From positions 1 through 51,856 of the forward strand of contig CANKWX010000021.1 in NCBI GenBank assembly GCA_947487165.1: DNA of 51,856 bases, in the 5' to 3' direction. Shown here piece by piece: positions 1-51,856 of this stretch (the stretch's first letter is position 1; every line of letters starts with the position of its first letter). The translations under genes were made by a program, and so were the position numbers. This stretch comes from Burkholderiales bacterium. GTDB lineage: Bacteria > Pseudomonadota > Gammaproteobacteria > Burkholderiales > Burkholderiaceae_E. The notes beneath the pieces were generated by a model. It was not told the origin of the DNA and ran no database searches. It saw only the letters and a program-made list of their open reading frames with translations.

Positions 1-185
1 AATGCCGTCAGATCATCGGCATTGTGAAGCTTGCCCATCCCCAGCGGCGCGTCGCCGCCAGCATTGGAGGTGCTGAAGAAAAAGGGTTCGATATGCGCGC
101 AGTCATTCTCTTCGCGCATGCGTTGCATCAGGACAGAACCCACCATCCCGCGCCAACCGACCAGACCAAGCTTCATCATCGTCAT
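1..185 (-). CDS. asd: Aspartate-semialdehyde dehydrogenase, N-terminal part
   Basis: Only the first roughly 60 residues lie in the window; the gene runs off the left edge. The product would reduce aspartyl phosphate to aspartate semialdehyde, feeding lysine, methionine and threonine synthesis. The visible N terminus has the NADP-binding segment GLVGWRGMVGSVL, followed by MREEND and FFSTSNAGG, all typical of bacterial Asd. Three near-consecutive ATG codons (185, 179, 176) are possible starts; the first is used here and no strong ribosome site separates them. It lies 19 bp after leuB on the same strand, the usual leuCDB-asd order of betaproteobacteria, so co-transcription is likely. Confidence 0.93.
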   Translation of the reverse strand, partial: MTMMKLGLVGWRGMVGSVLMQRMREENDCAHIEPFFFSTSNAGGDAPLGMGKLHNADDLTA

Positions 186-204
186 CGCTCAACTTTTTCT
201 GGGT

Positions 205-1260
205 TCAAAGCGCGGCCAGCACAGCGTCGCCCATCGCAATTGTGTCGACTTGTTTGCACCCGGGTTCCGTAATATCAGCCGTTCGAAAACCGTGGGCCAA
301 CACCTTCCGTACGGCAGCTTCAACCCGCCGGGCGGGCGCCTCCTGGCCGAGCGAGTGGCGCAGCAGCATCGCGGCCGAAAGGATGGTCGCCAGGGGATTG
401 GCAATGCGCTTTCCGGCAATGTCGGGCGCCGAGCCGTGGATAGGTTCGTACAGACCGAAGCCTTTCGCATTGATCGAAGCCGAGGGCAGCATGCCAATTG
501 AGCCGGTCAGCATCGACGCCTCATCCGACAATATGTCGCCGAACATATTGCCGGTGACGATCACGTCGAACTGCCTCGGATTGCGGACAAGTTGCATGGC
601 GGCATTGTCGACATACATGTGCGACAGCTCGATATCGGCAAAGTCCTTGTGGACGTCGGTCACCACATCGCGCCAGAACTGCGTGGTTTCGAGCACATTG
701 GCCTTGTCGACCGAACAGACCTTGCGGGCCCGACCGCGGGCCGCCTGAAAGGCGGTGATGGCGATGCGCCGGATCTCGGACTCGGTGTAGCGCATGGTGT
801 CGAAACCCTCACGCTCACCCGATTCGTTGATTCGCACACCGCGCGGCTGGCCGAAATAGATATCGCTGGTGAGCTCGCGGATAATCAGCAGATCAAGGCC
901 TGCGACGATCTCGGACTTCAGTGAAGAAGCATGGGCCAGTTCGGGGTAAACGATGGCCGGGCGCAGGTTGGCGTAGAGGTCGAAATGCTTTCGAAGCCTG
1001 AGCAGCCCCTGTTCGGGGCGCATCGGCCGGGGCAGCGCGTCGTATTGCGGGCCGCCCACCGAGCCGAAGAGGATCGCGTCCGAGCGCTCGCACAGCTCGA
1101 TCGTTGCAGCCGGAAGGGGATCGCCGGCCTGGTCGTAGGCTGCCCCACCGACGGGTGCCTGCGCCATCTCGATACCCAGACCGAGCGCATTGATGACCCG
1201 CACCGCCTGCGCGGTGATCTCGGGGCCGATGCCATCGCCTGGCAACACAGCAATTTTCAT
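205..1260 (-). CDS. leuB: 3-isopropylmalate dehydrogenase
   Basis: The 351-residue protein should carry out the NAD-dependent oxidative decarboxylation of 3-isopropylmalate in leucine synthesis. It begins [15 protein letters not shown], the family start. It contains the metal and substrate motif around [19 protein letters not shown] and the conserved [13 protein letters not shown] segment. Length is normal for LeuB. A GAGGAA ribosome site lies about 10 bases upstream of the ATG. The gene is third in the leuC-leuD-leuB-asd series, with a 97-bp gap after leuD that holds an inverted repeat. Confidence 0.97.
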
Positions 1261-1317
1261 TGAGTGAATTCCTCAGGAAATCAAAAAACATAAGCCCGAC
1301 CGCTAAGGCCGGGAGAA

Positions 1318-1354
1318 CACGCCACGCCGGCGTAAACGATTGCGCCGTGGCGTG
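1318..1354 (-). other. Inverted repeat between leuD and leuB
   Basis: Nine-base arms cacgccacg (1318-1326) and cgtggcgtg (1346-1354) are perfectly complementary around a 19-base loop, just past the leuD stop. No T-tract follows on the minus strand, so it does not look like a terminator. It could be an mRNA-processing or stabilising hairpin inside the leu message. Confidence 0.35.
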
Positions 1355-1357
1355 GAT

Positions 1358-2011
1358 TCAGGTGTTGAGCATCTTGCCGAGCCACGGCTGCTCGGCCAAT
1401 CGGCGGGCTTCAAACTCGCGGATCTTGTCGGCATGGCGCAGGACCAGGCCGATATCGTCCCACCCGTTGAGCAGACAGTCCCGGCGAAACGGATCGACCT
1501 CGAAGCCGAATGCAAGCGAGCCGTTGGCCGTGGCCACCGTCTGGCGTTCGAGATCGATCACGAGCTCAAAGCCCGGGAAGGCAGCCACTTCGTGAAACAG
1601 CCGATCGATCTGCGACTCGCTCAGACACACCGCAAGCAAACCGTTCTTGAAGCAGTTGTTGAAGAAGATATCGGCATAGCTCGGCGCCAGAACGGCGCGA
1701 AAACCGTAGTCGGCCAACGCCCAGGGGGCGTGCTCGCGCGATGAACCGCAGCCGAAATTCTTGCGGGTCAGCAAAACGGATGCCCCGCGGTAGCGCGGCT
1801 GGTTCAGCGAAAAGTCGGGGTTGAGCGGCCTGCGCGCGTTATCCATTCCGGGCTCGCCGGTATCGAGATAGCGCCACTGATCGAAGAGATTCGGCCCGAA
1901 ACCGGTGCGCTTGATCGACTTCAGAAACTGCTTGGGGATGATCGCGTCGGTATCGACATTGGCCCGATCGAGCGGGGCGACCAGTCCGCGATGAATATTG
2001 AATTTTTCCAT
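1358..2011 (-). CDS. leuD: 3-isopropylmalate dehydratase small subunit
   Basis: The 217-residue small (swivel) subunit should pair with LeuC to isomerise 2-isopropylmalate to 3-isopropylmalate. It shows the family features [25 protein letters not shown] at the N terminus (residues about 7-30) and the [13 protein letters not shown] motif near residue 88. Length matches bacterial LeuD. It follows leuC with a 21-bp gap, so the two subunits are very likely translated from one message. Confidence 0.97.
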
Positions 2012-2032
2012 AATCGGCTCACTGACCGCAGC

Positions 2033-3451
2033 TTAGAGGCGGCGGATATCGACGAAATGCCCGAACACGCCCGCGGCTGCGGCCATCGCAGGGCTGACCA
2101 GATGGGTGCGACCGCCAGTGCCCTGACGGCCTTCGAAATTGCGATTGCTGGTGGAGGCGCACCGTTCGCCGGGTTCGAGCCGATCGGCGTTCATCGCCAG
2201 ACACATCGAACAACCCGGCTCGCGCCATTCGAAGCCGGCATCGATGAAGATGCGGTCGAGGCCTTCGGCTTCAGCCTGCGCCTTGACCAGACCGGAGCCC
2301 GGCACGACCATCGCCAGCTTGACATTGGCTGCCCGCTGACGACCCCGCACCACCGCTGCCGCCTGACGCAAGTCTTCGATCCGGGAGTTGGTGCACGACC
2401 CGATGAAGACCTTGTCGATGCTGACCTGCGAAAGCGGCGTATTGGGTTCGAGACCCATGTAAACCAGCGCGCGCTCGATTCCTTCGCGGCGCACTGCGTC
2501 TTTTTCCTTGTCGGGATCCGGTACACGACCTTCAATCGACACCACCATCTCGGGCGACGTTCCCCAGGTCAGATGCGGCGCGATCTGCGCGGCATCCAGA
2601 CGCACCTCGGCGTCGAAGGCCGCCCCCTGATCGGTGGTGAGCGTTCGCCAGTACTCAACCGCACGGTCCCAGTCGGCGCCTGATGGCGACATCGGGCGGC
2701 CTTTCAGATAGCTGATCGTGGTGTCGTCGACCGCCACCATGCCCGAGCGGGCACCGGCTTCGATGGCCATGTTGCACAAGGTCATCCGGCCTTCCATGCT
2801 CAGGGCCCGGATGGCCGAGCCGGCAAACTCGATCGCGTATCCGGTGCCGCCAGCGGTGCCGATCTGGCCGATGACGGCCAGCGCGATGTCCTTGGCAGTG
2901 ACGCCGCGCGGCAATTGCCCCTCGACCAGCACCCGCATATTGCGGGCCTTCTTGGCGGTCAGGCATTGGGTGGCGAGTGCGAGCTCAACCTCGGATGTGC
3001 CGATCCCCCAGGCCAGGCAGGCGAAGGCGCCATGGGTCGAGGTGTGCGAATCGCCGCACACCACCGTCATGCCGGGAAGGGTTGCGCCCTGTTCAGGGCC
3101 GATCACGTGGACGATGCCCTGCCTGCGATCGGCGATGTCGAAATAGACCATCTTGTGCTCGCGGGCGTTGGCGTCGAGCGTCTCGACCTGCAGCCGGGCG
3201 ATCGGGTCGGCGATGCCGGCAGACCGGTCGGTTGTCGGCACATTGTGATCAACCACTGCCAGATTGGCCGAGATCCGCCAGGGCAGCCTGCCGGCCAGCT
3301 TCAGGCCTTCAAAGGCCTGCGGACTGGTCACCTCATGAAGGAGTTGCCGGTCGATGTAGATAAGGGAGGTGCCGTCGTCTTCCTGATGGACGACATGGGC
3401 ATCCCAGAGTTTGTCGTAGAGCGTACGGGCGTTGATCGTGCTGGCAGGCAT
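2033..3451 (-). CDS. leuC: 3-isopropylmalate dehydratase large subunit
   Basis: The 472-residue aconitase-family subunit carries the [4Fe-4S] cluster. The cluster cysteines are visible in GSCTNSR (near residue 350) and in the GCSMCLAMN motif (near residue 415). The catalytic-domain signatures [15 protein letters not shown] and [21 protein letters not shown] are also present. It is the first gene of the leuCDB-asd series. No good ribosome site precedes the ATG; instead the start region is part of a 9-bp inverted repeat, described separately. Confidence 0.97.
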
Positions 3452-3453
3452 GA

Positions 3454-3506
3454 GGGCGCGTCTCGGTTGCTTGGAGAATAACCCTCCATTTGACCATGAC
3501 GCGCCC
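3454..3506 (-). promoter_or_regulatory. Inverted repeat covering the leuC ribosome-binding region
   Basis: The arms gggcgcgtc (3454-3462) and gacgcgccc (3498-3506) are a perfect 9-bp match around 35 bases. On the leuC message the downstream arm ends two bases before the AUG, so pairing would bury the initiation region. No leucine-rich leader peptide could be found, so classical leu attenuation is not supported. A role in control is inference only. Confidence 0.3.
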
Positions 3507-3593
3507 GACTAATCCACTTTCCAGTCTGCACCGGCTGATCGGGCTCGACCGAGCAGGCAGCCGGCCCGACACACCGTTGCAGTGCGCCCAGCC

Positions 3594-4085
3594 TCAGGCA
3601 GCGCTCATTGCCGACTTGAGTTTGTCGATCATGGCGGTTTCAGCCGCGCTGACCCGTTCTCCGCCGAATCCCAGAAAGCCTCCCTCGCTGGCCGCTTCCG
3701 AGACCTTGGTAGCGATACCTGAGACCCAGGCGATATAGGCAGCAGCGTCGGCAGGCGCTTTGGCGTTGAGCGCGCGAACGGCGGCACCGAGTTGCTCGGA
3801 TGCCATCGTCTGGAGCTTGTCGACCATCTGCTGTTGAGTCATCCCGAAGCTCATCTGCTGGCGCAAAAAGGTCTGACCCGCCATTGCCTCCTCGCGCGTG
3901 GCAAGCTCACGCAGCAGCGCGCTATCGGATTTCTGAGCGCTCATCACGCCTTCCATCGCAGCGAATGACTCCTTGAAGGTGCCGAGTCCACTAGAGCCCG
4001 CGGCCGCCACGGCAAGGGCTGCAACATGCGGTGCATTTCGAATTGCGGACCATTCATCGGCACTGAAGTCGGATTGGGTGGCCAT
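3594..4085 (-). CDS. Conserved hypothetical protein
   Basis: The 163-residue protein is Ala-rich, soluble and without signal peptide or membrane segments. It opens with FSADEWSAIRNAPHVAALAVAAAGSSGLGTFKESFAAMEG and ends with SEGGFLGFGGERVSAAETAMIDKL. This resembles a family of small uncharacterised bacterial proteins that start with an EWxxxxxAP segment and end with a GGFLGFGGxxVSxxE segment. I know no function. The start at 4085 is chosen over the longer reading because AGGAGA lies seven bases upstream and the added N terminus looks non-coding. It stands alone, 150 bp after the M48-like gene. Confidence 0.8.
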   Translation of the reverse strand: MATQSDFSADEWSAIRNAPHVAALAVAAAGSSGLGTFKESFAAMEGVMSAQKSDSALLRELATREEAMAGQTFLRQQMSFGMTQQQMVDKLQTMASEQLGAAVRALNAKAPADAAAYIAWVSGIATKVSEAASEGGFLGFGGERVSAAETAMIDKLKSAMSAA

Positions 4086-4235
4086 GATGTGCTCTCCTTG
4101 AGTTTGATCGGACAATCCCGAACCCCCGCAGCGTAAGCCGGAACGATTGACGAACCGGTGACGGCGTTGAGAAAGCACAACGACTCCCAACCGACACACA
4201 TTCCGATTTACGAAAAAATATTATTTTCTGCTTAT

Positions 4236-5012
4236 TCAGGGCTTTTTCGCCTGCTCGTAAAGCGGCATCACACGCCGAGCAACCGCATCGATGTCTTCCT
4301 GCCGCGACGCTGTCCAGGGGTGAATCTCCAGCCATCTGACCTGCACCCCGGAGCTCGCCAGTGCGCTCGCCTTGCGCCAGAGCCCGGCTGCCGCCTGCGG
4401 GGAGAAACCGGCACGCGCAGCCAACTCGATGCCCAGCCGATCGGCCTCCGACTCATGCGCACGTGAATAGGGCGTCTGCGCTGCCGATCTGAAAGCCAGA
4501 CGATCAGGGTCGCCTGTCGCTTCGACCTGAGCCCGCTCAAGCGAATGCCCACGCAAGGTATGCGCCATCGCATGAGCCAAAAGCGCGGCAGTCTCGTCAT
4601 CATCAAGCGCAAGACGCCTGAGCAAGGGCGTGTGCACTGCGATCTTTCCGCCGGGAAGACACCATGCATCGAGCGGCGCCTCGTCGAGGACATGAAGCTC
4701 CCAGGGCCATCCGGGCGCATCAGCGCTCAGCGCACCGCTTGCGCCGATCAGGCGGCTGACGATGGCACGCAAACGCGCGTTCATCGCAGGATCCCTGTCG
4801 AGGACGCCTTCTTTCGAAGCCTGAGCGATCAGTCGGGTGTAGGCCTCAGCGGCCCCCTGCTGGAGTTGCGCCGGCGAGACCGTCAGTTCGCGCGACGGCA
4901 TCGGACCGACCCGGGGCCCAACCGGCAATTGCGCGCGCTGCGACTGGCAGGCCGGCAGCAGCGCCACCAGCACGCCTGCCATCAGCCAGATCATTGACCG
5001 CTTCATCATCAT
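4236..5012 (-). CDS. M48-family-like lipoprotein with altered active site
   Basis: The 258-residue protein has a lipoprotein signal (LVALLPAC, Cys22) and an M48 metallopeptidase fold: LPGGKIAVHTPLL (119-131), the zinc helix around residues 143-157, and HESEADRLG (186-194) with the likely third zinc ligand Glu187. M48 proteins of this size (BepA/LoiP-like) act in periplasmic quality control of outer-membrane proteins. Here the HExxH motif reads HAMAH (147-151): both histidines remain but the catalytic glutamate is alanine. It is therefore probably a zinc-binding pseudo-protease or chaperone, unless the base is wrong. It overlaps the preceding MFS gene by ATGA, so translation is probably coupled. 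Confidence 0.85.
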   Translation of the reverse strand: MMMKRSMIWLMAGVLVALLPACQSQRAQLPVGPRVGPMPSRELTVSPAQLQQGAAEAYTRLIAQASKEGVLDRDPAMNARLRAIVSRLIGASGALSADAPGWPWELHVLDEAPLDAWCLPGGKIAVHTPLLRRLALDDDETAALLAHAMAHTLRGHSLERAQVEATGDPDRLAFRSAAQTPYSRAHESEADRLGIELAARAGFSPQAAAGLWRKASALASSGVQVRWLEIHPWTASRQEDIDAVARRVMPLYEQAKKP

Positions 5013-6199
5013 GAGATCACCGACAGATCAGGCGGGCGGCGTTGCTCGAGGCGCGCCGACAAAAGTACTGCGGCCAACCCAAGCAATGCAGCCAGCGCCG
5101 CACCGTAGAACATCGCCTGCGGTGAAAACGCCTGCCAGAGCCAGCCCGCAAGCCAGCCGCCGCTGGCGCCGCCCAGGCCATAGGCCACGACGGTGAAGGT
5201 CGCCTGCGCGCCGCCCTGACGCGCTGAGCCGAACCAGCGATGCAGCAGGGCCATCGACGCGCTGTGATGCAGGCCGAATGTCACTGCGTGCAAAAGCTGA
5301 CAGGGCAACAGCACCCACAGTGCACCGTCACTGGCACCGACCAGGGCAAAACGCACCGCGCAGACCACGAAGCTGAAAGCAAGCAGTGTCATCAGTGAAA
5401 ACCGTGCAAAGAGCGAACGCTGTACCGAAAAAAGCGCAATTTCGGCGACGACGCCCAGCCCCCAGATCGCACCGATCGCGGTGTGGCTGTAACCGAGCCT
5501 TTCGAGATACAGCGAAAAGAATGAATAAAGCGCCGCATGCGCGAAGATCATCAGAAACGCCGAGACGAAAAATGCCATTGTCGCCGGATCGCGAAATGTC
5601 ACGCCTGGCGATTCGACCGCGCGGCTCGCGCGTGCCGCAGTCGGCTCAGCCAAGGCGAAACTCACCGCAACCAGCAGTGCGAGGGCACCGGCCATCAGGC
5701 CAGGCAGCGACACCATGCCGAAGTGATCAAGCAGCGGGCCGCCGGCCAGCACGGTGCACACGAATCCGATCGAGCCCCACAAGCGGATGCGTCCGTACTG
5801 CCCGGCGTCGCCGCGGGTGCGCTCCAGCGCAAGGGCCTCACCGATCGGCATTTGACCGGCCGTCATGAAACACATCATGACCAGCAGGATCGCCAGGGCG
5901 ACCGGGCCCTGTGCCAACGGAAAGAGCAGCACGATGAGCAATGAGCCGGCCGCACTCAGCCTGAGAAAGACAACGCGGTGGCTCCCCCGATCAGACAGCC
6001 AGCCCCAGAAGGGAGGCGCCACGATCCTCAGCAACTGAGGCAGCGACATCAGCACCGCGATTTGCGCAATCGACAATCCGCGCGAATCGAACCACAGACT
6101 CAGGTAGGGCGAATAGATGCCGACGAACGCGAAATAGGCAAAAAAGAGCGCCCGAATCGGGCCTGCACCCTGCAAGCCCGAAGGGCCAATACCCGCCAT
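5009..6199 (-). CDS. MFS transporter, HcaT / nucleoside-symporter-like
   Basis: The 396-residue, 12-helix inner-membrane protein belongs to the major facilitator superfamily. It starts with ALFFAYFAFVGIYSPYLSLWFDSRGLSIAQIAVL, as in the MFS_1-like group that includes 3-phenylpropionate transporter HcaT. Further signs are WGWLSDRGSHR after helix 2 and the GLHHSASMALLHRWF segment in the C-terminal half. The substrate is not predictable. The start at 6199 removes an unlikely Arg-rich extension. It sits 20 bp after aroC and overlaps the next gene by four bases, so aroC - MFS - M48-like is probably one transcript. Confidence 0.88.
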   Translation of the reverse strand: MAGIGPSGLQGAGPIRALFFAYFAFVGIYSPYLSLWFDSRGLSIAQIAVLMSLPQLLRIVAPPFWGWLSDRGSHRVVFLRLSAAGSLLIVLLFPLAQGPVALAILLVMMCFMTAGQMPIGEALALERTRGDAGQYGRIRLWGSIGFVCTVLAGGPLLDHFGMVSLPGLMAGALALLVAVSFALAEPTAARASRAVESPGVTFRDPATMAFFVSAFLMIFAHAALYSFFSLYLERLGYSHTAIGAIWGLGVVAEIALFSVQRSLFARFSLMTLLAFSFVVCAVRFALVGASDGALWVLLPCQLLHAVTFGLHHSASMALLHRWFGSARQGGAQATFTVVAYGLGGASGGWLAGWLWQAFSPQAMFYGAALAALLGLAAVLLSARLEQRRPPDLSVIS

Positions 6200-6219
6200 G
6201 ACAGCCCTGCGACGCCGGC

Positions 6220-7320
6220 TCAGCCGGCTGTGCCCGGGATTGAGGGCGAGGCCACCCGCACATCGGCGCACTGAGCGCGGTGGCGCAGCGCATGATCCAT
6301 CAGCACCAGTGCCAGCATCGCCTCGGCAATCGGCGTGGCTCGGATGCCGACGCACGGGTCGTGGCGCCCCAGCGTCTCGACCTGAGTCGGCGCGCCTTCG
6401 ATATCGATCGAACGGCGCGGCAACCGAATGCTGGAGGTGGGCTTTATCGCAATCGAGACCGTGATCGGTTGACCGGTGGAGATGCCGCCCAGCACGCCGC
6501 CGGAGTGATTGCCCACAAAACCGGCCGGGGTGAGTTCGTCGCCATGCTCGCTGCCCTTTTGCGTGACCGACGCAAAGCCCGATCCGATTTCGACGCCCTT
6601 GACCGCATTGATCCCCATCATCGCGAAGGCAATATCGGCGTCGAGCTTGTCAAACAAGGGCTCGCCCAGGCCGACCGGCACGCCCTCGGCCACCACGTCG
6701 ATGCGCGCACCGCAGGAGTCGCCCGAGCGGCGCAGCGCGTCCATGTAGGCCTCGAGTGTCTCGACCATTGACTGGCCGGCCGCAAAAAACGGATTGCGAT
6801 GGACTTCGTTCCAGTCCTCGAGCGGAATCGGTATATCGCCGAGTTGGCTCATTCGACCGCGCACCGTCGTGCCATAGGCCTGCGACAGCCATTTGCGGGC
6901 AATGGCGCCGGCTGCCACGGTCGCGGCCGTCAGACGTGCCGACGATCGGCCGCCGCCGCGCGGATCGCGGATGCCGTACTTGTGCAGATAGGTGTAGTCG
7001 GCATGCCCCGGCCTGAAGGTCTGCGCAATCGCCGAATAGTCCTTGCTGCGCTGATCTTCGTTTCGGATCAGCAAGGCGATCGGCGTGCCGGTGGTCATGC
7101 CCTCATAGACACCCGACAGGATCTCGACGCGATCGGGTTCCTGGCGCTGAGTGACATGGCGCGATGTGCCGGGACGGCGCCGATCGAGATCGGGCTGCAG
7201 ATCGGCTTCGGACAGGGCCATACCGGGCGGGCAACCGTCAACCACGCAGCCGAGCGCCGGCCCGTGGGACTCTCCGAAAGTCGTCACGGTAAACAGGTGA
7301 CCGAAGGTGTTGCCGGACAT
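6220..7320 (-). CDS. aroC: Chorismate synthase
   Basis: The 366-residue enzyme should make chorismate from 5-enolpyruvylshikimate-3-phosphate, the last step of the shikimate pathway, using reduced FMN. The start [29 protein letters not shown] is the classic N-terminal signature. [27 protein letters not shown] and the C-terminal [17 protein letters not shown] signature are all present. A reading from 7500 would add 60 residues that run into the opposite gene; the family start at 7320 is used instead. The binding-protein gene on the other strand is divergent, 64 bp away. Confidence 0.97.
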
Positions 7321-7384
7321 GGCGCTATGCTTATGGGCGGGACAAGAAGACCCCGAGTTTATCGTCAATGCCAGGAGACCCTCT

Positions 7385-8425
7385 GTGACCGATCGATCAG
7401 ACCTGAGCCGCAAGGCTGTTATTGAGACAAACCCCCTGCCGATCGGCGGGGCCAGACGCGAACTGCTCGGCGCCATGATCGCCGCCGGCGCTGCAGGCAT
7501 GCTGCCCGGCAGCCTGATGGCGCAAGCCTACCCCGCCCGCCCGGTCAGGCTGATCGTCCCGTTTGCCCCGGGCGGCACGACCGATATCGTCGCCCGCGTG
7601 GTGTCGGACAAGCTGCGTGACAACCTCGGCCAAAGCGTCGTCGTCGAAAACAAGGCCGGCGGAGGCGGCGCCATCGGCGCACTCGAACTCGCTCGTGCTG
7701 CACCCGACGGCTATGTGCTCGGGATGGCCACGGTCTCTACCGTGGCGGCCAATCCGGCGATCAACCCCAAGATCGGCTACGACCCGCTGAGCGATTTTTC
7801 ACCGATCATCAATCTCGCGGCCACCCCCAACGTCATCGCGGTCCATCCCTCATTTCCGGCCCGCGACTTCAAGAGCTTTGTGGCCGAACTGCGCCGCAAC
7901 CCCGGAAAGTACTCGTATGGCAGTTCGGGCACCGGCGGCATCGGGCATCTGCAGACCGAACTCTTCAAGTCACTCACAAAAACCTTCATGGTCCACATTC
8001 CCTACCGGGGAGCAGGCCCGGCGCTGGCCGATGTGGTGGCAGGGCAAATCCCGATCATCTTCGACAACCTCCCCTCGGCGCTGCCCTTCATTCGTGACGG
8101 CAAGCTGATCCCGATCGTCGTCGCAGCACCCGCCAAACTGGCGGTGCTGCCGAATGTCCCCACGTTCAAGGATGTCGGACTCGAACCGGTCAACAGGATG
8201 GCCTTCTACGGTATCTACGGCCCGAAAGGCATGTCGGCAGCTGTGATCGATACGATCAACCTCGCGGCCCGCAAGACCCTCGAAGACCCCGGGGTCGCAA
8301 AGCGCATCGCCGACACCGGCTCGCTGGTCATCGGCAATACGCCACAACAGTTCGCCCAGCAGATTGCCGCCGAACTCGAGGTTTACAAGCAGGTGGTCGC
8401 CGCTCAGAAGCTCACCCTGGAGTAA
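7385..8425 (+). CDS. Bug/TctC-family periplasmic binding protein
   Basis: The 346-residue protein has a Tat-like signal ([16 protein letters not shown], then cleavage near LMAQA). It has the Bug family signatures [35 protein letters not shown] and [21 protein letters not shown]. Bug proteins bind carboxylates or related small molecules in the periplasm, and many are orphans without their TctAB membrane partners, as here. The GTG at 7385 is chosen because AGGAG lies seven bases upstream. The MaoC-like gene follows after three bases, so the two are co-transcribed. That pairing suggests the ligand enters CoA-thioester metabolism. Confidence 0.93.
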
Positions 8426-8428
8426 GCA

Positions 8429-9331
8429 ATGAGCGCCGTCGACACGCAACTCGCCGCCACCGACTGGACTGCCTGGGTCGGACGAAGTGATCGCCGGTCA
8501 CTGCAAGCCAGCAGCCAGTGGGTTGGTCTGCTCGAGGCCAGCCTCGATCGCCCCTTGCCCGCCCAGGGATCCGCGCTCGAACCACTGCGCCACTGGCTGT
8601 GGCTCTTTGCGCCACCCGCCTGGCCCACCGCCTCGCTGGGTGGCGATGGCCACGGCCCGCGCGGCCCGCTGGTCCCGACATGGCCGCTGCCGCGCCGGAT
8701 GTGGGCCGGCAGTTCGATTGAGTGGCTCGCCCCGATGCCGCTCGATGCCCCGCTCGAGGTACGCTCAACAATAGAATCGGTCAACCTCAAGACCGGTCGC
8801 AGCGGGACGCTCGGCTTCGTGTCGCTGCGCAACCGCTGGTACTCGGGCGATGTCTGCGGTATCGACGAGTTGCAGACCGCGGTCTACCGCGAGGCAGCCG
8901 GTGCCAGCATGCCAGCGCCGGCCAGCACCTCAGCGCCGACCGCCGCGCCAGCCCCTGCCACGGTCGCCCCGCCCGCTGAGGGCGACTGGCAGGATCGCTT
9001 TACGCCGAGCGCGCCGCTGCTCTTTCGCTACAGCGCGGTCAGCTTCAATACCCACCGTATTCATTACGACCATCCTTACACCACCGGGGTCGAGGGATAC
9101 CCGGGGCTGGTCGTCCATGGTCCGCTGCTGGGCACGCTCATGCTTGACACCTGGCGTAATGCCCATCCGGGCAAGACACCACGCCAATTCGTGTTTCGCA
9201 ACCAGCAGCCCGCCTTTGTCGACAATGAAGTCAGCTGTGGCGGCATCGAGATCGGACCGGGCAAGAGTCGGGTCTGGGTCAGACATGCCGACGGCAGCGA
9301 GCATGTCGCCGGTGAAGTGAGCTACGAATAA
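8429..9331 (+). CDS. MaoC/FAS1-like acyl-CoA dehydratase (mesaconyl-CoA hydratase type)
   Basis: The 300-residue protein looks like a double hot-dog hydratase. The N-terminal half (about 1-150) matches the FAS1-like dehydratase domain. An Ala/Pro-rich linker follows (about 155-185). The C-terminal MaoC domain carries HRIHYDHPYTTGVEGYPGLVVHGPL, with the hydratase His in YDHPYT. Relatives hydrate mesaconyl-C4-CoA or itaconyl-CoA, or serve as hydroxyacyl dehydratases. The exact substrate is inferred only from family. It lies directly behind the Bug binding protein and ends in a convergent gap with gltX. Confidence 0.85.
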   Translation: MSAVDTQLAATDWTAWVGRSDRRSLQASSQWVGLLEASLDRPLPAQGSALEPLRHWLWLFAPPAWPTASLGGDGHGPRGPLVPTWPLPRRMWAGSSIEWLAPMPLDAPLEVRSTIESVNLKTGRSGTLGFVSLRNRWYSGDVCGIDELQTAVYREAAGASMPAPASTSAPTAAPAPATVAPPAEGDWQDRFTPSAPLLFRYSAVSFNTHRIHYDHPYTTGVEGYPGLVVHGPLLGTLMLDTWRNAHPGKTPRQFVFRNQQPAFVDNEVSCGGIEIGPGKSRVWVRHADGSEHVAGEVSYE

Positions 9332-9339
9332 TGGGCTTC

Positions 9340-9366
9340 GGTGCGTTGCGGATCTCGCGGCGCACC
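9340..9366. terminator. Hairpin in the convergent gap before gltX
   Basis: Arms ggtgcg (9340-9345) and cgcacc (9361-9366), with an inner gcg/cgc pair, form a stable hairpin between two converging genes. There is no T-tract on either strand, so it is at best a weak or bidirectional 3'-end structure. Confidence 0.3.
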
Positions 9367-9403
9367 GATCGTCGGCCTCAGCGGATCACAGACACTCAGC
9401 CGA

Positions 9404-10819
9404 TCAGGCTCGCAACCTGGCCAGAACGGTCTCGCGCGGCATCAGCGCAAGCATCGCATCCACCGACGGCGTTTGCGCCCGTCCGAAGACCTTCAGCCTG
9501 ACCGGCACCGCAAGTTGCGGCATCTTCAGCTGATGTGCCGCCAGGGTCTCCTTGATCGCGCCCGAAATCGCGACAGCATTCCAATCGCAGGCGGACAGCC
9601 TGCTGGCCAGATCGTGAAGCGCCGGCATGGCCTCGGGCCTGAGTTGCGCCGCGAGTTCATCGGTCAGATTCGGGTTAGCCACCACCGGATCGACCCAGAG
9701 CATCGCCGCCAGATCAGCCAGCTCTTCGAGCGTGCTTGCGCGGTCCTTGAAGAGCCCGCACACCGCGGCCAGATCGGGGCCGCCCTGCCCTGAGTGATCG
9801 ACATCGCGACGCGCCAGCCGGGGCGCGACCCACACCGCAAGCGTCTCGTCGGGCGTTCGCTTCAGGTAGTGGTTGTTGAGCCACTTCAACTTTTCGGGAT
9901 CGAACTGCGACGGCGAATGCGACAGATGTGAACCATCGAACCACTGCACCAGCGATTCGCGTGAAAACACCTCGTCATCGCCATGGCTCCAGCCCAGTCG
10001 CGCGAGATAGTTGATGACCGCCTCGGGCAGGAAACCCTCGTCGTCGTACTGCATCACTGATACCGCACCGTGACGCTTCGAGAGTTTCTGGCCATCGGGG
10101 CCGTGAATCATCGGGACATGGCCATAGACCGGCAGTGCGGCACCGAGTGCCCGAAGGATGTTGATCTGGCGCGGCGTGTTGTTGACATGATCATCGCCGC
10201 GAATGACATGGGTGATCTGCATCTCCCAGTCATCGACCACGACGCAGAAGTTGTAGGTCGGCGTACCGTCGGAACGGGCGATGATCAGATCGTCAAGCTC
10301 GATATTGCCGATGGCGATCGGCCCCTTGACCAGATCGTTCCAGACGACCTCACCGTCATCGGGGTTGCGAAACCGCACGACCGGCTGCTGACCGGCCGGC
10401 ACAACCAGCCCAAGCCGATCGCGATTTTCGGGCCGCCATCGGCCGTCATAGCGGGGCTTTTCGCCACGCGCGCGCTGCGCCTCCCGCATCGCGTCGAGTT
10501 CGGCCGGTGTGGCCCAGCAGTGATAAGCGGTACCAGCGGCCAGCATCTGCGTGATCACCTCGCGGTACCGGTCCATCCGCCGCATCTGATAGAACGGGCC
10601 TTCGTCGTGCGCCAGTCCGAGCCACGCCATACCCTCGAGGATTGCCTGCACCGCCTGCGGGGTCGAGCGCTCGACGTCGGTGTCTTCAATGCGAAGAATG
10701 AAGGTCCCGCCGAAATGACGGGCGAAGGCCCACGAAAAAAGCGCGGTCCGCGCTCCGCCGATATGAAGAAATCCGGTGGGAGACGGGGCAAAACGGGTGC
10801 GGATTTTGGCGTCTGTCAT
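9404..10819 (-). CDS. gltX: Glutamyl-tRNA synthetase
   Basis: The 471-residue class I synthetase charges tRNA-Glu (and possibly tRNA-Gln in organisms that use the amidotransferase route). It has [19 protein letters not shown] with the HIGH-type motif at residues 19-22, and the KMSKS-type motif KLSKRHGA near residue 245. The zinc-site region of some GluRS lacks the full cysteine set here. The start at 10819 gives the family N terminus; a start six codons earlier is possible, and neither has a clear ribosome site. It is divergent from the mutarotase gene. Confidence 0.96.
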
Positions 10820-10975
10820 GACCGGCAGGCAGGGCAAGGGAGGGACGCAATTCTAGTCGATCAGCGTTGACCGCCCGCGCTCGAGCGCTGCCTGTGGCTA
10901 AGCAAAGTCGTGCAGCGAGTAAAACGCCACGCAGCGAATACCGCAGGCCATCTCGCTTGACGCTACCATCTCGGG

Positions 10976-11854
10976 ATGATCCATCGTTCAACCTGGCAGG
11001 GCCTCGACACCCTGCTGATCGATACACCGCACGCGCGCTGCGAGATCGCCCTCTTCGGCGCTCAGGTGCTTTCCTTCACGCCCCGTGCCGACGGCCGCGA
11101 CCTGCTGTGGTGCTCGCAGGCCAGGCTCGCGCCGGGTCGTCCGGTGCGCGGTGGTGTGCCGCTGTGCTGGCCCTGGTTCGCCCGCCAGGATCAACCAGAA
11201 CACGCGGTGCAGCACGGTTTCGTTCGCAAGATCCCCTGGGAGGTTTGCGCGCTTGACGAACAGCAAGACGGCCGGATCCACATCGTGTTTCAGCCTCAAA
11301 CCAGGCAAACCCCCTTTCCCGATTCAGGGCAATGGCCGCTCGCCTGCCGACCCCGCTTCGAGGTATGGGTGTCAGACACGCTCGAGATGTCACTGCACAC
11401 CATCAACGACAGCCCGCAACCGTTGAGCCTGACCCAGGCGCTTCACACCTATTTTCGAGTCGGTGATGTGCGTCAGGTGGCGGTCGAGGGCCTGCAGGGC
11501 CTGCACTACCTCGACAAGCTGCATGACTTCGCCGAGTTCGAGCAGATCGAGCCCTGGCGCTTCGACACCGCCTGCGACCGGATCTACCTTCGCAGCGGCT
11601 CGAGACATCGGATTCAGGACCCGGTCCTTGGCCGTGCGATCGTGATCGAGAGCCTTCACAGCGCCTCGACAGTTGTCTGGAATCCGGGCCCACAAGGCAT
11701 TGCGGCACTCGGCGACGTGCCGCTTGCCGACTGGTATCAGTACTTGTGTATCGAAGCCGGCAATTGCGCGCCCCTCGATCGTGTCGTTCTGGCGCCCGGC
11801 GGCAAGGCGGTACTGACACAGCGCATTGGCTGCGAAACCTCATTTGTGGCATGA
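10976..11854 (+). CDS. D-hexose-6-phosphate mutarotase (YeaD-like)
   Basis: The 292-residue aldose-1-epimerase-family protein should interconvert the anomers of hexose 6-phosphates in the cytoplasm. Family features include LLWCSQ, RGGVPLCWPWF, the AVQHGFVRKIPWEV segment with the conserved His, and LTQALHTYFRVGDV with the second His. Length agrees with YeaD-type enzymes. It is a single gene between gltX (divergent) and tRNA-Val. Confidence 0.9.
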   Translation: MIHRSTWQGLDTLLIDTPHARCEIALFGAQVLSFTPRADGRDLLWCSQARLAPGRPVRGGVPLCWPWFARQDQPEHAVQHGFVRKIPWEVCALDEQQDGRIHIVFQPQTRQTPFPDSGQWPLACRPRFEVWVSDTLEMSLHTINDSPQPLSLTQALHTYFRVGDVRQVAVEGLQGLHYLDKLHDFAEFEQIEPWRFDTACDRIYLRSGSRHRIQDPVLGRAIVIESLHSASTVVWNPGPQGIAALGDVPLADWYQYLCIEAGNCAPLDRVVLAPGGKAVLTQRIGCETSFVA

Positions 11855-11985
11855 TTGAAAGCTTCGATTCCAGACGACGCGGCAAAGCTACACCGGTCGC
11901 GATCGGCATCGAAGTTTCCGGTAAGGAGTGAGGCGTCGCCTTTGCAGACGACCCGTGCCTGCCGGACAACTCTCAGCAGACGCCT

Positions 11986-12060
11986 GGGCAGCTAGCTCAG
12001 TGGTAGAGCATCGCCTTCACACGGCGGGGGTCAGGGGTTCGAAACCCTTGCTGCCCACCA
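11986..12060 (+). tRNA. tRNA-Val (anticodon CAC)
   Basis: A full cloverleaf can be folded. The acceptor arms GGGCAGC (11986-11992) and GCTGCCC (12050-12056) pair perfectly. The D arm is GCTC/GAGC, and the anticodon stem CGCC/GGCG closes a seven-base loop TTCACAC with anticodon CAC. The T arm has loop TTCGAAA. CCA is encoded (12058-12060). It reads valine codon GUG. No integrase or repeated 3' end is near, so there is no sign that it serves as an attachment site. Confidence 0.96.
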
Positions 12061-12244
12061 GGTCTTCTGCTCGCAGGGCCCCTTGACCTACCGGCAGGCG
12101 CCTCCGTTATCCGCAGGCCCGTCACACCCCTGTCTTAATCCTGGAATATTTGCCCGCTAGGCTCGCTGATTGCGTTTGATTTTGGTCTGTCAATCCTGAC
12201 CGGAAGCGCACACCGACGCCGACTGAATCCCTGGAGCAACCGCT

Positions 12245-12583
12245 TTGGAAATGACCACCGAAAATCTGGCAAACGATGTTGTCCGAGTCATTCTTGCCGG
12301 GAAGATGGACCTGGCAGGCGCCCAGAAGATCGACCTGAAATTCAGTGCTATTGCGGGTAATACGAAGCGCATGCTGGTCGATCTTGAACAGGTGTCGTTC
12401 CTGGCCTCAATGGGCATCCGCACACTGGTCATCGGGTCGAAAGCGGTTCAATCAAAGGGCGGCAAAATGGCATTTTTCAAGCCAGGCGCCGATGTTGCAC
12501 AAGTGCTCACCGCTGCCGGCATCGATTCGATCATCCCGGTCTTTCAGGACCTCACCGCTGCCGGCGACTATCTGGCGGGCTGA
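12245..12583 (+). CDS. STAS-domain anti-sigma factor antagonist
   Basis: The 112-residue protein is a single STAS domain of the SpoIIAA/RsbV type. The segment LVDLEQVSFLASMGIRTLV carries the likely phosphorylated serine (Ser55, or neighbouring Ser51). When unphosphorylated, such proteins bind and neutralise an anti-sigma kinase. The TTG at 12245 is preferred over the ATG at 12251 because GGAG lies eight bases upstream of it. The kinase-like gene follows 33 bp later, forming a partner-switching pair. No sigma factor or PP2C phosphatase is near. Confidence 0.88.
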   Translation: MEMTTENLANDVVRVILAGKMDLAGAQKIDLKFSAIAGNTKRMLVDLEQVSFLASMGIRTLVIGSKAVQSKGGKMAFFKPGADVAQVLTAAGIDSIIPVFQDLTAAGDYLAG

Positions 12584-12616
12584 TTTTCCGACGCTCGCCA
12601 CCTGACACCAGACTGT

Positions 12617-13108
12617 ATGGCTGATCAGCTGGCGGTTAGGGGCAACCTGCACGATCTGGCCCAGATCGGTGCTTGGGTCGATGACTTCGCGCAGCGCTGG
12701 AGCCTACCGGCCTCAACCGTATTCGCCATGCAGCTGTGCTGCGAAGAAGTGTTCTCCAACATCGTTCGGCATGGCATCGAGCCGGGCGCTTGCGCCGCCA
12801 GCAGTGAGGATGGCGTTAAGCTCTACCTCGATCACGGCGGCCAAGCGGTGATCCTGCGCATCGACGATCAGGCCGAGGCCTTCGATCCGCTGGCGGTCGA
12901 TTCTCCGTCACATCCGCAGTCGGTCGCTGACGCGTCGGTGGGTGGCCTCGGGATTCATCTGGTGCGCAAATTCGCCCAGGATGTTCGCTACGAGCGCCGC
13001 GACCAGACCAACCGCCTGACGATGCGATTCGATCTGCCCCATGGCAGCGCAAGCGGCCCAGGAAGCCTTGCGCCGCATCAGGGCGGTGGGGCGCCTGCGC
13101 CGGGCTGA
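12617..13108 (+). CDS. RsbW-like serine kinase / anti-sigma factor
   Basis: The 163-residue protein has a GHKL ATP-binding fold (HATPase_c_2). The N box is FAMQLCCEEVFSNIVRHG (Glu and Asn ATP/Mg contacts). The G1 box is LRIDDQAEAFDP, and the G2 segment GGLGIHLVRKFAQDVRYER is followed by a terminal NRLTMRFD strand. Such proteins phosphorylate their STAS partner and sequester a sigma factor or another target. It is co-directional with the STAS gene and is probably its partner. Its own target is unknown. Confidence 0.88.
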   Translation: MADQLAVRGNLHDLAQIGAWVDDFAQRWSLPASTVFAMQLCCEEVFSNIVRHGIEPGACAASSEDGVKLYLDHGGQAVILRIDDQAEAFDPLAVDSPSHPQSVADASVGGLGIHLVRKFAQDVRYERRDQTNRLTMRFDLPHGSASGPGSLAPHQGGGAPAPG

Positions 13109-13170
13109 CCCGCGCGCAATGCGCACAAACCCTTCTCCTTCTGAGAAGAAACCCTCGATACCGGCCCGGG

Positions 13171-14352
13171 TCAGATGACCGAACGCTCCCGCATGCCTGC
13201 AATGTCGTGAGCGCTGTAGCCAAGCTCGCTCAGCACCTCATTCGTGTGCTCGCCGAGCTTGGGTGGGCGGGTGCGTGGCACGGCATGGGTCTCTGACATC
13301 CAGAGCGGCACTGCAGCAACCGGCGCCGGGCGAGGCAAGCCCGGATAGTCGGTGTCCTGGAGCACGCCAAGCGCGCGCACCTGCGGATGATCGAGCGCCT
13401 CCTGAGGCTTGAGCACTGGCGCACAGGGAATCATTGCATCGCCCAGAATCTGGACGATGTCGTCGGCTGCGCGATCGGCGCACCAGCGTCCCATCCGCTC
13501 GCTGATGATCTCGGCATGGCGACCTCGATCGTCATCGGTGGCAAAGCGCGGATCGGTCAGCCATTCGGGCTCACCCATCAGCCTGGCCCAGCGCTTGTAG
13601 AGCGGGTTGCCGGTGACCGCCACCAGAACCCAGCCATCTTTGGCCCTGTAGATATCCGACGGTGCTGCGGTCTGGCCTCGGTTGCCGGTCGGGATCCGAT
13701 CGGGTTTGACCACCGCCTGCTCGATCAGCGATGCGTTGTTGACGGTGAGCGCAGTCGCCAGCAGCGCGCCCTGAACGATCTGCCCTTTGCCGGTTTTCTG
13801 ACGCTCCATGAGCGCAGCCATCGTGCCGAAGGCGCAATGCAGGGCGGTGCCGAAATCGACCCAGGGAGCCGACGAACGATAGGGCTGGTCGGGCTCGCCG
13901 GTCATGTAGACCGCCCCCGACATCACCTGCCCGATGCCATCGAAGCCGACATTCTTGCTCATCGGCCCGACCGGTCCGAATGCGGTGTTGGTGACGAAAA
14001 TGATGTCGGGTTTGTAAGTGCAAAGCGTCTGATAGTCGAGACCCATCGAGACCAGCGTGGCCGCCGGCAGATTGGCGATCACGACATCGGCGGTCCTGAC
14101 CATGCGCTCGACCACCTGACGCCCCTCGGGCGACGCCGGATCGAGCGTGACCGAACGCTTGTTGCGGTTCATCTGCAAAAACAATGCGCCAACGCCGCCG
14201 CCCACCTGAGCCGGAAAGCGATCTTCGCTGCCATCACGCTTTTCGATGCGGATCACATCGGCGCCGTATTCGGCAAGCAGCGCGCCGCAGTAAGGGCCGG
14301 CGATATAGCGACCAAAGTCCAGAACACGAATTCCTTGCAGCACTGCGGCCAT
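13171..14352 (-). CDS. CaiB/BaiF family CoA-transferase
   Basis: The 393-residue family III CoA-transferase has LQGIRVLDFGRYIAGPYCGALLAEYGADVIRIEK at the N terminus. VTLDPASPEGRQVVERMVRTADVVIANLP and the FDGIGQVMSGAVYMTG segment follow. Family members move CoA between carboxylic acids or racemise 2-methylacyl-CoA. By eye, the position of the catalytic aspartate of formyl-CoA transferase falls in GQIVQGALLATAL and reads alanine, so activity is uncertain. It lies 26 bp downstream of the tandem CaiB fusion on the same strand. Confidence 0.88.
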   Translation of the reverse strand: MAAVLQGIRVLDFGRYIAGPYCGALLAEYGADVIRIEKRDGSEDRFPAQVGGGVGALFLQMNRNKRSVTLDPASPEGRQVVERMVRTADVVIANLPAATLVSMGLDYQTLCTYKPDIIFVTNTAFGPVGPMSKNVGFDGIGQVMSGAVYMTGEPDQPYRSSAPWVDFGTALHCAFGTMAALMERQKTGKGQIVQGALLATALTVNNASLIEQAVVKPDRIPTGNRGQTAAPSDIYRAKDGWVLVAVTGNPLYKRWARLMGEPEWLTDPRFATDDDRGRHAEIISERMGRWCADRAADDIVQILGDAMIPCAPVLKPQEALDHPQVRALGVLQDTDYPGLPRPAPVAAVPLWMSETHAVPRTRPPKLGEHTNEVLSELGYSAHDIAGMRERSVI

Positions 14353-14378
14353 GGCCGATCTCTCCTCTCTGTGTTTGC

Positions 14379-16784
14379 TCAGTCTTTGCCGATCATAGCC
14401 TGCGGCGCCACGATATTCCGGCTGGGTGCAGGCTCGAAGCTGATGACACCGTCGCGCAGCAGTTGCTGATAGCGCTCGAGACTCACCGAAGCGCGACTGC
14501 CAAGCACCTCCCAGCTGTGTTCACCCAGCAGCGGCGCCGGCCTTCGGGCACCGAGCCGCTTGCCGTCGCGCATGATCGACAAACCGGCCTGGCGCTGCGG
14601 ACCCGAGAAGGCTCGCTCCAGATCGATGAAGAAACCGGCCCTCTCGAAATGCTCGACATCGAAGAGGGTCTCTGCATGGACGATCGGTGCCGCTGCAATC
14701 CCTGCCGATTGCAGTGCAGCGGCAGCCTGTTGCGCGTCCTGCTGGCGGCTCCAGGCAGCAATCGCCGAATCGATCTCGTCTTCACGCGCCCGGCGCGCCG
14801 ACAGTTCACGCAACGAGGCGTCGTCGGCCCAGTCGGGGCGGCCGATCAGGCGTGCAAGGCCGGCAAATGAAGCGGCGTCGTCGATCGCCACCGCAAGCCA
14901 GCGATCGTTGCCAGCCGCAGGATAGATGCCATGCGGGGCCATCGCGGCATGGCGATTGCCCCGGCGCACGAGGCTTTGGGCGTCGAGCTGATGGGCGATT
15001 AATGACGGCGTCGTGAACTGGAGCATCGCTTCGACCATGCTCAGGTTCACATACTGGCCTTGACCGGTGCGGCGTCGGCTGATCAGGGCGGTGAGCGCCC
15101 CTGCGCAACCGAACAGACCGCCAACCGGATCCCCGAAGGCCAGGTGGGCCATGGTCGGTGGCGCATCAGCAAAGCCCATGAAGCTCGGCAGGCCGGCGCC
15201 CTGTTCGAGGGTCGAGCCATAGGCACGGGTGTCGGACCAGTCATTGCCGGTGCCGAAGGCCGACATCGAGAGCATCACAATGTCGGGGCGTGCAGCAGCA
15301 GCCTGCGCATAACCGAGGCCGAGCTTGTCCATCACGCCGGAGGCCTGGTTTTCGACGATCACATCGGCACCTGCGATCAGCGTCAGCGCCAGTTCGCGAC
15401 CGGTGTCAGTGGTCAGATCGATGCTCACGCCACGCTTGCCGCGGTTGAGCGCGCAAAAGCCCTTGGCGTTTTCATAGCCGCGCTCGCGGATGTACTCGGG
15501 CGTCCAGTTCACGCCGCGCCACCAGTCGGGATAACGCGCGGCCTCGATCTTGATGACCTCGGCGCCGAGATCGGCAAGCAGGCGACTGGCCAGCGGTCCG
15601 GCCCAGCCCATGGCGAAGTCGACCACCGTAAACCCGGCCAGCGGCGCGTCGTATTTGGCCGAGCCCGGCGCGGGGGCTGGCGCACCCGCGGCGAAGGACG
15701 CAGCCGGTTGAGACGGCCTCGGTGCGTCAAGGTCACGGCGAACCGGCGTGCCGGTCAGGCTGAAGGGGGTGCGCGGCACACGCAGGGTCTGCTCACCGAT
15801 GCGAACGGTGGCCAGCGACTCCCTGAACCTGAAGATCGGATGATCGAGGATGCCGGCCGCATCGGGCACCACCACGATCGGCACCTTGTGCTGGCGGCCA
15901 AGGGCAGCCCACTCCGATGCCGGGCGCGCGGCAAGCGCACGGATCAGTGCGGCCTCGACCTCGTCCTGTCGGGAAAACCGCAGTTCGCGGGTCACCAGAC
16001 CGACATCGGCGGCCTGCTCACGCAGATCGAGCGCCTTGCACAGCGAACGCCACTGATCAGGGGTTGTCACGGTGATGCCGACCCAGCCGGTCTTGCAGGG
16101 ATAGACGCCCACCGGCGAGTTGGGCGAGAAGCGATTCAGGCCGCAGCGCTGCATCGGGATGCCGTCGCGCTCAAAAAAATGCATGTGCATTTCGCTCAGC
16201 ACCATATAGGCCTCGAGGATGCTGATCTCGAAATGGCGCACGACACCGTTGGCCGGCGCCAGCATGGCCGCACAGGCCGCGATGTAAGCGGTGATGCCAC
16301 CGAAGACGCTGGCCTGGCGATCTCCGAAAAAGGTCGGCGGCCCCTCGGTGCGCCCGGCCATCTGAGGCATGCCGCTGAGCGCCTGGATCACCAGATCATT
16401 GCCCTTCCACTCGCGAAACGGACCATCGCCCCGACCGAACCAGCTCAGCGCGATGGTGGCGATTCGCGGACTGAAGAGCGCCGCGTCGAGTTCGCAGTCT
16501 TCACCGAGGACAAGGAGATCGGCTTGCGCACACAGTTTGGCGATCGCCTGGGAATCGGCACCGGTCTCGACCACCTGTTTGCCGGCGCGCAGCCAGTTGC
16601 CGTAAGCCGCTTCGGTGTGATCGTCATTGCGCACGATGCCCGCCATCGGATCGGATCCGCTTGGCACGACAACCGTCACCGCCGCACCGGCATCGACCAG
16701 AAGCCGGCCGCAATAGGCGCCCGCCGCGCCGCCACCGATCTCGATCACGCTCAAGCCCGACAAGGGCAACTGGCTTTGGGTCAT
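14379..16784 (-). CDS. Tandem CaiB/BaiF CoA-transferase fusion
   Basis: The 801-residue protein contains two CoA-transferase family III domains. The first (about 1-370) has LSGLSVIEIGGGAAGAYCGRLLVDAG. An Ala/Pro-rich linker follows (about 365-385). The second (about 385-790) has LAGFTVVDFAMGWAGPLASRLLADLGAEVIKIE and LNRGKRGVSIDLTTDTGREL. CoA-transferases of this class are interlocked dimers, so a fusion could form a pseudo-dimer from one chain. The loop of the usual catalytic Asp reads ISILEAYM in the first half and LSMVEAML in the second, with Glu instead. The neighbours are another CaiB gene and an APH-like kinase. Confidence 0.88.
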   Translation of the reverse strand: MTQSQLPLSGLSVIEIGGGAAGAYCGRLLVDAGAAVTVVVPSGSDPMAGIVRNDDHTEAAYGNWLRAGKQVVETGADSQAIAKLCAQADLLVLGEDCELDAALFSPRIATIALSWFGRGDGPFREWKGNDLVIQALSGMPQMAGRTEGPPTFFGDRQASVFGGITAYIAACAAMLAPANGVVRHFEISILEAYMVLSEMHMHFFERDGIPMQRCGLNRFSPNSPVGVYPCKTGWVGITVTTPDQWRSLCKALDLREQAADVGLVTRELRFSRQDEVEAALIRALAARPASEWAALGRQHKVPIVVVPDAAGILDHPIFRFRESLATVRIGEQTLRVPRTPFSLTGTPVRRDLDAPRPSQPAASFAAGAPAPAPGSAKYDAPLAGFTVVDFAMGWAGPLASRLLADLGAEVIKIEAARYPDWWRGVNWTPEYIRERGYENAKGFCALNRGKRGVSIDLTTDTGRELALTLIAGADVIVENQASGVMDKLGLGYAQAAAARPDIVMLSMSAFGTGNDWSDTRAYGSTLEQGAGLPSFMGFADAPPTMAHLAFGDPVGGLFGCAGALTALISRRRTGQGQYVNLSMVEAMLQFTTPSLIAHQLDAQSLVRRGNRHAAMAPHGIYPAAGNDRWLAVAIDDAASFAGLARLIGRPDWADDASLRELSARRAREDEIDSAIAAWSRQQDAQQAAAALQSAGIAAAPIVHAETLFDVEHFERAGFFIDLERAFSGPQRQAGLSIMRDGKRLGARRPAPLLGEHSWEVLGSRASVSLERYQQLLRDGVISFEPAPSRNIVAPQAMIGKD

Positions 16785-16791
16785 CGCGGCC

Positions 16792-17838
16792 TCAGACGGG
16801 AGTCTTCAGCCCGAGCAGGCGAGCGGCGCGCTCGACGCGTCTGGGAATCGACGCCTTGTAGGCCTCGAGGTCGATCGGTTCGTCCTGCGAACCCTGCTGC
16901 CCGCCCAGATAGCGCGCATAGACGCCCTCGCCGATGCTTGCGAGGCGCCACTGCGCAAAAGCACGGTAATAGTCGACCGAGGCCAGCGACACGCCCATCG
17001 AGTCGGCATACAAGCCGGCCATCTCGTCCTGAGTCAGGAAACCTGGCAGCCCGGTCGTCGCCGGATCGCCGCCCTGCCCCGGGTCTGACGGGTCGTACCA
17101 GTAACCCAGCAATCCGCCGAGATCGGCCATCGGCTCGCCAAGCGTGCATAACTCCCAGTCGAGCACACCGACAACCGGCCCCGACGGATCCATCATGCAA
17201 TTGGACAGGCGATAGTCGCCATGCGCGATGGTGGCCGCAGACGCAGCGGGCATGCGCGCCGCCAGCGCGTCGCGCACGGTATCGAAGAGCGGCAAATCGC
17301 GGGTGCGCGATTGCTCCCACTGGCCTGACCAGCGCTTGAGCTGACGCTCGACATAGCCTTCCCGCTTGGCGAGGTTACCCAAACCGATCGCATCGACATC
17401 GACCCGGTGCAGGGTGCACAGCGTCTCGATCAGCGAATGGCACATCCGCTGGCGCGCCTGCGGCGTCAAGGTGCGGCCGACCTCGATATCGCGGACCACG
17501 ACACCGTCGAGAAAGTGCATGACATAGAAGTCGCGCTCGTTGACCGCCGGGTCCTGACACAGACCGACCATGCGGGGCACTGGCACCGCTGTATCAGCGA
17601 GCGCAGACATCAGCCGATGTTCGCGCGCCATGTCGTGCGCGCTCGGCAGCAGTTTGCCCAGCGGCGGGCGACGCAGCACGAATCGACGGCCAGCCGCGTC
17701 GGTGACCGTGAAGGTCATGTTCGATCGGCCGCCGGCGATCAGCTTGAACGCGAGCGGCAGTGTCAGTGGCGTTCTCTCGGCCATCCAGGCGCTGACGCGG
17801 TCGATGTCGATGCCTTCGATCTTTCCTTGTTCGTTCAC
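16792..17838 (-). CDS. Aminoglycoside-phosphotransferase-like kinase
   Basis: The 348-residue protein belongs to the APH/ACAD10-type kinase family. It shows FKLIAGGRSNMTFTVTD and FVLRRPPLGKLLPSAHDMAREHRLM near the N terminus, the catalytic loop IAHGDYRLSNCMMD and the Mg motif VLDWELCTLGEPMADLGGLLGYW. These relatives of acyl-CoA metabolism genes are not antibiotic resistance enzymes; some phosphorylate hydroxyacyl-CoA. The GTG start at 17838 is chosen for the GGAGG six bases upstream. It is first of a minus-strand trio with the two CaiB genes (7-bp gap). Confidence 0.87.
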   Translation of the reverse strand: MNEQGKIEGIDIDRVSAWMAERTPLTLPLAFKLIAGGRSNMTFTVTDAAGRRFVLRRPPLGKLLPSAHDMAREHRLMSALADTAVPVPRMVGLCQDPAVNERDFYVMHFLDGVVVRDIEVGRTLTPQARQRMCHSLIETLCTLHRVDVDAIGLGNLAKREGYVERQLKRWSGQWEQSRTRDLPLFDTVRDALAARMPAASAATIAHGDYRLSNCMMDPSGPVVGVLDWELCTLGEPMADLGGLLGYWYDPSDPGQGGDPATTGLPGFLTQDEMAGLYADSMGVSLASVDYYRAFAQWRLASIGEGVYARYLGGQQGSQDEPIDLEAYKASIPRRVERAARLLGLKTPV

Positions 17839-18147
17839 TTCGGCCTCCCGTGCCGTCGCCAATACCTGACCCCCGCCCTGCATGGGGTCGAGATCGTGGC
17901 GGTCTCCTGTCGATCATGCGGCGCGCCTGCACATCCTTTTAAGCAAGCAGCAACGCCTCACGGTCGAGTCTACCCTCAGGCCGATGCCGAGCGTTCACGC
18001 GGGCAAGTAAGCCTTCACCCGCTTGGCGGCATTCCGGAACGAATCGCCGCCGACATCGGCAGGCAGGTGGCAGGCAGTTGGCAAGCATAAGGGCGGGCCC
18101 GGTAAGATCAGGGCACTACTCGATGACTGACCTGCGGAGACAAGCCC
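17839..18147. other. Divergent intergenic region
   Basis: This 309-bp gap separates the APH-like kinase from the DUF35 gene. I see no coding signal, tRNA or convincing promoter boxes. Its only visible structure is an 11-bp imperfect tandem repeat at 18058-18090. It must hold the promoters of both divergent operons. Confidence 0.5.
18058..18090. repeat. 11-bp imperfect tandem repeat, three copies
   Basis: Units are ggcaggcaggt, ggcaggcagtt and ggcaagcataa. The first two differ at one base, the third is diverged. It lies 57 bp upstream of the DUF35 start and may be a replication-slippage product in the promoter region. Confidence 0.6.
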
Positions 18148-18591
18148 ATGACCACCAAGTCTGCCCCGGCCGCCAAAGCGGTACCGGTGCCCACTCCTGT
18201 TACCAAACCCTACTGGGAAGCCACCCAGGCCGGTGAACTGCGCATCCCGCGCTGCACCGATTGCGGCAGTCATTTCATGTACCCGCGACCGCGCTGCCCA
18301 CACTGCGCGTCGGCCAATCTGACCTGGGTCAAGACCGCCGGACGCGGCACGCTTTATTCCTATGTCATCAACCATATGGCGGCGCCCGGCTGGGAAGGCG
18401 AGGTACCTTATGTCATCGCGGTGGTCAAACTCGATGAGGGCCCGCGCATGCTCTCGAATCTGGTCGGTGTCCCGGCAGACCCTGCTGCGCTGACACTCGA
18501 CATGCCTCTCGAAGTGGTCTTCGAGCCACGCGGCAACGTCATGCTGCCGCTCTTCAAGCCGGCTGCAGCCGCCTCAGGAGCCGACCGATGA
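18148..18591 (+). CDS. DUF35 zinc-ribbon / OB-fold acyl-CoA-associated protein
   Basis: The 147-residue protein has a zinc ribbon with Cys36, Cys39, Cys50 and Cys53 (RCTDCG and RCPHCAS), then an OB fold (GRGTLYSYVINH to LEVVFEPRG). DUF35 proteins are partners of thiolase-like enzymes. In steroid side-chain breakdown, the DUF35 domain of ChsH2 forms a complex with the aldolase Ltp2. Here the gene overlaps the following thiolase-like gene by ATGA, so a complex of the two products is strongly suggested. A CGGAG ribosome site precedes the start. Confidence 0.9.
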   Translation: MTTKSAPAAKAVPVPTPVTKPYWEATQAGELRIPRCTDCGSHFMYPRPRCPHCASANLTWVKTAGRGTLYSYVINHMAAPGWEGEVPYVIAVVKLDEGPRMLSNLVGVPADPAALTLDMPLEVVFEPRGNVMLPLFKPAAAASGADR

Positions 18592-19733
18592 ATCGCATGA
18601 AAATCGCCATTGCCGGGGCCGCTGAAACCGATCTCGGCGCCCTGCCCCATCTGTCCGAGCTCGATCTGCGCGCCGATGCCGCCTATCGCGCACTGGCCGA
18701 TGCCGGCCTGACCATCGCCGATGTCGATGGCATCACCAGCGCGACCGAATCCCCGATCGACGTTGCACATTACCTGGGCATCACGCCCTCCTGGTACGAC
18801 GGCACCTCGGTGGGCGGCTGCTCATTTCTGGTTCACGTGCGCCATGCGGCCGCTGCCATTCGTGCGGGCCTTTGCACGACGGTGCTGGTGCTGCACGGCG
18901 AATCGGGTCGCTCGCAGGTGGGTCGTCCGCCGCGTGTGCGTCCTGCCTCGAGCATGCTGGGTCAGTTCGAATTGCCTTATGGCGCATTCGCGCCGCCCAA
19001 TATGTTCACCCTGCCGGTGATGCGTTACCTCAAGGACACCGGCACAACCCATGAGCAGCTTGCCGAAGTCGTGGTCGCGCAAAGCCATTGGGCCGCCGGC
19101 AACCCCCGGGCCAGTCGCAACAAGCTGCTGACCGTGCAGGATGTGATGGCATCGCCACTGATCGCCTATCCTTTTCACAAGCTCGAATGCTGCGTCGTGA
19201 CCGATGGTGGCGGCGCCCTGATCATCACCAGCGCCGATCGCGCACGCGATCTTCGCACTGCTGCGCGGCCGGTCTATCTGCTCGGATCGGGGGAGGCCTG
19301 CGACAGTCCGATGGTCTCGCTGATGGATGACATGACATCGTCCAAGGGCTTCAAACGGGCCAGCAAACAGGCCTTCGATGAGTCCGGCATCAAGCACGCC
19401 GATGTCGATCACCTCATGATCTACGACGCCTTCGCGCACCTGCCGCTCTATGGCCTGGAAGACCTCGGTTTCGTCGGTCGCGGTGAGGCCGGTGCCTTCA
19501 TCCAGGCCGGGCATACCCGTCCGGGCGGCAAGCTGCCGCTCAACACCAACGGTGGCGGCATTCTTTACACCCATACCGGCATGTACGGCATGTTCGCCAT
19601 CCTGGAGGCGGTGCGTCAGCTCCGAGGCGAAGCCTACAAACAGGTCGATGGGGTCAAGACCAGCGTGGTGCAAGGTGTGGGCGGCATGTTCACCGCGGCC
19701 GCCACCCTGGTGCTGTCGAATCAGGAGCCGTGA
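18588..19733 (+). CDS. SCP2-type thiolase-like protein, possible retro-aldolase
   Basis: The 381-residue protein has the SCP2-thiolase fold, with ALADAGLTIADVDGI near the N terminus and MIYDAFAHLPLYGLEDLGF in the middle. Classical catalytic features are altered. The HDCF-type motif reads YDAF, the GHP segment reads NTNGGGILYTHTG, and the C-terminal Cys motif reads VQGVGGMF. This pattern fits non-thiolytic members such as the Ltp2-type retro-aldolases better than a true acetyltransferase. It is translated together with the DUF35 partner just upstream. The substrate is unknown. Confidence 0.87.
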   Translation: MNRMKIAIAGAAETDLGALPHLSELDLRADAAYRALADAGLTIADVDGITSATESPIDVAHYLGITPSWYDGTSVGGCSFLVHVRHAAAAIRAGLCTTVLVLHGESGRSQVGRPPRVRPASSMLGQFELPYGAFAPPNMFTLPVMRYLKDTGTTHEQLAEVVVAQSHWAAGNPRASRNKLLTVQDVMASPLIAYPFHKLECCVVTDGGGALIITSADRARDLRTAARPVYLLGSGEACDSPMVSLMDDMTSSKGFKRASKQAFDESGIKHADVDHLMIYDAFAHLPLYGLEDLGFVGRGEAGAFIQAGHTRPGGKLPLNTNGGGILYTHTGMYGMFAILEAVRQLRGEAYKQVDGVKTSVVQGVGGMFTAAATLVLSNQEP

Positions 19734-19779
19734 TCGGAAATCCTGAGACGACAGCCGGACAATGATCCGGTGGCTGCTG

Positions 19780-19801
19780 CCGCAGGGCACTGATCCTGCG
19801 G
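19780..19801. terminator. Hairpin in the convergent gap after the thiolase-like gene
   Basis: Arms ccgcagg (19780-19786) and cctgcgg (19795-19801) pair perfectly around eight bases between converging genes. No T-tract follows, so a terminator role is only possible. Confidence 0.3.
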
Positions 19802-19871
19802 TGGCGCCGGTCTTCCTGGCGCGCGCGCTGCGAGTCTCGACCGACTGAAGACGCCTCGCTGCGCAGACCTG

Positions 19872-22241
19872 CTACTGACGCGAACCGTTCCAGCTCGACC
19901 CCGCTGGCGTCGACGATGCCGTCAGCGCGCCGGTCAGATAATTGATCGTGCCGGCAAGCGTGGTTGCCACGCCGCTGTTGACGTCGGTCAGGGTAAAGGC
20001 ACCGGTTTCGGGATTCGTGATGCTGAACAGACACGACGACGAGGCGATCAGCGGCGATGAGAGCGATACCGCATCCGCACACGACGCCTTGCCATCTGCG
20101 CTGAAGACAAGGCGTGTAATGGCCCCGTTGTTTGCGACAAGATCGTAATTGCCCTGATAGGAGCCGGCGTTCTGCACGAAAGGCAGATCCGGATCCTCGA
20201 CCGCGATGCCGAGTTGGGTCGCCATGGCGGCAGTCGCAGCATTGTTCAGCGTTGCCTGCTGGCTGACCAAGATCTTCGACTGATAACCCGCATACACCGC
20301 GCCGGACCGTTCCACCAGGATGGTGTTGTAGGACAAGGGGATAGTGAGCGAAGGCAGTCTGTTGAAGCTCATGACACGGGCGTCGCCGAGGGCATCGATG
20401 CTATAGCTGCCGGTGCCGATCGTCGAACAATCTCTCGGTGCCCCGTCGCTGAACCGCTCCTTGCACAGCAGGAAGCTGACCGCAGTGCTCGCTGCACCGG
20501 CGAAGGTCACGCGGATCTGTGTGTTGCCGCTGTAATAGCCCGCAGCACTTCCCGCGCCGATCGGCGCACTGCCGATCCGCCCGATCAGCACGCTAGCTGT
20601 GGGCGCATTCGGTGCGGTGCCGGCGTCGGTATAGGTCGCCCCGCCATACACGAAGCTGTCCTGGCCGCTGGCACTGCAGACCGTTCCCGGGTAGGCGGCG
20701 ATCATCGATGTCAGTGACTTGCTGGCGGTGCCGGCCGCAGGACTGCTGCACGGGCTGGTCGGCTCGCTCACCCGATTCATCGTTCCGGGGTAGTAGGCAA
20801 TCGCCTTGGCGATCGGTGCGACGGTTCTCAGGGACACCGTGGCATTGGCCGGAAAGACCGCGCTGCCAAGTGCCTGCGTCGGATTGGCGACTGACAGGTT
20901 CGAATAACCCGCCGCAGCAAGCTGCTGCATGACGGTCGCCATCGATTTGCCGGCGACATCGATCGTGGCATTGCGGCCCGCGCCGAATTCATAGAAGCGG
21001 CAGGCGTTGTACCAGAAGGAGCCGTTCAGGCCCCAGGTGCCCATCGAGAAAACCCCGTCGATCGGGCACTGGGCCCAGCTCGACTGATTCCAGAACACAT
21101 CATTGCTGCGCAGAGGGCCTGCGGTCTGAACGCCGCCCCATTTGGCGATGTTTCCCGCCACGCTGGCGACCTTGCGATCACTCAGGTAGACATTGTCGTC
21201 AACGTCGGGCGCAGCCTGCGCGAGTGTCGCGGTCAGAAAGCGCACGACATAGTTGGAGAGATCGGTAAAGCGCAGATCGGCGATGTTGCTCGTGCGCTCA
21301 GGCAGGTAAGCGGGCGTCTTGCCGGCAAGGGCATTTTGCACATTTGTTGCCCCAGCCAGCGCAATCGCGCTCGCGGCACTCAGCCCGCTGTCTGCCACGA
21401 CTCGCGCAGCCGCCGCGTCAATCTCGCTGCCGGCAGTCAGGCCCTGAACTGCACTGACCATCGAAGGCAGCATGCGCAGCAGTTGCGAGCGCACGATCTG
21501 GCCGACTGCGTCGCTGGTGATGATCGACCCGTCCAGGGCGACCTGACCGATCGCCGGCGACAGCGTCGTCGAAAGCACCTGGCTGGTGACCACGACCAGT
21601 CTGGCCAATGCCGCATCCTGCGCAGTGAACGCAGCCGGATCGCCAAGCGGCTTGATCACGCTGGCCAGCGATTGAATCGCCTCGATCGCGACCGAGGTCG
21701 GCAGCCCGGTGGTGATCGCATGTTGCGCCACCAGCGTGCTCAGTGGCGTGATGAAGTCGGACTCATCAGCTGGCGCCAACAAGGTGTAAGCGGTCTTGAT
21801 CGATCCATTGACTGAGTCGATGGCACTCAGGCCGACGACCGCAAGCAGGGGATATTTGCAGTTGTCAGCCGCGTCGATCAGAAAGCTGGCGCGGCCATTG
21901 GCATCGGTCGTTGCCTGCGGCTCGCTGGCCTCGCAAACGCCATTCAGATTCTTGTCGGTACAGACAACCGCGCCCTGAATCGGTCCGTCGATCACCCGTG
22001 TCGTCAGCGTGAGCTTGCCGGCGGGCACGGCGCCCGAGGCGGCGGCGCCAGCCGGTGAAGCGCCGGCATCGGTCGTCGAGGTCGCGCCACCCGGCTTCGA
22101 CCCGCTGGCGGCTGAATTGGCGCTCAAACCTTGGGATGCCGATGCACCGGACAGTGGGCTGCTGCCCGAGCCGCCATCGCTGCCACCGCCGCCGCAGGCG
22201 GCCAACATCAGAAGACTCATTGCTGCGCCGATCTGTTTCAT
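19872..22241 (-). CDS. Large hypothetical lipoprotein
   Basis: The 789-residue protein starts MKQIGAAMSLLMLAACGGGG, a lipoprotein signal with Cys16, followed by a Gly/Ser/Ala-rich tether to about residue 75. A short segment, VIDGPIQGAVVCTDKNLNGVCEASEPQATTDANGRA, resembles a calcium-binding or carboxypeptidase-regulatory-like domain in which an acidic Asp/Asn loop is evident. The rest is rich in small polar residues, has several Cys, and is unrecognised. It probably sits on the outer membrane facing outward or into the periplasm. The start at 22241 is chosen for GGGAG seven bases upstream and the signal peptide. Confidence 0.82.
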   Translation of the reverse strand: MKQIGAAMSLLMLAACGGGGSDGGSGSSPLSGASASQGLSANSAASGSKPGGATSTTDAGASPAGAAASGAVPAGKLTLTTRVIDGPIQGAVVCTDKNLNGVCEASEPQATTDANGRASFLIDAADNCKYPLLAVVGLSAIDSVNGSIKTAYTLLAPADESDFITPLSTLVAQHAITTGLPTSVAIEAIQSLASVIKPLGDPAAFTAQDAALARLVVVTSQVLSTTLSPAIGQVALDGSIITSDAVGQIVRSQLLRMLPSMVSAVQGLTAGSEIDAAAARVVADSGLSAASAIALAGATNVQNALAGKTPAYLPERTSNIADLRFTDLSNYVVRFLTATLAQAAPDVDDNVYLSDRKVASVAGNIAKWGGVQTAGPLRSNDVFWNQSSWAQCPIDGVFSMGTWGLNGSFWYNACRFYEFGAGRNATIDVAGKSMATVMQQLAAAGYSNLSVANPTQALGSAVFPANATVSLRTVAPIAKAIAYYPGTMNRVSEPTSPCSSPAAGTASKSLTSMIAAYPGTVCSASGQDSFVYGGATYTDAGTAPNAPTASVLIGRIGSAPIGAGSAAGYYSGNTQIRVTFAGAASTAVSFLLCKERFSDGAPRDCSTIGTGSYSIDALGDARVMSFNRLPSLTIPLSYNTILVERSGAVYAGYQSKILVSQQATLNNAATAAMATQLGIAVEDPDLPFVQNAGSYQGNYDLVANNGAITRLVFSADGKASCADAVSLSSPLIASSSCLFSITNPETGAFTLTDVNSGVATTLAGTINYLTGALTASSTPAGSSWNGSRQ

Positions 22242-22328
22242 GGCGATGCTCCCTTTAATCGGAATTGATGGGATCGATACATCGCCAAGCGAGGCAGGTT
22301 CCATGCCCACGCTTTCGCGCCGAATGGA

Positions 22329-22346
22329 CGCGAACCGCTCTCAGCC
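22329..22346 (+). repeat. 18-bp direct repeat, upstream copy
   Basis: The sequence cgcgaaccgctctcagcc occurs here and again at 23389-23406, just past the flagellin stop. The copies are 1,060 bp apart and bracket the flagellin gene. Each is followed within about 30 bases by a hairpin and T-tract. Confidence 0.85.
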
Positions 22347-22371
22347 ACTCTCCCGGGTCACGATGCCGTGC

Positions 22372-22391
22372 AGCGGGCGACCGCTTTTTTT
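22372..22391 (+). terminator. Putative short terminator upstream of flagellin
   Basis: The stem AGCGG / CCGCT with loop GCGA runs into a tract of seven T. No plus-strand gene ends just before it, so it may be a relic of a lost gene 3' end, or may insulate the flagellin promoter from read-through. Confidence 0.4.
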
Positions 22392-22402
22392 GCCGCGCCC
22401 CC

Positions 22403-22430
22403 TCAAGAATTGGCCGAGGGGTCCCGATAA
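22403..22430 (+). promoter_or_regulatory. Sigma-28 (FliA) promoter of flagellin
   Basis: The box cccgataa (22423-22430) matches seven of eight bases of the GCCGATAA -10 element. A tcaagaat element sits at the -35 position (22403-22410) with 12 bases between. Transcription would begin near 22437, giving a leader of about 75 bases. This is the expected class of promoter for a flagellin gene. Confidence 0.75.
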
Positions 22431-22510
22431 TGAGTCCATGCAAGACACATTTCAGACACAAAACCGGGTCAATCGACCGAGCTGATCATTCCGCCGCTGG
22501 AGTACACGCT

Positions 22511-23356
22511 ATGCCTGCCATCATCAATACCAACACCCTGTCGCTCACCGCTCAGCGCAATGCCAACGCCTCGCAGGGCGATCTGCGCACCTCGATCGAG
22601 CGGCTTTCCAGCGGACTTCGCATCAACTCGGCCAAGGACGACGCAGCCGGCCTGGGCATCGGTGTCCGGATGGACGCCCAGGCCCGCGGCATGAATGTGG
22701 CCGTGCGCAATGCCAACGACGGCATCTCGCTGGCTCAAACCGCCGAAGGCGCACTCGGCAAGGTCAGCGACATGCTCCAGCGCATGCGTGAACTCGCTGT
22801 CCAGTCGTCCAACGCCAGCAATACCAGCGTCGACCGGACCAGCCTGGATAACGAGTTTCAGCAACTGACCGCCGAGATCACCCGGACCATGTCGGCAACC
22901 AAGTTCAACGGTACCGCCATCATCGGCAGCGGCGCGGGCAGTCAGACCTTTCAGGTGGGCGCCAACAGTTCGAGCACCGATCAGCTGACGATCAGCACCA
23001 CCGACATGACCGCGAGCACGACCATGGCGACCGTGACGGCGAGCACCTCGGTGATCTCGGGCACGACCGGCAGCAGTGCAATGACAGCGATCTCCAATAT
23101 CGACGACGCACTGACCACCATCAACTCCGAACGCACCAAGTACGGCGCGATGCAGAACCGCTTTGACGCGGTCATCAGCAACCTGCAGATCGGATCCGAA
23201 AATCAGAAAGCCGCACAAAGCCGCATCATGGATGCCGACTTCGCCAAGGAAACCGCCTCACTGACCCGTGCCCAGATCATGCAGCAGGCCAGCACCGCCA
23301 TGCTGGCCCAGGCCAACTCGGCGCCGCAAAGCGTCCTGCAGCTTCTGAGGGGCTGA
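22511..23356 (+). CDS. fliC: Flagellin
   Basis: The 281-residue protein is the filament subunit. It has the conserved N-terminal D0/D1 helices (MPAIINTNTLSLTAQRN, ERLSSGLRINSAKDDAAGLGI, NDGISLAQTAEGAL). It ends with the C-terminal helices (RMDADFAKETASLTRAQIMQQASTAMLAQAN, SVLQLLRG; the first Met/Asp is I-MDADF). The middle is short and rich in Thr, Ser and Ala, so this is a small flagellin with little surface domain. The ATG at 22511 is the family start; GGAG lies about 11 bases upstream. It is a lone flagellar gene here, with its own promoter and terminator. Confidence 0.96.
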   Translation: MPAIINTNTLSLTAQRNANASQGDLRTSIERLSSGLRINSAKDDAAGLGIGVRMDAQARGMNVAVRNANDGISLAQTAEGALGKVSDMLQRMRELAVQSSNASNTSVDRTSLDNEFQQLTAEITRTMSATKFNGTAIIGSGAGSQTFQVGANSSSTDQLTISTTDMTASTTMATVTASTSVISGTTGSSAMTAISNIDDALTTINSERTKYGAMQNRFDAVISNLQIGSENQKAAQSRIMDADFAKETASLTRAQIMQQASTAMLAQANSAPQSVLQLLRG

Positions 23357-23388
23357 TCCCGACCGAGCCTGATTCCGGGCACCGACAG

Positions 23389-23406
23389 CGCGAACCGCTC
23401 TCAGCC
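23389..23406 (+). repeat. 18-bp direct repeat, downstream copy
   Basis: This is the second exact copy of cgcgaaccgctctcagcc, 33 bp past the flagellin stop and ten bases before the terminator stem. Confidence 0.85.
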
Positions 23407-23415
23407 CGGATCTTC

Positions 23416-23452
23416 GCGGCGACACAGACCCGTTCTGTGTCGCCGCTTTTTT
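23416..23452 (+). terminator. Rho-independent terminator of flagellin
   Basis: A perfect 13-bp stem (gcggcgacacaga at 23416-23428 with tctgtgtcgccgc at 23434-23446) encloses a five-base loop and is followed by six T. It is the strongest terminator in the window. Confidence 0.95.
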
Positions 23453-23568
23453 CGTGCCAGCCGTCGTTCCAACTTAGTCATGGCATCGCAGCATCAGACG
23501 CTTGAAACTGCCACACTCCGCTGCTCGGGCGCCTTGGCGCGCCCTGCACACCCCATCAGGAGACCACG

Positions 23569-24798
23569 ATGAGCCGCATGCGATTTGGCGCCTTCCTCGC
23601 GCCCCACCACCCGATCGGCGAACAGCCAAGATTGCAGTTGCGCAGCGATCTCGATTTTGTCGCACAGCTCGACCGCCTCGGTTTCGACGAATTCTGGTGC
23701 GGTGAGCATCACTCAACTGGCTGGGAGACGATTGCGTCACCGGAGATGTTCCTGGCGGCCGCAGGCGAACGGACCCACCGCATCATGCTGGGCACGGGCG
23801 TCATTTCTTTGCCCTACCACCACCCCTTCAACGTCGCTCAACGCATGGTCCAGCTCGACCACATGACGGGTGGACGCGCGATTTTCGGCTCGGGTCCGGG
23901 CGCGCTGGCCTCCGACGCCCACACGCTCTGCATCGACCCGATGCTTCAGCGTAACCGGCAGGACGAAGCACTCGGCGTCATCAAGCGGCTGCTCGAAGGC
24001 GCAGAGCGCTTCAGCTACGAGTGCGAGTGGTTCAAGATCAAGGATGCCAAGCTGCAGTTGTTGCCGCTGCAGGACAAGCTGCCGATGGCGGTGGCCTCCA
24101 CCATCAGCCCGTCGGGCATGACGCTGGCCGGCAAATACGGCACCGGTGTGATCTCGATCGGCTCAACCTCCACCGAAGGGCTGGCCGCGCTGGCCACGCA
24201 ATGGCAGTTCGCAGAAGAGGCGGCCGCCAAGCATGGCAATGTGGTCGACCGCAAGGACTGGCGGGTCCTGCTGTCGTGGCATATCGCCGAAACCCGCGAG
24301 CAGGCGATGCGCGAGGCCGGCGAAGGCCTGATGCGCTGGAATAATGAATACATCTTCGACACGCTCAAGCGTCCTGGCACCAAGCGCTACACCAGCCCGC
24401 AGGAAGCGCTCGAGGCGATTGCCTTTGCCCCTGGCGCGGCGACCGTCATTGGCACACCCGACGACCTGATCGCAGCCGTACGCAGACTGATTCCGATTAC
24501 AGGCGGATTCGGCACCCTGATCGGATTCGTGCACGACTGGGCCAACCGCGAAAACACCTCACGCAGCTGGGATATGGTCGCGCGTTATGTCGTGCCCGAA
24601 CTCAACGGCATGCTCGACCACTATCGCGAATCGAAAGAGTTCGTGATTACCCACCGCGATGCTTTCGAGGCCGCCGGCAAGGCAGTCATGAACAAGATTC
24701 TCGAGCATGAAGGTGCCACGGCCGCGCTGGCAAAAACCAAAGACAGCCGGCTTGCCATGCCGGGGCATAACGCGCCTGACCTGGTGCGCAAAGACTGA
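23569..24798 (+). CDS. LLM flavin-dependent monooxygenase, limonene 1,2-monooxygenase-like
   Basis: The 409-residue protein is a luciferase-like FMN- or F420-type oxidoreductase. The N terminus MRFGAFLAPHHPIGEQPRLQLRSDLDF, GFDEFWCGEHHSTGWE and LGTGVISLPYHHPFNVAQRMVQLDHMTGGRAIFGSGPG closely recall Rhodococcus limonene monooxygenase LimB. Such enzymes need reduced flavin from a separate reductase; a flavin reductase gene lies at 36564-37226. The start has AGGAG eight bases upstream. Substrate assignment to a terpene is inference from resemblance only. Confidence 0.88.
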   Translation: MSRMRFGAFLAPHHPIGEQPRLQLRSDLDFVAQLDRLGFDEFWCGEHHSTGWETIASPEMFLAAAGERTHRIMLGTGVISLPYHHPFNVAQRMVQLDHMTGGRAIFGSGPGALASDAHTLCIDPMLQRNRQDEALGVIKRLLEGAERFSYECEWFKIKDAKLQLLPLQDKLPMAVASTISPSGMTLAGKYGTGVISIGSTSTEGLAALATQWQFAEEAAAKHGNVVDRKDWRVLLSWHIAETREQAMREAGEGLMRWNNEYIFDTLKRPGTKRYTSPQEALEAIAFAPGAATVIGTPDDLIAAVRRLIPITGGFGTLIGFVHDWANRENTSRSWDMVARYVVPELNGMLDHYRESKEFVITHRDAFEAAGKAVMNKILEHEGATAALAKTKDSRLAMPGHNAPDLVRKD

Positions 24799-24839
24799 CG
24801 AGTGCCCGGGCAGCCAGGCCAAGGCCGGCTGCCCGATCG

Positions 24840-24885
24840 GAATGAGCGTCAGCGGAATGAGCGTCAGCGGTCTGAAAGTCAGCGC
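24840..24885. repeat. 15-bp tandem repeat that repeats the stop codon of the crotonase gene
   Basis: Two exact copies of aatgagcgtcagcgg (24841-24870) are followed by a diverged third that contains the real stop codon. On the minus strand the gene stop TGA (24881-24879) recurs in the same frame 15 and 30 bases later. Confidence 0.8.
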
Positions 24886-25718
24886 CCGGTGAAATTCGGC
24901 TTGCGTTTCTCGATGAAGGCCCGCACCGCCTCGCGATGATCGTCGGTGCGTGACGCATCGACCAGGCGATGAGCCTCATGCTCAAGCGCGGTGTCAAAGT
25001 CGATGAAGGCCGCTTCGTCCAGGTTGTCTTTCATATGGCGAAGCGCGACCGCAGGACCGTGAGCGAGCGAGCGAGCCATGGCAAACGCCTGCTCCTGCAG
25101 CGCTTCGTCGGCCACCACCCGATTGAACAGGCCGATGCGTTCGGCGCGGTCGGCATCAACCCGATCAGAGGTGAACATCATTTCGCGCGCGATCGGAGAG
25201 CCCACCGTGCGGCTCAGCAGCCAGGCAATGCCGTAGTCGCCCGATAAACCGACCCGCGCATAACCCGCGCTCACGAAAGCCGATCTGGCGGCAATCCGGA
25301 TATCGCAGGCCAGGGCGATGGCCAGACCGGCGCCGGCTGCAGCGCCGGGCAATGCGGCCAAGGTGGGTTTTCGCACCGCTACCAGCGCGCCGGTCAGCAG
25401 TCGCTGGCGCTCAAGGAGATCGTCGATACGCTCCTGGCGCGACATGCTCGCCTTGCTGCTGTTGTCGCCCATGCCCTTGACGTCACCGCCGGCGCAAAAA
25501 GCAGCGCCTGCTCCGGTAATAAGCAGGGCGCCGACTCGCTCGTCGTCGCCGCGCTCCTTGATCATTCTGCGCAAGGCCGGGGTGAGATAGTCCGACAGAG
25601 CATTGCGGGCATCCGGTCGATTCAGGGTGATGACCGCGACCCGCTCGCGGATTTCGCACAGCAGCTGATCGGTTCCGGTGTCGATGACAACAGTGTCCTG
25701 GCTGGTTGAGGCAGTCAT
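24879..25718 (-). CDS. Enoyl-CoA hydratase/isomerase family protein
   Basis: The 279-residue crotonase-fold protein has ITLNRPDARNALSD, LITGAGAAFCAGGDVKGMGD (CoA and oxyanion-hole region) and ALPGAAAGAGLAIALACDIRIAA. The usual first catalytic glutamate of enoyl-CoA hydratase falls in GAGLAIALACD and is absent. The second region reads RVGLSGDYG, as in PaaG-like isomerases. An isomerase or other crotonase reaction is thus more likely than plain hydration. It is downstream of the TTC38-like gene by 14 bp on the same strand. Its stop codon sits in a tandem repeat. Confidence 0.9.
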   Translation of the reverse strand: MTASTSQDTVVIDTGTDQLLCEIRERVAVITLNRPDARNALSDYLTPALRRMIKERGDDERVGALLITGAGAAFCAGGDVKGMGDNSSKASMSRQERIDDLLERQRLLTGALVAVRKPTLAALPGAAAGAGLAIALACDIRIAARSAFVSAGYARVGLSGDYGIAWLLSRTVGSPIAREMMFTSDRVDADRAERIGLFNRVVADEALQEQAFAMARSLAHGPAVALRHMKDNLDEAAFIDFDTALEHEAHRLVDASRTDDHREAVRAFIEKRKPNFTGR

Positions 25719-25732
25719 GATGGTCTCCTTTG

Positions 25733-27082
25733 TTATTGACAGTGATCGGCAGGCGGCGCAGGCATGGCCAGCACCCGGTTCATCCAGGCTCGGCTGAGCA
25801 TCGAATGAGGCTTGAGCGCCAGGCGCTCGTTCAGCAAGGCGCGGGCCATTGATCGATTGCCCGATCGTTCGGCCGCGGCGATCAGGGTCTGCGACAGGAG
25901 ATCACGCTGGGCGTGCGAGCCGCCAGCGCGCGCCGCCACCGGTCTGACTGCCGACAGAAGCTCGACCGCACGCTGCGGGTTTTGCTGCCCCATCGCCTGC
26001 AAGGCTAGCGCCACCGGCAACCCGACCTGCCGGGTCATCACCGCGTTATCGGTATCGCCCTGAGCGGTGCGCGCCATCACGGCCGTCAGCCTGGCGGCCA
26101 GATCGTCGCGACCCGCACCGACGAAGCTCATCATCGCGTGCGTATCGTTGAAGGCATACCAGGCATCGTCGATCAGCGGCTCCCAGACCTTGACCATCGG
26201 CTGCCATCGATCCCCGACGTCGACACCCTGAAGGCTGAGTCGCCACAGGAGCGCGCTGGCATCGATCATGTCGAGCACGACCGTCGACTCGGTGCCACGA
26301 ATGCGTTCGTCGTAAAGCTTGAGCACCACATCCCATTGCTGTCGCTCGAGGTGATAGAGCGCCAGATGCCACCAGTTATGGACAGAAAAAAAACTGTCGC
26401 TCGACCAGTCGGCTTCCCGGCTGGTGTACCAGTCGATGCCGTCATCGAGCCGATGGGTCATCTCCATCACATGGGCGACCGCATGAATCGCCCAGGCATT
26501 ACGCGGCGTGCTCGCCACAGCGCGGCGACCATCGACCTCGGCCTGCTCGTAATCACCCATCTCTTCAAGACCGAAGGCATGCATGCCGAGGTAGTAGCCC
26601 TCCAGGGCGCTGCCGGTATCGATATCGGGCAAGCGCCTGGCGACCCGGTCGCGCAGTTCACTCGACTGACCCATGAAAAAATCGGACTGATGCGCGGCAA
26701 ACATCGCAAGGCCATCGTTAGGACAAGCCACCAGGATTTTCTCCCACCGGGCAGCCGCCTCGTGAAGACGCCCTGTGGTCCAGGCATCGAGCGCTGCGAT
26801 ATGCGCAAGCTCGCGATCGTTGGCCCCGCCCGAGACCGCACGCGCCGCCTCGAGCGCTGTCTTCGCCGGTGCCAGCAGCGACTGCTCCGAGCTCAATGCA
26901 AAGAGCATGCTCTTGAGGACATGCGCCATGACAAGGCCCCGGTCGATTGCAAGCGCTGCCTTGACTTGCGCAAGCGGATCATCGGTCAGGGTAATGAGAC
27001 TGCCAAGCGCCAAGTCATAGTGCCTGACGGCGGCAGCATCGCTCGCGCTGAGCGGCGCATCAAAGACATCACGGTAAGTCAT
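25733..27082 (-). CDS. TTC38-like tetratricopeptide protein
   Basis: The 449-residue helical protein matches the TTC38 family. It starts MTYRDVFDAPLSASDAAAVRHYD. It has the typical AWAIHAVAHVMEMTHRLDDGIDWYTSREADW segment followed by FFSVHNWWHLALYHLERQQWD, and continues as TPR-like helices. The function of the family is unknown. The start at 27082 is preferred to an upstream one because AGGACA lies eight bases before it and the family N terminus begins there. It is divergent from the EamA transporter and leads into the crotonase gene. Confidence 0.85.
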   Translation of the reverse strand: MTYRDVFDAPLSASDAAAVRHYDLALGSLITLTDDPLAQVKAALAIDRGLVMAHVLKSMLFALSSEQSLLAPAKTALEAARAVSGGANDRELAHIAALDAWTTGRLHEAAARWEKILVACPNDGLAMFAAHQSDFFMGQSSELRDRVARRLPDIDTGSALEGYYLGMHAFGLEEMGDYEQAEVDGRRAVASTPRNAWAIHAVAHVMEMTHRLDDGIDWYTSREADWSSDSFFSVHNWWHLALYHLERQQWDVVLKLYDERIRGTESTVVLDMIDASALLWRLSLQGVDVGDRWQPMVKVWEPLIDDAWYAFNDTHAMMSFVGAGRDDLAARLTAVMARTAQGDTDNAVMTRQVGLPVALALQAMGQQNPQRAVELLSAVRPVAARAGGSHAQRDLLSQTLIAAAERSGNRSMARALLNERLALKPHSMLSRAWMNRVLAMPAPPADHCQ

Positions 27083-27238
27083 GGCACTGTCCTGTGTTGG
27101 AATGCAGCGCGACACGACCCAGGCTGCTGTGCGGATCATGCTGACAGGTGAGGGCTGATGGCAAGCCGGCCTTCCGAAAGTCAGCTCGCGTATAGTCCCG
27201 GCCATGCCCCGGCCAACGCCACCGAGCCCCTGCGCTCG

Positions 27239-28195
27239 ATGAATTCCCCCCCTGCTTCGAAGGCACCCTCTGCCGCACTGGTCGGCGGCCTGTGTTATCT
27301 GGTGTCGTCCCTTGTATGGGGCCTGAATATTCCGCTGACTTCACGCCTGTTCAGCAGCTTCGACCCCTATTGGCTTGCGCTGATTCGCCTGGCGATTGCC
27401 TCGACCATCCTGGGTTCGCTGGTTGCGGCCAGCAGCGGCCTCTCGCAATTGCGCTCGCCGATTCCGCACTGGCGAGTACTGACAATGAGCCTTTGCGTCA
27501 GCTGCTTCTTTGTCTTTTTCAATCTCGGGCTGCTGTACACCAATCCAATTACAGCCGCCGCCATCATGGCCGGTTCGCCGGTCTACGGTGCCATCGTCTT
27601 TCGCTGGATGAACCGATCGCCGCTGGAGAAAGGCTTCTGGGGAGCCGCCGCACTCACCATCATCGGCGCCGCTATCGCGATCTACGGCAAGGCCGACAAC
27701 ACAAGCCAGTCACTCAGTCTGCAGGGCGGCGAGCCACTGATCGTGCTGTCCTTTTTCGCCTGGACGGCTTACTCGATCCTTGCACAGCGCTGGTTTACGC
27801 CGGACACCTCGCAACTGCGCCGAACCTTCCTCACCTCGGCTTATGCCGTGCCCTGGCTGTTCGTCTGGTGGGTGCTCGCACGGGCGGTCGGCTTGATCGG
27901 TGCGCCCAACCTGAATCCGAGCGCAGAAGCCATCATGAACCTGTTGATCACCGCGGCACTATCGTCGGCTTTGGGCGCAGTCGCCTGGAACACTGGCGTG
28001 GCGCGGCTTGGCATCAACGCCGGCGTGATGTGGCAAAACACCGTACCGGTCTTTGCAGTGCTGATTTCCCTGCTGGTCTTTTCGGTCATCCCACTGCCTG
28101 AGCAGGTGATCGGCGGTCTGGTGGTGCTGTCAGGCGTGCTCTACATGCAGTGGCAACGCATGCGGACGTCACGCGCTGCGATGGTCAAGCTCTGA
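27239..28195 (+). CDS. EamA/DMT-family transporter
   Basis: The 318-residue inner-membrane protein has about ten helices in two EamA repeats, starting LVGGLCYLVSSLVWGLNIPL. The first repeat ends near GLLYTNPITAAAIMAGSPVYGAIV. The second contains LSSALGAVAWNTGVARLGINAGVMWQNTVPVFAVLISLLVF. Such proteins export metabolites such as amino acids; the cargo is not predictable. The ATG at 27239 lacks a good ribosome site; a start at 27158 in the same frame is possible. It converges with the SDR gene. Confidence 0.87.
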   Translation: MNSPPASKAPSAALVGGLCYLVSSLVWGLNIPLTSRLFSSFDPYWLALIRLAIASTILGSLVAASSGLSQLRSPIPHWRVLTMSLCVSCFFVFFNLGLLYTNPITAAAIMAGSPVYGAIVFRWMNRSPLEKGFWGAAALTIIGAAIAIYGKADNTSQSLSLQGGEPLIVLSFFAWTAYSILAQRWFTPDTSQLRRTFLTSAYAVPWLFVWWVLARAVGLIGAPNLNPSAEAIMNLLITAALSSALGAVAWNTGVARLGINAGVMWQNTVPVFAVLISLLVFSVIPLPEQVIGGLVVLSGVLYMQWQRMRTSRAAMVKL

Positions 28196-28208
28196 GCCAC
28201 CGCCAGCC

Positions 28209-29018
28209 TCAGCACAACAGCATGCCGCCATCAATCAGCAGCGACTGCCCGGTCATGCCAGCCGACTCCGGCGACCCGAGATAGACCGCAAGCGCAGCCA
28301 CCTCGGCAGGCTCAAGTACCCGGCCCATCGGTACGCGAGCAAGTGCCGCCTTCACTACCGCATCGCCATCGGCACCACCGATCGCGGCATAGCCTCGCTT
28401 GAGGTTCTCGACCATATCGGTCTGGATGAACCCCGGGCAGATCGCATTGACCGTCACGCCGGTGGCCGCCGCTTCGAGTGCCACACAACGGGTGAGCCCA
28501 ACAACCGCATGCTTGCTGACGTTGTAGGCGCTCTGATTGCGAGACCCCCATTTTCCTGCAGTGGAGGCAATGTTGACGATGCGCCCGCGCCCGCGTGACT
28601 GCATCCGCGGTAGCGCTGCCTGCATCAGGTTGATCACACCGAAGAGATTCACATCCAGCAGCCGCTGAAAATCTTCGGGCGCGTAATCGAGAAAAGTCTT
28701 CGACTGATAGATGCCTGCATTGTTGACCAGCACATCGAGCCGCCCGAAGCGGGCTTCGATCGACTCAACCGCCGCAAAACAAGCCGCACGATCGGTGACA
28801 TCGAGCGGCATGATGATCGATCGCTCCGGCGGCAGCTCGAGCGAGGCCTGCACCTCGGCCAGCATCTCGCGGTTGGTGGCGGCCAGGCAGACCGTGGCGC
28901 CCTCGGCGGCATAGGCTTGCGCAATCGCGCGACCGATGCCGCGGCTCGCGCCGGTGATCAGGGCCACATGATTGGCGAGCCGGGACCCAGAGGGGCGAAT
29001 GGTGATGGGTTCGATCAT
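28209..29018 (-). CDS. Short-chain dehydrogenase/reductase
   Basis: The 269-residue classical SDR shows the cofactor motif TGASRGIG (GxxxGxG) near residue 20 and VLVNNAGIYQ. The catalytic Ser is in VNIASTAGKWG, and SAYNVSKHAVVGL holds the YxxxK pair. CPGFIQTDM follows. It resembles 3-hydroxybutyrate or 3-oxoacyl reductases. The start at 29018 has GAGGAA seven bases upstream; the longer reading lacks this. It may act with neighbouring beta-oxidation genes, but the pathway is inferred. Confidence 0.93.
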   Translation of the reverse strand: MIEPITIRPSGSRLANHVALITGASRGIGRAIAQAYAAEGATVCLAATNREMLAEVQASLELPPERSIIMPLDVTDRAACFAAVESIEARFGRLDVLVNNAGIYQSKTFLDYAPEDFQRLLDVNLFGVINLMQAALPRMQSRGRGRIVNIASTAGKWGSRNQSAYNVSKHAVVGLTRCVALEAAATGVTVNAICPGFIQTDMVENLKRGYAAIGGADGDAVVKAALARVPMGRVLEPAEVAALAVYLGSPESAGMTGQSLLIDGGMLLC

Positions 29019-29136
29019 AAGTGGTTCCTCAAGCAAGAAAGTGGCCTCCAATGGTTTGGAAGCCGATCATTAAATCAGCGGTTCGGCTTGCCAAGCGGGC
29101 CTCGAATGGCTCGCAGCACGCCATGACACCCGGGGC

Positions 29137-29988
29137 TCAGCGACCGGTGGGCTTGTCGCGTTCCCGATAATCCTTGAAGCTGGCATCGCGCTCACTCAGC
29201 AGGCTGCTGACGCTGGCACCGTCACGCCGAAACCGCGTCATATAGGCCTTGCTGGCTTCGGTCTGAAAAGCCAAGGCCTGCAGCTCGGTACCGGCCCTGA
29301 TGGCGGCGCGCAGCCCCATGATCTCCATGGCGCGATGCACGCTGCGCTTGTTGATGGCGGCCAACTCGCTTGGCAACAGACTCACGCGCTGCGCGATCGC
29401 GAGCACCTCGGCCTCGAGCCGATCGGCGGCATAGGCACGATTGGCCCAACCCTTTTGCGCGGCCTCGATGCCACTGAGCGAATCACCGGTCAGCATCGAC
29501 TCCATCGCCTGGCGCAGCCCCATGGTCCAGGGATGGAACTGCATGTCGGGCGGGCTCATCAGACGCACCGGCGGGTAGCCGATCTGCGCATCCTCGGCGA
29601 CATAAACCAGATCACAGGCGGTAGCGAGTTCGGTACCGCCTGCCAGGCAATAACCATGAACCTGCGCGATCACCGGCTTGGCAAGATCCCAGACGCGAAA
29701 CCAGCCATCGACCACATGGCGCGACCACTGACCGATGCCACCTGCGGTGTGATACGGCTGGTCGACGGTGTTGTTGGCGCTCAGGTCGTAGCCGGAGCAA
29801 AACGCTGGCCCGGCACCGCGGATGATCGTGACCTTGACCTCGGGATCCCGGTCGTGCGCCTCGAGTGCGGCAAAAATTTCGGTGCGCAGGCCGTTGTTCA
29901 GCGCATTGCGTTTTTCAGGCCGATTGAGCGTGATGCGGCGCACGCCGCTCAAGGGCTCGTCGACGAGCAAGTAGATCGGATCGGTCAT
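29137..29988 (-). CDS. Enoyl-CoA hydratase family protein
   Basis: The 283-residue crotonase has ITLNRPEKRNALNNGL, IIRGAGPAFCSGYDLSAN and AQVHGYCLAGGTELATACDLVYV, with a Glu at the first catalytic position (GGTELA). The second catalytic region reads RLMSPPDMQFHPWTMG, not the usual PExG, so hydratase activity is plausible but not certain. GGAGA lies six bases before the start. It is followed on the same strand by the SDR after 118 bp. Confidence 0.91.
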   Translation of the reverse strand: MTDPIYLLVDEPLSGVRRITLNRPEKRNALNNGLRTEIFAALEAHDRDPEVKVTIIRGAGPAFCSGYDLSANNTVDQPYHTAGGIGQWSRHVVDGWFRVWDLAKPVIAQVHGYCLAGGTELATACDLVYVAEDAQIGYPPVRLMSPPDMQFHPWTMGLRQAMESMLTGDSLSGIEAAQKGWANRAYAADRLEAEVLAIAQRVSLLPSELAAINKRSVHRAMEIMGLRAAIRAGTELQALAFQTEASKAYMTRFRRDGASVSSLLSERDASFKDYRERDKPTGR

Positions 29989-30089
29989 GGATGTCTCCGT
30001 GATGGCAGGCTCATCGAGGAGCCGGCTCGAAGCGAGTTTACGCGACCGGGAATCGATGACCGCTTGCCGGCCCATGCGAGAATCGCCTC

Positions 30090-30881
30090 ATGGCTGAAAC
30101 CTCATCGAACACCGACAAACCGAACGACGGACGGGTCCGCATCTCGAAGCTGCTGGCCGAGCGTGGCATCTGCTCGCGCCGCGAGGCCGATCTTTATATC
30201 GAGCAAGGCCTGGTGCTGCTCGATGGCCAGCCGGTCACCGAGCTTGGCAGCCGCGCGCTGCCAAGCCAGACGGTGAGCCTGGCCGAGGGCGCCAAACTGC
30301 AGCAGGCCCGGCGCATCACCGTGATCCTCAACAAGCCGATCGGCCATGTCTCGCATGCCGACGATGACGGCAACTACCCGCCGGCTGCGCGCCTGATTAC
30401 GGCTGAGCGTCAATGGTCCGACCCGAAGGTGGCCGGCCCGTCGACACCGAAATCAGGGCGCCCTGCCCGCCTCGATACCCGCGGCCTGGCGCCTGCCGGC
30501 AGGCTCGACATCGACTCCACCGGCCTGCTGGTCCTGACCCAGGATGGGCGCATCGCCCGGCAGCTGATCGGTGAGGAATCTCCCATCGAAAAGGAATATC
30601 TGGTGCGGGTCGATGGCACGCTCGATGCCGCCCAGCTGGCCCTGCTCAACCATGGCTTGTCACTCGATGGCCAGGCGCTCAAGCCAGCCAGGGTGTCCTG
30701 GGCTAATGAAGACCAGTTGCGCTTTGTCCTGCGCGAGGGCCGCAAACGACAGATCCGCAGGATGTGCGATCTGGTCGGTCTGAAAGTGACCGGCCTGCGC
30801 CGCGTGCGGATCGGTCGTATCCCTCTGGGCAGCCTGCCGGTCGGGCAGTGGCGACTGCTAGGCCCGTTCGAGCGCTTCTGA
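30090..30881 (+). CDS. 23S rRNA pseudouridine synthase, RsuA/RluB/E/F family
   Basis: The 263-residue protein joins an N-terminal S4 RNA-binding domain ([31 protein letters not shown]) to the catalytic domain. The catalytic motif [17 protein letters not shown] carries the catalytic Asp. It is followed by [11 protein letters not shown] and [28 protein letters not shown]. The S4 wording and arrangement are nearest RluF, which modifies U2604 of 23S rRNA in E. coli, but assignment among RluB/E/F needs alignment. It is transcribed away from the crotonase gene. Confidence 0.93.
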
Positions 30882-30889
30882 CCCGGCGC

Positions 30890-32167
30890 TCAGTGCTTGT
30901 TCGGCCCCATGTAGCCGAACAGGAAGCCCGCCACCTTGCGCATCTGGATCTCCTCGGAGCCCTCGGTGATCCGATAGCGGCGATGGTGACGATAGATGTG
31001 TTCGAAGGGCTTATGGCGTGAATAGCCGATGCCGCCATGGACCTGCATCGCCCGATCGGCCGCCTCGCACACCAGACGATTGGCCCAGTAGTTGCACATC
31101 GAGACTTTGTCGGAAAGCTTTTTCTCGACCTCGGGATGCGGCATCTGGTCCATCTCCCAGGCGGTCTTGCGAATCAGCAGACGCAACATCTCGCATTGGG
31201 TGGCAAGCTCCACCAGCGGGAACTGGATGCCCTGGTTGCGGGCCAACTCCTCGCCGAAGGGCTTTCGCTCACGCGCATAACGCACGCTCTCGGCCACGCA
31301 AAACGACGCGGCGCCCAGCGAGCTCGCTGCCTGACGGATGCGGTTCTCGTGGACAAACGACTGGGCCAGAGGCAGGCCATGATCGATCGATCCGAACATC
31401 GCGTCGTCGGGCACCCACACATTGGTGAAGCTCACACGCGGATGGTCGGTCGGCATGTTGAAGGTCCAGAGATATTCCTCGACCTTCACACCCGGGGTGT
31501 CAGTGGGCACCAGAAAACAGGTGATACCGCGACCATCGCCGGCCTTGCCCGACGTGCGGGCAAAGGTGGCGCAATGCGAGGCGATATGCATGCCGGTGGT
31601 CCACATCTTTTCACCATCGATGCGCCAGCCCGAGACACCGTTGCGCACTTCTTGCACCGCGCGGGTTTCCATGTGGGTGGCGTCCGAGCCGTGATTGGGT
31701 TCGGTCAGGCCGAATGAAATTTTCATCTCGAAGGCCAGCGAGCCCTTGATGAATTTTTCCTTCTGGGCGGGCGTACCGAAGTCACGCAGCATCACGATGA
31801 CCGGAAAATTGCCGACCACCGAATGCTCATTCTGGAGGTCGTTGAACAGACCCAGCCCTTTGCTCGCCATATGCTCGCGAATCACCGCCATCCAGAGGTT
31901 TCCAACGCCCTGACCACCGAACTCTTTTGGCAGCGAGAGTCGAAAAAAGCCGGCCTTGTCGGCACGACGCTTGGCCTCAAGCAGCAGTTGCTCCCATTCG
32001 TGGCGAGGCAAGCCGCCTGCCTCGTAATCGGTTCGGGCGAACTCGCGGCGATGATCGAAAAAGCGCTCGTTATCGTCCTGAGCCTGAAGCGGCCTGATTT
32101 CGGCATCGATGAAGGCATCGAGTTTGCCCAGAAAGGCGACCAGCTCGGGCGGCAGATTGAAGTCCAT
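30890..32167 (-). CDS. Acyl-CoA dehydrogenase (LvaC/ACAD11-like)
   Basis: The 425-residue flavoprotein shows ACAD signatures: LSLPKEFGGQGVG, ISFGLTEPNHGSDATHMETRA (FAD and substrate region), GEKMWTTGMH, RKPFGEELARNQGIQFPL, AMQVHGGIGYSRHKPFEHIYRHHR and ITEGSEEIQ, with the usual catalytic-Glu segment. The size and HHRRYRITEGSEEIQ ending fit the ACAD10/11 group. It lies three bases behind the DUF6285 gene, which lies one base behind the APH-like kinase. The order kinase - small protein - ACAD equals lvaABC of the levulinate pathway. There the ACAD-like protein completes the 4-hydroxy to 3-hydroxy shift. Confidence 0.93.
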   Translation of the reverse strand: MDFNLPPELVAFLGKLDAFIDAEIRPLQAQDDNERFFDHRREFARTDYEAGGLPRHEWEQLLLEAKRRADKAGFFRLSLPKEFGGQGVGNLWMAVIREHMASKGLGLFNDLQNEHSVVGNFPVIVMLRDFGTPAQKEKFIKGSLAFEMKISFGLTEPNHGSDATHMETRAVQEVRNGVSGWRIDGEKMWTTGMHIASHCATFARTSGKAGDGRGITCFLVPTDTPGVKVEEYLWTFNMPTDHPRVSFTNVWVPDDAMFGSIDHGLPLAQSFVHENRIRQAASSLGAASFCVAESVRYARERKPFGEELARNQGIQFPLVELATQCEMLRLLIRKTAWEMDQMPHPEVEKKLSDKVSMCNYWANRLVCEAADRAMQVHGGIGYSRHKPFEHIYRHHRRYRITEGSEEIQMRKVAGFLFGYMGPNKH

Positions 32168-32170
32168 GAA

Positions 32171-32569
32171 CTACTCCTTGGTGTGTGGGGTGGCCGCGCG
32201 AACATCGAGCTCGCGCAGGTAGCTGGCGTAGTTGGGTTGATCGATCGACATCTTGGCCAAAGTGCAGGCCATCAGGTGGTCGATCAGACCCGGTGAATCG
32301 GTGGTGAGCGAGCCGCTGCGAATGCGCTCGCACAGCTCGCGCTCAAGCGCAGGCGCATCGCCCTGCTGACCGAGCAACTGCTGCAATCGCACGAGCGAGG
32401 CCGCTTCGAGCGCATCGCCGGCCTGCAGTTGGCGGCGCACCAGATCGATGGCGTTGGCGGCCACGCGCGCATGAAAGACTGCGTCCGGCGGCAGTTGCGG
32501 CACAAGCTGATCACGGATCATCGCCGCGACCACTTCCAGGATTTCGATGGGGGTCGGTGCATCGAGCAT
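32171..32569 (-). CDS. DUF6285 protein (LvaB-like position)
   Basis: The 132-residue protein matches the DUF6285 pattern: a helix starting PIEILEVVAAMIRDQLVPQLP, then AVFHARVAANAIDLVRRQLQAG and an Arg/Glu-rich C-terminal helix pair. It has no signal or membrane segment. Such proteins occur next to APH-like kinases and acyl-CoA dehydrogenases. In the lva operon a small protein in the same position is needed together with the kinase LvaA. Here it is wedged between the kinase and the ACAD with gaps of one and three bases, so co-translation and complex formation are likely. Identity with LvaB is inference from position and size. Confidence 0.8.
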   Translation of the reverse strand: MLDAPTPIEILEVVAAMIRDQLVPQLPPDAVFHARVAANAIDLVRRQLQAGDALEAASLVRLQQLLGQQGDAPALERELCERIRSGSLTTDSPGLIDHLMACTLAKMSIDQPNYASYLRELDVRAATPHTKE

Positions 32570-32570
32570 G

Positions 32571-33584
32571 TCAGGCGCTCCCGCTCAGCAGACGCATCAG
32601 GTCCATTTCGTTTTCAGACGCTCGCCGCACGATCATCGCGCGCTCGACCGTGCGGTTGCGACCACTGCGAAACCATTCGAGCATGCTGGCGCAGCTGACA
32701 CCCCAGCGCAGACTGCCCACCATCTCCCAGAAGCGAAAGCGCATCGGATCGACCGCTTGGCCACTGGCCTGTGCATAGGCCTGCAACAGCTCATCGCGAG
32801 TGCCCAGACCACCTGCCGGCAGATCAAGCTTGCCGAATCGCCATGGCGGCAGGCACAACCAGGCGAGGTCTTCGACCGGATCGCCCAGATGCGCGATCTC
32901 CCAGTCGAGCACCGCCCTCACGCCGTCGGTGCCGATGATCACGTTGCCGTGGCGATAGTCGCCGTGAACCAGATGCGGGCGCTCCGGCTCGGGCGGTGCA
33001 TGCTCATCTAGCCACCGGAAGGCCAGCTCGAAGACCGGCCTGGGATCGCTGAAGGACACGGCCCGCGCATGCAGATCCTCGATGGTCTTGCGAACCCCCG
33101 ACACCGGCAGCGCCGGCGGCAGGCGGTTTACATCGGCAGCATGCAGCGTCGCTGCAATGCCGGCGAGCTGCGCCACCAGCAGCGGCCTGATGGCATCGAA
33201 CTGTGCATCACGCAGGATCTTTCGCGGGATGGTTTCGCCGGGGATACGGATCATCAGAAAGCCGTCGCCCAGTGCGTCATCGGCGCCCAGAATATGGACC
33301 ACCTGTGCGACCGGGGCGCCAGCCTCATGCAGCGCGCGCACCAGCATCGCCTCGTCGGTCAGCGACAAGGTGCGCGCGGCGCGAACGCCACCGGGTGCTC
33401 GACGCAGGATCAGCGGCCAGCTGCTTGCTGCCCCCTGATCTGTCCCGATCGCATCGAAGGACCAGGTCTCAAGCGTGGCACCGGCAGACAAGCGCTTGAG
33501 CCCCTCGATGCGCTGCGCGCCGGGCAGGACACGCAACGCGACTGCCTGCAGTGCGCTGCGAAACGAATCGAAATCTCCAGTCAT
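32571..33584 (-). CDS. APH-family kinase (LvaA/ACAD10-type)
   Basis: The 337-residue kinase has LKRLSAGATLETWSFDAIG, LILRRAPGG, the catalytic loop LVHGDYRHGNVIIG and the metal motif VLDWEIAHLGDPVEDLAWLC. The family includes LvaA, which phosphorylates the 4-hydroxyl of 4-hydroxyvaleryl-CoA, and the kinase domain of mammalian ACAD10/11. With the following DUF6285 and ACAD genes it forms an lvaABC-like unit. There is no normal ribosome site before the ATG. Instead three tandem minicistrons end on the start codon, which suggests coupled or re-initiating translation. Confidence 0.9.
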   Translation of the reverse strand: MTGDFDSFRSALQAVALRVLPGAQRIEGLKRLSAGATLETWSFDAIGTDQGAASSWPLILRRAPGGVRAARTLSLTDEAMLVRALHEAGAPVAQVVHILGADDALGDGFLMIRIPGETIPRKILRDAQFDAIRPLLVAQLAGIAATLHAADVNRLPPALPVSGVRKTIEDLHARAVSFSDPRPVFELAFRWLDEHAPPEPERPHLVHGDYRHGNVIIGTDGVRAVLDWEIAHLGDPVEDLAWLCLPPWRFGKLDLPAGGLGTRDELLQAYAQASGQAVDPMRFRFWEMVGSLRWGVSCASMLEWFRSGRNRTVERAMIVRRASENEMDLMRLLSGSA

Positions 33585-33586
33585 CG

Positions 33587-33628
33587 CTCGGTTGCCATCA
33601 ATCGGTTGCCATCACTCGGTTGCCATCA
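33587..33628. repeat. 14-bp tandem repeat forming overlapping minicistrons
   Basis: Three 14-bp units (ctcggttgccatca, atcggttgccatca, ctcggttgccatca) fill the gap between two minus-strand genes. On the minus strand each unit holds a start codon and reads M-A-T-E (or D). The first two end in TGA that shares its A with the next ATG; the third reads M-A-T-E-R and its stop overlaps the kinase start as ATGA. Confidence 0.85.
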
Positions 33629-33640
33629 CTCGCGGCCGCT

Positions 33641-34501
33641 CTACAGGCTGCGCTCCCACCAGGGATAGCCTGGCGGCATATCGGCGCTGACCTTTCCCGG
33701 GAAACTTGCCGCACGCTTGCCCAGAAACGCGGCCACCCCTTCGCGGACGTCAGGCCCGGCACCAAGCAGCCGGTTGTATTCGCTGTCGAGCTCGAGCAGG
33801 TCGAAGGGCGTCGTATCGCCGGTAAAGCGCCACAGCATCTGGCGGGTCAGGGCCACCGACACCGGAGCGGTGTGATCGACAATCTCGCGGGCAATCTCAT
33901 TGGCGCGGGCCAGTAACTGATCGGGCGCAACCGCCGCTTCAACCAACCCGCCCCTCACCGCTTCCAGTGCATCGAAGACCCGCCCCGAATAACACCATCG
34001 CAGGGCTTGAGGCAGTCCGACGATACGAGGTAAAAACCAGGCACTCGCGGCTTCGGGCACCAGCCCTCTGCGAGTAAAAACCGCGCCGAACTTGGCATCG
34101 GTCGAGGCTATCCGGACATCCATCGGCAGCGTCATCGTCAGCCCGACGCCAACTGCTGCGCCGTTGATGGCCGCAATCGACGGCTTGCGGCACTCGAAGA
34201 TCGAGCGAATGAAGTTATCGCCACGACGCTGCTGCCCGGGCTGGCGCTCGGCGAACATGTTGTCGACCTGGCCCTCACCGAAACTCTCGGCACCCGACGA
34301 GATATCGGCACCCGCACAGAACCCCCGCCCGGCACCGGTCACAATGACGACTCGCACGGCATCATCGGCATCGGCATGCCGAAACGCTTCAGTCAGTTCA
34401 CGGCCCATCCTCGCAGTGTAGGCATTGAGCTTGTCTGGCCGATTGAGCGTCAGGGTCATGACGCCGTCGTTGATGCCGACCGCAATGTCTTCGGTATTCA
34501 T
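33641..34501 (-). CDS. Enoyl-CoA hydratase family protein
   Basis: The 286-residue crotonase has MTLTLNRPDKLNAYTARMGREL, VIVTGAGRGFCAGADISS and AAINGAAVGVGLTMTLPMDVRIAS. It also has FTRRGLVPEAASAWFLPRIVG, with the second catalytic Glu (VPEAAS) but no Glu in GVGLTMTL. This is the common layout of single-glutamate crotonases such as isomerases. GGAGG lies eight bases before the ATG at 34501, which excludes the longer reading. It precedes the kinase gene by 56 bp, a gap filled by tandem repeats, and follows the FMO-like gene. Confidence 0.92.
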   Translation of the reverse strand: MNTEDIAVGINDGVMTLTLNRPDKLNAYTARMGRELTEAFRHADADDAVRVVIVTGAGRGFCAGADISSGAESFGEGQVDNMFAERQPGQQRRGDNFIRSIFECRKPSIAAINGAAVGVGLTMTLPMDVRIASTDAKFGAVFTRRGLVPEAASAWFLPRIVGLPQALRWCYSGRVFDALEAVRGGLVEAAVAPDQLLARANEIAREIVDHTAPVSVALTRQMLWRFTGDTTPFDLLELDSEYNRLLGAGPDVREGVAAFLGKRAASFPGKVSADMPPGYPWWERSL

Positions 34502-34698
34502 CGATGCATCCTCCAGGAGTTCACTCCAGCTCCCAGACATGGCCATCGAAGCGCTGGATCTTCATGCAGATGATGAGGCTGTATTGGATTGGGCTGGTGC
34601 TGATCAGACTGCCGATCGCTCCAGCGGCTGTCAACCGTCGACACTGATCCTCATTTCGCGGACCGCACAAATGCCGATCGTGCCGATCGAAAGCAAGC

Positions 34699-36525
34699 TC
34701 AGCGTGCAGCGGCTTCAGCCATCAGGCCCAGTTCAGTGGCCTGGATCTGAAGCGCCAGGTGGCGCGAATAGATGCGGCACTGGGCGAGGCTGCCGGCAAG
34801 AAACCACAGACCCGGCTGAGGCGTTTGCTGCCACATATTGCGCAGCTCCTGCGAGACCTCGTCGATGCCCCAGACCGGACCGATTCGGGCAGCGACATCA
34901 TCGCCCAGCAAACGGGCGGCCATCTCGCTCTGGCCGAGATAGCCTGTGGCGGTGACGATGAGATCGGCCTCACGCAGGCTGCCATCCGACAGCCGCAGGC
35001 CGCCTGGCTCAAAGCCCGCGATCTGATCGCTTTGCAGCACCTTGATCAGCCCCTTCACGATCAGATCGGAGCAGCCGACATTGAAGTAATAGCCGCCACC
35101 GCGCATCTGATACTTCAGCTGCCACCCGATGCCATCGGTGCCTTCGTCGATGCGAAATCCTGCTGCCTTCAGACCATCGATCAGGGAGCGATCGAGCTCG
35201 AGCGCAATCGGGTTGGCCAGCTGACTCGCGCGGCGCATCAGCGCCATTGGCGTGCCGACGCTGACCAGATCGCAATCGGCAAGGCTCGGGCCCTCCTCAT
35301 ACATCGCATAGGGCAGCTGCGCGGTCGGCTCGACATTCTGAACCATGGTCGGACTGCGCTGCACCAGGGTCACCTGTGCCCCATTGGCCTGCAGATCCTG
35401 AGCCACGTCGTGACCGCTGGTGCCAGTGCCGATGACCACTGCGTGCCGGCCGCGCCAGGCCTCGCCACTGCGGTATTGGCCGGAGTGCATCACGGTTCCG
35501 GCAAAGCGTTCGAGCCCCTCAATGACGGCCGGTATCGGCATCGCGCTCACGCCGGTGGCCATCACGAGATGCCCGACCCGCATGATCCGCTCAGTGCCAT
35601 CGGCTCGCCGGATTCTCACCTCCCACTGCCGGGCCAACTCGTCGCGGCTGGCACCCAGAAACTCAGTGCCGCTCCAGACATTGATCTCCATCGCCTGGGC
35701 GTAATACTCGAACCAGCCGGCCAGCATGTCCTTGGGAATGTAGTCGGGGAAGGTGTCGGGAAAAGGCAGATAGGGCAGATGGTTGAAGGCGCGTTTGTTG
35801 TGCAGCGTGAGCGAGTGATAACGATTGCGCCAGTTGTCGCCCACACGCTCATGGCGATCGACAACCAGCGTGTCGATGGACAACTGCCGCAGGCGTGCTG
35901 CAATCGACAGACCCGCCTGGCCGGCTCCGATCACGATGACGGTCGGATCGCGCTCGAGATAGGCCGCATCCTGCAGGCGGCGATCGAGCCAGTTGGGCTC
36001 CCTGAAATCGCGCGGATCAATTGCGCCCCTGGGCCGCCCGCGCCGATACTGCTCTTCATGGCCACGAATCGCATCAAGCGTGGTCATCAGCGTCCAGGCG
36101 CACCGCGGCGTGCCGGGGGCGTCATCATCTGCCCGCAGCCTGAGAACGCCCTCGCAGGGACCCACCGATGTCTCGAAGGCAAACAGCACCTCAAGCACCT
36201 GCTCGCCTGCCCGGCGAAGCTCACGCGGCGGTGTGCGATCGGCAAGCAGCCTGAAATCGCGCGGCGATTTCAAAGCGATCGACTCGGCACAGACCGACCC
36301 GAGCAATCGGCCCACAACCGCATCGCGGCCCGAGGTGGTCCGCACCGACCAGCTCAGCGCGAGCAGGTCGCGCCAGTGGCAATCAGGCTGAAAGAGCGCG
36401 GCCAGCGCGCCCGGATCGCGGTCTCGCAGCGCAGACTCGAAAGCGCGCAGCCAGGCGGCAGCCTCCTCGGCAAGCGCCGCAGGCCGGTCGTTCGATATCA
36501 CTGCTTTCACGGATGCACCGTCCAT
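34699..36525 (-). CDS. FMO-type flavin monooxygenase with N-terminal SnoaL-like domain
   Basis: The 608-residue protein has a SnoaL/NTF2-like N-terminal domain (about 20-160, starting with RAFESALRDRDPGALAALFQPDCHWRDLLALSW). A class B monooxygenase follows. The FAD motif is VIVIGAGQAG (197-205), then VGDNWRNRYHSLTLHNKRAFNHLPY. The FMO fingerprint FAGTVMHSGQY is at 341-351 and the NADPH motif GTGTSG at 366-371. The fingerprint fits N-hydroxylating or Baeyer-Villiger-like FMOs, so oxygenation of a ketone, amine or sulfide is possible. GAGGA precedes the start. The flavin reductase gene is just upstream (38 bp). Confidence 0.92.
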   Translation of the reverse strand: MDGASVKAVISNDRPAALAEEAAAWLRAFESALRDRDPGALAALFQPDCHWRDLLALSWSVRTTSGRDAVVGRLLGSVCAESIALKSPRDFRLLADRTPPRELRRAGEQVLEVLFAFETSVGPCEGVLRLRADDDAPGTPRCAWTLMTTLDAIRGHEEQYRRGRPRGAIDPRDFREPNWLDRRLQDAAYLERDPTVIVIGAGQAGLSIAARLRQLSIDTLVVDRHERVGDNWRNRYHSLTLHNKRAFNHLPYLPFPDTFPDYIPKDMLAGWFEYYAQAMEINVWSGTEFLGASRDELARQWEVRIRRADGTERIMRVGHLVMATGVSAMPIPAVIEGLERFAGTVMHSGQYRSGEAWRGRHAVVIGTGTSGHDVAQDLQANGAQVTLVQRSPTMVQNVEPTAQLPYAMYEEGPSLADCDLVSVGTPMALMRRASQLANPIALELDRSLIDGLKAAGFRIDEGTDGIGWQLKYQMRGGGYYFNVGCSDLIVKGLIKVLQSDQIAGFEPGGLRLSDGSLREADLIVTATGYLGQSEMAARLLGDDVAARIGPVWGIDEVSQELRNMWQQTPQPGLWFLAGSLAQCRIYSRHLALQIQATELGLMAEAAAR

Positions 36526-36563
36526 GACGAATCCTCAAGCGAGCGCTGTACTCGCTTCGCTCA

Positions 36564-37226
36564 TCAGCGATAGACGCCGTCCCAGGGACCTGGCACCACG
36601 GTCGCGCTGAGCTTGTCGGCACTTGCCATCGGGCGATTGAGCGTGAAGCTGGTCTCGGGCGTGATCACTGCATAGTCCATATAGCCCATGCGAGCGAGCG
36701 GTCGCATGCTGGCGGTATCGACCAGTCCGTCACGGATGAACTCATCCTTCACATGCACACCGACCACCGTGCCGAACACCACGATATAAGGCGTTCTGCC
36801 TGGCACCGAAGGCATCTCGACGATCTTCCAGAGCTTGCACTCAAAAGCTGCCGGACTTTCGGCCACCCAGGGTGCATTGACCAGCTTCGAAGCCGCAGGC
36901 GTGAGTCCTGCCAACTTGAATTCATCAACCTCGGCTGCAACCGGTGCCGACGACATGTTCATGTGATCGCGCAGATCCCAGTTCGACATTGAGCAGGTGA
37001 ACTCGCCGGTCGCCTCGATGTTGTCAAGCGAATCCTTGTGCCCGCCGGAGGCAAAGCACACCACCGGCGGCGTATCACTCATCGCATTGAAAAAGCTGTA
37101 GGGCGCGAGATTGGGAACGCCGCTCTTGCTGACCGAGGCGATCCAGCCGATCGGTCTCGGTACGATCAGTGCCTTGAAGGGGTTGAACTTCAGGCCGTGG
37201 TTGTCTTCTGCGGTGCTGTAGAACAT
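36564..37226 (-). CDS. Flavin reductase family protein
   Basis: The 220-residue protein has the FMN-binding split-barrel fold: FKALIVPRPIGWIASVSKSGVPNLAPYSFFNAMSDTPPVVCF, then FTCSMSNWDLRDHMNMSSAP. Members reduce FMN or FAD with NAD(P)H and can supply reduced flavin to two-component monooxygenases. The LLM protein at 23569-24798 is such a possible client; the FMO next door binds its own FAD and would not need it. It is 27 bp behind the sulfurtransferase gene. No clear ribosome site is seen. Confidence 0.88.
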   Translation of the reverse strand: MFYSTAEDNHGLKFNPFKALIVPRPIGWIASVSKSGVPNLAPYSFFNAMSDTPPVVCFASGGHKDSLDNIEATGEFTCSMSNWDLRDHMNMSSAPVAAEVDEFKLAGLTPAASKLVNAPWVAESPAAFECKLWKIVEMPSVPGRTPYIVVFGTVVGVHVKDEFIRDGLVDTASMRPLARMGYMDYAVITPETSFTLNRPMASADKLSATVVPGPWDGVYR

Positions 37227-37253
37227 GGGCTGTTGCGTCTCATGGAAGGGTTA

Positions 37254-38135
37254 TCAGGATGCGTCGCACTGCATCGGTCGCGTCGGGTCTGCCGACCATT
37301 CGAGCAAAGAGTTGTCGTAGACCGCCACGCGCGTGCGACCGATCAGCTGCAGGGCGAAGCAGGTCGCCGTTGCAGCGATGCCACCACCACAGTAAACGAT
37401 CACCGGATCGTCGGCCTCGCTCAGCCCGGCATCATGTGCCAGTTTCTCGAGTTCGGCACGCGAGCGCCAGCAACCGGTGGCCGGATCGATCAACGAGGAC
37501 GCCGGCAGGTTGAGGCTGCCCGGAATACGGCCAGGGCGACCGTAATGCGCGCCGCCGGTGCCGGCAAACTGGGCGGGAGACAGGGCATTGATCGTTGTCG
37601 CCGACCGATTTTCCAGCACTCGGGCCACATCATCCGCATCGGCGACACGATCGACATGGCGCTTGGGTCGAAAACTTCCGGAGCCGAAATGCGGCTCCTC
37701 GGTGCTGACCGGGCGGCCCTCCCGCTGCCAGGCCTCAAAACCGCCATCGAGGATCATCACGCCATTGTGGCCAAGGGTGCTGAGCACCCACCACGCTCGC
37801 GTGACCACCATCGGATGCCGTGCGCCATAGAGCACCACCCGATGGCCGTTGCCGATGCCCAGGCGCGACATCAGCGCAGCGATTCGGGTGTCCGATGGCA
37901 GGGTGTAGGGGAAGCGGCCGTGCGGATCGGACAGGTCGCTCACCATGTCGACATGCTGCGCACCGGGTATGTGGCCCTTGGCCCAGTCGGCGCGCCCGCT
38001 GTCGATGCGCGAGGGACCCACCGGCTGAGGCGTCATGTAGGTCGTGCAATCGAGGATCCGCACATCAGGATCATCGAGATGCGCTTGAAGCCAGGCGGTG
38101 CTGACCAGGTAGCCGGGTTGATGGTCGGTCGTCAT
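37254..38135 (-). CDS. Two-domain rhodanese sulfurtransferase
   Basis: The 293-residue protein has two rhodanese domains. The N-terminal one (about 9-140) contains LDCTTYMTPQPVG and KGHIPGAQHVDMVSDLSD. The C-terminal one (about 160-293) has GRPGRIPGSLNLPASSLIDP and the active-site loop VIVYCGGGIAATA with Cys249. This matches thiosulfate or 3-mercaptopyruvate sulfurtransferases. The ATG at 38135 has a weak ribosome site; a start at 38213 is possible and would begin next to the carbonic anhydrase repeats. The flavin reductase gene follows. Confidence 0.9.
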   Translation of the reverse strand: MTTDHQPGYLVSTAWLQAHLDDPDVRILDCTTYMTPQPVGPSRIDSGRADWAKGHIPGAQHVDMVSDLSDPHGRFPYTLPSDTRIAALMSRLGIGNGHRVVLYGARHPMVVTRAWWVLSTLGHNGVMILDGGFEAWQREGRPVSTEEPHFGSGSFRPKRHVDRVADADDVARVLENRSATTINALSPAQFAGTGGAHYGRPGRIPGSLNLPASSLIDPATGCWRSRAELEKLAHDAGLSEADDPVIVYCGGGIAATATCFALQLIGRTRVAVYDNSLLEWSADPTRPMQCDAS

Positions 38136-38213
38136 TTTCTGGTTCGCCGCGGTATCGATCTCAGTCTCCTTGGTGCAAGGGGGCGCAACGACCAGAAGGG
38201 TCGCTGCCATCAC

Positions 38214-38258
38214 TCATCCGACCTGAACTTGTCCGACCTGAACTCATCCGACCTGAAC
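38214..38258. repeat. 15-bp tandem repeat that repeats the stop of the carbonic anhydrase gene
   Basis: Three units of 15 bp (tcatccgacctgaac, ttgtccgacctgaac, tcatccgacctgaac) overlap the end of the carbonic anhydrase gene. On the minus strand each unit reads V-Q-V-G followed by TGA, CAA or TGA in the same frame, so the true stop is followed by an in-frame reserve stop 30 bases later. Confidence 0.85.
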
Positions 38259-38852
38259 AAAGCCGCCGTCGACCAGCGTGGTCAGCAACCCGCTGCGAAT
38301 ATCGAAACGAAAACCCTGCAGACGAAGCTGGCCGGCATCGACCGCCTCGCTGATCCAGGGGAAGGTGAGCAGGTTCTCAAGCGACAGCCTGACCACCGCC
38401 ATCTCGCAGGCGCACAGACGATCATCTCGACTGAGCTGCCTGGGCACGGCCTGCAAGGCTGGCGCGGCGATTCGCATCCAGGGCTCGACAAAGTCGCGGG
38501 CCACGCCGGGATTGCCTTCAACCATCGAGAGCACGCCGCCGCACTGCGCATGACCGAGCACCGCGATGCGAGCCACCTTCAGCACCCGAACCGCAAATTC
38601 GAGCGCAGCGCTGGTACCGTGATAACCGGAGTCGGGGGTATAGGGTGGCACCAGCCCGGCCACATTGCGCACCACGAAGAGTTCGCCGGGGATCGCGCCA
38701 AACACCGTCTGCGGATCGACACGCGAGTCGGAACAGGCGATGACCATCGTCTCCGGACTTTGACCGAACTTGGCGAGCGATTCGTAGCGATCGCGTTCCG
38801 CAGGCCATGTGACGGCCCGAAAACGCAGATGGCCTTCGATCAGTGGATCCAT
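38244..38852 (-). CDS. Beta-class carbonic anhydrase
   Basis: The 202-residue enzyme hydrates CO2 to bicarbonate. The zinc ligands Cys40, His101 and Cys104 and the Asp42-Arg44 dyad are visible in ACSDSRVDP and LGHAQCGGV. VVRNVAGLVPPY and GTSAALEFAVRVL are also typical. Length is normal. Its last residues VQVG and stop codon lie in the first unit of a 15-bp tandem repeat. It is the first gene of the long minus-strand run and may be read with the sulfurtransferase (108-bp gap). Confidence 0.94.
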   Translation of the reverse strand: MDPLIEGHLRFRAVTWPAERDRYESLAKFGQSPETMVIACSDSRVDPQTVFGAIPGELFVVRNVAGLVPPYTPDSGYHGTSAALEFAVRVLKVARIAVLGHAQCGGVLSMVEGNPGVARDFVEPWMRIAAPALQAVPRQLSRDDRLCACEMAVVRLSLENLLTFPWISEAVDAGQLRLQGFRFDIRSGLLTTLVDGGFVQVG

Positions 38853-38945
38853 GTGTCACCTCAGCGCTGACCGGGCCATTCTAGCCGGGACAGCGCACTG
38901 ATCGGGTGATTCAGCGCGAATCGACAGACTGACCGTCGGGCGACA

Positions 38946-39866
38946 TCACGGCGAATCGCGATTCGACCCGATCGGGTCGACGATGCTGATCACTGAATAA
39001 TCCAGATGATCGACGCCATCGGGCGTTCGGGTCAGCATCTCCCGATAACGGTAATTGAAACGGATCTCATCGGCCTTGTAGTGATGGCGTGCCATCAGGA
39101 CTTGCCCGGTCGTTTCATCGGTCCCACTGAGCGTGAGATTGATCATCGCCTGAGACAACGCCAGTGACTCGGTGGTTTCACCTGCCAGCGGACTCGACTC
39201 GTCGATGATGTGCATCAGGTTCCAGCCAAAAATGAAGATCGGATAGTCGCTTCGTACAAGTTTCAGGTCGTCGACCCGCCTGAGCATGAAGTCCTCACCG
39301 TCGCGCGTCTGTCTGACCAGCCGCAACTGCGCAGTCGTTTCCATGACGATGTTCTGCCGGCAATTGGCTGCACGAATCATCAGGATCTGCTTGCCATCGA
39401 CCGGAGTGACGACACTGACCTTGGCAAATCGAACCAGTGCCCTTGGACGCGAGAACCTCGCAAACATGATGCCGGTCATGACCGCCACGCTGACGACCCC
39501 GAAGAAGATCTCGATGCTGGAAATCACGTGACCATAGACAGAGCCCGGGTGCATATCGCCGTAGCCCACGGTCGCGATCGTCTCAACGCTGAAAAAAAAC
39601 GCGCCGATCAGGTTAGGGGGGTTGAGGTTGGCGACCGATCCGGGCACAGCGATGTACAGGAGTGCAAAGAACAGGTTCAACACAACAAACACCGAGGCCA
39701 TGAGGGCAATCAGCGCTGGCCAACTGATCATCATGCAGAAATGAAAAGTGTCCCGCCAGGGCTGCGCCTCGTGATCCGAGGTATCGACCCTGAAGGGCCC
39801 GATCGTAATGCGTCTGATCGAGGACTTGCCTTTCTGATGCATCGATGTCGGCGCTTTGTTCAACAT
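38946..39866 (-). CDS. KirBac-type inward-rectifier potassium channel
   Basis: The 306-residue inner-membrane protein has two transmembrane helices (about 46-74 and 112-137) around a pore loop with the selectivity filter TVGYGD (99-104). A C-terminal cytoplasmic Ig-like domain follows, with ILMIRAANCRQNIVMETTAQLRLVR and FGWNLMHIIDESSPLAG, as in prokaryotic Kir channels. It should form tetramers that pass K+. It is 24 bp downstream of the P450 on the same strand, though a functional link is not evident. The exact start is uncertain because no good ribosome site is visible. Confidence 0.92.
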   Translation of the reverse strand: MLNKAPTSMHQKGKSSIRRITIGPFRVDTSDHEAQPWRDTFHFCMMISWPALIALMASVFVVLNLFFALLYIAVPGSVANLNPPNLIGAFFFSVETIATVGYGDMHPGSVYGHVISSIEIFFGVVSVAVMTGIMFARFSRPRALVRFAKVSVVTPVDGKQILMIRAANCRQNIVMETTAQLRLVRQTRDGEDFMLRRVDDLKLVRSDYPIFIFGWNLMHIIDESSPLAGETTESLALSQAMINLTLSGTDETTGQVLMARHHYKADEIRFNYRYREMLTRTPDGVDHLDYSVISIVDPIGSNRDSP

Positions 39867-39890
39867 GACAAGGGACCGGAAACAGGCAAC

Positions 39891-41123
39891 TCAGGACACC
39901 GGCAAGCGGCGCAGTCCTCGCATGATCATCGCGTTGGTCCACTCGGGCGGATCCGAATCGATCAGGCCAAGCGACGGAAAACGCCGCATCAGCGTGCCGA
40001 CAGCAATGCGGCCTTCCAGGCGGGCAAGCGAGGCACCCATGCAGAAATGGATGCCCTGTCCAAACGTGAGATGCCGATTCGGCGTGCGTTCGATATCGAA
40101 GTGCTCGGCCCGCTCGAATTGCCCAGCGTCACGATTGGCCGCATTGACCATCGCAAAAACCCGCTGACCTGCCTCGAGGCGCTTGCCGCCGAGCTCGTGA
40201 TCGACAACGACGATCCGGGCGCTTGAATTGGTCGGACCATCGAAGCGCAGCACCTCCTCGATCGTCGAGCCGATCAGCTCGGGCCGGGCAATCAGTTTGG
40301 CCCGCTGCTCCGGATGCCGAATCAGGGTATGGACCGCGTTGCCGATCAGGTTGGTCGTGGTCTCATGACCGCCGAAGAGCATGAGCATGCAGGAGGCCAC
40401 CAGCTCATCTTCGCTGAGTGCGTCGTCGTCGTCGCGAGCCGCGATCAGCCGGCTGATCATGTCATCACAGGGCTGAACGCGCCTTTGTGCGATCAGCTCA
40501 CGAAAATAGGCCGACATGTTCTGTGCCCCGGATCGGGCCCGCTCGTATTTGTCGGCGACGCCCTGGGCGCTGCCGATAAACAGTTGCATGTCGTCGGACC
40601 AGGCTTTGAGACTGGGCAGCATCGCCTGCGGCGCACCGATCATGTCGAGAATGACCATTGCCGGCACCATCATCGCGAACGAGGCGATGACATCAGCCTG
40701 TCCGTTCGCAGCCAGTTCGTCATCGAACTGATCGGCCAATGACTCGACGATCTGACGAATGCGCGGCTCCAGGCCCTGAATCACCGGCATCGCAAAGCCG
40801 GCCCCCAGCAGCTTGCGAAGCCGCGAATGTTCGGGCGGGCTGCGAAATACCAGCCAAAGACTGAGATAGCGCACCACGTCGGCCAACACCGCCTGTTGTG
40901 TGGCGGGCAGCTTGTCGTAAAACGGCGTGATCCGATCTGAACCGAGCTCAGGCGCGACGTGTGCGCGACGAACATCGTCGTAACCGGTCAGCAGCCAGCC
41001 ACTGAGTGCGGGACTCCAGTGCACCGGATCTTCAAGGCGCAGACGTGCGAAGACCGGGTAGGGGTTGCTGCGAATCGCCGGGTCGCGCAGGTCGTAGCGC
41101 AGCAATTCGCCGCTGACAGTCAT
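39891..41123 (-). CDS. Cytochrome P450
   Basis: The 410-residue soluble P450 has I-helix GGHETT (251-256), the ExxR pair Glu290/Arg293 in IEEVLR, and the heme loop FGQGIHFCMG with ligand Cys361. It resembles bacterial CYP families that act on terpenes, steroids or fatty acids, but no subfamily can be assigned by eye. No ferredoxin or reductase is adjacent, so electrons come from elsewhere. The start at 41123 has AAGGAC six bases upstream; a much longer open reading frame upstream overlaps the divergent thiolase and is not used. Confidence 0.95.
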   Translation of the reverse strand: MTVSGELLRYDLRDPAIRSNPYPVFARLRLEDPVHWSPALSGWLLTGYDDVRRAHVAPELGSDRITPFYDKLPATQQAVLADVVRYLSLWLVFRSPPEHSRLRKLLGAGFAMPVIQGLEPRIRQIVESLADQFDDELAANGQADVIASFAMMVPAMVILDMIGAPQAMLPSLKAWSDDMQLFIGSAQGVADKYERARSGAQNMSAYFRELIAQRRVQPCDDMISRLIAARDDDDALSEDELVASCMLMLFGGHETTTNLIGNAVHTLIRHPEQRAKLIARPELIGSTIEEVLRFDGPTNSSARIVVVDHELGGKRLEAGQRVFAMVNAANRDAGQFERAEHFDIERTPNRHLTFGQGIHFCMGASLARLEGRIAVGTLMRRFPSLGLIDSDPPEWTNAMIMRGLRRLPVS

Positions 41124-41265
41124 CGATGGTCCTTGCTGAGTGCTCTGGGGGCGAGGGTAGTGACCGCAGCGACACTCGTCAAGGCGAGCCAAGCCGCTAC
41201 ACTGCGTGGTCATCACCATCACATTGACGGGCGCGTCTTGCGCGGGCCACGTCGCAGGAGACGCC

Positions 41266-42798
41266 ATGGACGAGAACACCACCCCGGTACTGGTTGGCTG
41301 CGGCCAGTTCACGCAGCGCGAGTCCGACCCGCTGGCCGCCTTGGGTCCACTCGATCTGATGGCGAAAGTCGCCGGCCTCGCGGCCGATGACGCCGGTCCG
41401 GGCAAGCGACTGATCGAGGCCCTCGATACGCTGGTCGTGGTCCGATTGTTTTCGGATACCAGCCCGCGCTTTGCGTCGCCCTTCGGCCGCTTCGCAAATC
41501 CGCCCAAATCGCTCGCCCATCGAATCGGCGCGAGCAAGGCGAGTCGTCTCGTCTATACCCAGCCCGGCGGCAACATGCCGCAGTGGTCAATCAACCAGCT
41601 GGCCCAGGCCATCACGCGGGGCGAGCTTTCGGCCGGCATGGTGGTGGGTGCCGAGGCATTGGCCACCCAGAAAGCCGCGCAGCGCGCCGGCATCACACTC
41701 GACTGGAATGAAGACCCGGGCGGCAGCTCAGAGTCCTGGGGAGTGGCAAAGAGCGGCTGGTCGGATGTCGAAGAGATTCATGGAGCGCGTGCTGCGATCT
41801 ACATGTATCCGTTCTTCGAAAATGCGATCAGAGCGCATACCGGACACAGCCTTGCCGAGCATCAGAACGCAATGGGCCATCTGCTGGCGCGCTTTGCCAA
41901 AGTGGCAGCAGGCAATCCGCTGGCCGATCGTCGCGACGGCTTTGACGGCGATCGCATTGCCCGACTCGCACCCGACAATCCCTACATCGCGTTTCCCTAT
42001 ACCCGCTTCATGAATGCGAACGCCTTCATCGATCAGGGTGCGGCAGTGATTGTCTGCAGCCTTGCCAAGGCTCGCAGTCTGGGCATCTCGAGCGACCGCT
42101 GGGTGTTTCTGCATGGCTGCGCCGATGCGCACGATCACTGGTATGTGACCGAGCGGCGCGATTTTCATTCCTCGCCGGCGATGAAGATGGTTTACGGCAA
42201 GGCGCTTGCCATGGCAGGCAAGTCGGTAGCCGATATCGGCATCTTCGATCTCTACAGCTGTTTTTCGTCGGCGGTCGAAATCGGCTGCCAGGAGCTCGGT
42301 CTGTCACCGGATGATTCGCGCGGCCTCACCGTCACTGGCGGCCTGCCGTTCTTTGGCGGCCCGGGTAACAACTATGTCACCCATTCGATTGCCGAGATGA
42401 TGCAACGGCTCAGGGCAGCACCCGGCCAATATGGCCTGGTCACTGCCAACGGCAACTATGTGACCAAGCATTCGGCAGGCGTCTACAGCACCGACATGCC
42501 AAAGACCGCCTTCATGCCGGAGGATCCGGCCATCTATCAGGCCGAACTCGACCGCCTCCCCAAACCGGCATTCAGCGCGCTGGCCAACGGCGGGGCGAGC
42601 GTCGAAACCTACACCGTCTTTCACGACAGGGACGGTCCGGCCGGTGGCATCGTGATCGGGCGCACCAGCGACGGCACGCGATTCATGGCCAATACCCCGA
42701 ACGACCCCGGATTGCTGGCAGACATCGAAAGCCGGGAATTCATCGGTGTTGCCGGCCAGGTCAGCAACGACGGGACGCGCAATGTCTTTGTGCCCTGA
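41266..42798 (+). CDS. Thiolase-like protein type 1 with extra C-terminal domain
   Basis: The 510-residue protein has a thiolase fold (TTPVLVGCGQFTQRESDPLAALGPLDLMAKVA at the N terminus, TRFMNANAFIDQGAAVIVCS in the middle). The extra C-terminal OB-like domain (about 420-510) is the sort found in thiolase-like protein type 1. Motifs differ from true thiolases: FDLYSCFSSAVE, then GGLPFFGGPGNNYVTHS, and the last Cys motif reads TANGNYVTKHSAG. It may cleave or condense acyl-CoAs by a different route or be a carrier. AGGAG lies six bases before the ATG at 41266. It is divergent from the P450. Confidence 0.87.
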   Translation: MDENTTPVLVGCGQFTQRESDPLAALGPLDLMAKVAGLAADDAGPGKRLIEALDTLVVVRLFSDTSPRFASPFGRFANPPKSLAHRIGASKASRLVYTQPGGNMPQWSINQLAQAITRGELSAGMVVGAEALATQKAAQRAGITLDWNEDPGGSSESWGVAKSGWSDVEEIHGARAAIYMYPFFENAIRAHTGHSLAEHQNAMGHLLARFAKVAAGNPLADRRDGFDGDRIARLAPDNPYIAFPYTRFMNANAFIDQGAAVIVCSLAKARSLGISSDRWVFLHGCADAHDHWYVTERRDFHSSPAMKMVYGKALAMAGKSVADIGIFDLYSCFSSAVEIGCQELGLSPDDSRGLTVTGGLPFFGGPGNNYVTHSIAEMMQRLRAAPGQYGLVTANGNYVTKHSAGVYSTDMPKTAFMPEDPAIYQAELDRLPKPAFSALANGGASVETYTVFHDRDGPAGGIVIGRTSDGTRFMANTPNDPGLLADIESREFIGVAGQVSNDGTRNVFVP

Positions 42799-42842
42799 GA
42801 GCGCGAAAAAAGCTTTTTCAACTAAACTGCTTTGCCGGCGGT

Positions 42843-42857
42843 CTGTGCGCTGCACAG
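42843..42857. promoter_or_regulatory. Palindrome upstream of the ABC binding protein
   Basis: The 15-bp sequence ctgtgcgctgcacag is a perfect inverted repeat (arms ctgtgc and gcacag) 59 bp before the binding-protein start. It could be an operator or a hairpin. No regulator gene is adjacent. Confidence 0.3.
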
Positions 42858-42916
42858 GCACCGCAATAAAACTCAATGATTCGGCCACAAGATGGCCCAC
42901 AAACGGAGACTCGCAC

Positions 42917-43954
42917 ATGAAGCTCAGCAGAATTCTGCCCACTGTCGGCGCAACGCTCGTCTTCGCCGGCGGCCTTCTCGCTTCAGCGGCAATGGCCCAG
43001 GGCAAGGGCGAATCGGTCAAATTCCAGGACTATCCCGGCACCGGCAACATGCTTGCCCGGATCGCGATCAGCAAGGGCTATTGCGAGAAATACGGCATCA
43101 AATGCACGCTGCAGCGCATCCCCTCGGGCCCGCTGGGCGCGCAGGCCCTGCTCGCCAAATCGATCGATGCCGGCCTTTTCCCGGCTGAAGTGATGACACC
43201 GGCGATTGCAAACGGCGCGAAGATCAAGATTATCGCGGGCGGCGCGGTCAGCAACGTGGGCCTGGCCATCGCAGGAAATCATGTCGATGCGCCCAATGCC
43301 GGCAAGCCTTTTCCTGCTTTCGTGCGCGACATGAAGGGCAAGAAGATTGGCACCCCGGCAAGAGGATCAGCCCTGGAGAGGATGGCTTCAGGGATGCTGA
43401 TCAAGGCCGGCATTTCGCCCGATGATGTCACCTTCGTTGCCGTCGGCGGCCCCGATACAGCCTATGGGGCACTGGTCAGCAAGCAGGTCGACTTTCTGTT
43501 CCTCTTCGATCCGGCCGGATCGATGTGTGACGTGCTCAAGACCTGCAAGACCCTCTGGCGAGGCGCCTCGGACAAGGAACCCGCCGAGACCTATGCAATG
43601 AATGGCGGCGGGTCGGCAACCGTCGTTCGCCAGGAGACCATCGACCAGAACCCGAACGTGGTCGAGGCGATCATCAGGGCCTTTCGCGATGCCGACACCT
43701 TCATCAACAATCCGGCGAATTACGCCGAGACCAAACAGATCGCCGAGCAGTATTTCAAATTCGATTTCCCGAAGGGCGATGAGGTCCTCGACCGAGTCCT
43801 CAAGCTCGCCATTGAGGCGAAAACTTACTCAGTTGGCATCGACCGCGCCGCGATCACCAGCGGGCTCAAGTTCTATACCGACCTGAAGGTGCTCGACCGG
43901 GTACTGCCGATTGCCGATCTGGTGGACCCCCGTGCACCTGAGTTGACCCGCTGA
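42917..43954 (+). CDS. ABC importer substrate-binding protein (SsuA/THI5-like)
   Basis: The 345-residue protein has a cleavable signal peptide (MKLSRILPTVGATLVFAGG, cleaved near SAAMAQ) and an NMT1/SsuA-like binding domain: YPGTGNMLARIAISKGYCEKYGIKC, then FPAEVMTPAIANGAKIKIIAGGAV. Relatives bind sulfonates, nitrate, riboflavin or pyrimidine precursors, or aromatic acids; the ligand is not decided. GGAG lies eight bases before the start. The permease gene follows in 24 bp. Confidence 0.9.
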   Translation: MKLSRILPTVGATLVFAGGLLASAAMAQGKGESVKFQDYPGTGNMLARIAISKGYCEKYGIKCTLQRIPSGPLGAQALLAKSIDAGLFPAEVMTPAIANGAKIKIIAGGAVSNVGLAIAGNHVDAPNAGKPFPAFVRDMKGKKIGTPARGSALERMASGMLIKAGISPDDVTFVAVGGPDTAYGALVSKQVDFLFLFDPAGSMCDVLKTCKTLWRGASDKEPAETYAMNGGGSATVVRQETIDQNPNVVEAIIRAFRDADTFINNPANYAETKQIAEQYFKFDFPKGDEVLDRVLKLAIEAKTYSVGIDRAAITSGLKFYTDLKVLDRVLPIADLVDPRAPELTR

Positions 43955-43978
43955 TCTCTTGCCAGGATTGATGACACG

Positions 43979-44740
43979 ATGAATTCATCCGGCAAACTGG
44001 GGCGTTACGCTGGGCATGCGGTCTTCATCGCCTGCTTTCTTGCAGTCTGGGAGCTGGCCTCCCGGATGGAGTGGCTGAATCCGACCTTCTTCGGGCGCCC
44101 CTCCGGCATCGTCACCTACCTCTGGGATGGACTCTTCGTGTCGCGCAAACTGTGGCTCGAGTTGGGATACACGGTCGCCGGCACGCTGATTTCGTTTTTT
44201 CTGGGCAGCGTGCTGGCGATCGCACTTGGACTGATGTTTGCGATCTTTCCGAAGCTCGAAAAACGCTGCGAGCCTTATCTCACCGTGCTCAATGCCATGC
44301 CCCGACTGGCGCTCGCACCGCTGTTTCTGCTGTGGTTTGGTCTGGGCATCTGGTCGAAGGTCGCGGTCGGCACCAGCCTGTCCTTTTTCATCGTGCTGGC
44401 CAGCACGACCGCCGGTATTCGTGGCGTGTCGTCCGACCACATCACGCTGTCGCGCAGCCTCGGGGCAACGCCGTCACAACTGTTCTTCAAGGTCACGCTG
44501 CCTTCGGCCGTGCCGGTGATCGCCTCGGGTCTGCGCCTTGGGCTGATCTACTCGATGCTGGGCGTGGTGGGCTCCGAGATCATCGCCGCCGAACACGGGC
44601 TCGGACAAACCCTGTCCTATCTGCAGTCCACCTTCAATATGAATGGCGTGATGGGCATCACCCTTTTGCTCGCCTTGCTTGGCATGCTGGTCACCATGGG
44701 CATGAGCCGACTCGAGCGATCGCTGCTCAAGTGGCAGTAA
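43979..44740 (+). CDS. ABC importer permease (SsuC/TauC-like)
   Basis: The 253-residue inner-membrane protein has about six helices and the BPD_transp_1 fold. The cytoplasmic loop that docks the ATPase is SRSLGATPSQLFFKVTLPSAVPVI, followed by GLIYSMLGVVGSEIIAAEHGLGQTL. It must pair with the binding protein upstream and with an ATPase that is not found in this window. It converges with the first outer-membrane gene. Confidence 0.92.
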   Translation: MNSSGKLGRYAGHAVFIACFLAVWELASRMEWLNPTFFGRPSGIVTYLWDGLFVSRKLWLELGYTVAGTLISFFLGSVLAIALGLMFAIFPKLEKRCEPYLTVLNAMPRLALAPLFLLWFGLGIWSKVAVGTSLSFFIVLASTTAGIRGVSSDHITLSRSLGATPSQLFFKVTLPSAVPVIASGLRLGLIYSMLGVVGSEIIAAEHGLGQTLSYLQSTFNMNGVMGITLLLALLGMLVTMGMSRLERSLLKWQ

Positions 44741-44761
44741 GTCAGTCGCCGCGCGCCGGCC

Positions 44762-45643
44762 TCACTTCGGAAACAGCAGCGTGACCGTGAATCGCAGGCC
44801 CCACTCGGGCAAGCCCTCGGGTCGGGCAACATAGTAACGAGCCGTGGCGCCGAACGAGACCATCTGACCGCCGATTTTGGTGACCTGGCTTGCAGTGAGG
44901 TTCATGGGAGTCTTCCACTGCTGCTGCGCCCAGTCGTAGTTCATCTCGAGATTGGCGCCAAGCGTGCGCCCGCCCGGGAAGGTGCGCGACAGAAAGGGCT
45001 GCGCATAAAAGGCGTTCTGGTAGGGCTTGCCTTCATGACTGCCGCTCACGCCCCAGAGCTGATTGACCAGCGCGCCATAAGTCCAGGGACCCTGCTGGAC
45101 CAGCACGACACCGGTCGGACCAAGCCCCCACTGATTGGTCGAGAACTGATCACGCCCCACCGGAATCGATATTGCTGGCCCGACACCCCAGATCACTCCC
45201 CCGGCTGTCGGCGCCTTCGGCGAAAAGAAAAAACTCTGCAAAACATCGCCAAAACCACTGGTGGTCGTGCCCGGCACCACATCATTGAACTGGATCATCG
45301 GCACGATGGTGCGCGAGATGAGATTCCAGTCGCTGTTAAGCGACATCGGAATGACCGGCTTCAAGATCAAGGTTGAAATGCTGCCGGTTTCAGCCACTCC
45401 GGCACGCGTGTCCCAGGTGAACTCGATCGGTACGCTGATCAGCGCAGCGACCGGATTGGCCAACTGCTTGGCCAGTGCGTCGGCACTCGATACAGCATTC
45501 GCCCCGGCGGCCGCACGCTCCTGGACAACCACCCGATCGGCCGCAGGCTGAGCCTGCACCATCGCAGTACCGGCACACACTGCGAGACTCGCGAAGGTCT
45601 TCACAAAACCCTTTCCTGATTCATTCATCTTCATGTCTCTCAT
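44762..45643 (-). CDS. Outer-membrane protein, MetA-pathway phenol-degradation type
   Basis: The roughly 290-residue protein has a signal peptide (FVKTFASLAVCAGTAMVQAQ) and a beta-barrel pattern ending in LRFTVTLLFPK. It resembles the Phenol_MetA_deg family (NLISRTIVPMIQFNDV, SGFGDVLQSFFFSPK, GVGPAISIPVG), proposed outer-membrane transporters in hydrocarbon pathways. Several ATG codons (45643, 45634, 45628) are near the start and none has a clear ribosome site, so the N terminus is uncertain. It is 46 bp downstream of the DcaP-like gene on the same strand. Confidence 0.8.
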   Translation of the reverse strand: MRDMKMNESGKGFVKTFASLAVCAGTAMVQAQPAADRVVVQERAAAGANAVSSADALAKQLANPVAALISVPIEFTWDTRAGVAETGSISTLILKPVIPMSLNSDWNLISRTIVPMIQFNDVVPGTTTSGFGDVLQSFFFSPKAPTAGGVIWGVGPAISIPVGRDQFSTNQWGLGPTGVVLVQQGPWTYGALVNQLWGVSGSHEGKPYQNAFYAQPFLSRTFPGGRTLGANLEMNYDWAQQQWKTPMNLTASQVTKIGGQMVSFGATARYYVARPEGLPEWGLRFTVTLLFPK

Positions 45644-45689
45644 GTTCAAGGCAGACCGCTCAGCTTGCGAAACAATCGCGAATCATGCG

Positions 45690-47216
45690 CTAGAAACGCA
45701 GCTCTGATGACAGCATCAGTGAATAGCCCGAGTTCGCGCCCAGACCACCGTAGGCCGTTTTACGCCAGGTGCCTTCAATCGCCAGCGTGGTCTTGGGGCT
45801 CGGATCCCAGAACAGGTTCAGGAAAGCAGTCCTGTTGCTGACGAAACCCACAGGGCTGATGTATCCGGCATTGACGGTATCGATACCCATGCCGACATGG
45901 CTGTGCCAGGTCGGCGTCCAGTACCAGGCCATCTCGCCCCATCCGCCTCGCCCTGGAATCGCCTGCTGGTAGCCGTTGGTTGTCTGGAAGATGGTCGCCA
46001 GATACTGGCCGAGCGCCTGACCGGCATAGAGCTCTCCCTGGATGCCGAACTGACGCCCGATCCTGGCGCTGGCTTCAAGTGATACACCGCTCACCCGGGT
46101 GTTGTAGACGCTGCTCGCATTGAACATCGAATCGATCGTGAAATTGCGGATCTGTCCTGAGACACCCGACAGACCGATCGTGTATTCAGGCCAGGGCACC
46201 CACGAGCCGTCTTCGCCGGGGCGACCTCGCACCCAGGCCACGCGGGCTTCGATGTTCGGCATGCCGGTGTTTTCGGTGACGATCAGCAGTTGTGAGGGTG
46301 TCGTGCTCACCGTGGTGTTGGTGGGTGGCGTGAAGTTGCTCGCAATCGCATCCGACAGCGCGCCCTGGACGATGATCCGATCGCGCCCCATCGGCACGGT
46401 GTGCTCGGCCCGAATTTGCGGCTTGAAGGAATTGCCGGCATTGCCCGAGCCGGCCAGCGCTGACATCCGGTCGACCATGGTCGGCATCATCGGGCTGAAA
46501 ATGTCCATCTGCAGGCCGGCTGCAAAGCGCCAGCGCTCGCTGGTCGCATCGACATACGCGAAGCCCGGATAAAAGCCATAAAGACCCGAGAGCAGATCGC
46601 CGTTGAAGAGATAGGCATAGATCGAGCCACCGAGCTTGAAGTCGCCCACCTGCGCGCCTTCGATCGAAAAGAACAGCGAAGACAATCGCGCATCGATCTT
46701 GGTGGTGCCTTCGGACACGCCATTGACCTTCGGAAACACGAAGAAGGGCGTTGCATCAGGCTGCATGCGCGCGGTGGTGGTGTTGACCGTCGTGCGCAGC
46801 GAGCCACCCATCGTGATCTTGATGTCGTCAAAGCGGCTGCCAACTGTCGGCCGCGTCGGGCTGGAGAGCGCGGCCTGCTGAGATTGAGGCGAGACGCTTC
46901 CTGCATCGGGTTTGGCCAGGGCCGGCGCGGTGGCCGGGGCTGCAACAGGCGCCGGGGGTTTGGCGCCCCCCGCCCGTGTCGCGAGATCGTCAAGCCGCCT
47001 TTCCTGCTCCCGCAGCTGGGCGTCCTGCGCTTCGAGCTGGCGCTTCTGCGCGTCGATCAGATCGCGCTGGGCTTTGAGGCGGGCTCGCAGATCAGCGATT
47101 TCGCTGGTCGGATCAGCACTCTGGTCGGCCGCGCGCGCCGCTGGCGAGACAATGAAGAGCCAGGCTGCTGTGGCCGAGCCCGCAAGTCGGGCTACTGGAA
47201 GGAGTCGGGATGTCAT
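45690..47216 (-). CDS. DcaP-like trimeric porin
   Basis: The 508-residue protein has a signal peptide (cleavage after PAARAA, near residue 29) and a coiled coil (about 38-85, SEIADLRARLKAQRDLIDAQKRQLEAQDAQLREQERRLDDL in pattern). A Pro/Ala linker leads into a beta barrel that ends in SLMLSSELRF with the terminal Phe of outer-membrane proteins. This is the plan of DcaP porins, which take up dicarboxylates and related compounds. GTAAAGG lies seven bases before the ATG at 47216. With the MetA-like gene and the adjacent ABC importer it could form one uptake route. Confidence 0.84.
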   Translation of the reverse strand: MTSRLLPVARLAGSATAAWLFIVSPAARAADQSADPTSEIADLRARLKAQRDLIDAQKRQLEAQDAQLREQERRLDDLATRAGGAKPPAPVAAPATAPALAKPDAGSVSPQSQQAALSSPTRPTVGSRFDDIKITMGGSLRTTVNTTTARMQPDATPFFVFPKVNGVSEGTTKIDARLSSLFFSIEGAQVGDFKLGGSIYAYLFNGDLLSGLYGFYPGFAYVDATSERWRFAAGLQMDIFSPMMPTMVDRMSALAGSGNAGNSFKPQIRAEHTVPMGRDRIIVQGALSDAIASNFTPPTNTTVSTTPSQLLIVTENTGMPNIEARVAWVRGRPGEDGSWVPWPEYTIGLSGVSGQIRNFTIDSMFNASSVYNTRVSGVSLEASARIGRQFGIQGELYAGQALGQYLATIFQTTNGYQQAIPGRGGWGEMAWYWTPTWHSHVGMGIDTVNAGYISPVGFVSNRTAFLNLFWDPSPKTTLAIEGTWRKTAYGGLGANSGYSLMLSSELRF

Positions 47217-47268
47217 GACGATGCCTTTACGGGGCACGCGACCGACGCTGCGCCCTTATCTCGCCGAC

Positions 47269-47296
47269 ATGCTACAGAGCCGCTCGATCAAGTCAA
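47269..47296 (-). promoter_or_regulatory. Putative sigma-70 promoter of the DcaP-like gene
   Basis: On the minus strand TTGACT (47296-47291) and TAGCAT (47274-47269) are spaced by 16 bases, giving five and four matches to the -35 and -10 consensus. The start of transcription would be about 47262, some 45 bases before the ATG. Confidence 0.45.
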
Positions 47297-47327
47297 AAAA
47301 AATTGATTTTCGTGGCGCAGTCGCCAC
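47297..47327 (-). terminator. Putative terminator after the VOC gene
   Basis: The hairpin GTGGCG-ACTG-CGCCAC (47327-47312 on the minus strand) is followed after about ten bases by a run of eight T (ending near 47297). The gap between stem and T-tract is long for an intrinsic terminator. Confidence 0.35.
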
Positions 47328-47345
47328 TCCGAAATTCTGCGGATC

Positions 47346-47735
47346 TCAGGCCGCAGGCGGTGCCGCCTCGGATGCCGGAAAATCGAGTTCAACTTTCGCG
47401 CCATTCGGATCCCGAAAGAAGAGCTGCCAAAGACCCGATCCGGGCAACTGTCGCAGCTCGAACGTCAGGTCGCGGGCGCGAAGCGCCGCGACAGTCTCAC
47501 TCAGTCCGCTTGCGGCAAAGGCCATATGGTCGAGCACGCCGGCGCGCTCTGCGGGCAAGGGCCTGCCGGCAACGATATGCAGGATGGGACGCCCGGCGCA
47601 GTACATCCATGCACCCGGAAACTTGAAATCCGGTCTGTCACCGACCTCGAGCCCGAGCAACTCGGTATAGAAACGCGTGGTTTCATCGAGGCGATCGGTC
47701 AGGACGGTGAAGTGATCCATTCCTTTGACTGGCAT
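47346..47735 (-). CDS. VOC (glyoxalase/dioxygenase fold) protein
   Basis: The 129-residue protein has the vicinal-oxygen-chelate fold: KGMDHFTVLTDRLDETTRFYTELLGLEVG, then GAWMYCAGRPILHIVAG, LDHMAFAASG and FRDPNGAKVELDF. Possible metal ligands are His8, the His of LDHMAF and the Glu of KVELDF. The substrate is unknown. GAGG lies before the ATG. It stands between the DcaP-like gene and the protease-like lipoprotein. Confidence 0.87.
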   Translation of the reverse strand: MPVKGMDHFTVLTDRLDETTRFYTELLGLEVGDRPDFKFPGAWMYCAGRPILHIVAGRPLPAERAGVLDHMAFAASGLSETVAALRARDLTFELRQLPGSGLWQLFFRDPNGAKVELDFPASEAAPPAA

Positions 47736-47826
47736 GGCAACCTCGCTGAAGGGTCAATCGTTTGATCAAGCCAGCCGCGAGTATCGCCTGTTATGCCTCG
47801 TTCATGCCGTCACTGCCGCAGCAGGC

Positions 47827-50496
47827 TCACTTCGCCGTGATCGTCACCGGGATCGTCACCTGGGCGCTCAGACCGGCCGAATCCACCGCATACAGTTTGA
47901 GGCTGTAGCTGCCAGTGACCGGCTTGGCCCATGTCATGATGATGTTGCTGCCGCTGAGCGAGAAGCTCATACCGAGCGGCACGCCCGAGATCGAAACCCT
48001 GACTGAGGGCGAGGTGGTATTCGAGATGCCGATCGTGGCACTCACTGCCTTGCCCGCCACGCCAGTGATCGGCGAGAAGGTGATCACAGGACCGGCGACC
48101 GCAATTTTCACGGTATAGACGCCCTGACCCGTCAGGCCGGTCCTGGTGTCCTTGGCAATCACCTTGACGCTGTAGGTACCGACCGCCGGAGCCGGCCAGG
48201 TCACCGTGCCGTTCGCGCTGATCGTCATGCCCGACGGTGCACCCACCAGCGACCAGGTGACAGGGTTGGGCGCCATGGCCGAAGCGATGAAGGACAGTGC
48301 AGTTCCGGGCCGGCCATTGACCGTCGCAGCACTCACCGAGGGCGGCAAAGGCGCGGCGATTGCCACAGTAAAGACGCCCTGCCCGCTCAGACCGGTCTTG
48401 GTGTCCTTGGCCAGCACCGTCACCTTGTAGGTGCCGGCCACCGGAGTCGGCCATGCGACCACGCCATTTGCGCTAAGTGCCATACCGGCGGGCGCGCCGG
48501 TCATCGACAGCGTGACCGGATTGGAGGCAGTCACGACCGGCGTGAACGACAGCGCCTTACCGACCGAACCTGTGATTGCGGCGGCAGTCACGACGGGTGC
48601 CGGCACTTGCGTAATCGAAACGGTGTAAATGCCCTGACCGCTGAGCTGCGTCTTGCTGTCTTTGGCGGTGACAGTCACCGGATAGTTGCCGATCAACGGA
48701 TTGGCCCAAGTCACGACACCCGCAGTGCTGATCGCCATACCCGACGGTGCGCCGCTCAGAGAATAGGTCACCGGATTGGACGACGACACCGACACCGTGA
48801 ACGACAGCGGCGTCGCAAGCTTGCCGGAGATGGTCGTCGAGGTAACGATCGGCGCCTGGTTGGCAGCGGTACCGGTCAGGGCAGTCAGCAGGCCAGTCAC
48901 GTTAGGCGTACCCAGGCCAGTCAGCGCGTCATAACCGGCCTTGGCGGTACACAGCGAGCAGGTGCCGTTGGAGCTGGCGGTGATATCTGAAAAAACGCTG
49001 GCATAAGTGCCCGGCACGGTGGCGATCTGGCCGTAGAGCACTGGGTGCAGAGCGCCGACCGGCGGCTTTCCGGTGGTGGCCCGGACGGCATTGGCAATGG
49101 CAACCAGACCCGCCCATTGCGGTGTCGACAGACTGGTGCCACCGGCGCTGACCCAACTTACCGCCGACGTGCCGGCGTTAATGACGGCGACATACTGGCC
49201 AGACTTCGGATCGGCATTGAAGGCGACGTCAGCGACCGCTCTGCGTGCCACCGAGCCGAGACCCGGGACATTGCTGGCCTGATAGCTCGGCGTCGCGGTG
49301 TAGGCGCTGATGCCGCCACCGGTGAGTGTCCAGCCCACCTCCGAGCGTGTGCCGTTGCCCACGCTGTTGAGGGTCGTGCCACCCACGGCAACCACTTTTG
49401 AGGACACCGAAGGCCACATCACCTGAGAACCCCAGTCGCCGGTCGCGGCCAGGTAGGTCATGTTGACGCCCGAGAAGGCTGCGTCGACCGAGCTTGTCCA
49501 GTTGCCCTCATCGGTGCCGAAGCTCATCGAGACCACACCAGGGCCCATCGCATTGGCAAGCTTGATCGAGCCCAGCAGGCTGTTGAGCGAGGCATCGGCG
49601 GCTTCGATCAGAACGATGCGCGCAAGCGGTGCGGTCGCATGTGCCCACTGCACATCGAGCGCGATCTCGGTCGCCCAGCCGGCGTTATACGGCGGCGCGG
49701 TAGCGGTCATGCCACCTGCCGCGGTGTTGTAGACCACCGAAAATTCGCAGGCGGTCTTGGATGCCGGCGCCAACGGCAGGCTCGCCGTCACCGCGATGCT
49801 CCGGGTCGTACAGGCGGGCAGGCCGAACTTCGCATTGAACGCGGCCAGTTCGGCAACGATGTTGGGGTCGTGATAAGCCGCGACGATGTAGATGGTTTGC
49901 CCGGCACCCAGTTCGGCAGCCTGGGTTGCGCTCAGCGCAGCACCCGCCGGCGGCAACAGGGGCAGGCGATAGGCAGCACGAACCTGCGCCGGCGTGTAAG
50001 TGGCAATCACACCAGAACCCGCCATCGGCTTGAACTCGGCGGCCATGGCCTGCGCGGCGAGGTCGCGAACTTTGTCCGGGTTTTGCAGGTCCTCGACGGT
50101 CAGACCCGCGGTCGGCGCGGCGGCCATGTCGGCGGCCAGTCGGTACTGGGTCGGTGATTTCAGCCCCGACGCGCTGTTGTTGGCGGCATCGGTGTTATCC
50201 GGCTCCTGCAGCAGGCCGGGCGCGCTGTGAAAGAGCGGCTTGACGATCTGCTCCGCCACGCTTTCGGGCAGGTTTTCTGTCTCGACGTCCAGCGTCGTGG
50301 TGGCGGTCGCAATCACCGCAGGCTCTGTCGCCAGCACGCTCGCTGCTGCCGCGGATGTCTCGGCGCTGCCCTGCGTTCCATCAGACGCGGCCTGATCGCT
50401 GTTGCTGCCGCCGCAGGCGCTGAGCATCGCTGCGATGCACAGTGCAAGGCCGCCCGCGAAAAGAGGGGTGTTACGCAGATTCGGGAATGTCGACAT
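47827..50496 (-). CDS. Sedolisin-type (S53) serine protease lipoprotein with four Ig-like repeats
   Basis: The 889-residue protein starts with a lipoprotein signal (LSAC, Cys28). It has a propeptide-like region (about 70-180, AQVRAAYRLPLLPPAG) and an S53 peptidase domain. The catalytic Glu and Asp are in TEIALDVQWAHA (near 278 and 282) and the catalytic Ser is in GGTSLSTPQWAGL (near 455). The C-terminal calcium-site and end motif is FSDITASSNG to AGYDALTGLGTPN. Four He_PIG/Ig-like repeats of about 85 residues follow. Sedolisins are usually secreted acid proteases; a membrane-anchored form with adhesion-like repeats is uncommon. The start at 50496 has GGAG 11 bases upstream. Confidence 0.9.
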   Translation of the reverse strand: MSTFPNLRNTPLFAGGLALCIAAMLSACGGSNSDQAASDGTQGSAETSAAAASVLATEPAVIATATTTLDVETENLPESVAEQIVKPLFHSAPGLLQEPDNTDAANNSASGLKSPTQYRLAADMAAAPTAGLTVEDLQNPDKVRDLAAQAMAAEFKPMAGSGVIATYTPAQVRAAYRLPLLPPAGAALSATQAAELGAGQTIYIVAAYHDPNIVAELAAFNAKFGLPACTTRSIAVTASLPLAPASKTACEFSVVYNTAAGGMTATAPPYNAGWATEIALDVQWAHATAPLARIVLIEAADASLNSLLGSIKLANAMGPGVVSMSFGTDEGNWTSSVDAAFSGVNMTYLAATGDWGSQVMWPSVSSKVVAVGGTTLNSVGNGTRSEVGWTLTGGGISAYTATPSYQASNVPGLGSVARRAVADVAFNADPKSGQYVAVINAGTSAVSWVSAGGTSLSTPQWAGLVAIANAVRATTGKPPVGALHPVLYGQIATVPGTYASVFSDITASSNGTCSLCTAKAGYDALTGLGTPNVTGLLTALTGTAANQAPIVTSTTISGKLATPLSFTVSVSSSNPVTYSLSGAPSGMAISTAGVVTWANPLIGNYPVTVTAKDSKTQLSGQGIYTVSITQVPAPVVTAAAITGSVGKALSFTPVVTASNPVTLSMTGAPAGMALSANGVVAWPTPVAGTYKVTVLAKDTKTGLSGQGVFTVAIAAPLPPSVSAATVNGRPGTALSFIASAMAPNPVTWSLVGAPSGMTISANGTVTWPAPAVGTYSVKVIAKDTRTGLTGQGVYTVKIAVAGPVITFSPITGVAGKAVSATIGISNTTSPSVRVSISGVPLGMSFSLSGSNIIMTWAKPVTGSYSLKLYAVDSAGLSAQVTIPVTITAK
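47830..48861 (-). repeat. Four tandem Ig-like coding repeats of about 255 bp
   Basis: Repeats begin near 48861, 48604, 48350 and 48100 on the minus strand. Units share NPVT-S--GAP-GM--S--G-V-W--P--G-Y-V-V-AKD-KT-LSGQG-YTV-I. Units 2 and 3 are the most alike at DNA level. The fourth is the most diverged and ends the protein. Confidence 0.85.
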
Positions 50497-50716
50497 GGCC
50501 AGGATGCTCCGAGTAAGGGCAAGGGCCACGCCTGGTCAATGTTGATCGCTGATCAGCGAGCAGAATTTTCAATCTGCATCAACATCGGCAACCCCGCTGC
50601 CATGTCGCTCGCGCGATTCAGGCCGGTGGCTTTGCGTCCCCGCCTTTCGACGGGTTTGCCCAACAAACACTTCTGTTTCCAGATATGCACCGACTGTAGG
50701 GGGAGGCAACATAGCC

Positions 50717-50738
50717 GTCTGTGACAAATCTCACAGAC
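50717..50738. promoter_or_regulatory. CRP/FNR-family operator
   Basis: The site contains TGTGA (50720-50724), six bases, and TCACA (50731-50735), identical to the CRP half-site core. The match extends to perfect 8-bp arms, gtctgtga and tcacagac. Its centre is about 48 bases before the expected start of the small-lipoprotein transcript, a position that usually suits activation. Confidence 0.75.
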
Positions 50739-50763
50739 CCGGAGAAGTCCTGCGCTGTCACCG

Positions 50764-50769
50764 TATGAT
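50764..50769 (+). promoter_or_regulatory. -10 box of the small lipoprotein
   Basis: TATGAT matches five of six consensus bases. No -35 box is found 16-18 bases upstream, which fits an activator-dependent promoter using the CRP-type site. Confidence 0.5.
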
Positions 50770-50781
50770 TCGAACACCGTG

Positions 50782-50801
50782 CCGTGTCGACTCCGACACG
50801 G
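50782..50801 (+). other. Stem-loop in the small lipoprotein leader
   Basis: Arms ccgtgtcg (50782-50789) and cgacacgg (50794-50801) form an 8-bp stem with a four-base loop. It begins a few bases after the inferred transcript start, 41 bp before the GTG codon. It could protect the mRNA 5' end. Confidence 0.45.
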
Positions 50802-50841
50802 TCGTTGACATCATCGCGCCATGACGCGAAGGGGAACCAAG

Positions 50842-51525
50842 GTGCAATTCAGGACATTCTCGGCTTGGGGCTGCCTTGTCGCATTCGTGTCGACGCTCGT
50901 CGGCTGCGCCTCCGATACCTACGAGCCGCCGGCCACGACCAATGTGAACGCCGCGCTTTCAGCGCTACTTCGCCAGCCCCGCAGTTACACCCTCTACGAC
51001 GGCGGCTACCAGAGTGCCATCCTGAGCATCTCGCAGGGCGCGAGCGCGAGCTACAAGGGCGTCAATTACGACACCACCATCCTCACGACGACCATTCGTT
51101 CCGGTGGGATACTGGAAGGGACCGATGTGCAGACAGTCTGGTTTCAGACCGGGACGCTGCTCGAGTTCTTCATCCAGAACTCGGTCAATGGCTGCAACCT
51201 GGCGACCAGCGCGAGCGCACTGCCGACCTCGGCATCGCTCGGGTCAACCTTTCCGTTTGCCAGCTTGATTTCTTACAGTACCTGCAACGCACCCGCCCAC
51301 ACCGAAACAGGCGGAACGGCAAAGCAGCAAGGAACCGTGACCCAGACCGCTTCTTACAGCCTGATCTACGGCATTCCAATGGTGTGCATCAATACCGTCA
51401 ATTCATTTTTCAGGTCGACCGAGGCCAATTGCGTCGAGATCACTGACACGAACGGAACATTAGGTCCCAGAGCGCTGGTCTCGCTGGCCACGGGCAATAT
51501 CGTCCGTGAATTCACGAATTTCTGA
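50842..51525 (+). CDS. Hypothetical lipoprotein
   Basis: The 227-residue protein has a signal peptide and lipobox (VSTLVGC, Cys22) followed by ASDTYEPPATTNVNAALSALL. The mature part is Ser/Thr/Asn-rich with few charged residues, four further Cys and short beta-like segments. I do not recognise a family. The GTG at 50842 is preferred to the ATG at 50821 because AAGGGGAA lies about seven bases upstream and the signal peptide then has normal length. It has its own CRP-type promoter region. Confidence 0.75.
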   Translation: MQFRTFSAWGCLVAFVSTLVGCASDTYEPPATTNVNAALSALLRQPRSYTLYDGGYQSAILSISQGASASYKGVNYDTTILTTTIRSGGILEGTDVQTVWFQTGTLLEFFIQNSVNGCNLATSASALPTSASLGSTFPFASLISYSTCNAPAHTETGGTAKQQGTVTQTASYSLIYGIPMVCINTVNSFFRSTEANCVEITDTNGTLGPRALVSLATGNIVREFTNF

Positions 51526-51590
51526 ACTGTCGAACTCGTCAGTCCGAGAGGCAACAGGGCGTCACACCGCAACCTGACGCAAGCCCAGCC

Positions 51591-51856
51591 CTACTCCGGC
51601 GCACGCACACTGTTGGCGAATTGATCGCGCAGCACGCGCTTGAGGATCTTGCCGCTGGGGTTACGCGGAATGTCCGCCACGATCACGGCCGCCTTGGGCA
51701 ATTTGAAGCCGGCCAATCGACCCTTGCACCACTGAAGCAGTTCAGTCTCCGTGAGCGATTCGCCCTTCTTCGGCACCACCACTGCCAGTGGCACTTCGCC
51801 CCATTTGGCTGAAGGCAAGCCGATCACGGCGGCATCGGCGAGCGCGGGGTGGCCAA
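51591..51856 (-). CDS. Acyl-CoA synthetase (AMP-binding), C-terminal part
   Basis: The last roughly 88 residues of an AMP-forming acyl-CoA ligase lie here; the rest is beyond the right edge. The C-terminal domain motifs HPALADAAVIGLPSAKWGEVPLAVVV, GRLAGFKLPKAAVIVADIPRNPSGKILKRVLRDQF include the catalytic Lys of PSGKILKR. It would activate a carboxylic acid to its CoA ester with ATP, a logical entry point for the catabolic genes of the window. The substrate is unknown. Confidence 0.92.
   Translation of the reverse strand, partial: GHPALADAAVIGLPSAKWGEVPLAVVVPKKGESLTETELLQWCKGRLAGFKLPKAAVIVADIPRNPSGKILKRVLRDQFANSVRAPE

Follow-up and report, generated by a model that had tools for sequence, protein, structure and literature searches.

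A Burkholderiales kinase–DUF6285–acyl-CoA dehydrogenase operon apparently related to the lva system and differing from it in its dehydrogenase

Introduction

The enzymes responsible for hydroxyacyl-CoA phosphorylation have been assigned only recently, through the bacterial Lva genes and through mammalian ACAD10 and ACAD11 (papers of 2024 and 2025). In the lva operon of Pseudomonas putida, the kinase LvaA is accompanied by LvaB and by an acyl-CoA dehydrogenase (ACAD), LvaC, while in ACAD10 and ACAD11 a kinase is fused to an ACAD. In a study of ACAD11, changing R626, H634 or R637 to alanine or leucine was most disruptive to ACAD activity, and H597, which lies near the FAD, was not critical (PMC12440821).

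Here we analyse a three-gene set from a Burkholderiales bacterium, contained in a stretch of 51,856 nucleotides (the window). Sequence comparisons indicate that it is a system related to lva, with a different ACAD. Literature searches recovered the lva and ACAD10/11 papers, together with others that were off-subject, and no description of a second class of kinase–DUF6285–ACAD set.

Results

The three genes and their surroundings

Three abutting genes run on the minus strand from 33584 to 30890 in the order kinase, DUF6285 protein, ACAD, with gaps of 1 bp (kinase/DUF6285) and 3 bp (DUF6285/ACAD), as the initial annotation had it. A fourth gene precedes them:

33641..34546, minus strand: gene of the enoyl-CoA hydratase/isomerase family, separated by 56 bp from the kinase gene on its upstream side; probable further operon member
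32571..33584, minus strand: APH-fold kinase gene, 337 aa (Pfam APH, PF01636, E 2.9e-30)
32171..32569, minus strand: gene for a DUF6285 protein (PF19802), 132 aa, predicted from sequence to be an LvaB-like kinase partner
30890..32167, minus strand: ACAD gene of the clade that we call ACAD-w, 425 aa, with ACAD N-terminal, middle and C-terminal domains

Because the hydratase gene lies only 56 bp 5' of the kinase gene, and is found again at this position in some relatives (among 107 kinase places, a redundant set that includes the window), the operon probably extends beyond the three genes noted originally. Beyond the hydratase gene lie genes for an FMO, a flavin reductase and a sulfurtransferase, and downstream of the ACAD gene is one for a pseudouridine synthase. 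We agree that no lvaD-like gene abuts the set; nor were lvaE-, lvaF/G- or lvaR-like neighbours present among the adjoining genes.

The grouping is not due to chance, since an APH-type kinase adjoins DUF6285, or shares its reading frame, in all 48 loci other than the window's own in a phylum-wide sample, and kinase–DUF6285, separate or fused, lies near ACAD-w in 52 of 80 named loci. Kinase–DUF6285 fusions account for 14 of the 48 loci and occur in both of the classes described below. The predicted structure of one fused relative, L056, has a mean pLDDT of 87 and a pTM of 0.86, and its DUF6285 part contains five helices.

The kinase and the DUF6285 protein resemble LvaA and LvaB

The P. putida operon was compared by way of L035, a Stutzerimonas plasmid locus that carries a complete lva-type operon with DUF6285 in the LvaB slot; its gene order matches that of the lva operon as listed in PMC6692424. 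The likeness to LvaB thus rests on the L035 slot protein as a stand-in for LvaB of P. putida KT2440 (PP_2792). The window's DUF6285 protein is 34% identical to this one (E 3e-12 when the two were compared pairwise), and it matches PF19802 over the whole profile (1–91 of 91) with 107 bits, against a curated cut-off of 28.1 (E 6.5e-31). The window kinase is 30% identical to that of L035 (E 2e-38) and retains intact catalytic motifs, HGDYRHGN (HxDxxxxN) and LDWE (DWE). The assignment of the small protein as LvaB/DUF6285-like and of the kinase as LvaA-like is therefore borne out. NCBIfam gave no DUF6285 model, and its kinase and ACAD matches all fell under the cut-off. No solved structure resembled the DUF6285 protein in sequence at E up to 1, and a literature search for DUF6285 found no paper.

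The same kinase–DUF6285 core is common to the lva-type sets that have an added histidine phosphatase gene, found on Thermus plasmids (L033 and L037) and in L035. Unlike the window operon, these sets contain ACADs with an HCMR motif and a catalytic Asp, as well as the extra phosphatase gene.

The ACAD belongs to a separate clade

The window ACAD has domains PF02771, PF02770 and PF00441, all above cut-off, and its predicted model has a pLDDT of 85 and a pTM of 0.85. It shares its fold, the position of the catalytic Glu and a conserved Arg276 with ordinary ACADs, among them its best PDB sequence matches (4n5f, 4u83 and CarC 6fah). It differs from them in His242, where many have Thr, in Gln279 at the position of ACAD11 H634, in its N-terminal insert and in the steady company of a kinase.

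In order to compare residues, we aligned the 186 reading frames of at least 330 aa among 192 ACAD-like frames retrieved with a broad profile. The residues of ACAD11/LvaC were replaced as follows: R626 by F271, H634 by Q279, R637 by S282 and D753 by E402. F271, Q279 and E402 are common to all 117 aligned ACAD-w sequences, a set in which some members are near-identical, some loci overlap and the window ACAD is counted twice (in the window and in L001). The HCMR position reads Q279-A280-A281-S282 in the window ACAD, and Q-A-A in 117/117. The catalytic acid is Glu in 117/117 ACAD-w sequences and Asp in 35/35 HCMR ACADs; as the latter class is defined by its motif, only its other residues are informative. 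Further marks of ACAD-w are an RIRQA motif and an extra N-terminal FDHRRExARTD insert of about 20 residues. His242, at the position of ACAD11 H597, is shared more widely: it is present in all 117 ACAD-w sequences, in 34 of 35 HCMR ACADs and in three of 34 other ACADs (rows that include misaligned ones), and all three of these are LvaC-related.

In a tree from which mammalian sequences were absent, ACAD-w forms a single clade with support of 100/100, outside the HCMR ACAD clade; it is apparently a separate, undescribed branch. We therefore rejected the proposal that this ACAD is LvaC, given the missing equivalents of R626, H634, R637 and D753 and its placement in the tree. Since the residues and the tree make it unlike LvaC, the published mechanism for isomerizing 4-hydroxyacyl-CoA, which had been ascribed to the operon, cannot be assumed for it.

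The locus thus resembles P. putida lva in its order of APH kinase and DUF6285 protein with a nearby ACAD, in its intact kinase motifs and in the His at the H597 position. Unlike lva, its ACAD is 29% identical to the LvaC type, uses a Glu base, lacks HCMR and the upstream Arg and has the N-terminal insert, its kinase lies elsewhere in the tree, and lvaD, lvaE, lvaR and a transporter are missing from beside the operon. With ACAD10 and ACAD11 it shares the partnership of kinase and ACAD and the equivalents of R631 and H597, and not those of R626, H634, R637 and D753. DUF6285, present in the window operon, goes unmentioned, as does LvaB, in the available parts of the accounts of the mammalian proteins.

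ACAD-w, DUF6285 and a class of kinases occur together

We then asked how these genes are distributed among 396 other genomes of the phylum; such genomes are not independent, and the Fisher values given here are descriptive only. All 34 that encode ACAD-w also carry kinase–DUF6285 (33 identified by Pfam, and G320 by a fusion profile), against DUF6285 in 46/396 overall (Fisher 2e-39), and in 11 of the 34 the two are unlinked, lying no nearer than about 6 kb to each other. An HCMR ACAD is present in each of the 12 genomes that have DUF6285 and lack ACAD-w. Both DUF6285 and ACAD-w (L101) occur in the alphaproteobacterium Caulobacter vibrioides. Within the window's own family (74 genomes, its own included), 19 have both ACAD-w and DUF6285, two have ACAD-w only, one has DUF6285 only and 52 have neither (Fisher 2e-14); in genus g12 of this family both are present in six of ten genomes and neither in four.

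A kinase tree parted by a single change the 38 kinases labelled ACAD-w from the 17 labelled LvaC-type, with support of 90/63 and in 92% of 200 bootstrap trees; it left out the four own kinases and L152 (a long-branched kinase from an ACAD-w genome, unplaced earlier), and L032 was unlabelled. An earlier quick tree, in which the own kinases L182 and L183 gave no match, left the kinase L138, from an ACAD-w genome, outside the group in an unresolved position. The kinase split, on this modest support, would thus mirror the ACAD split. Kinases follow the ACAD class even where the genes are unlinked, and the window kinase belongs to the LvaA-like class found in ACAD-w genomes. From the ACAD clade, the co-occurrence across genomes and the matching kinase split, LvaAB-like kinases seem to form two classes that are paired with different ACAD clades.

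Discussion

A possible second class of LvaAB-type kinase system

We consider it quite possible, if somewhat short of probable, that the operon encodes a hydroxyacyl-CoA kinase system of the LvaAB type but of a second class, whose ACAD acts on the kinase product. By analogy with LvaAB, the DUF6285 protein would hold its partner kinase, which would transfer phosphate from ATP to the hydroxyl of a CoA-bound hydroxy acid. ACAD-w would then take this product, Glu402 as base and FAD drawing electrons from C2/C3 as the phosphate leaves, and the resulting enoyl-CoA could pass through the neighbouring hydratase to beta-oxidation. On this reading the substrate would be a CoA ester, and the ACAD would accept the phosphorylated intermediate in a different pocket. 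The hydroxyl position probably differs from that in the LvaC case, given that three ACADs with HCMR and Asp are already encoded in this genome.

The pairing and fusion of kinase and DUF6285, the genome co-occurrence, the matching kinase split and the His242 held in common with HCMR ACADs all support a second class. Against it count the lack of the known phosphate-binding site (F271, Q279 and S282 in its place) and a Glu base as in ordinary ETF-linked dehydrogenases. So do the 21 of 80 named loci in which no kinase gene lies within 3.5 kb of ACAD-w although the sequence extends at least 1.5 kb upstream, the modest support for the kinase split and the stray position of L138.

Alternatively, the kinase and DUF6285 might make a phosphoacyl-CoA from which an HCMR ACAD encoded elsewhere in the genome eliminates the phosphate. 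ACAD-w would then be a conventional FAD dehydrogenase that serves a different step in this pathway, introducing a 2,3 double bond and passing electrons to ETF. This we regard as a serious but rather doubtful possibility. It fits the canonical position of Glu402, the absent phosphate-binding triad, the three HCMR+Asp ACADs of the window's genome and an HCMR-type match in 34/34 other ACAD-w genomes against 132/362 of the remainder (Fisher 2e-14), which could supply the phosphate removal; the HCMR motif was present in 29 of 30 loci taken one from each of 30 ACAD-w genomes. In eight of the 48 DUF6285 loci, all from genus g139, an HCMR ACAD moreover lies on the opposite strand at most about 4 kb from the kinase, beside kinase–DUF6285–ACAD-w. 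HCMR-type ACADs are, however, widespread anyway (166/396), and a purely conventional role sits less well with His242 and with kinases that sort by ACAD class also in genomes where the two are apart. DUF6285 loci, too, have close to them either an LvaC-type ACAD in the same direction (ten) or ACAD-w (22), as though the one stood in for the other; in the remaining 16, the stretch retrieved contained neither.

The view taken initially, that this is an ordinary lvaABC module handling 4-hydroxyacyl-CoA just as P. putida and ACAD10/11 do, accords with the gene order and with the relatedness of kinase and DUF6285 protein to L035, but is improbable when the equivalents of all four key residues are missing and ACAD-w, a single clade, lies outside the HCMR ACADs. 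APH kinases have a broad substrate range, and the genes might share no more than their location in a catabolic region, with a kinase whose substrate is not an acyl-CoA and a co-occurrence that reflects common lifestyle and ancestry; the 11 unlinked genomes are compatible with this, and ACAD-rich genomes may simply hold more of everything. The joint presence or absence within genus g12 and the fusion of kinase to an LvaB-like domain in some loci nevertheless make such a coincidence unlikely.

If there is a second class that has an ACAD of its own, the chemistry of hydroxyacyl-CoA phosphorylation extends beyond 4-hydroxy acids, DUF6285 gains a concrete role as partner of the kinase, and labelling every kinase–DUF6285–ACAD set as levulinate catabolism would call for caution. 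More speculatively, an LvaAB-type kinase and a separately evolved ACAD, with its Glu base and non-HCMR pocket, could form a second route of hydroxyl removal, probably for another hydroxyl position or a branched chain. Alpha- and betaproteobacteria would then run two parallel phospho-acyl-CoA routes per cell. One kinase family, two ACAD clades and clear residue differences make these proposals directly testable.

The FMO, P450 and LLM enzymes encoded nearby had been suggested as a source of substrate. This link appears weak, and we set it aside, as among the regions of eight relatives only that of the nearest species (L228) keeps the run. L229 is uninformative, its contig ending at the hydratase gene; an FMO match of 25% occurs in L231 and a P450 match of 27% in L235.

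Operon structure and the kinase–DUF6285 core

The kinase, DUF6285 and acyl-CoA dehydrogenase (ACAD) genes all lie on the minus strand and abut, 1 and 3 bp apart, as the initial annotation had described. An enoyl-CoA hydratase family gene is found 56 bp upstream of the kinase.

33641–34546, enoyl-CoA hydratase family gene
32571–33584, minus strand, APH kinase (Pfam APH)
32171–32569, minus strand, DUF6285 protein (Pfam DUF6285)
30890–32167, minus strand, ACAD (Pfam N-terminal, middle and C-terminal ACAD domains)

Their contig (C21) is part of a 3.78-Mb draft genome whose closest named relatives, by ACAD similarity, are metagenome bins labelled Burkholderiales or Betaproteobacteria. One 3.3-kb contig (L038), whose title makes it a metagenome bin of Bordetella parapertussis, has 99% identity to the window ACAD; this label looks doubtful because the next matches are other metagenome bins.

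The proposal that the small protein is LvaB-like is upheld by its sequence family and operon slot, as judged through the DUF6285 protein of a Stutzerimonas stutzeri plasmid locus (L035) rather than LvaB of KT2440. Gene order at L035 (PrpR-type regulator, APH kinase, DUF6285, histidine phosphatase, ACAD, SDR, acyl-CoA synthetase, DUF485 protein, symporter) agrees with the lvaR and lvaA to lvaG list in excerpts of PMC6692424, except that the phosphatase is an extra gene of L035. The two DUF6285 proteins share 34% identity over 114 positions (E 3e-12, a single comparison), and the window kinase, in which HGDYRHGN and LDWE are both kept, has 30% identity to the L035 kinase (E 2e-38). A histidine phosphatase gene lies directly 3′ of DUF6285 in the Lva-type sets L033, L035 and L037 (Thermus and Stutzerimonas plasmids).

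The ACAD falls outside the clade of LvaC-type ACADs

The ACAD itself had been taken as LvaC-like. We reject this reading, since four key positions differ and the tree places the protein outside the clade of LvaC/ACAD10/11-type enzymes, here called HCMR ACADs after their motif. Modelling described in excerpts of PMC12440821 makes ACAD11 R626, H634 and R637 the phosphate holders and D753 the base; replacement of R626, H634 or R637 by Ala or Leu was most disruptive, and R637K and changes at H597 were only partially so. In our alignment, R626, H634, R637 and D753 correspond to F271, Q279, S282 and E402 of the window ACAD, and R631 and H597 are kept as R276 and H242.

We collected 186 ACADs of at least 330 aa: 117 of the window ACAD's type (ACAD-w), 35 HCMR and 34 others, ordinary or distantly LvaC-like. 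F271, R276, Q279, A280, A281 and E402 are present in all 117 ACAD-w sequences, some of which are near-identical or were fetched twice, and the equivalents of R626, R631 and D753 in all 35 HCMR ACADs. A tree of 74 ACADs recovers ACAD-w as a single, long-branched clade (100/100). In the N-terminal insert of ACAD-w the residues FDHRRExARTD are invariant or nearly so. The model of the window ACAD is confident (pLDDT 85, pTM 0.85) and predicts residues 264–300 to be one long helix carrying motif positions 271–282.

Other LvaC-related ACADs, among L192, L194 and L195 and among L167, L196 and L197, have altered motifs, either HGMH or HGAR with Asp or, in one group, MAAW at the HCMR place; these perhaps represent further substrate classes.

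Distribution of ACAD-w and DUF6285

Among 397 sampled genomes of the phylum, own genome included, DUF6285 occurs in 46 and ACAD-w in 35. Pfam detected DUF6285 in 33 of the 34 non-own ACAD-w genomes and missed a kinase–DUF6285 fusion beside ACAD-w in the 34th (G320); in 11 of these 34 genomes DUF6285 is distant from ACAD-w or on another contig. All 12 DUF6285 genomes without ACAD-w have an HCMR ACAD, beside the kinase in 10 and elsewhere in 2. At every one of the 48 non-own DUF6285 places a kinase adjoins DUF6285 or is fused to it (14 fused); the stretch fetched around them (∼6 kb per side where the contig allows) holds ACAD-w at 22, an LvaC-type ACAD in operon-like position at 10 and neither at 16.

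Within the own family (74 genomes, counting ACAD-w fragments of at least 250 bits), the two occur together in 19, ACAD-w alone in 2 (drafts of ∼270 and ∼770 contigs), DUF6285 alone in 1 and neither in 52; in genus g12 the figures are both in 6 of 10 and neither in 4. Eighty named ACAD-w loci comprised, within 3.5 kb, 25 with a kinase–DUF6285 fusion, 27 with separate genes, 4 with a kinase but no recognised DUF6285, 1 with DUF6285 only and 23 with none, contig ends accounting for 2 of the 23. Eight loci of genus g139 (L119, L124, L126, L127, L129, L130, L132, L133) have both ACAD classes in one cluster, the HCMR ACAD lying up to ∼4 kb away on the opposite strand from kinase–DUF6285–ACAD-w.

A single change in a tree of 56 DUF6285-associated kinases separates the 38 assigned to ACAD-w, either by linkage or because their genome has it (window included), from the 17 assigned to the LvaC type. 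Support for the splitting branch is modest (90/63), with recovery in 92% of 200 bootstraps; a core group of 36 is supported at 92/89, and the split takes in kinases unlinked to ACAD-w. The L138 kinase fell outside the ACAD-w group, its position uncertain, in a quick tree with distant own-genome kinases. From this split, the kinase–DUF6285 pair seems to exist in two classes, each with a different ACAD partner.

Possible role of ACAD-w

LvaA and LvaB are reported to phosphorylate hydroxyacyl-CoA (PMC6692424 and PMC11342911, in excerpt), and by analogy the kinase and DUF6285 protein would do likewise; in a fused relative the DUF6285 part is predicted, at high overall confidence, as five helices following the kinase (pLDDT 87, pTM 0.86). 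ACAD-w would then be a second enzyme that evolved separately and takes the phosphorylated product. We prefer this reading because the alternative ACADs sit beside the same kinase–DUF6285 core, because the kinases split to match ACAD class, and because His242 is shared with the HCMR class, 15 of the 34 other ACADs having Thr there.

Alternatively, ACAD-w might catalyse an ordinary dehydrogenation in the same pathway, and an HCMR ACAD would eliminate phosphate in trans. This would fit the base of ACAD-w, which is the canonical Glu, and the presence of an HCMR-type match in all 34 ACAD-w genomes, compared with 132 of 362 others, the motif being present in 29 of the 30 loci inspected. The own genome has three ACADs with HCMR and Asp on contigs C122, C31 and C25 (L166, L168, L170), none of them the window's contig, and seven APH kinases, two within the window. 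It may well, therefore, already run the known type of 4-hydroxyacyl route, in which case the window operon would serve something else.

Systems of this kind are already known, and a variant combined with a distinct ACAD clade seems to be new: in the literature searched, which excludes most subscription papers, no paper named DUF6285 and no title or abstract described the ACAD-w clade or its module.

Neighbouring genes

It had also been suggested that the substrate comes from lactones made by nearby FMO, P450 or LLM enzymes. Across eight relatives' regions the FMO and P450 context is not conserved. The analysis showed no tie between the module and lactones.

34699–41537, minus strand, consecutive genes for FMO, flavin reductase, a 3-mercaptopyruvate sulfurtransferase-like protein, carbonic anhydrase, an inward-rectifier-type channel and P450
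16792–17883, minus strand, second APH kinase (363 aa)
13171–14352 and 14379–16784, two CoA-transferase family III genes, beside the second kinase

The run and the LLM genes are kept only in the nearest relative (L228), the channel gene excepted; partial matches were found in L231 (FMO, 25%) and L235 (P450, 27%), and L229 is uninformative, its contig ending at the hydratase. A hydratase counterpart precedes the kinase in four of the eight regions (67–95% identity). In a wider, redundant set of 107 kinase places, window included, 25 have a hydratase match just upstream, mostly at ∼30% identity, with higher values in two named loci (L045, 60%; L039, 66%); in Sulfitobacter, a 55% match comes after the ACAD. 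The second window kinase groups in the quick tree with own-genome kinases L178 and L180, apart from the DUF6285-associated kinases.
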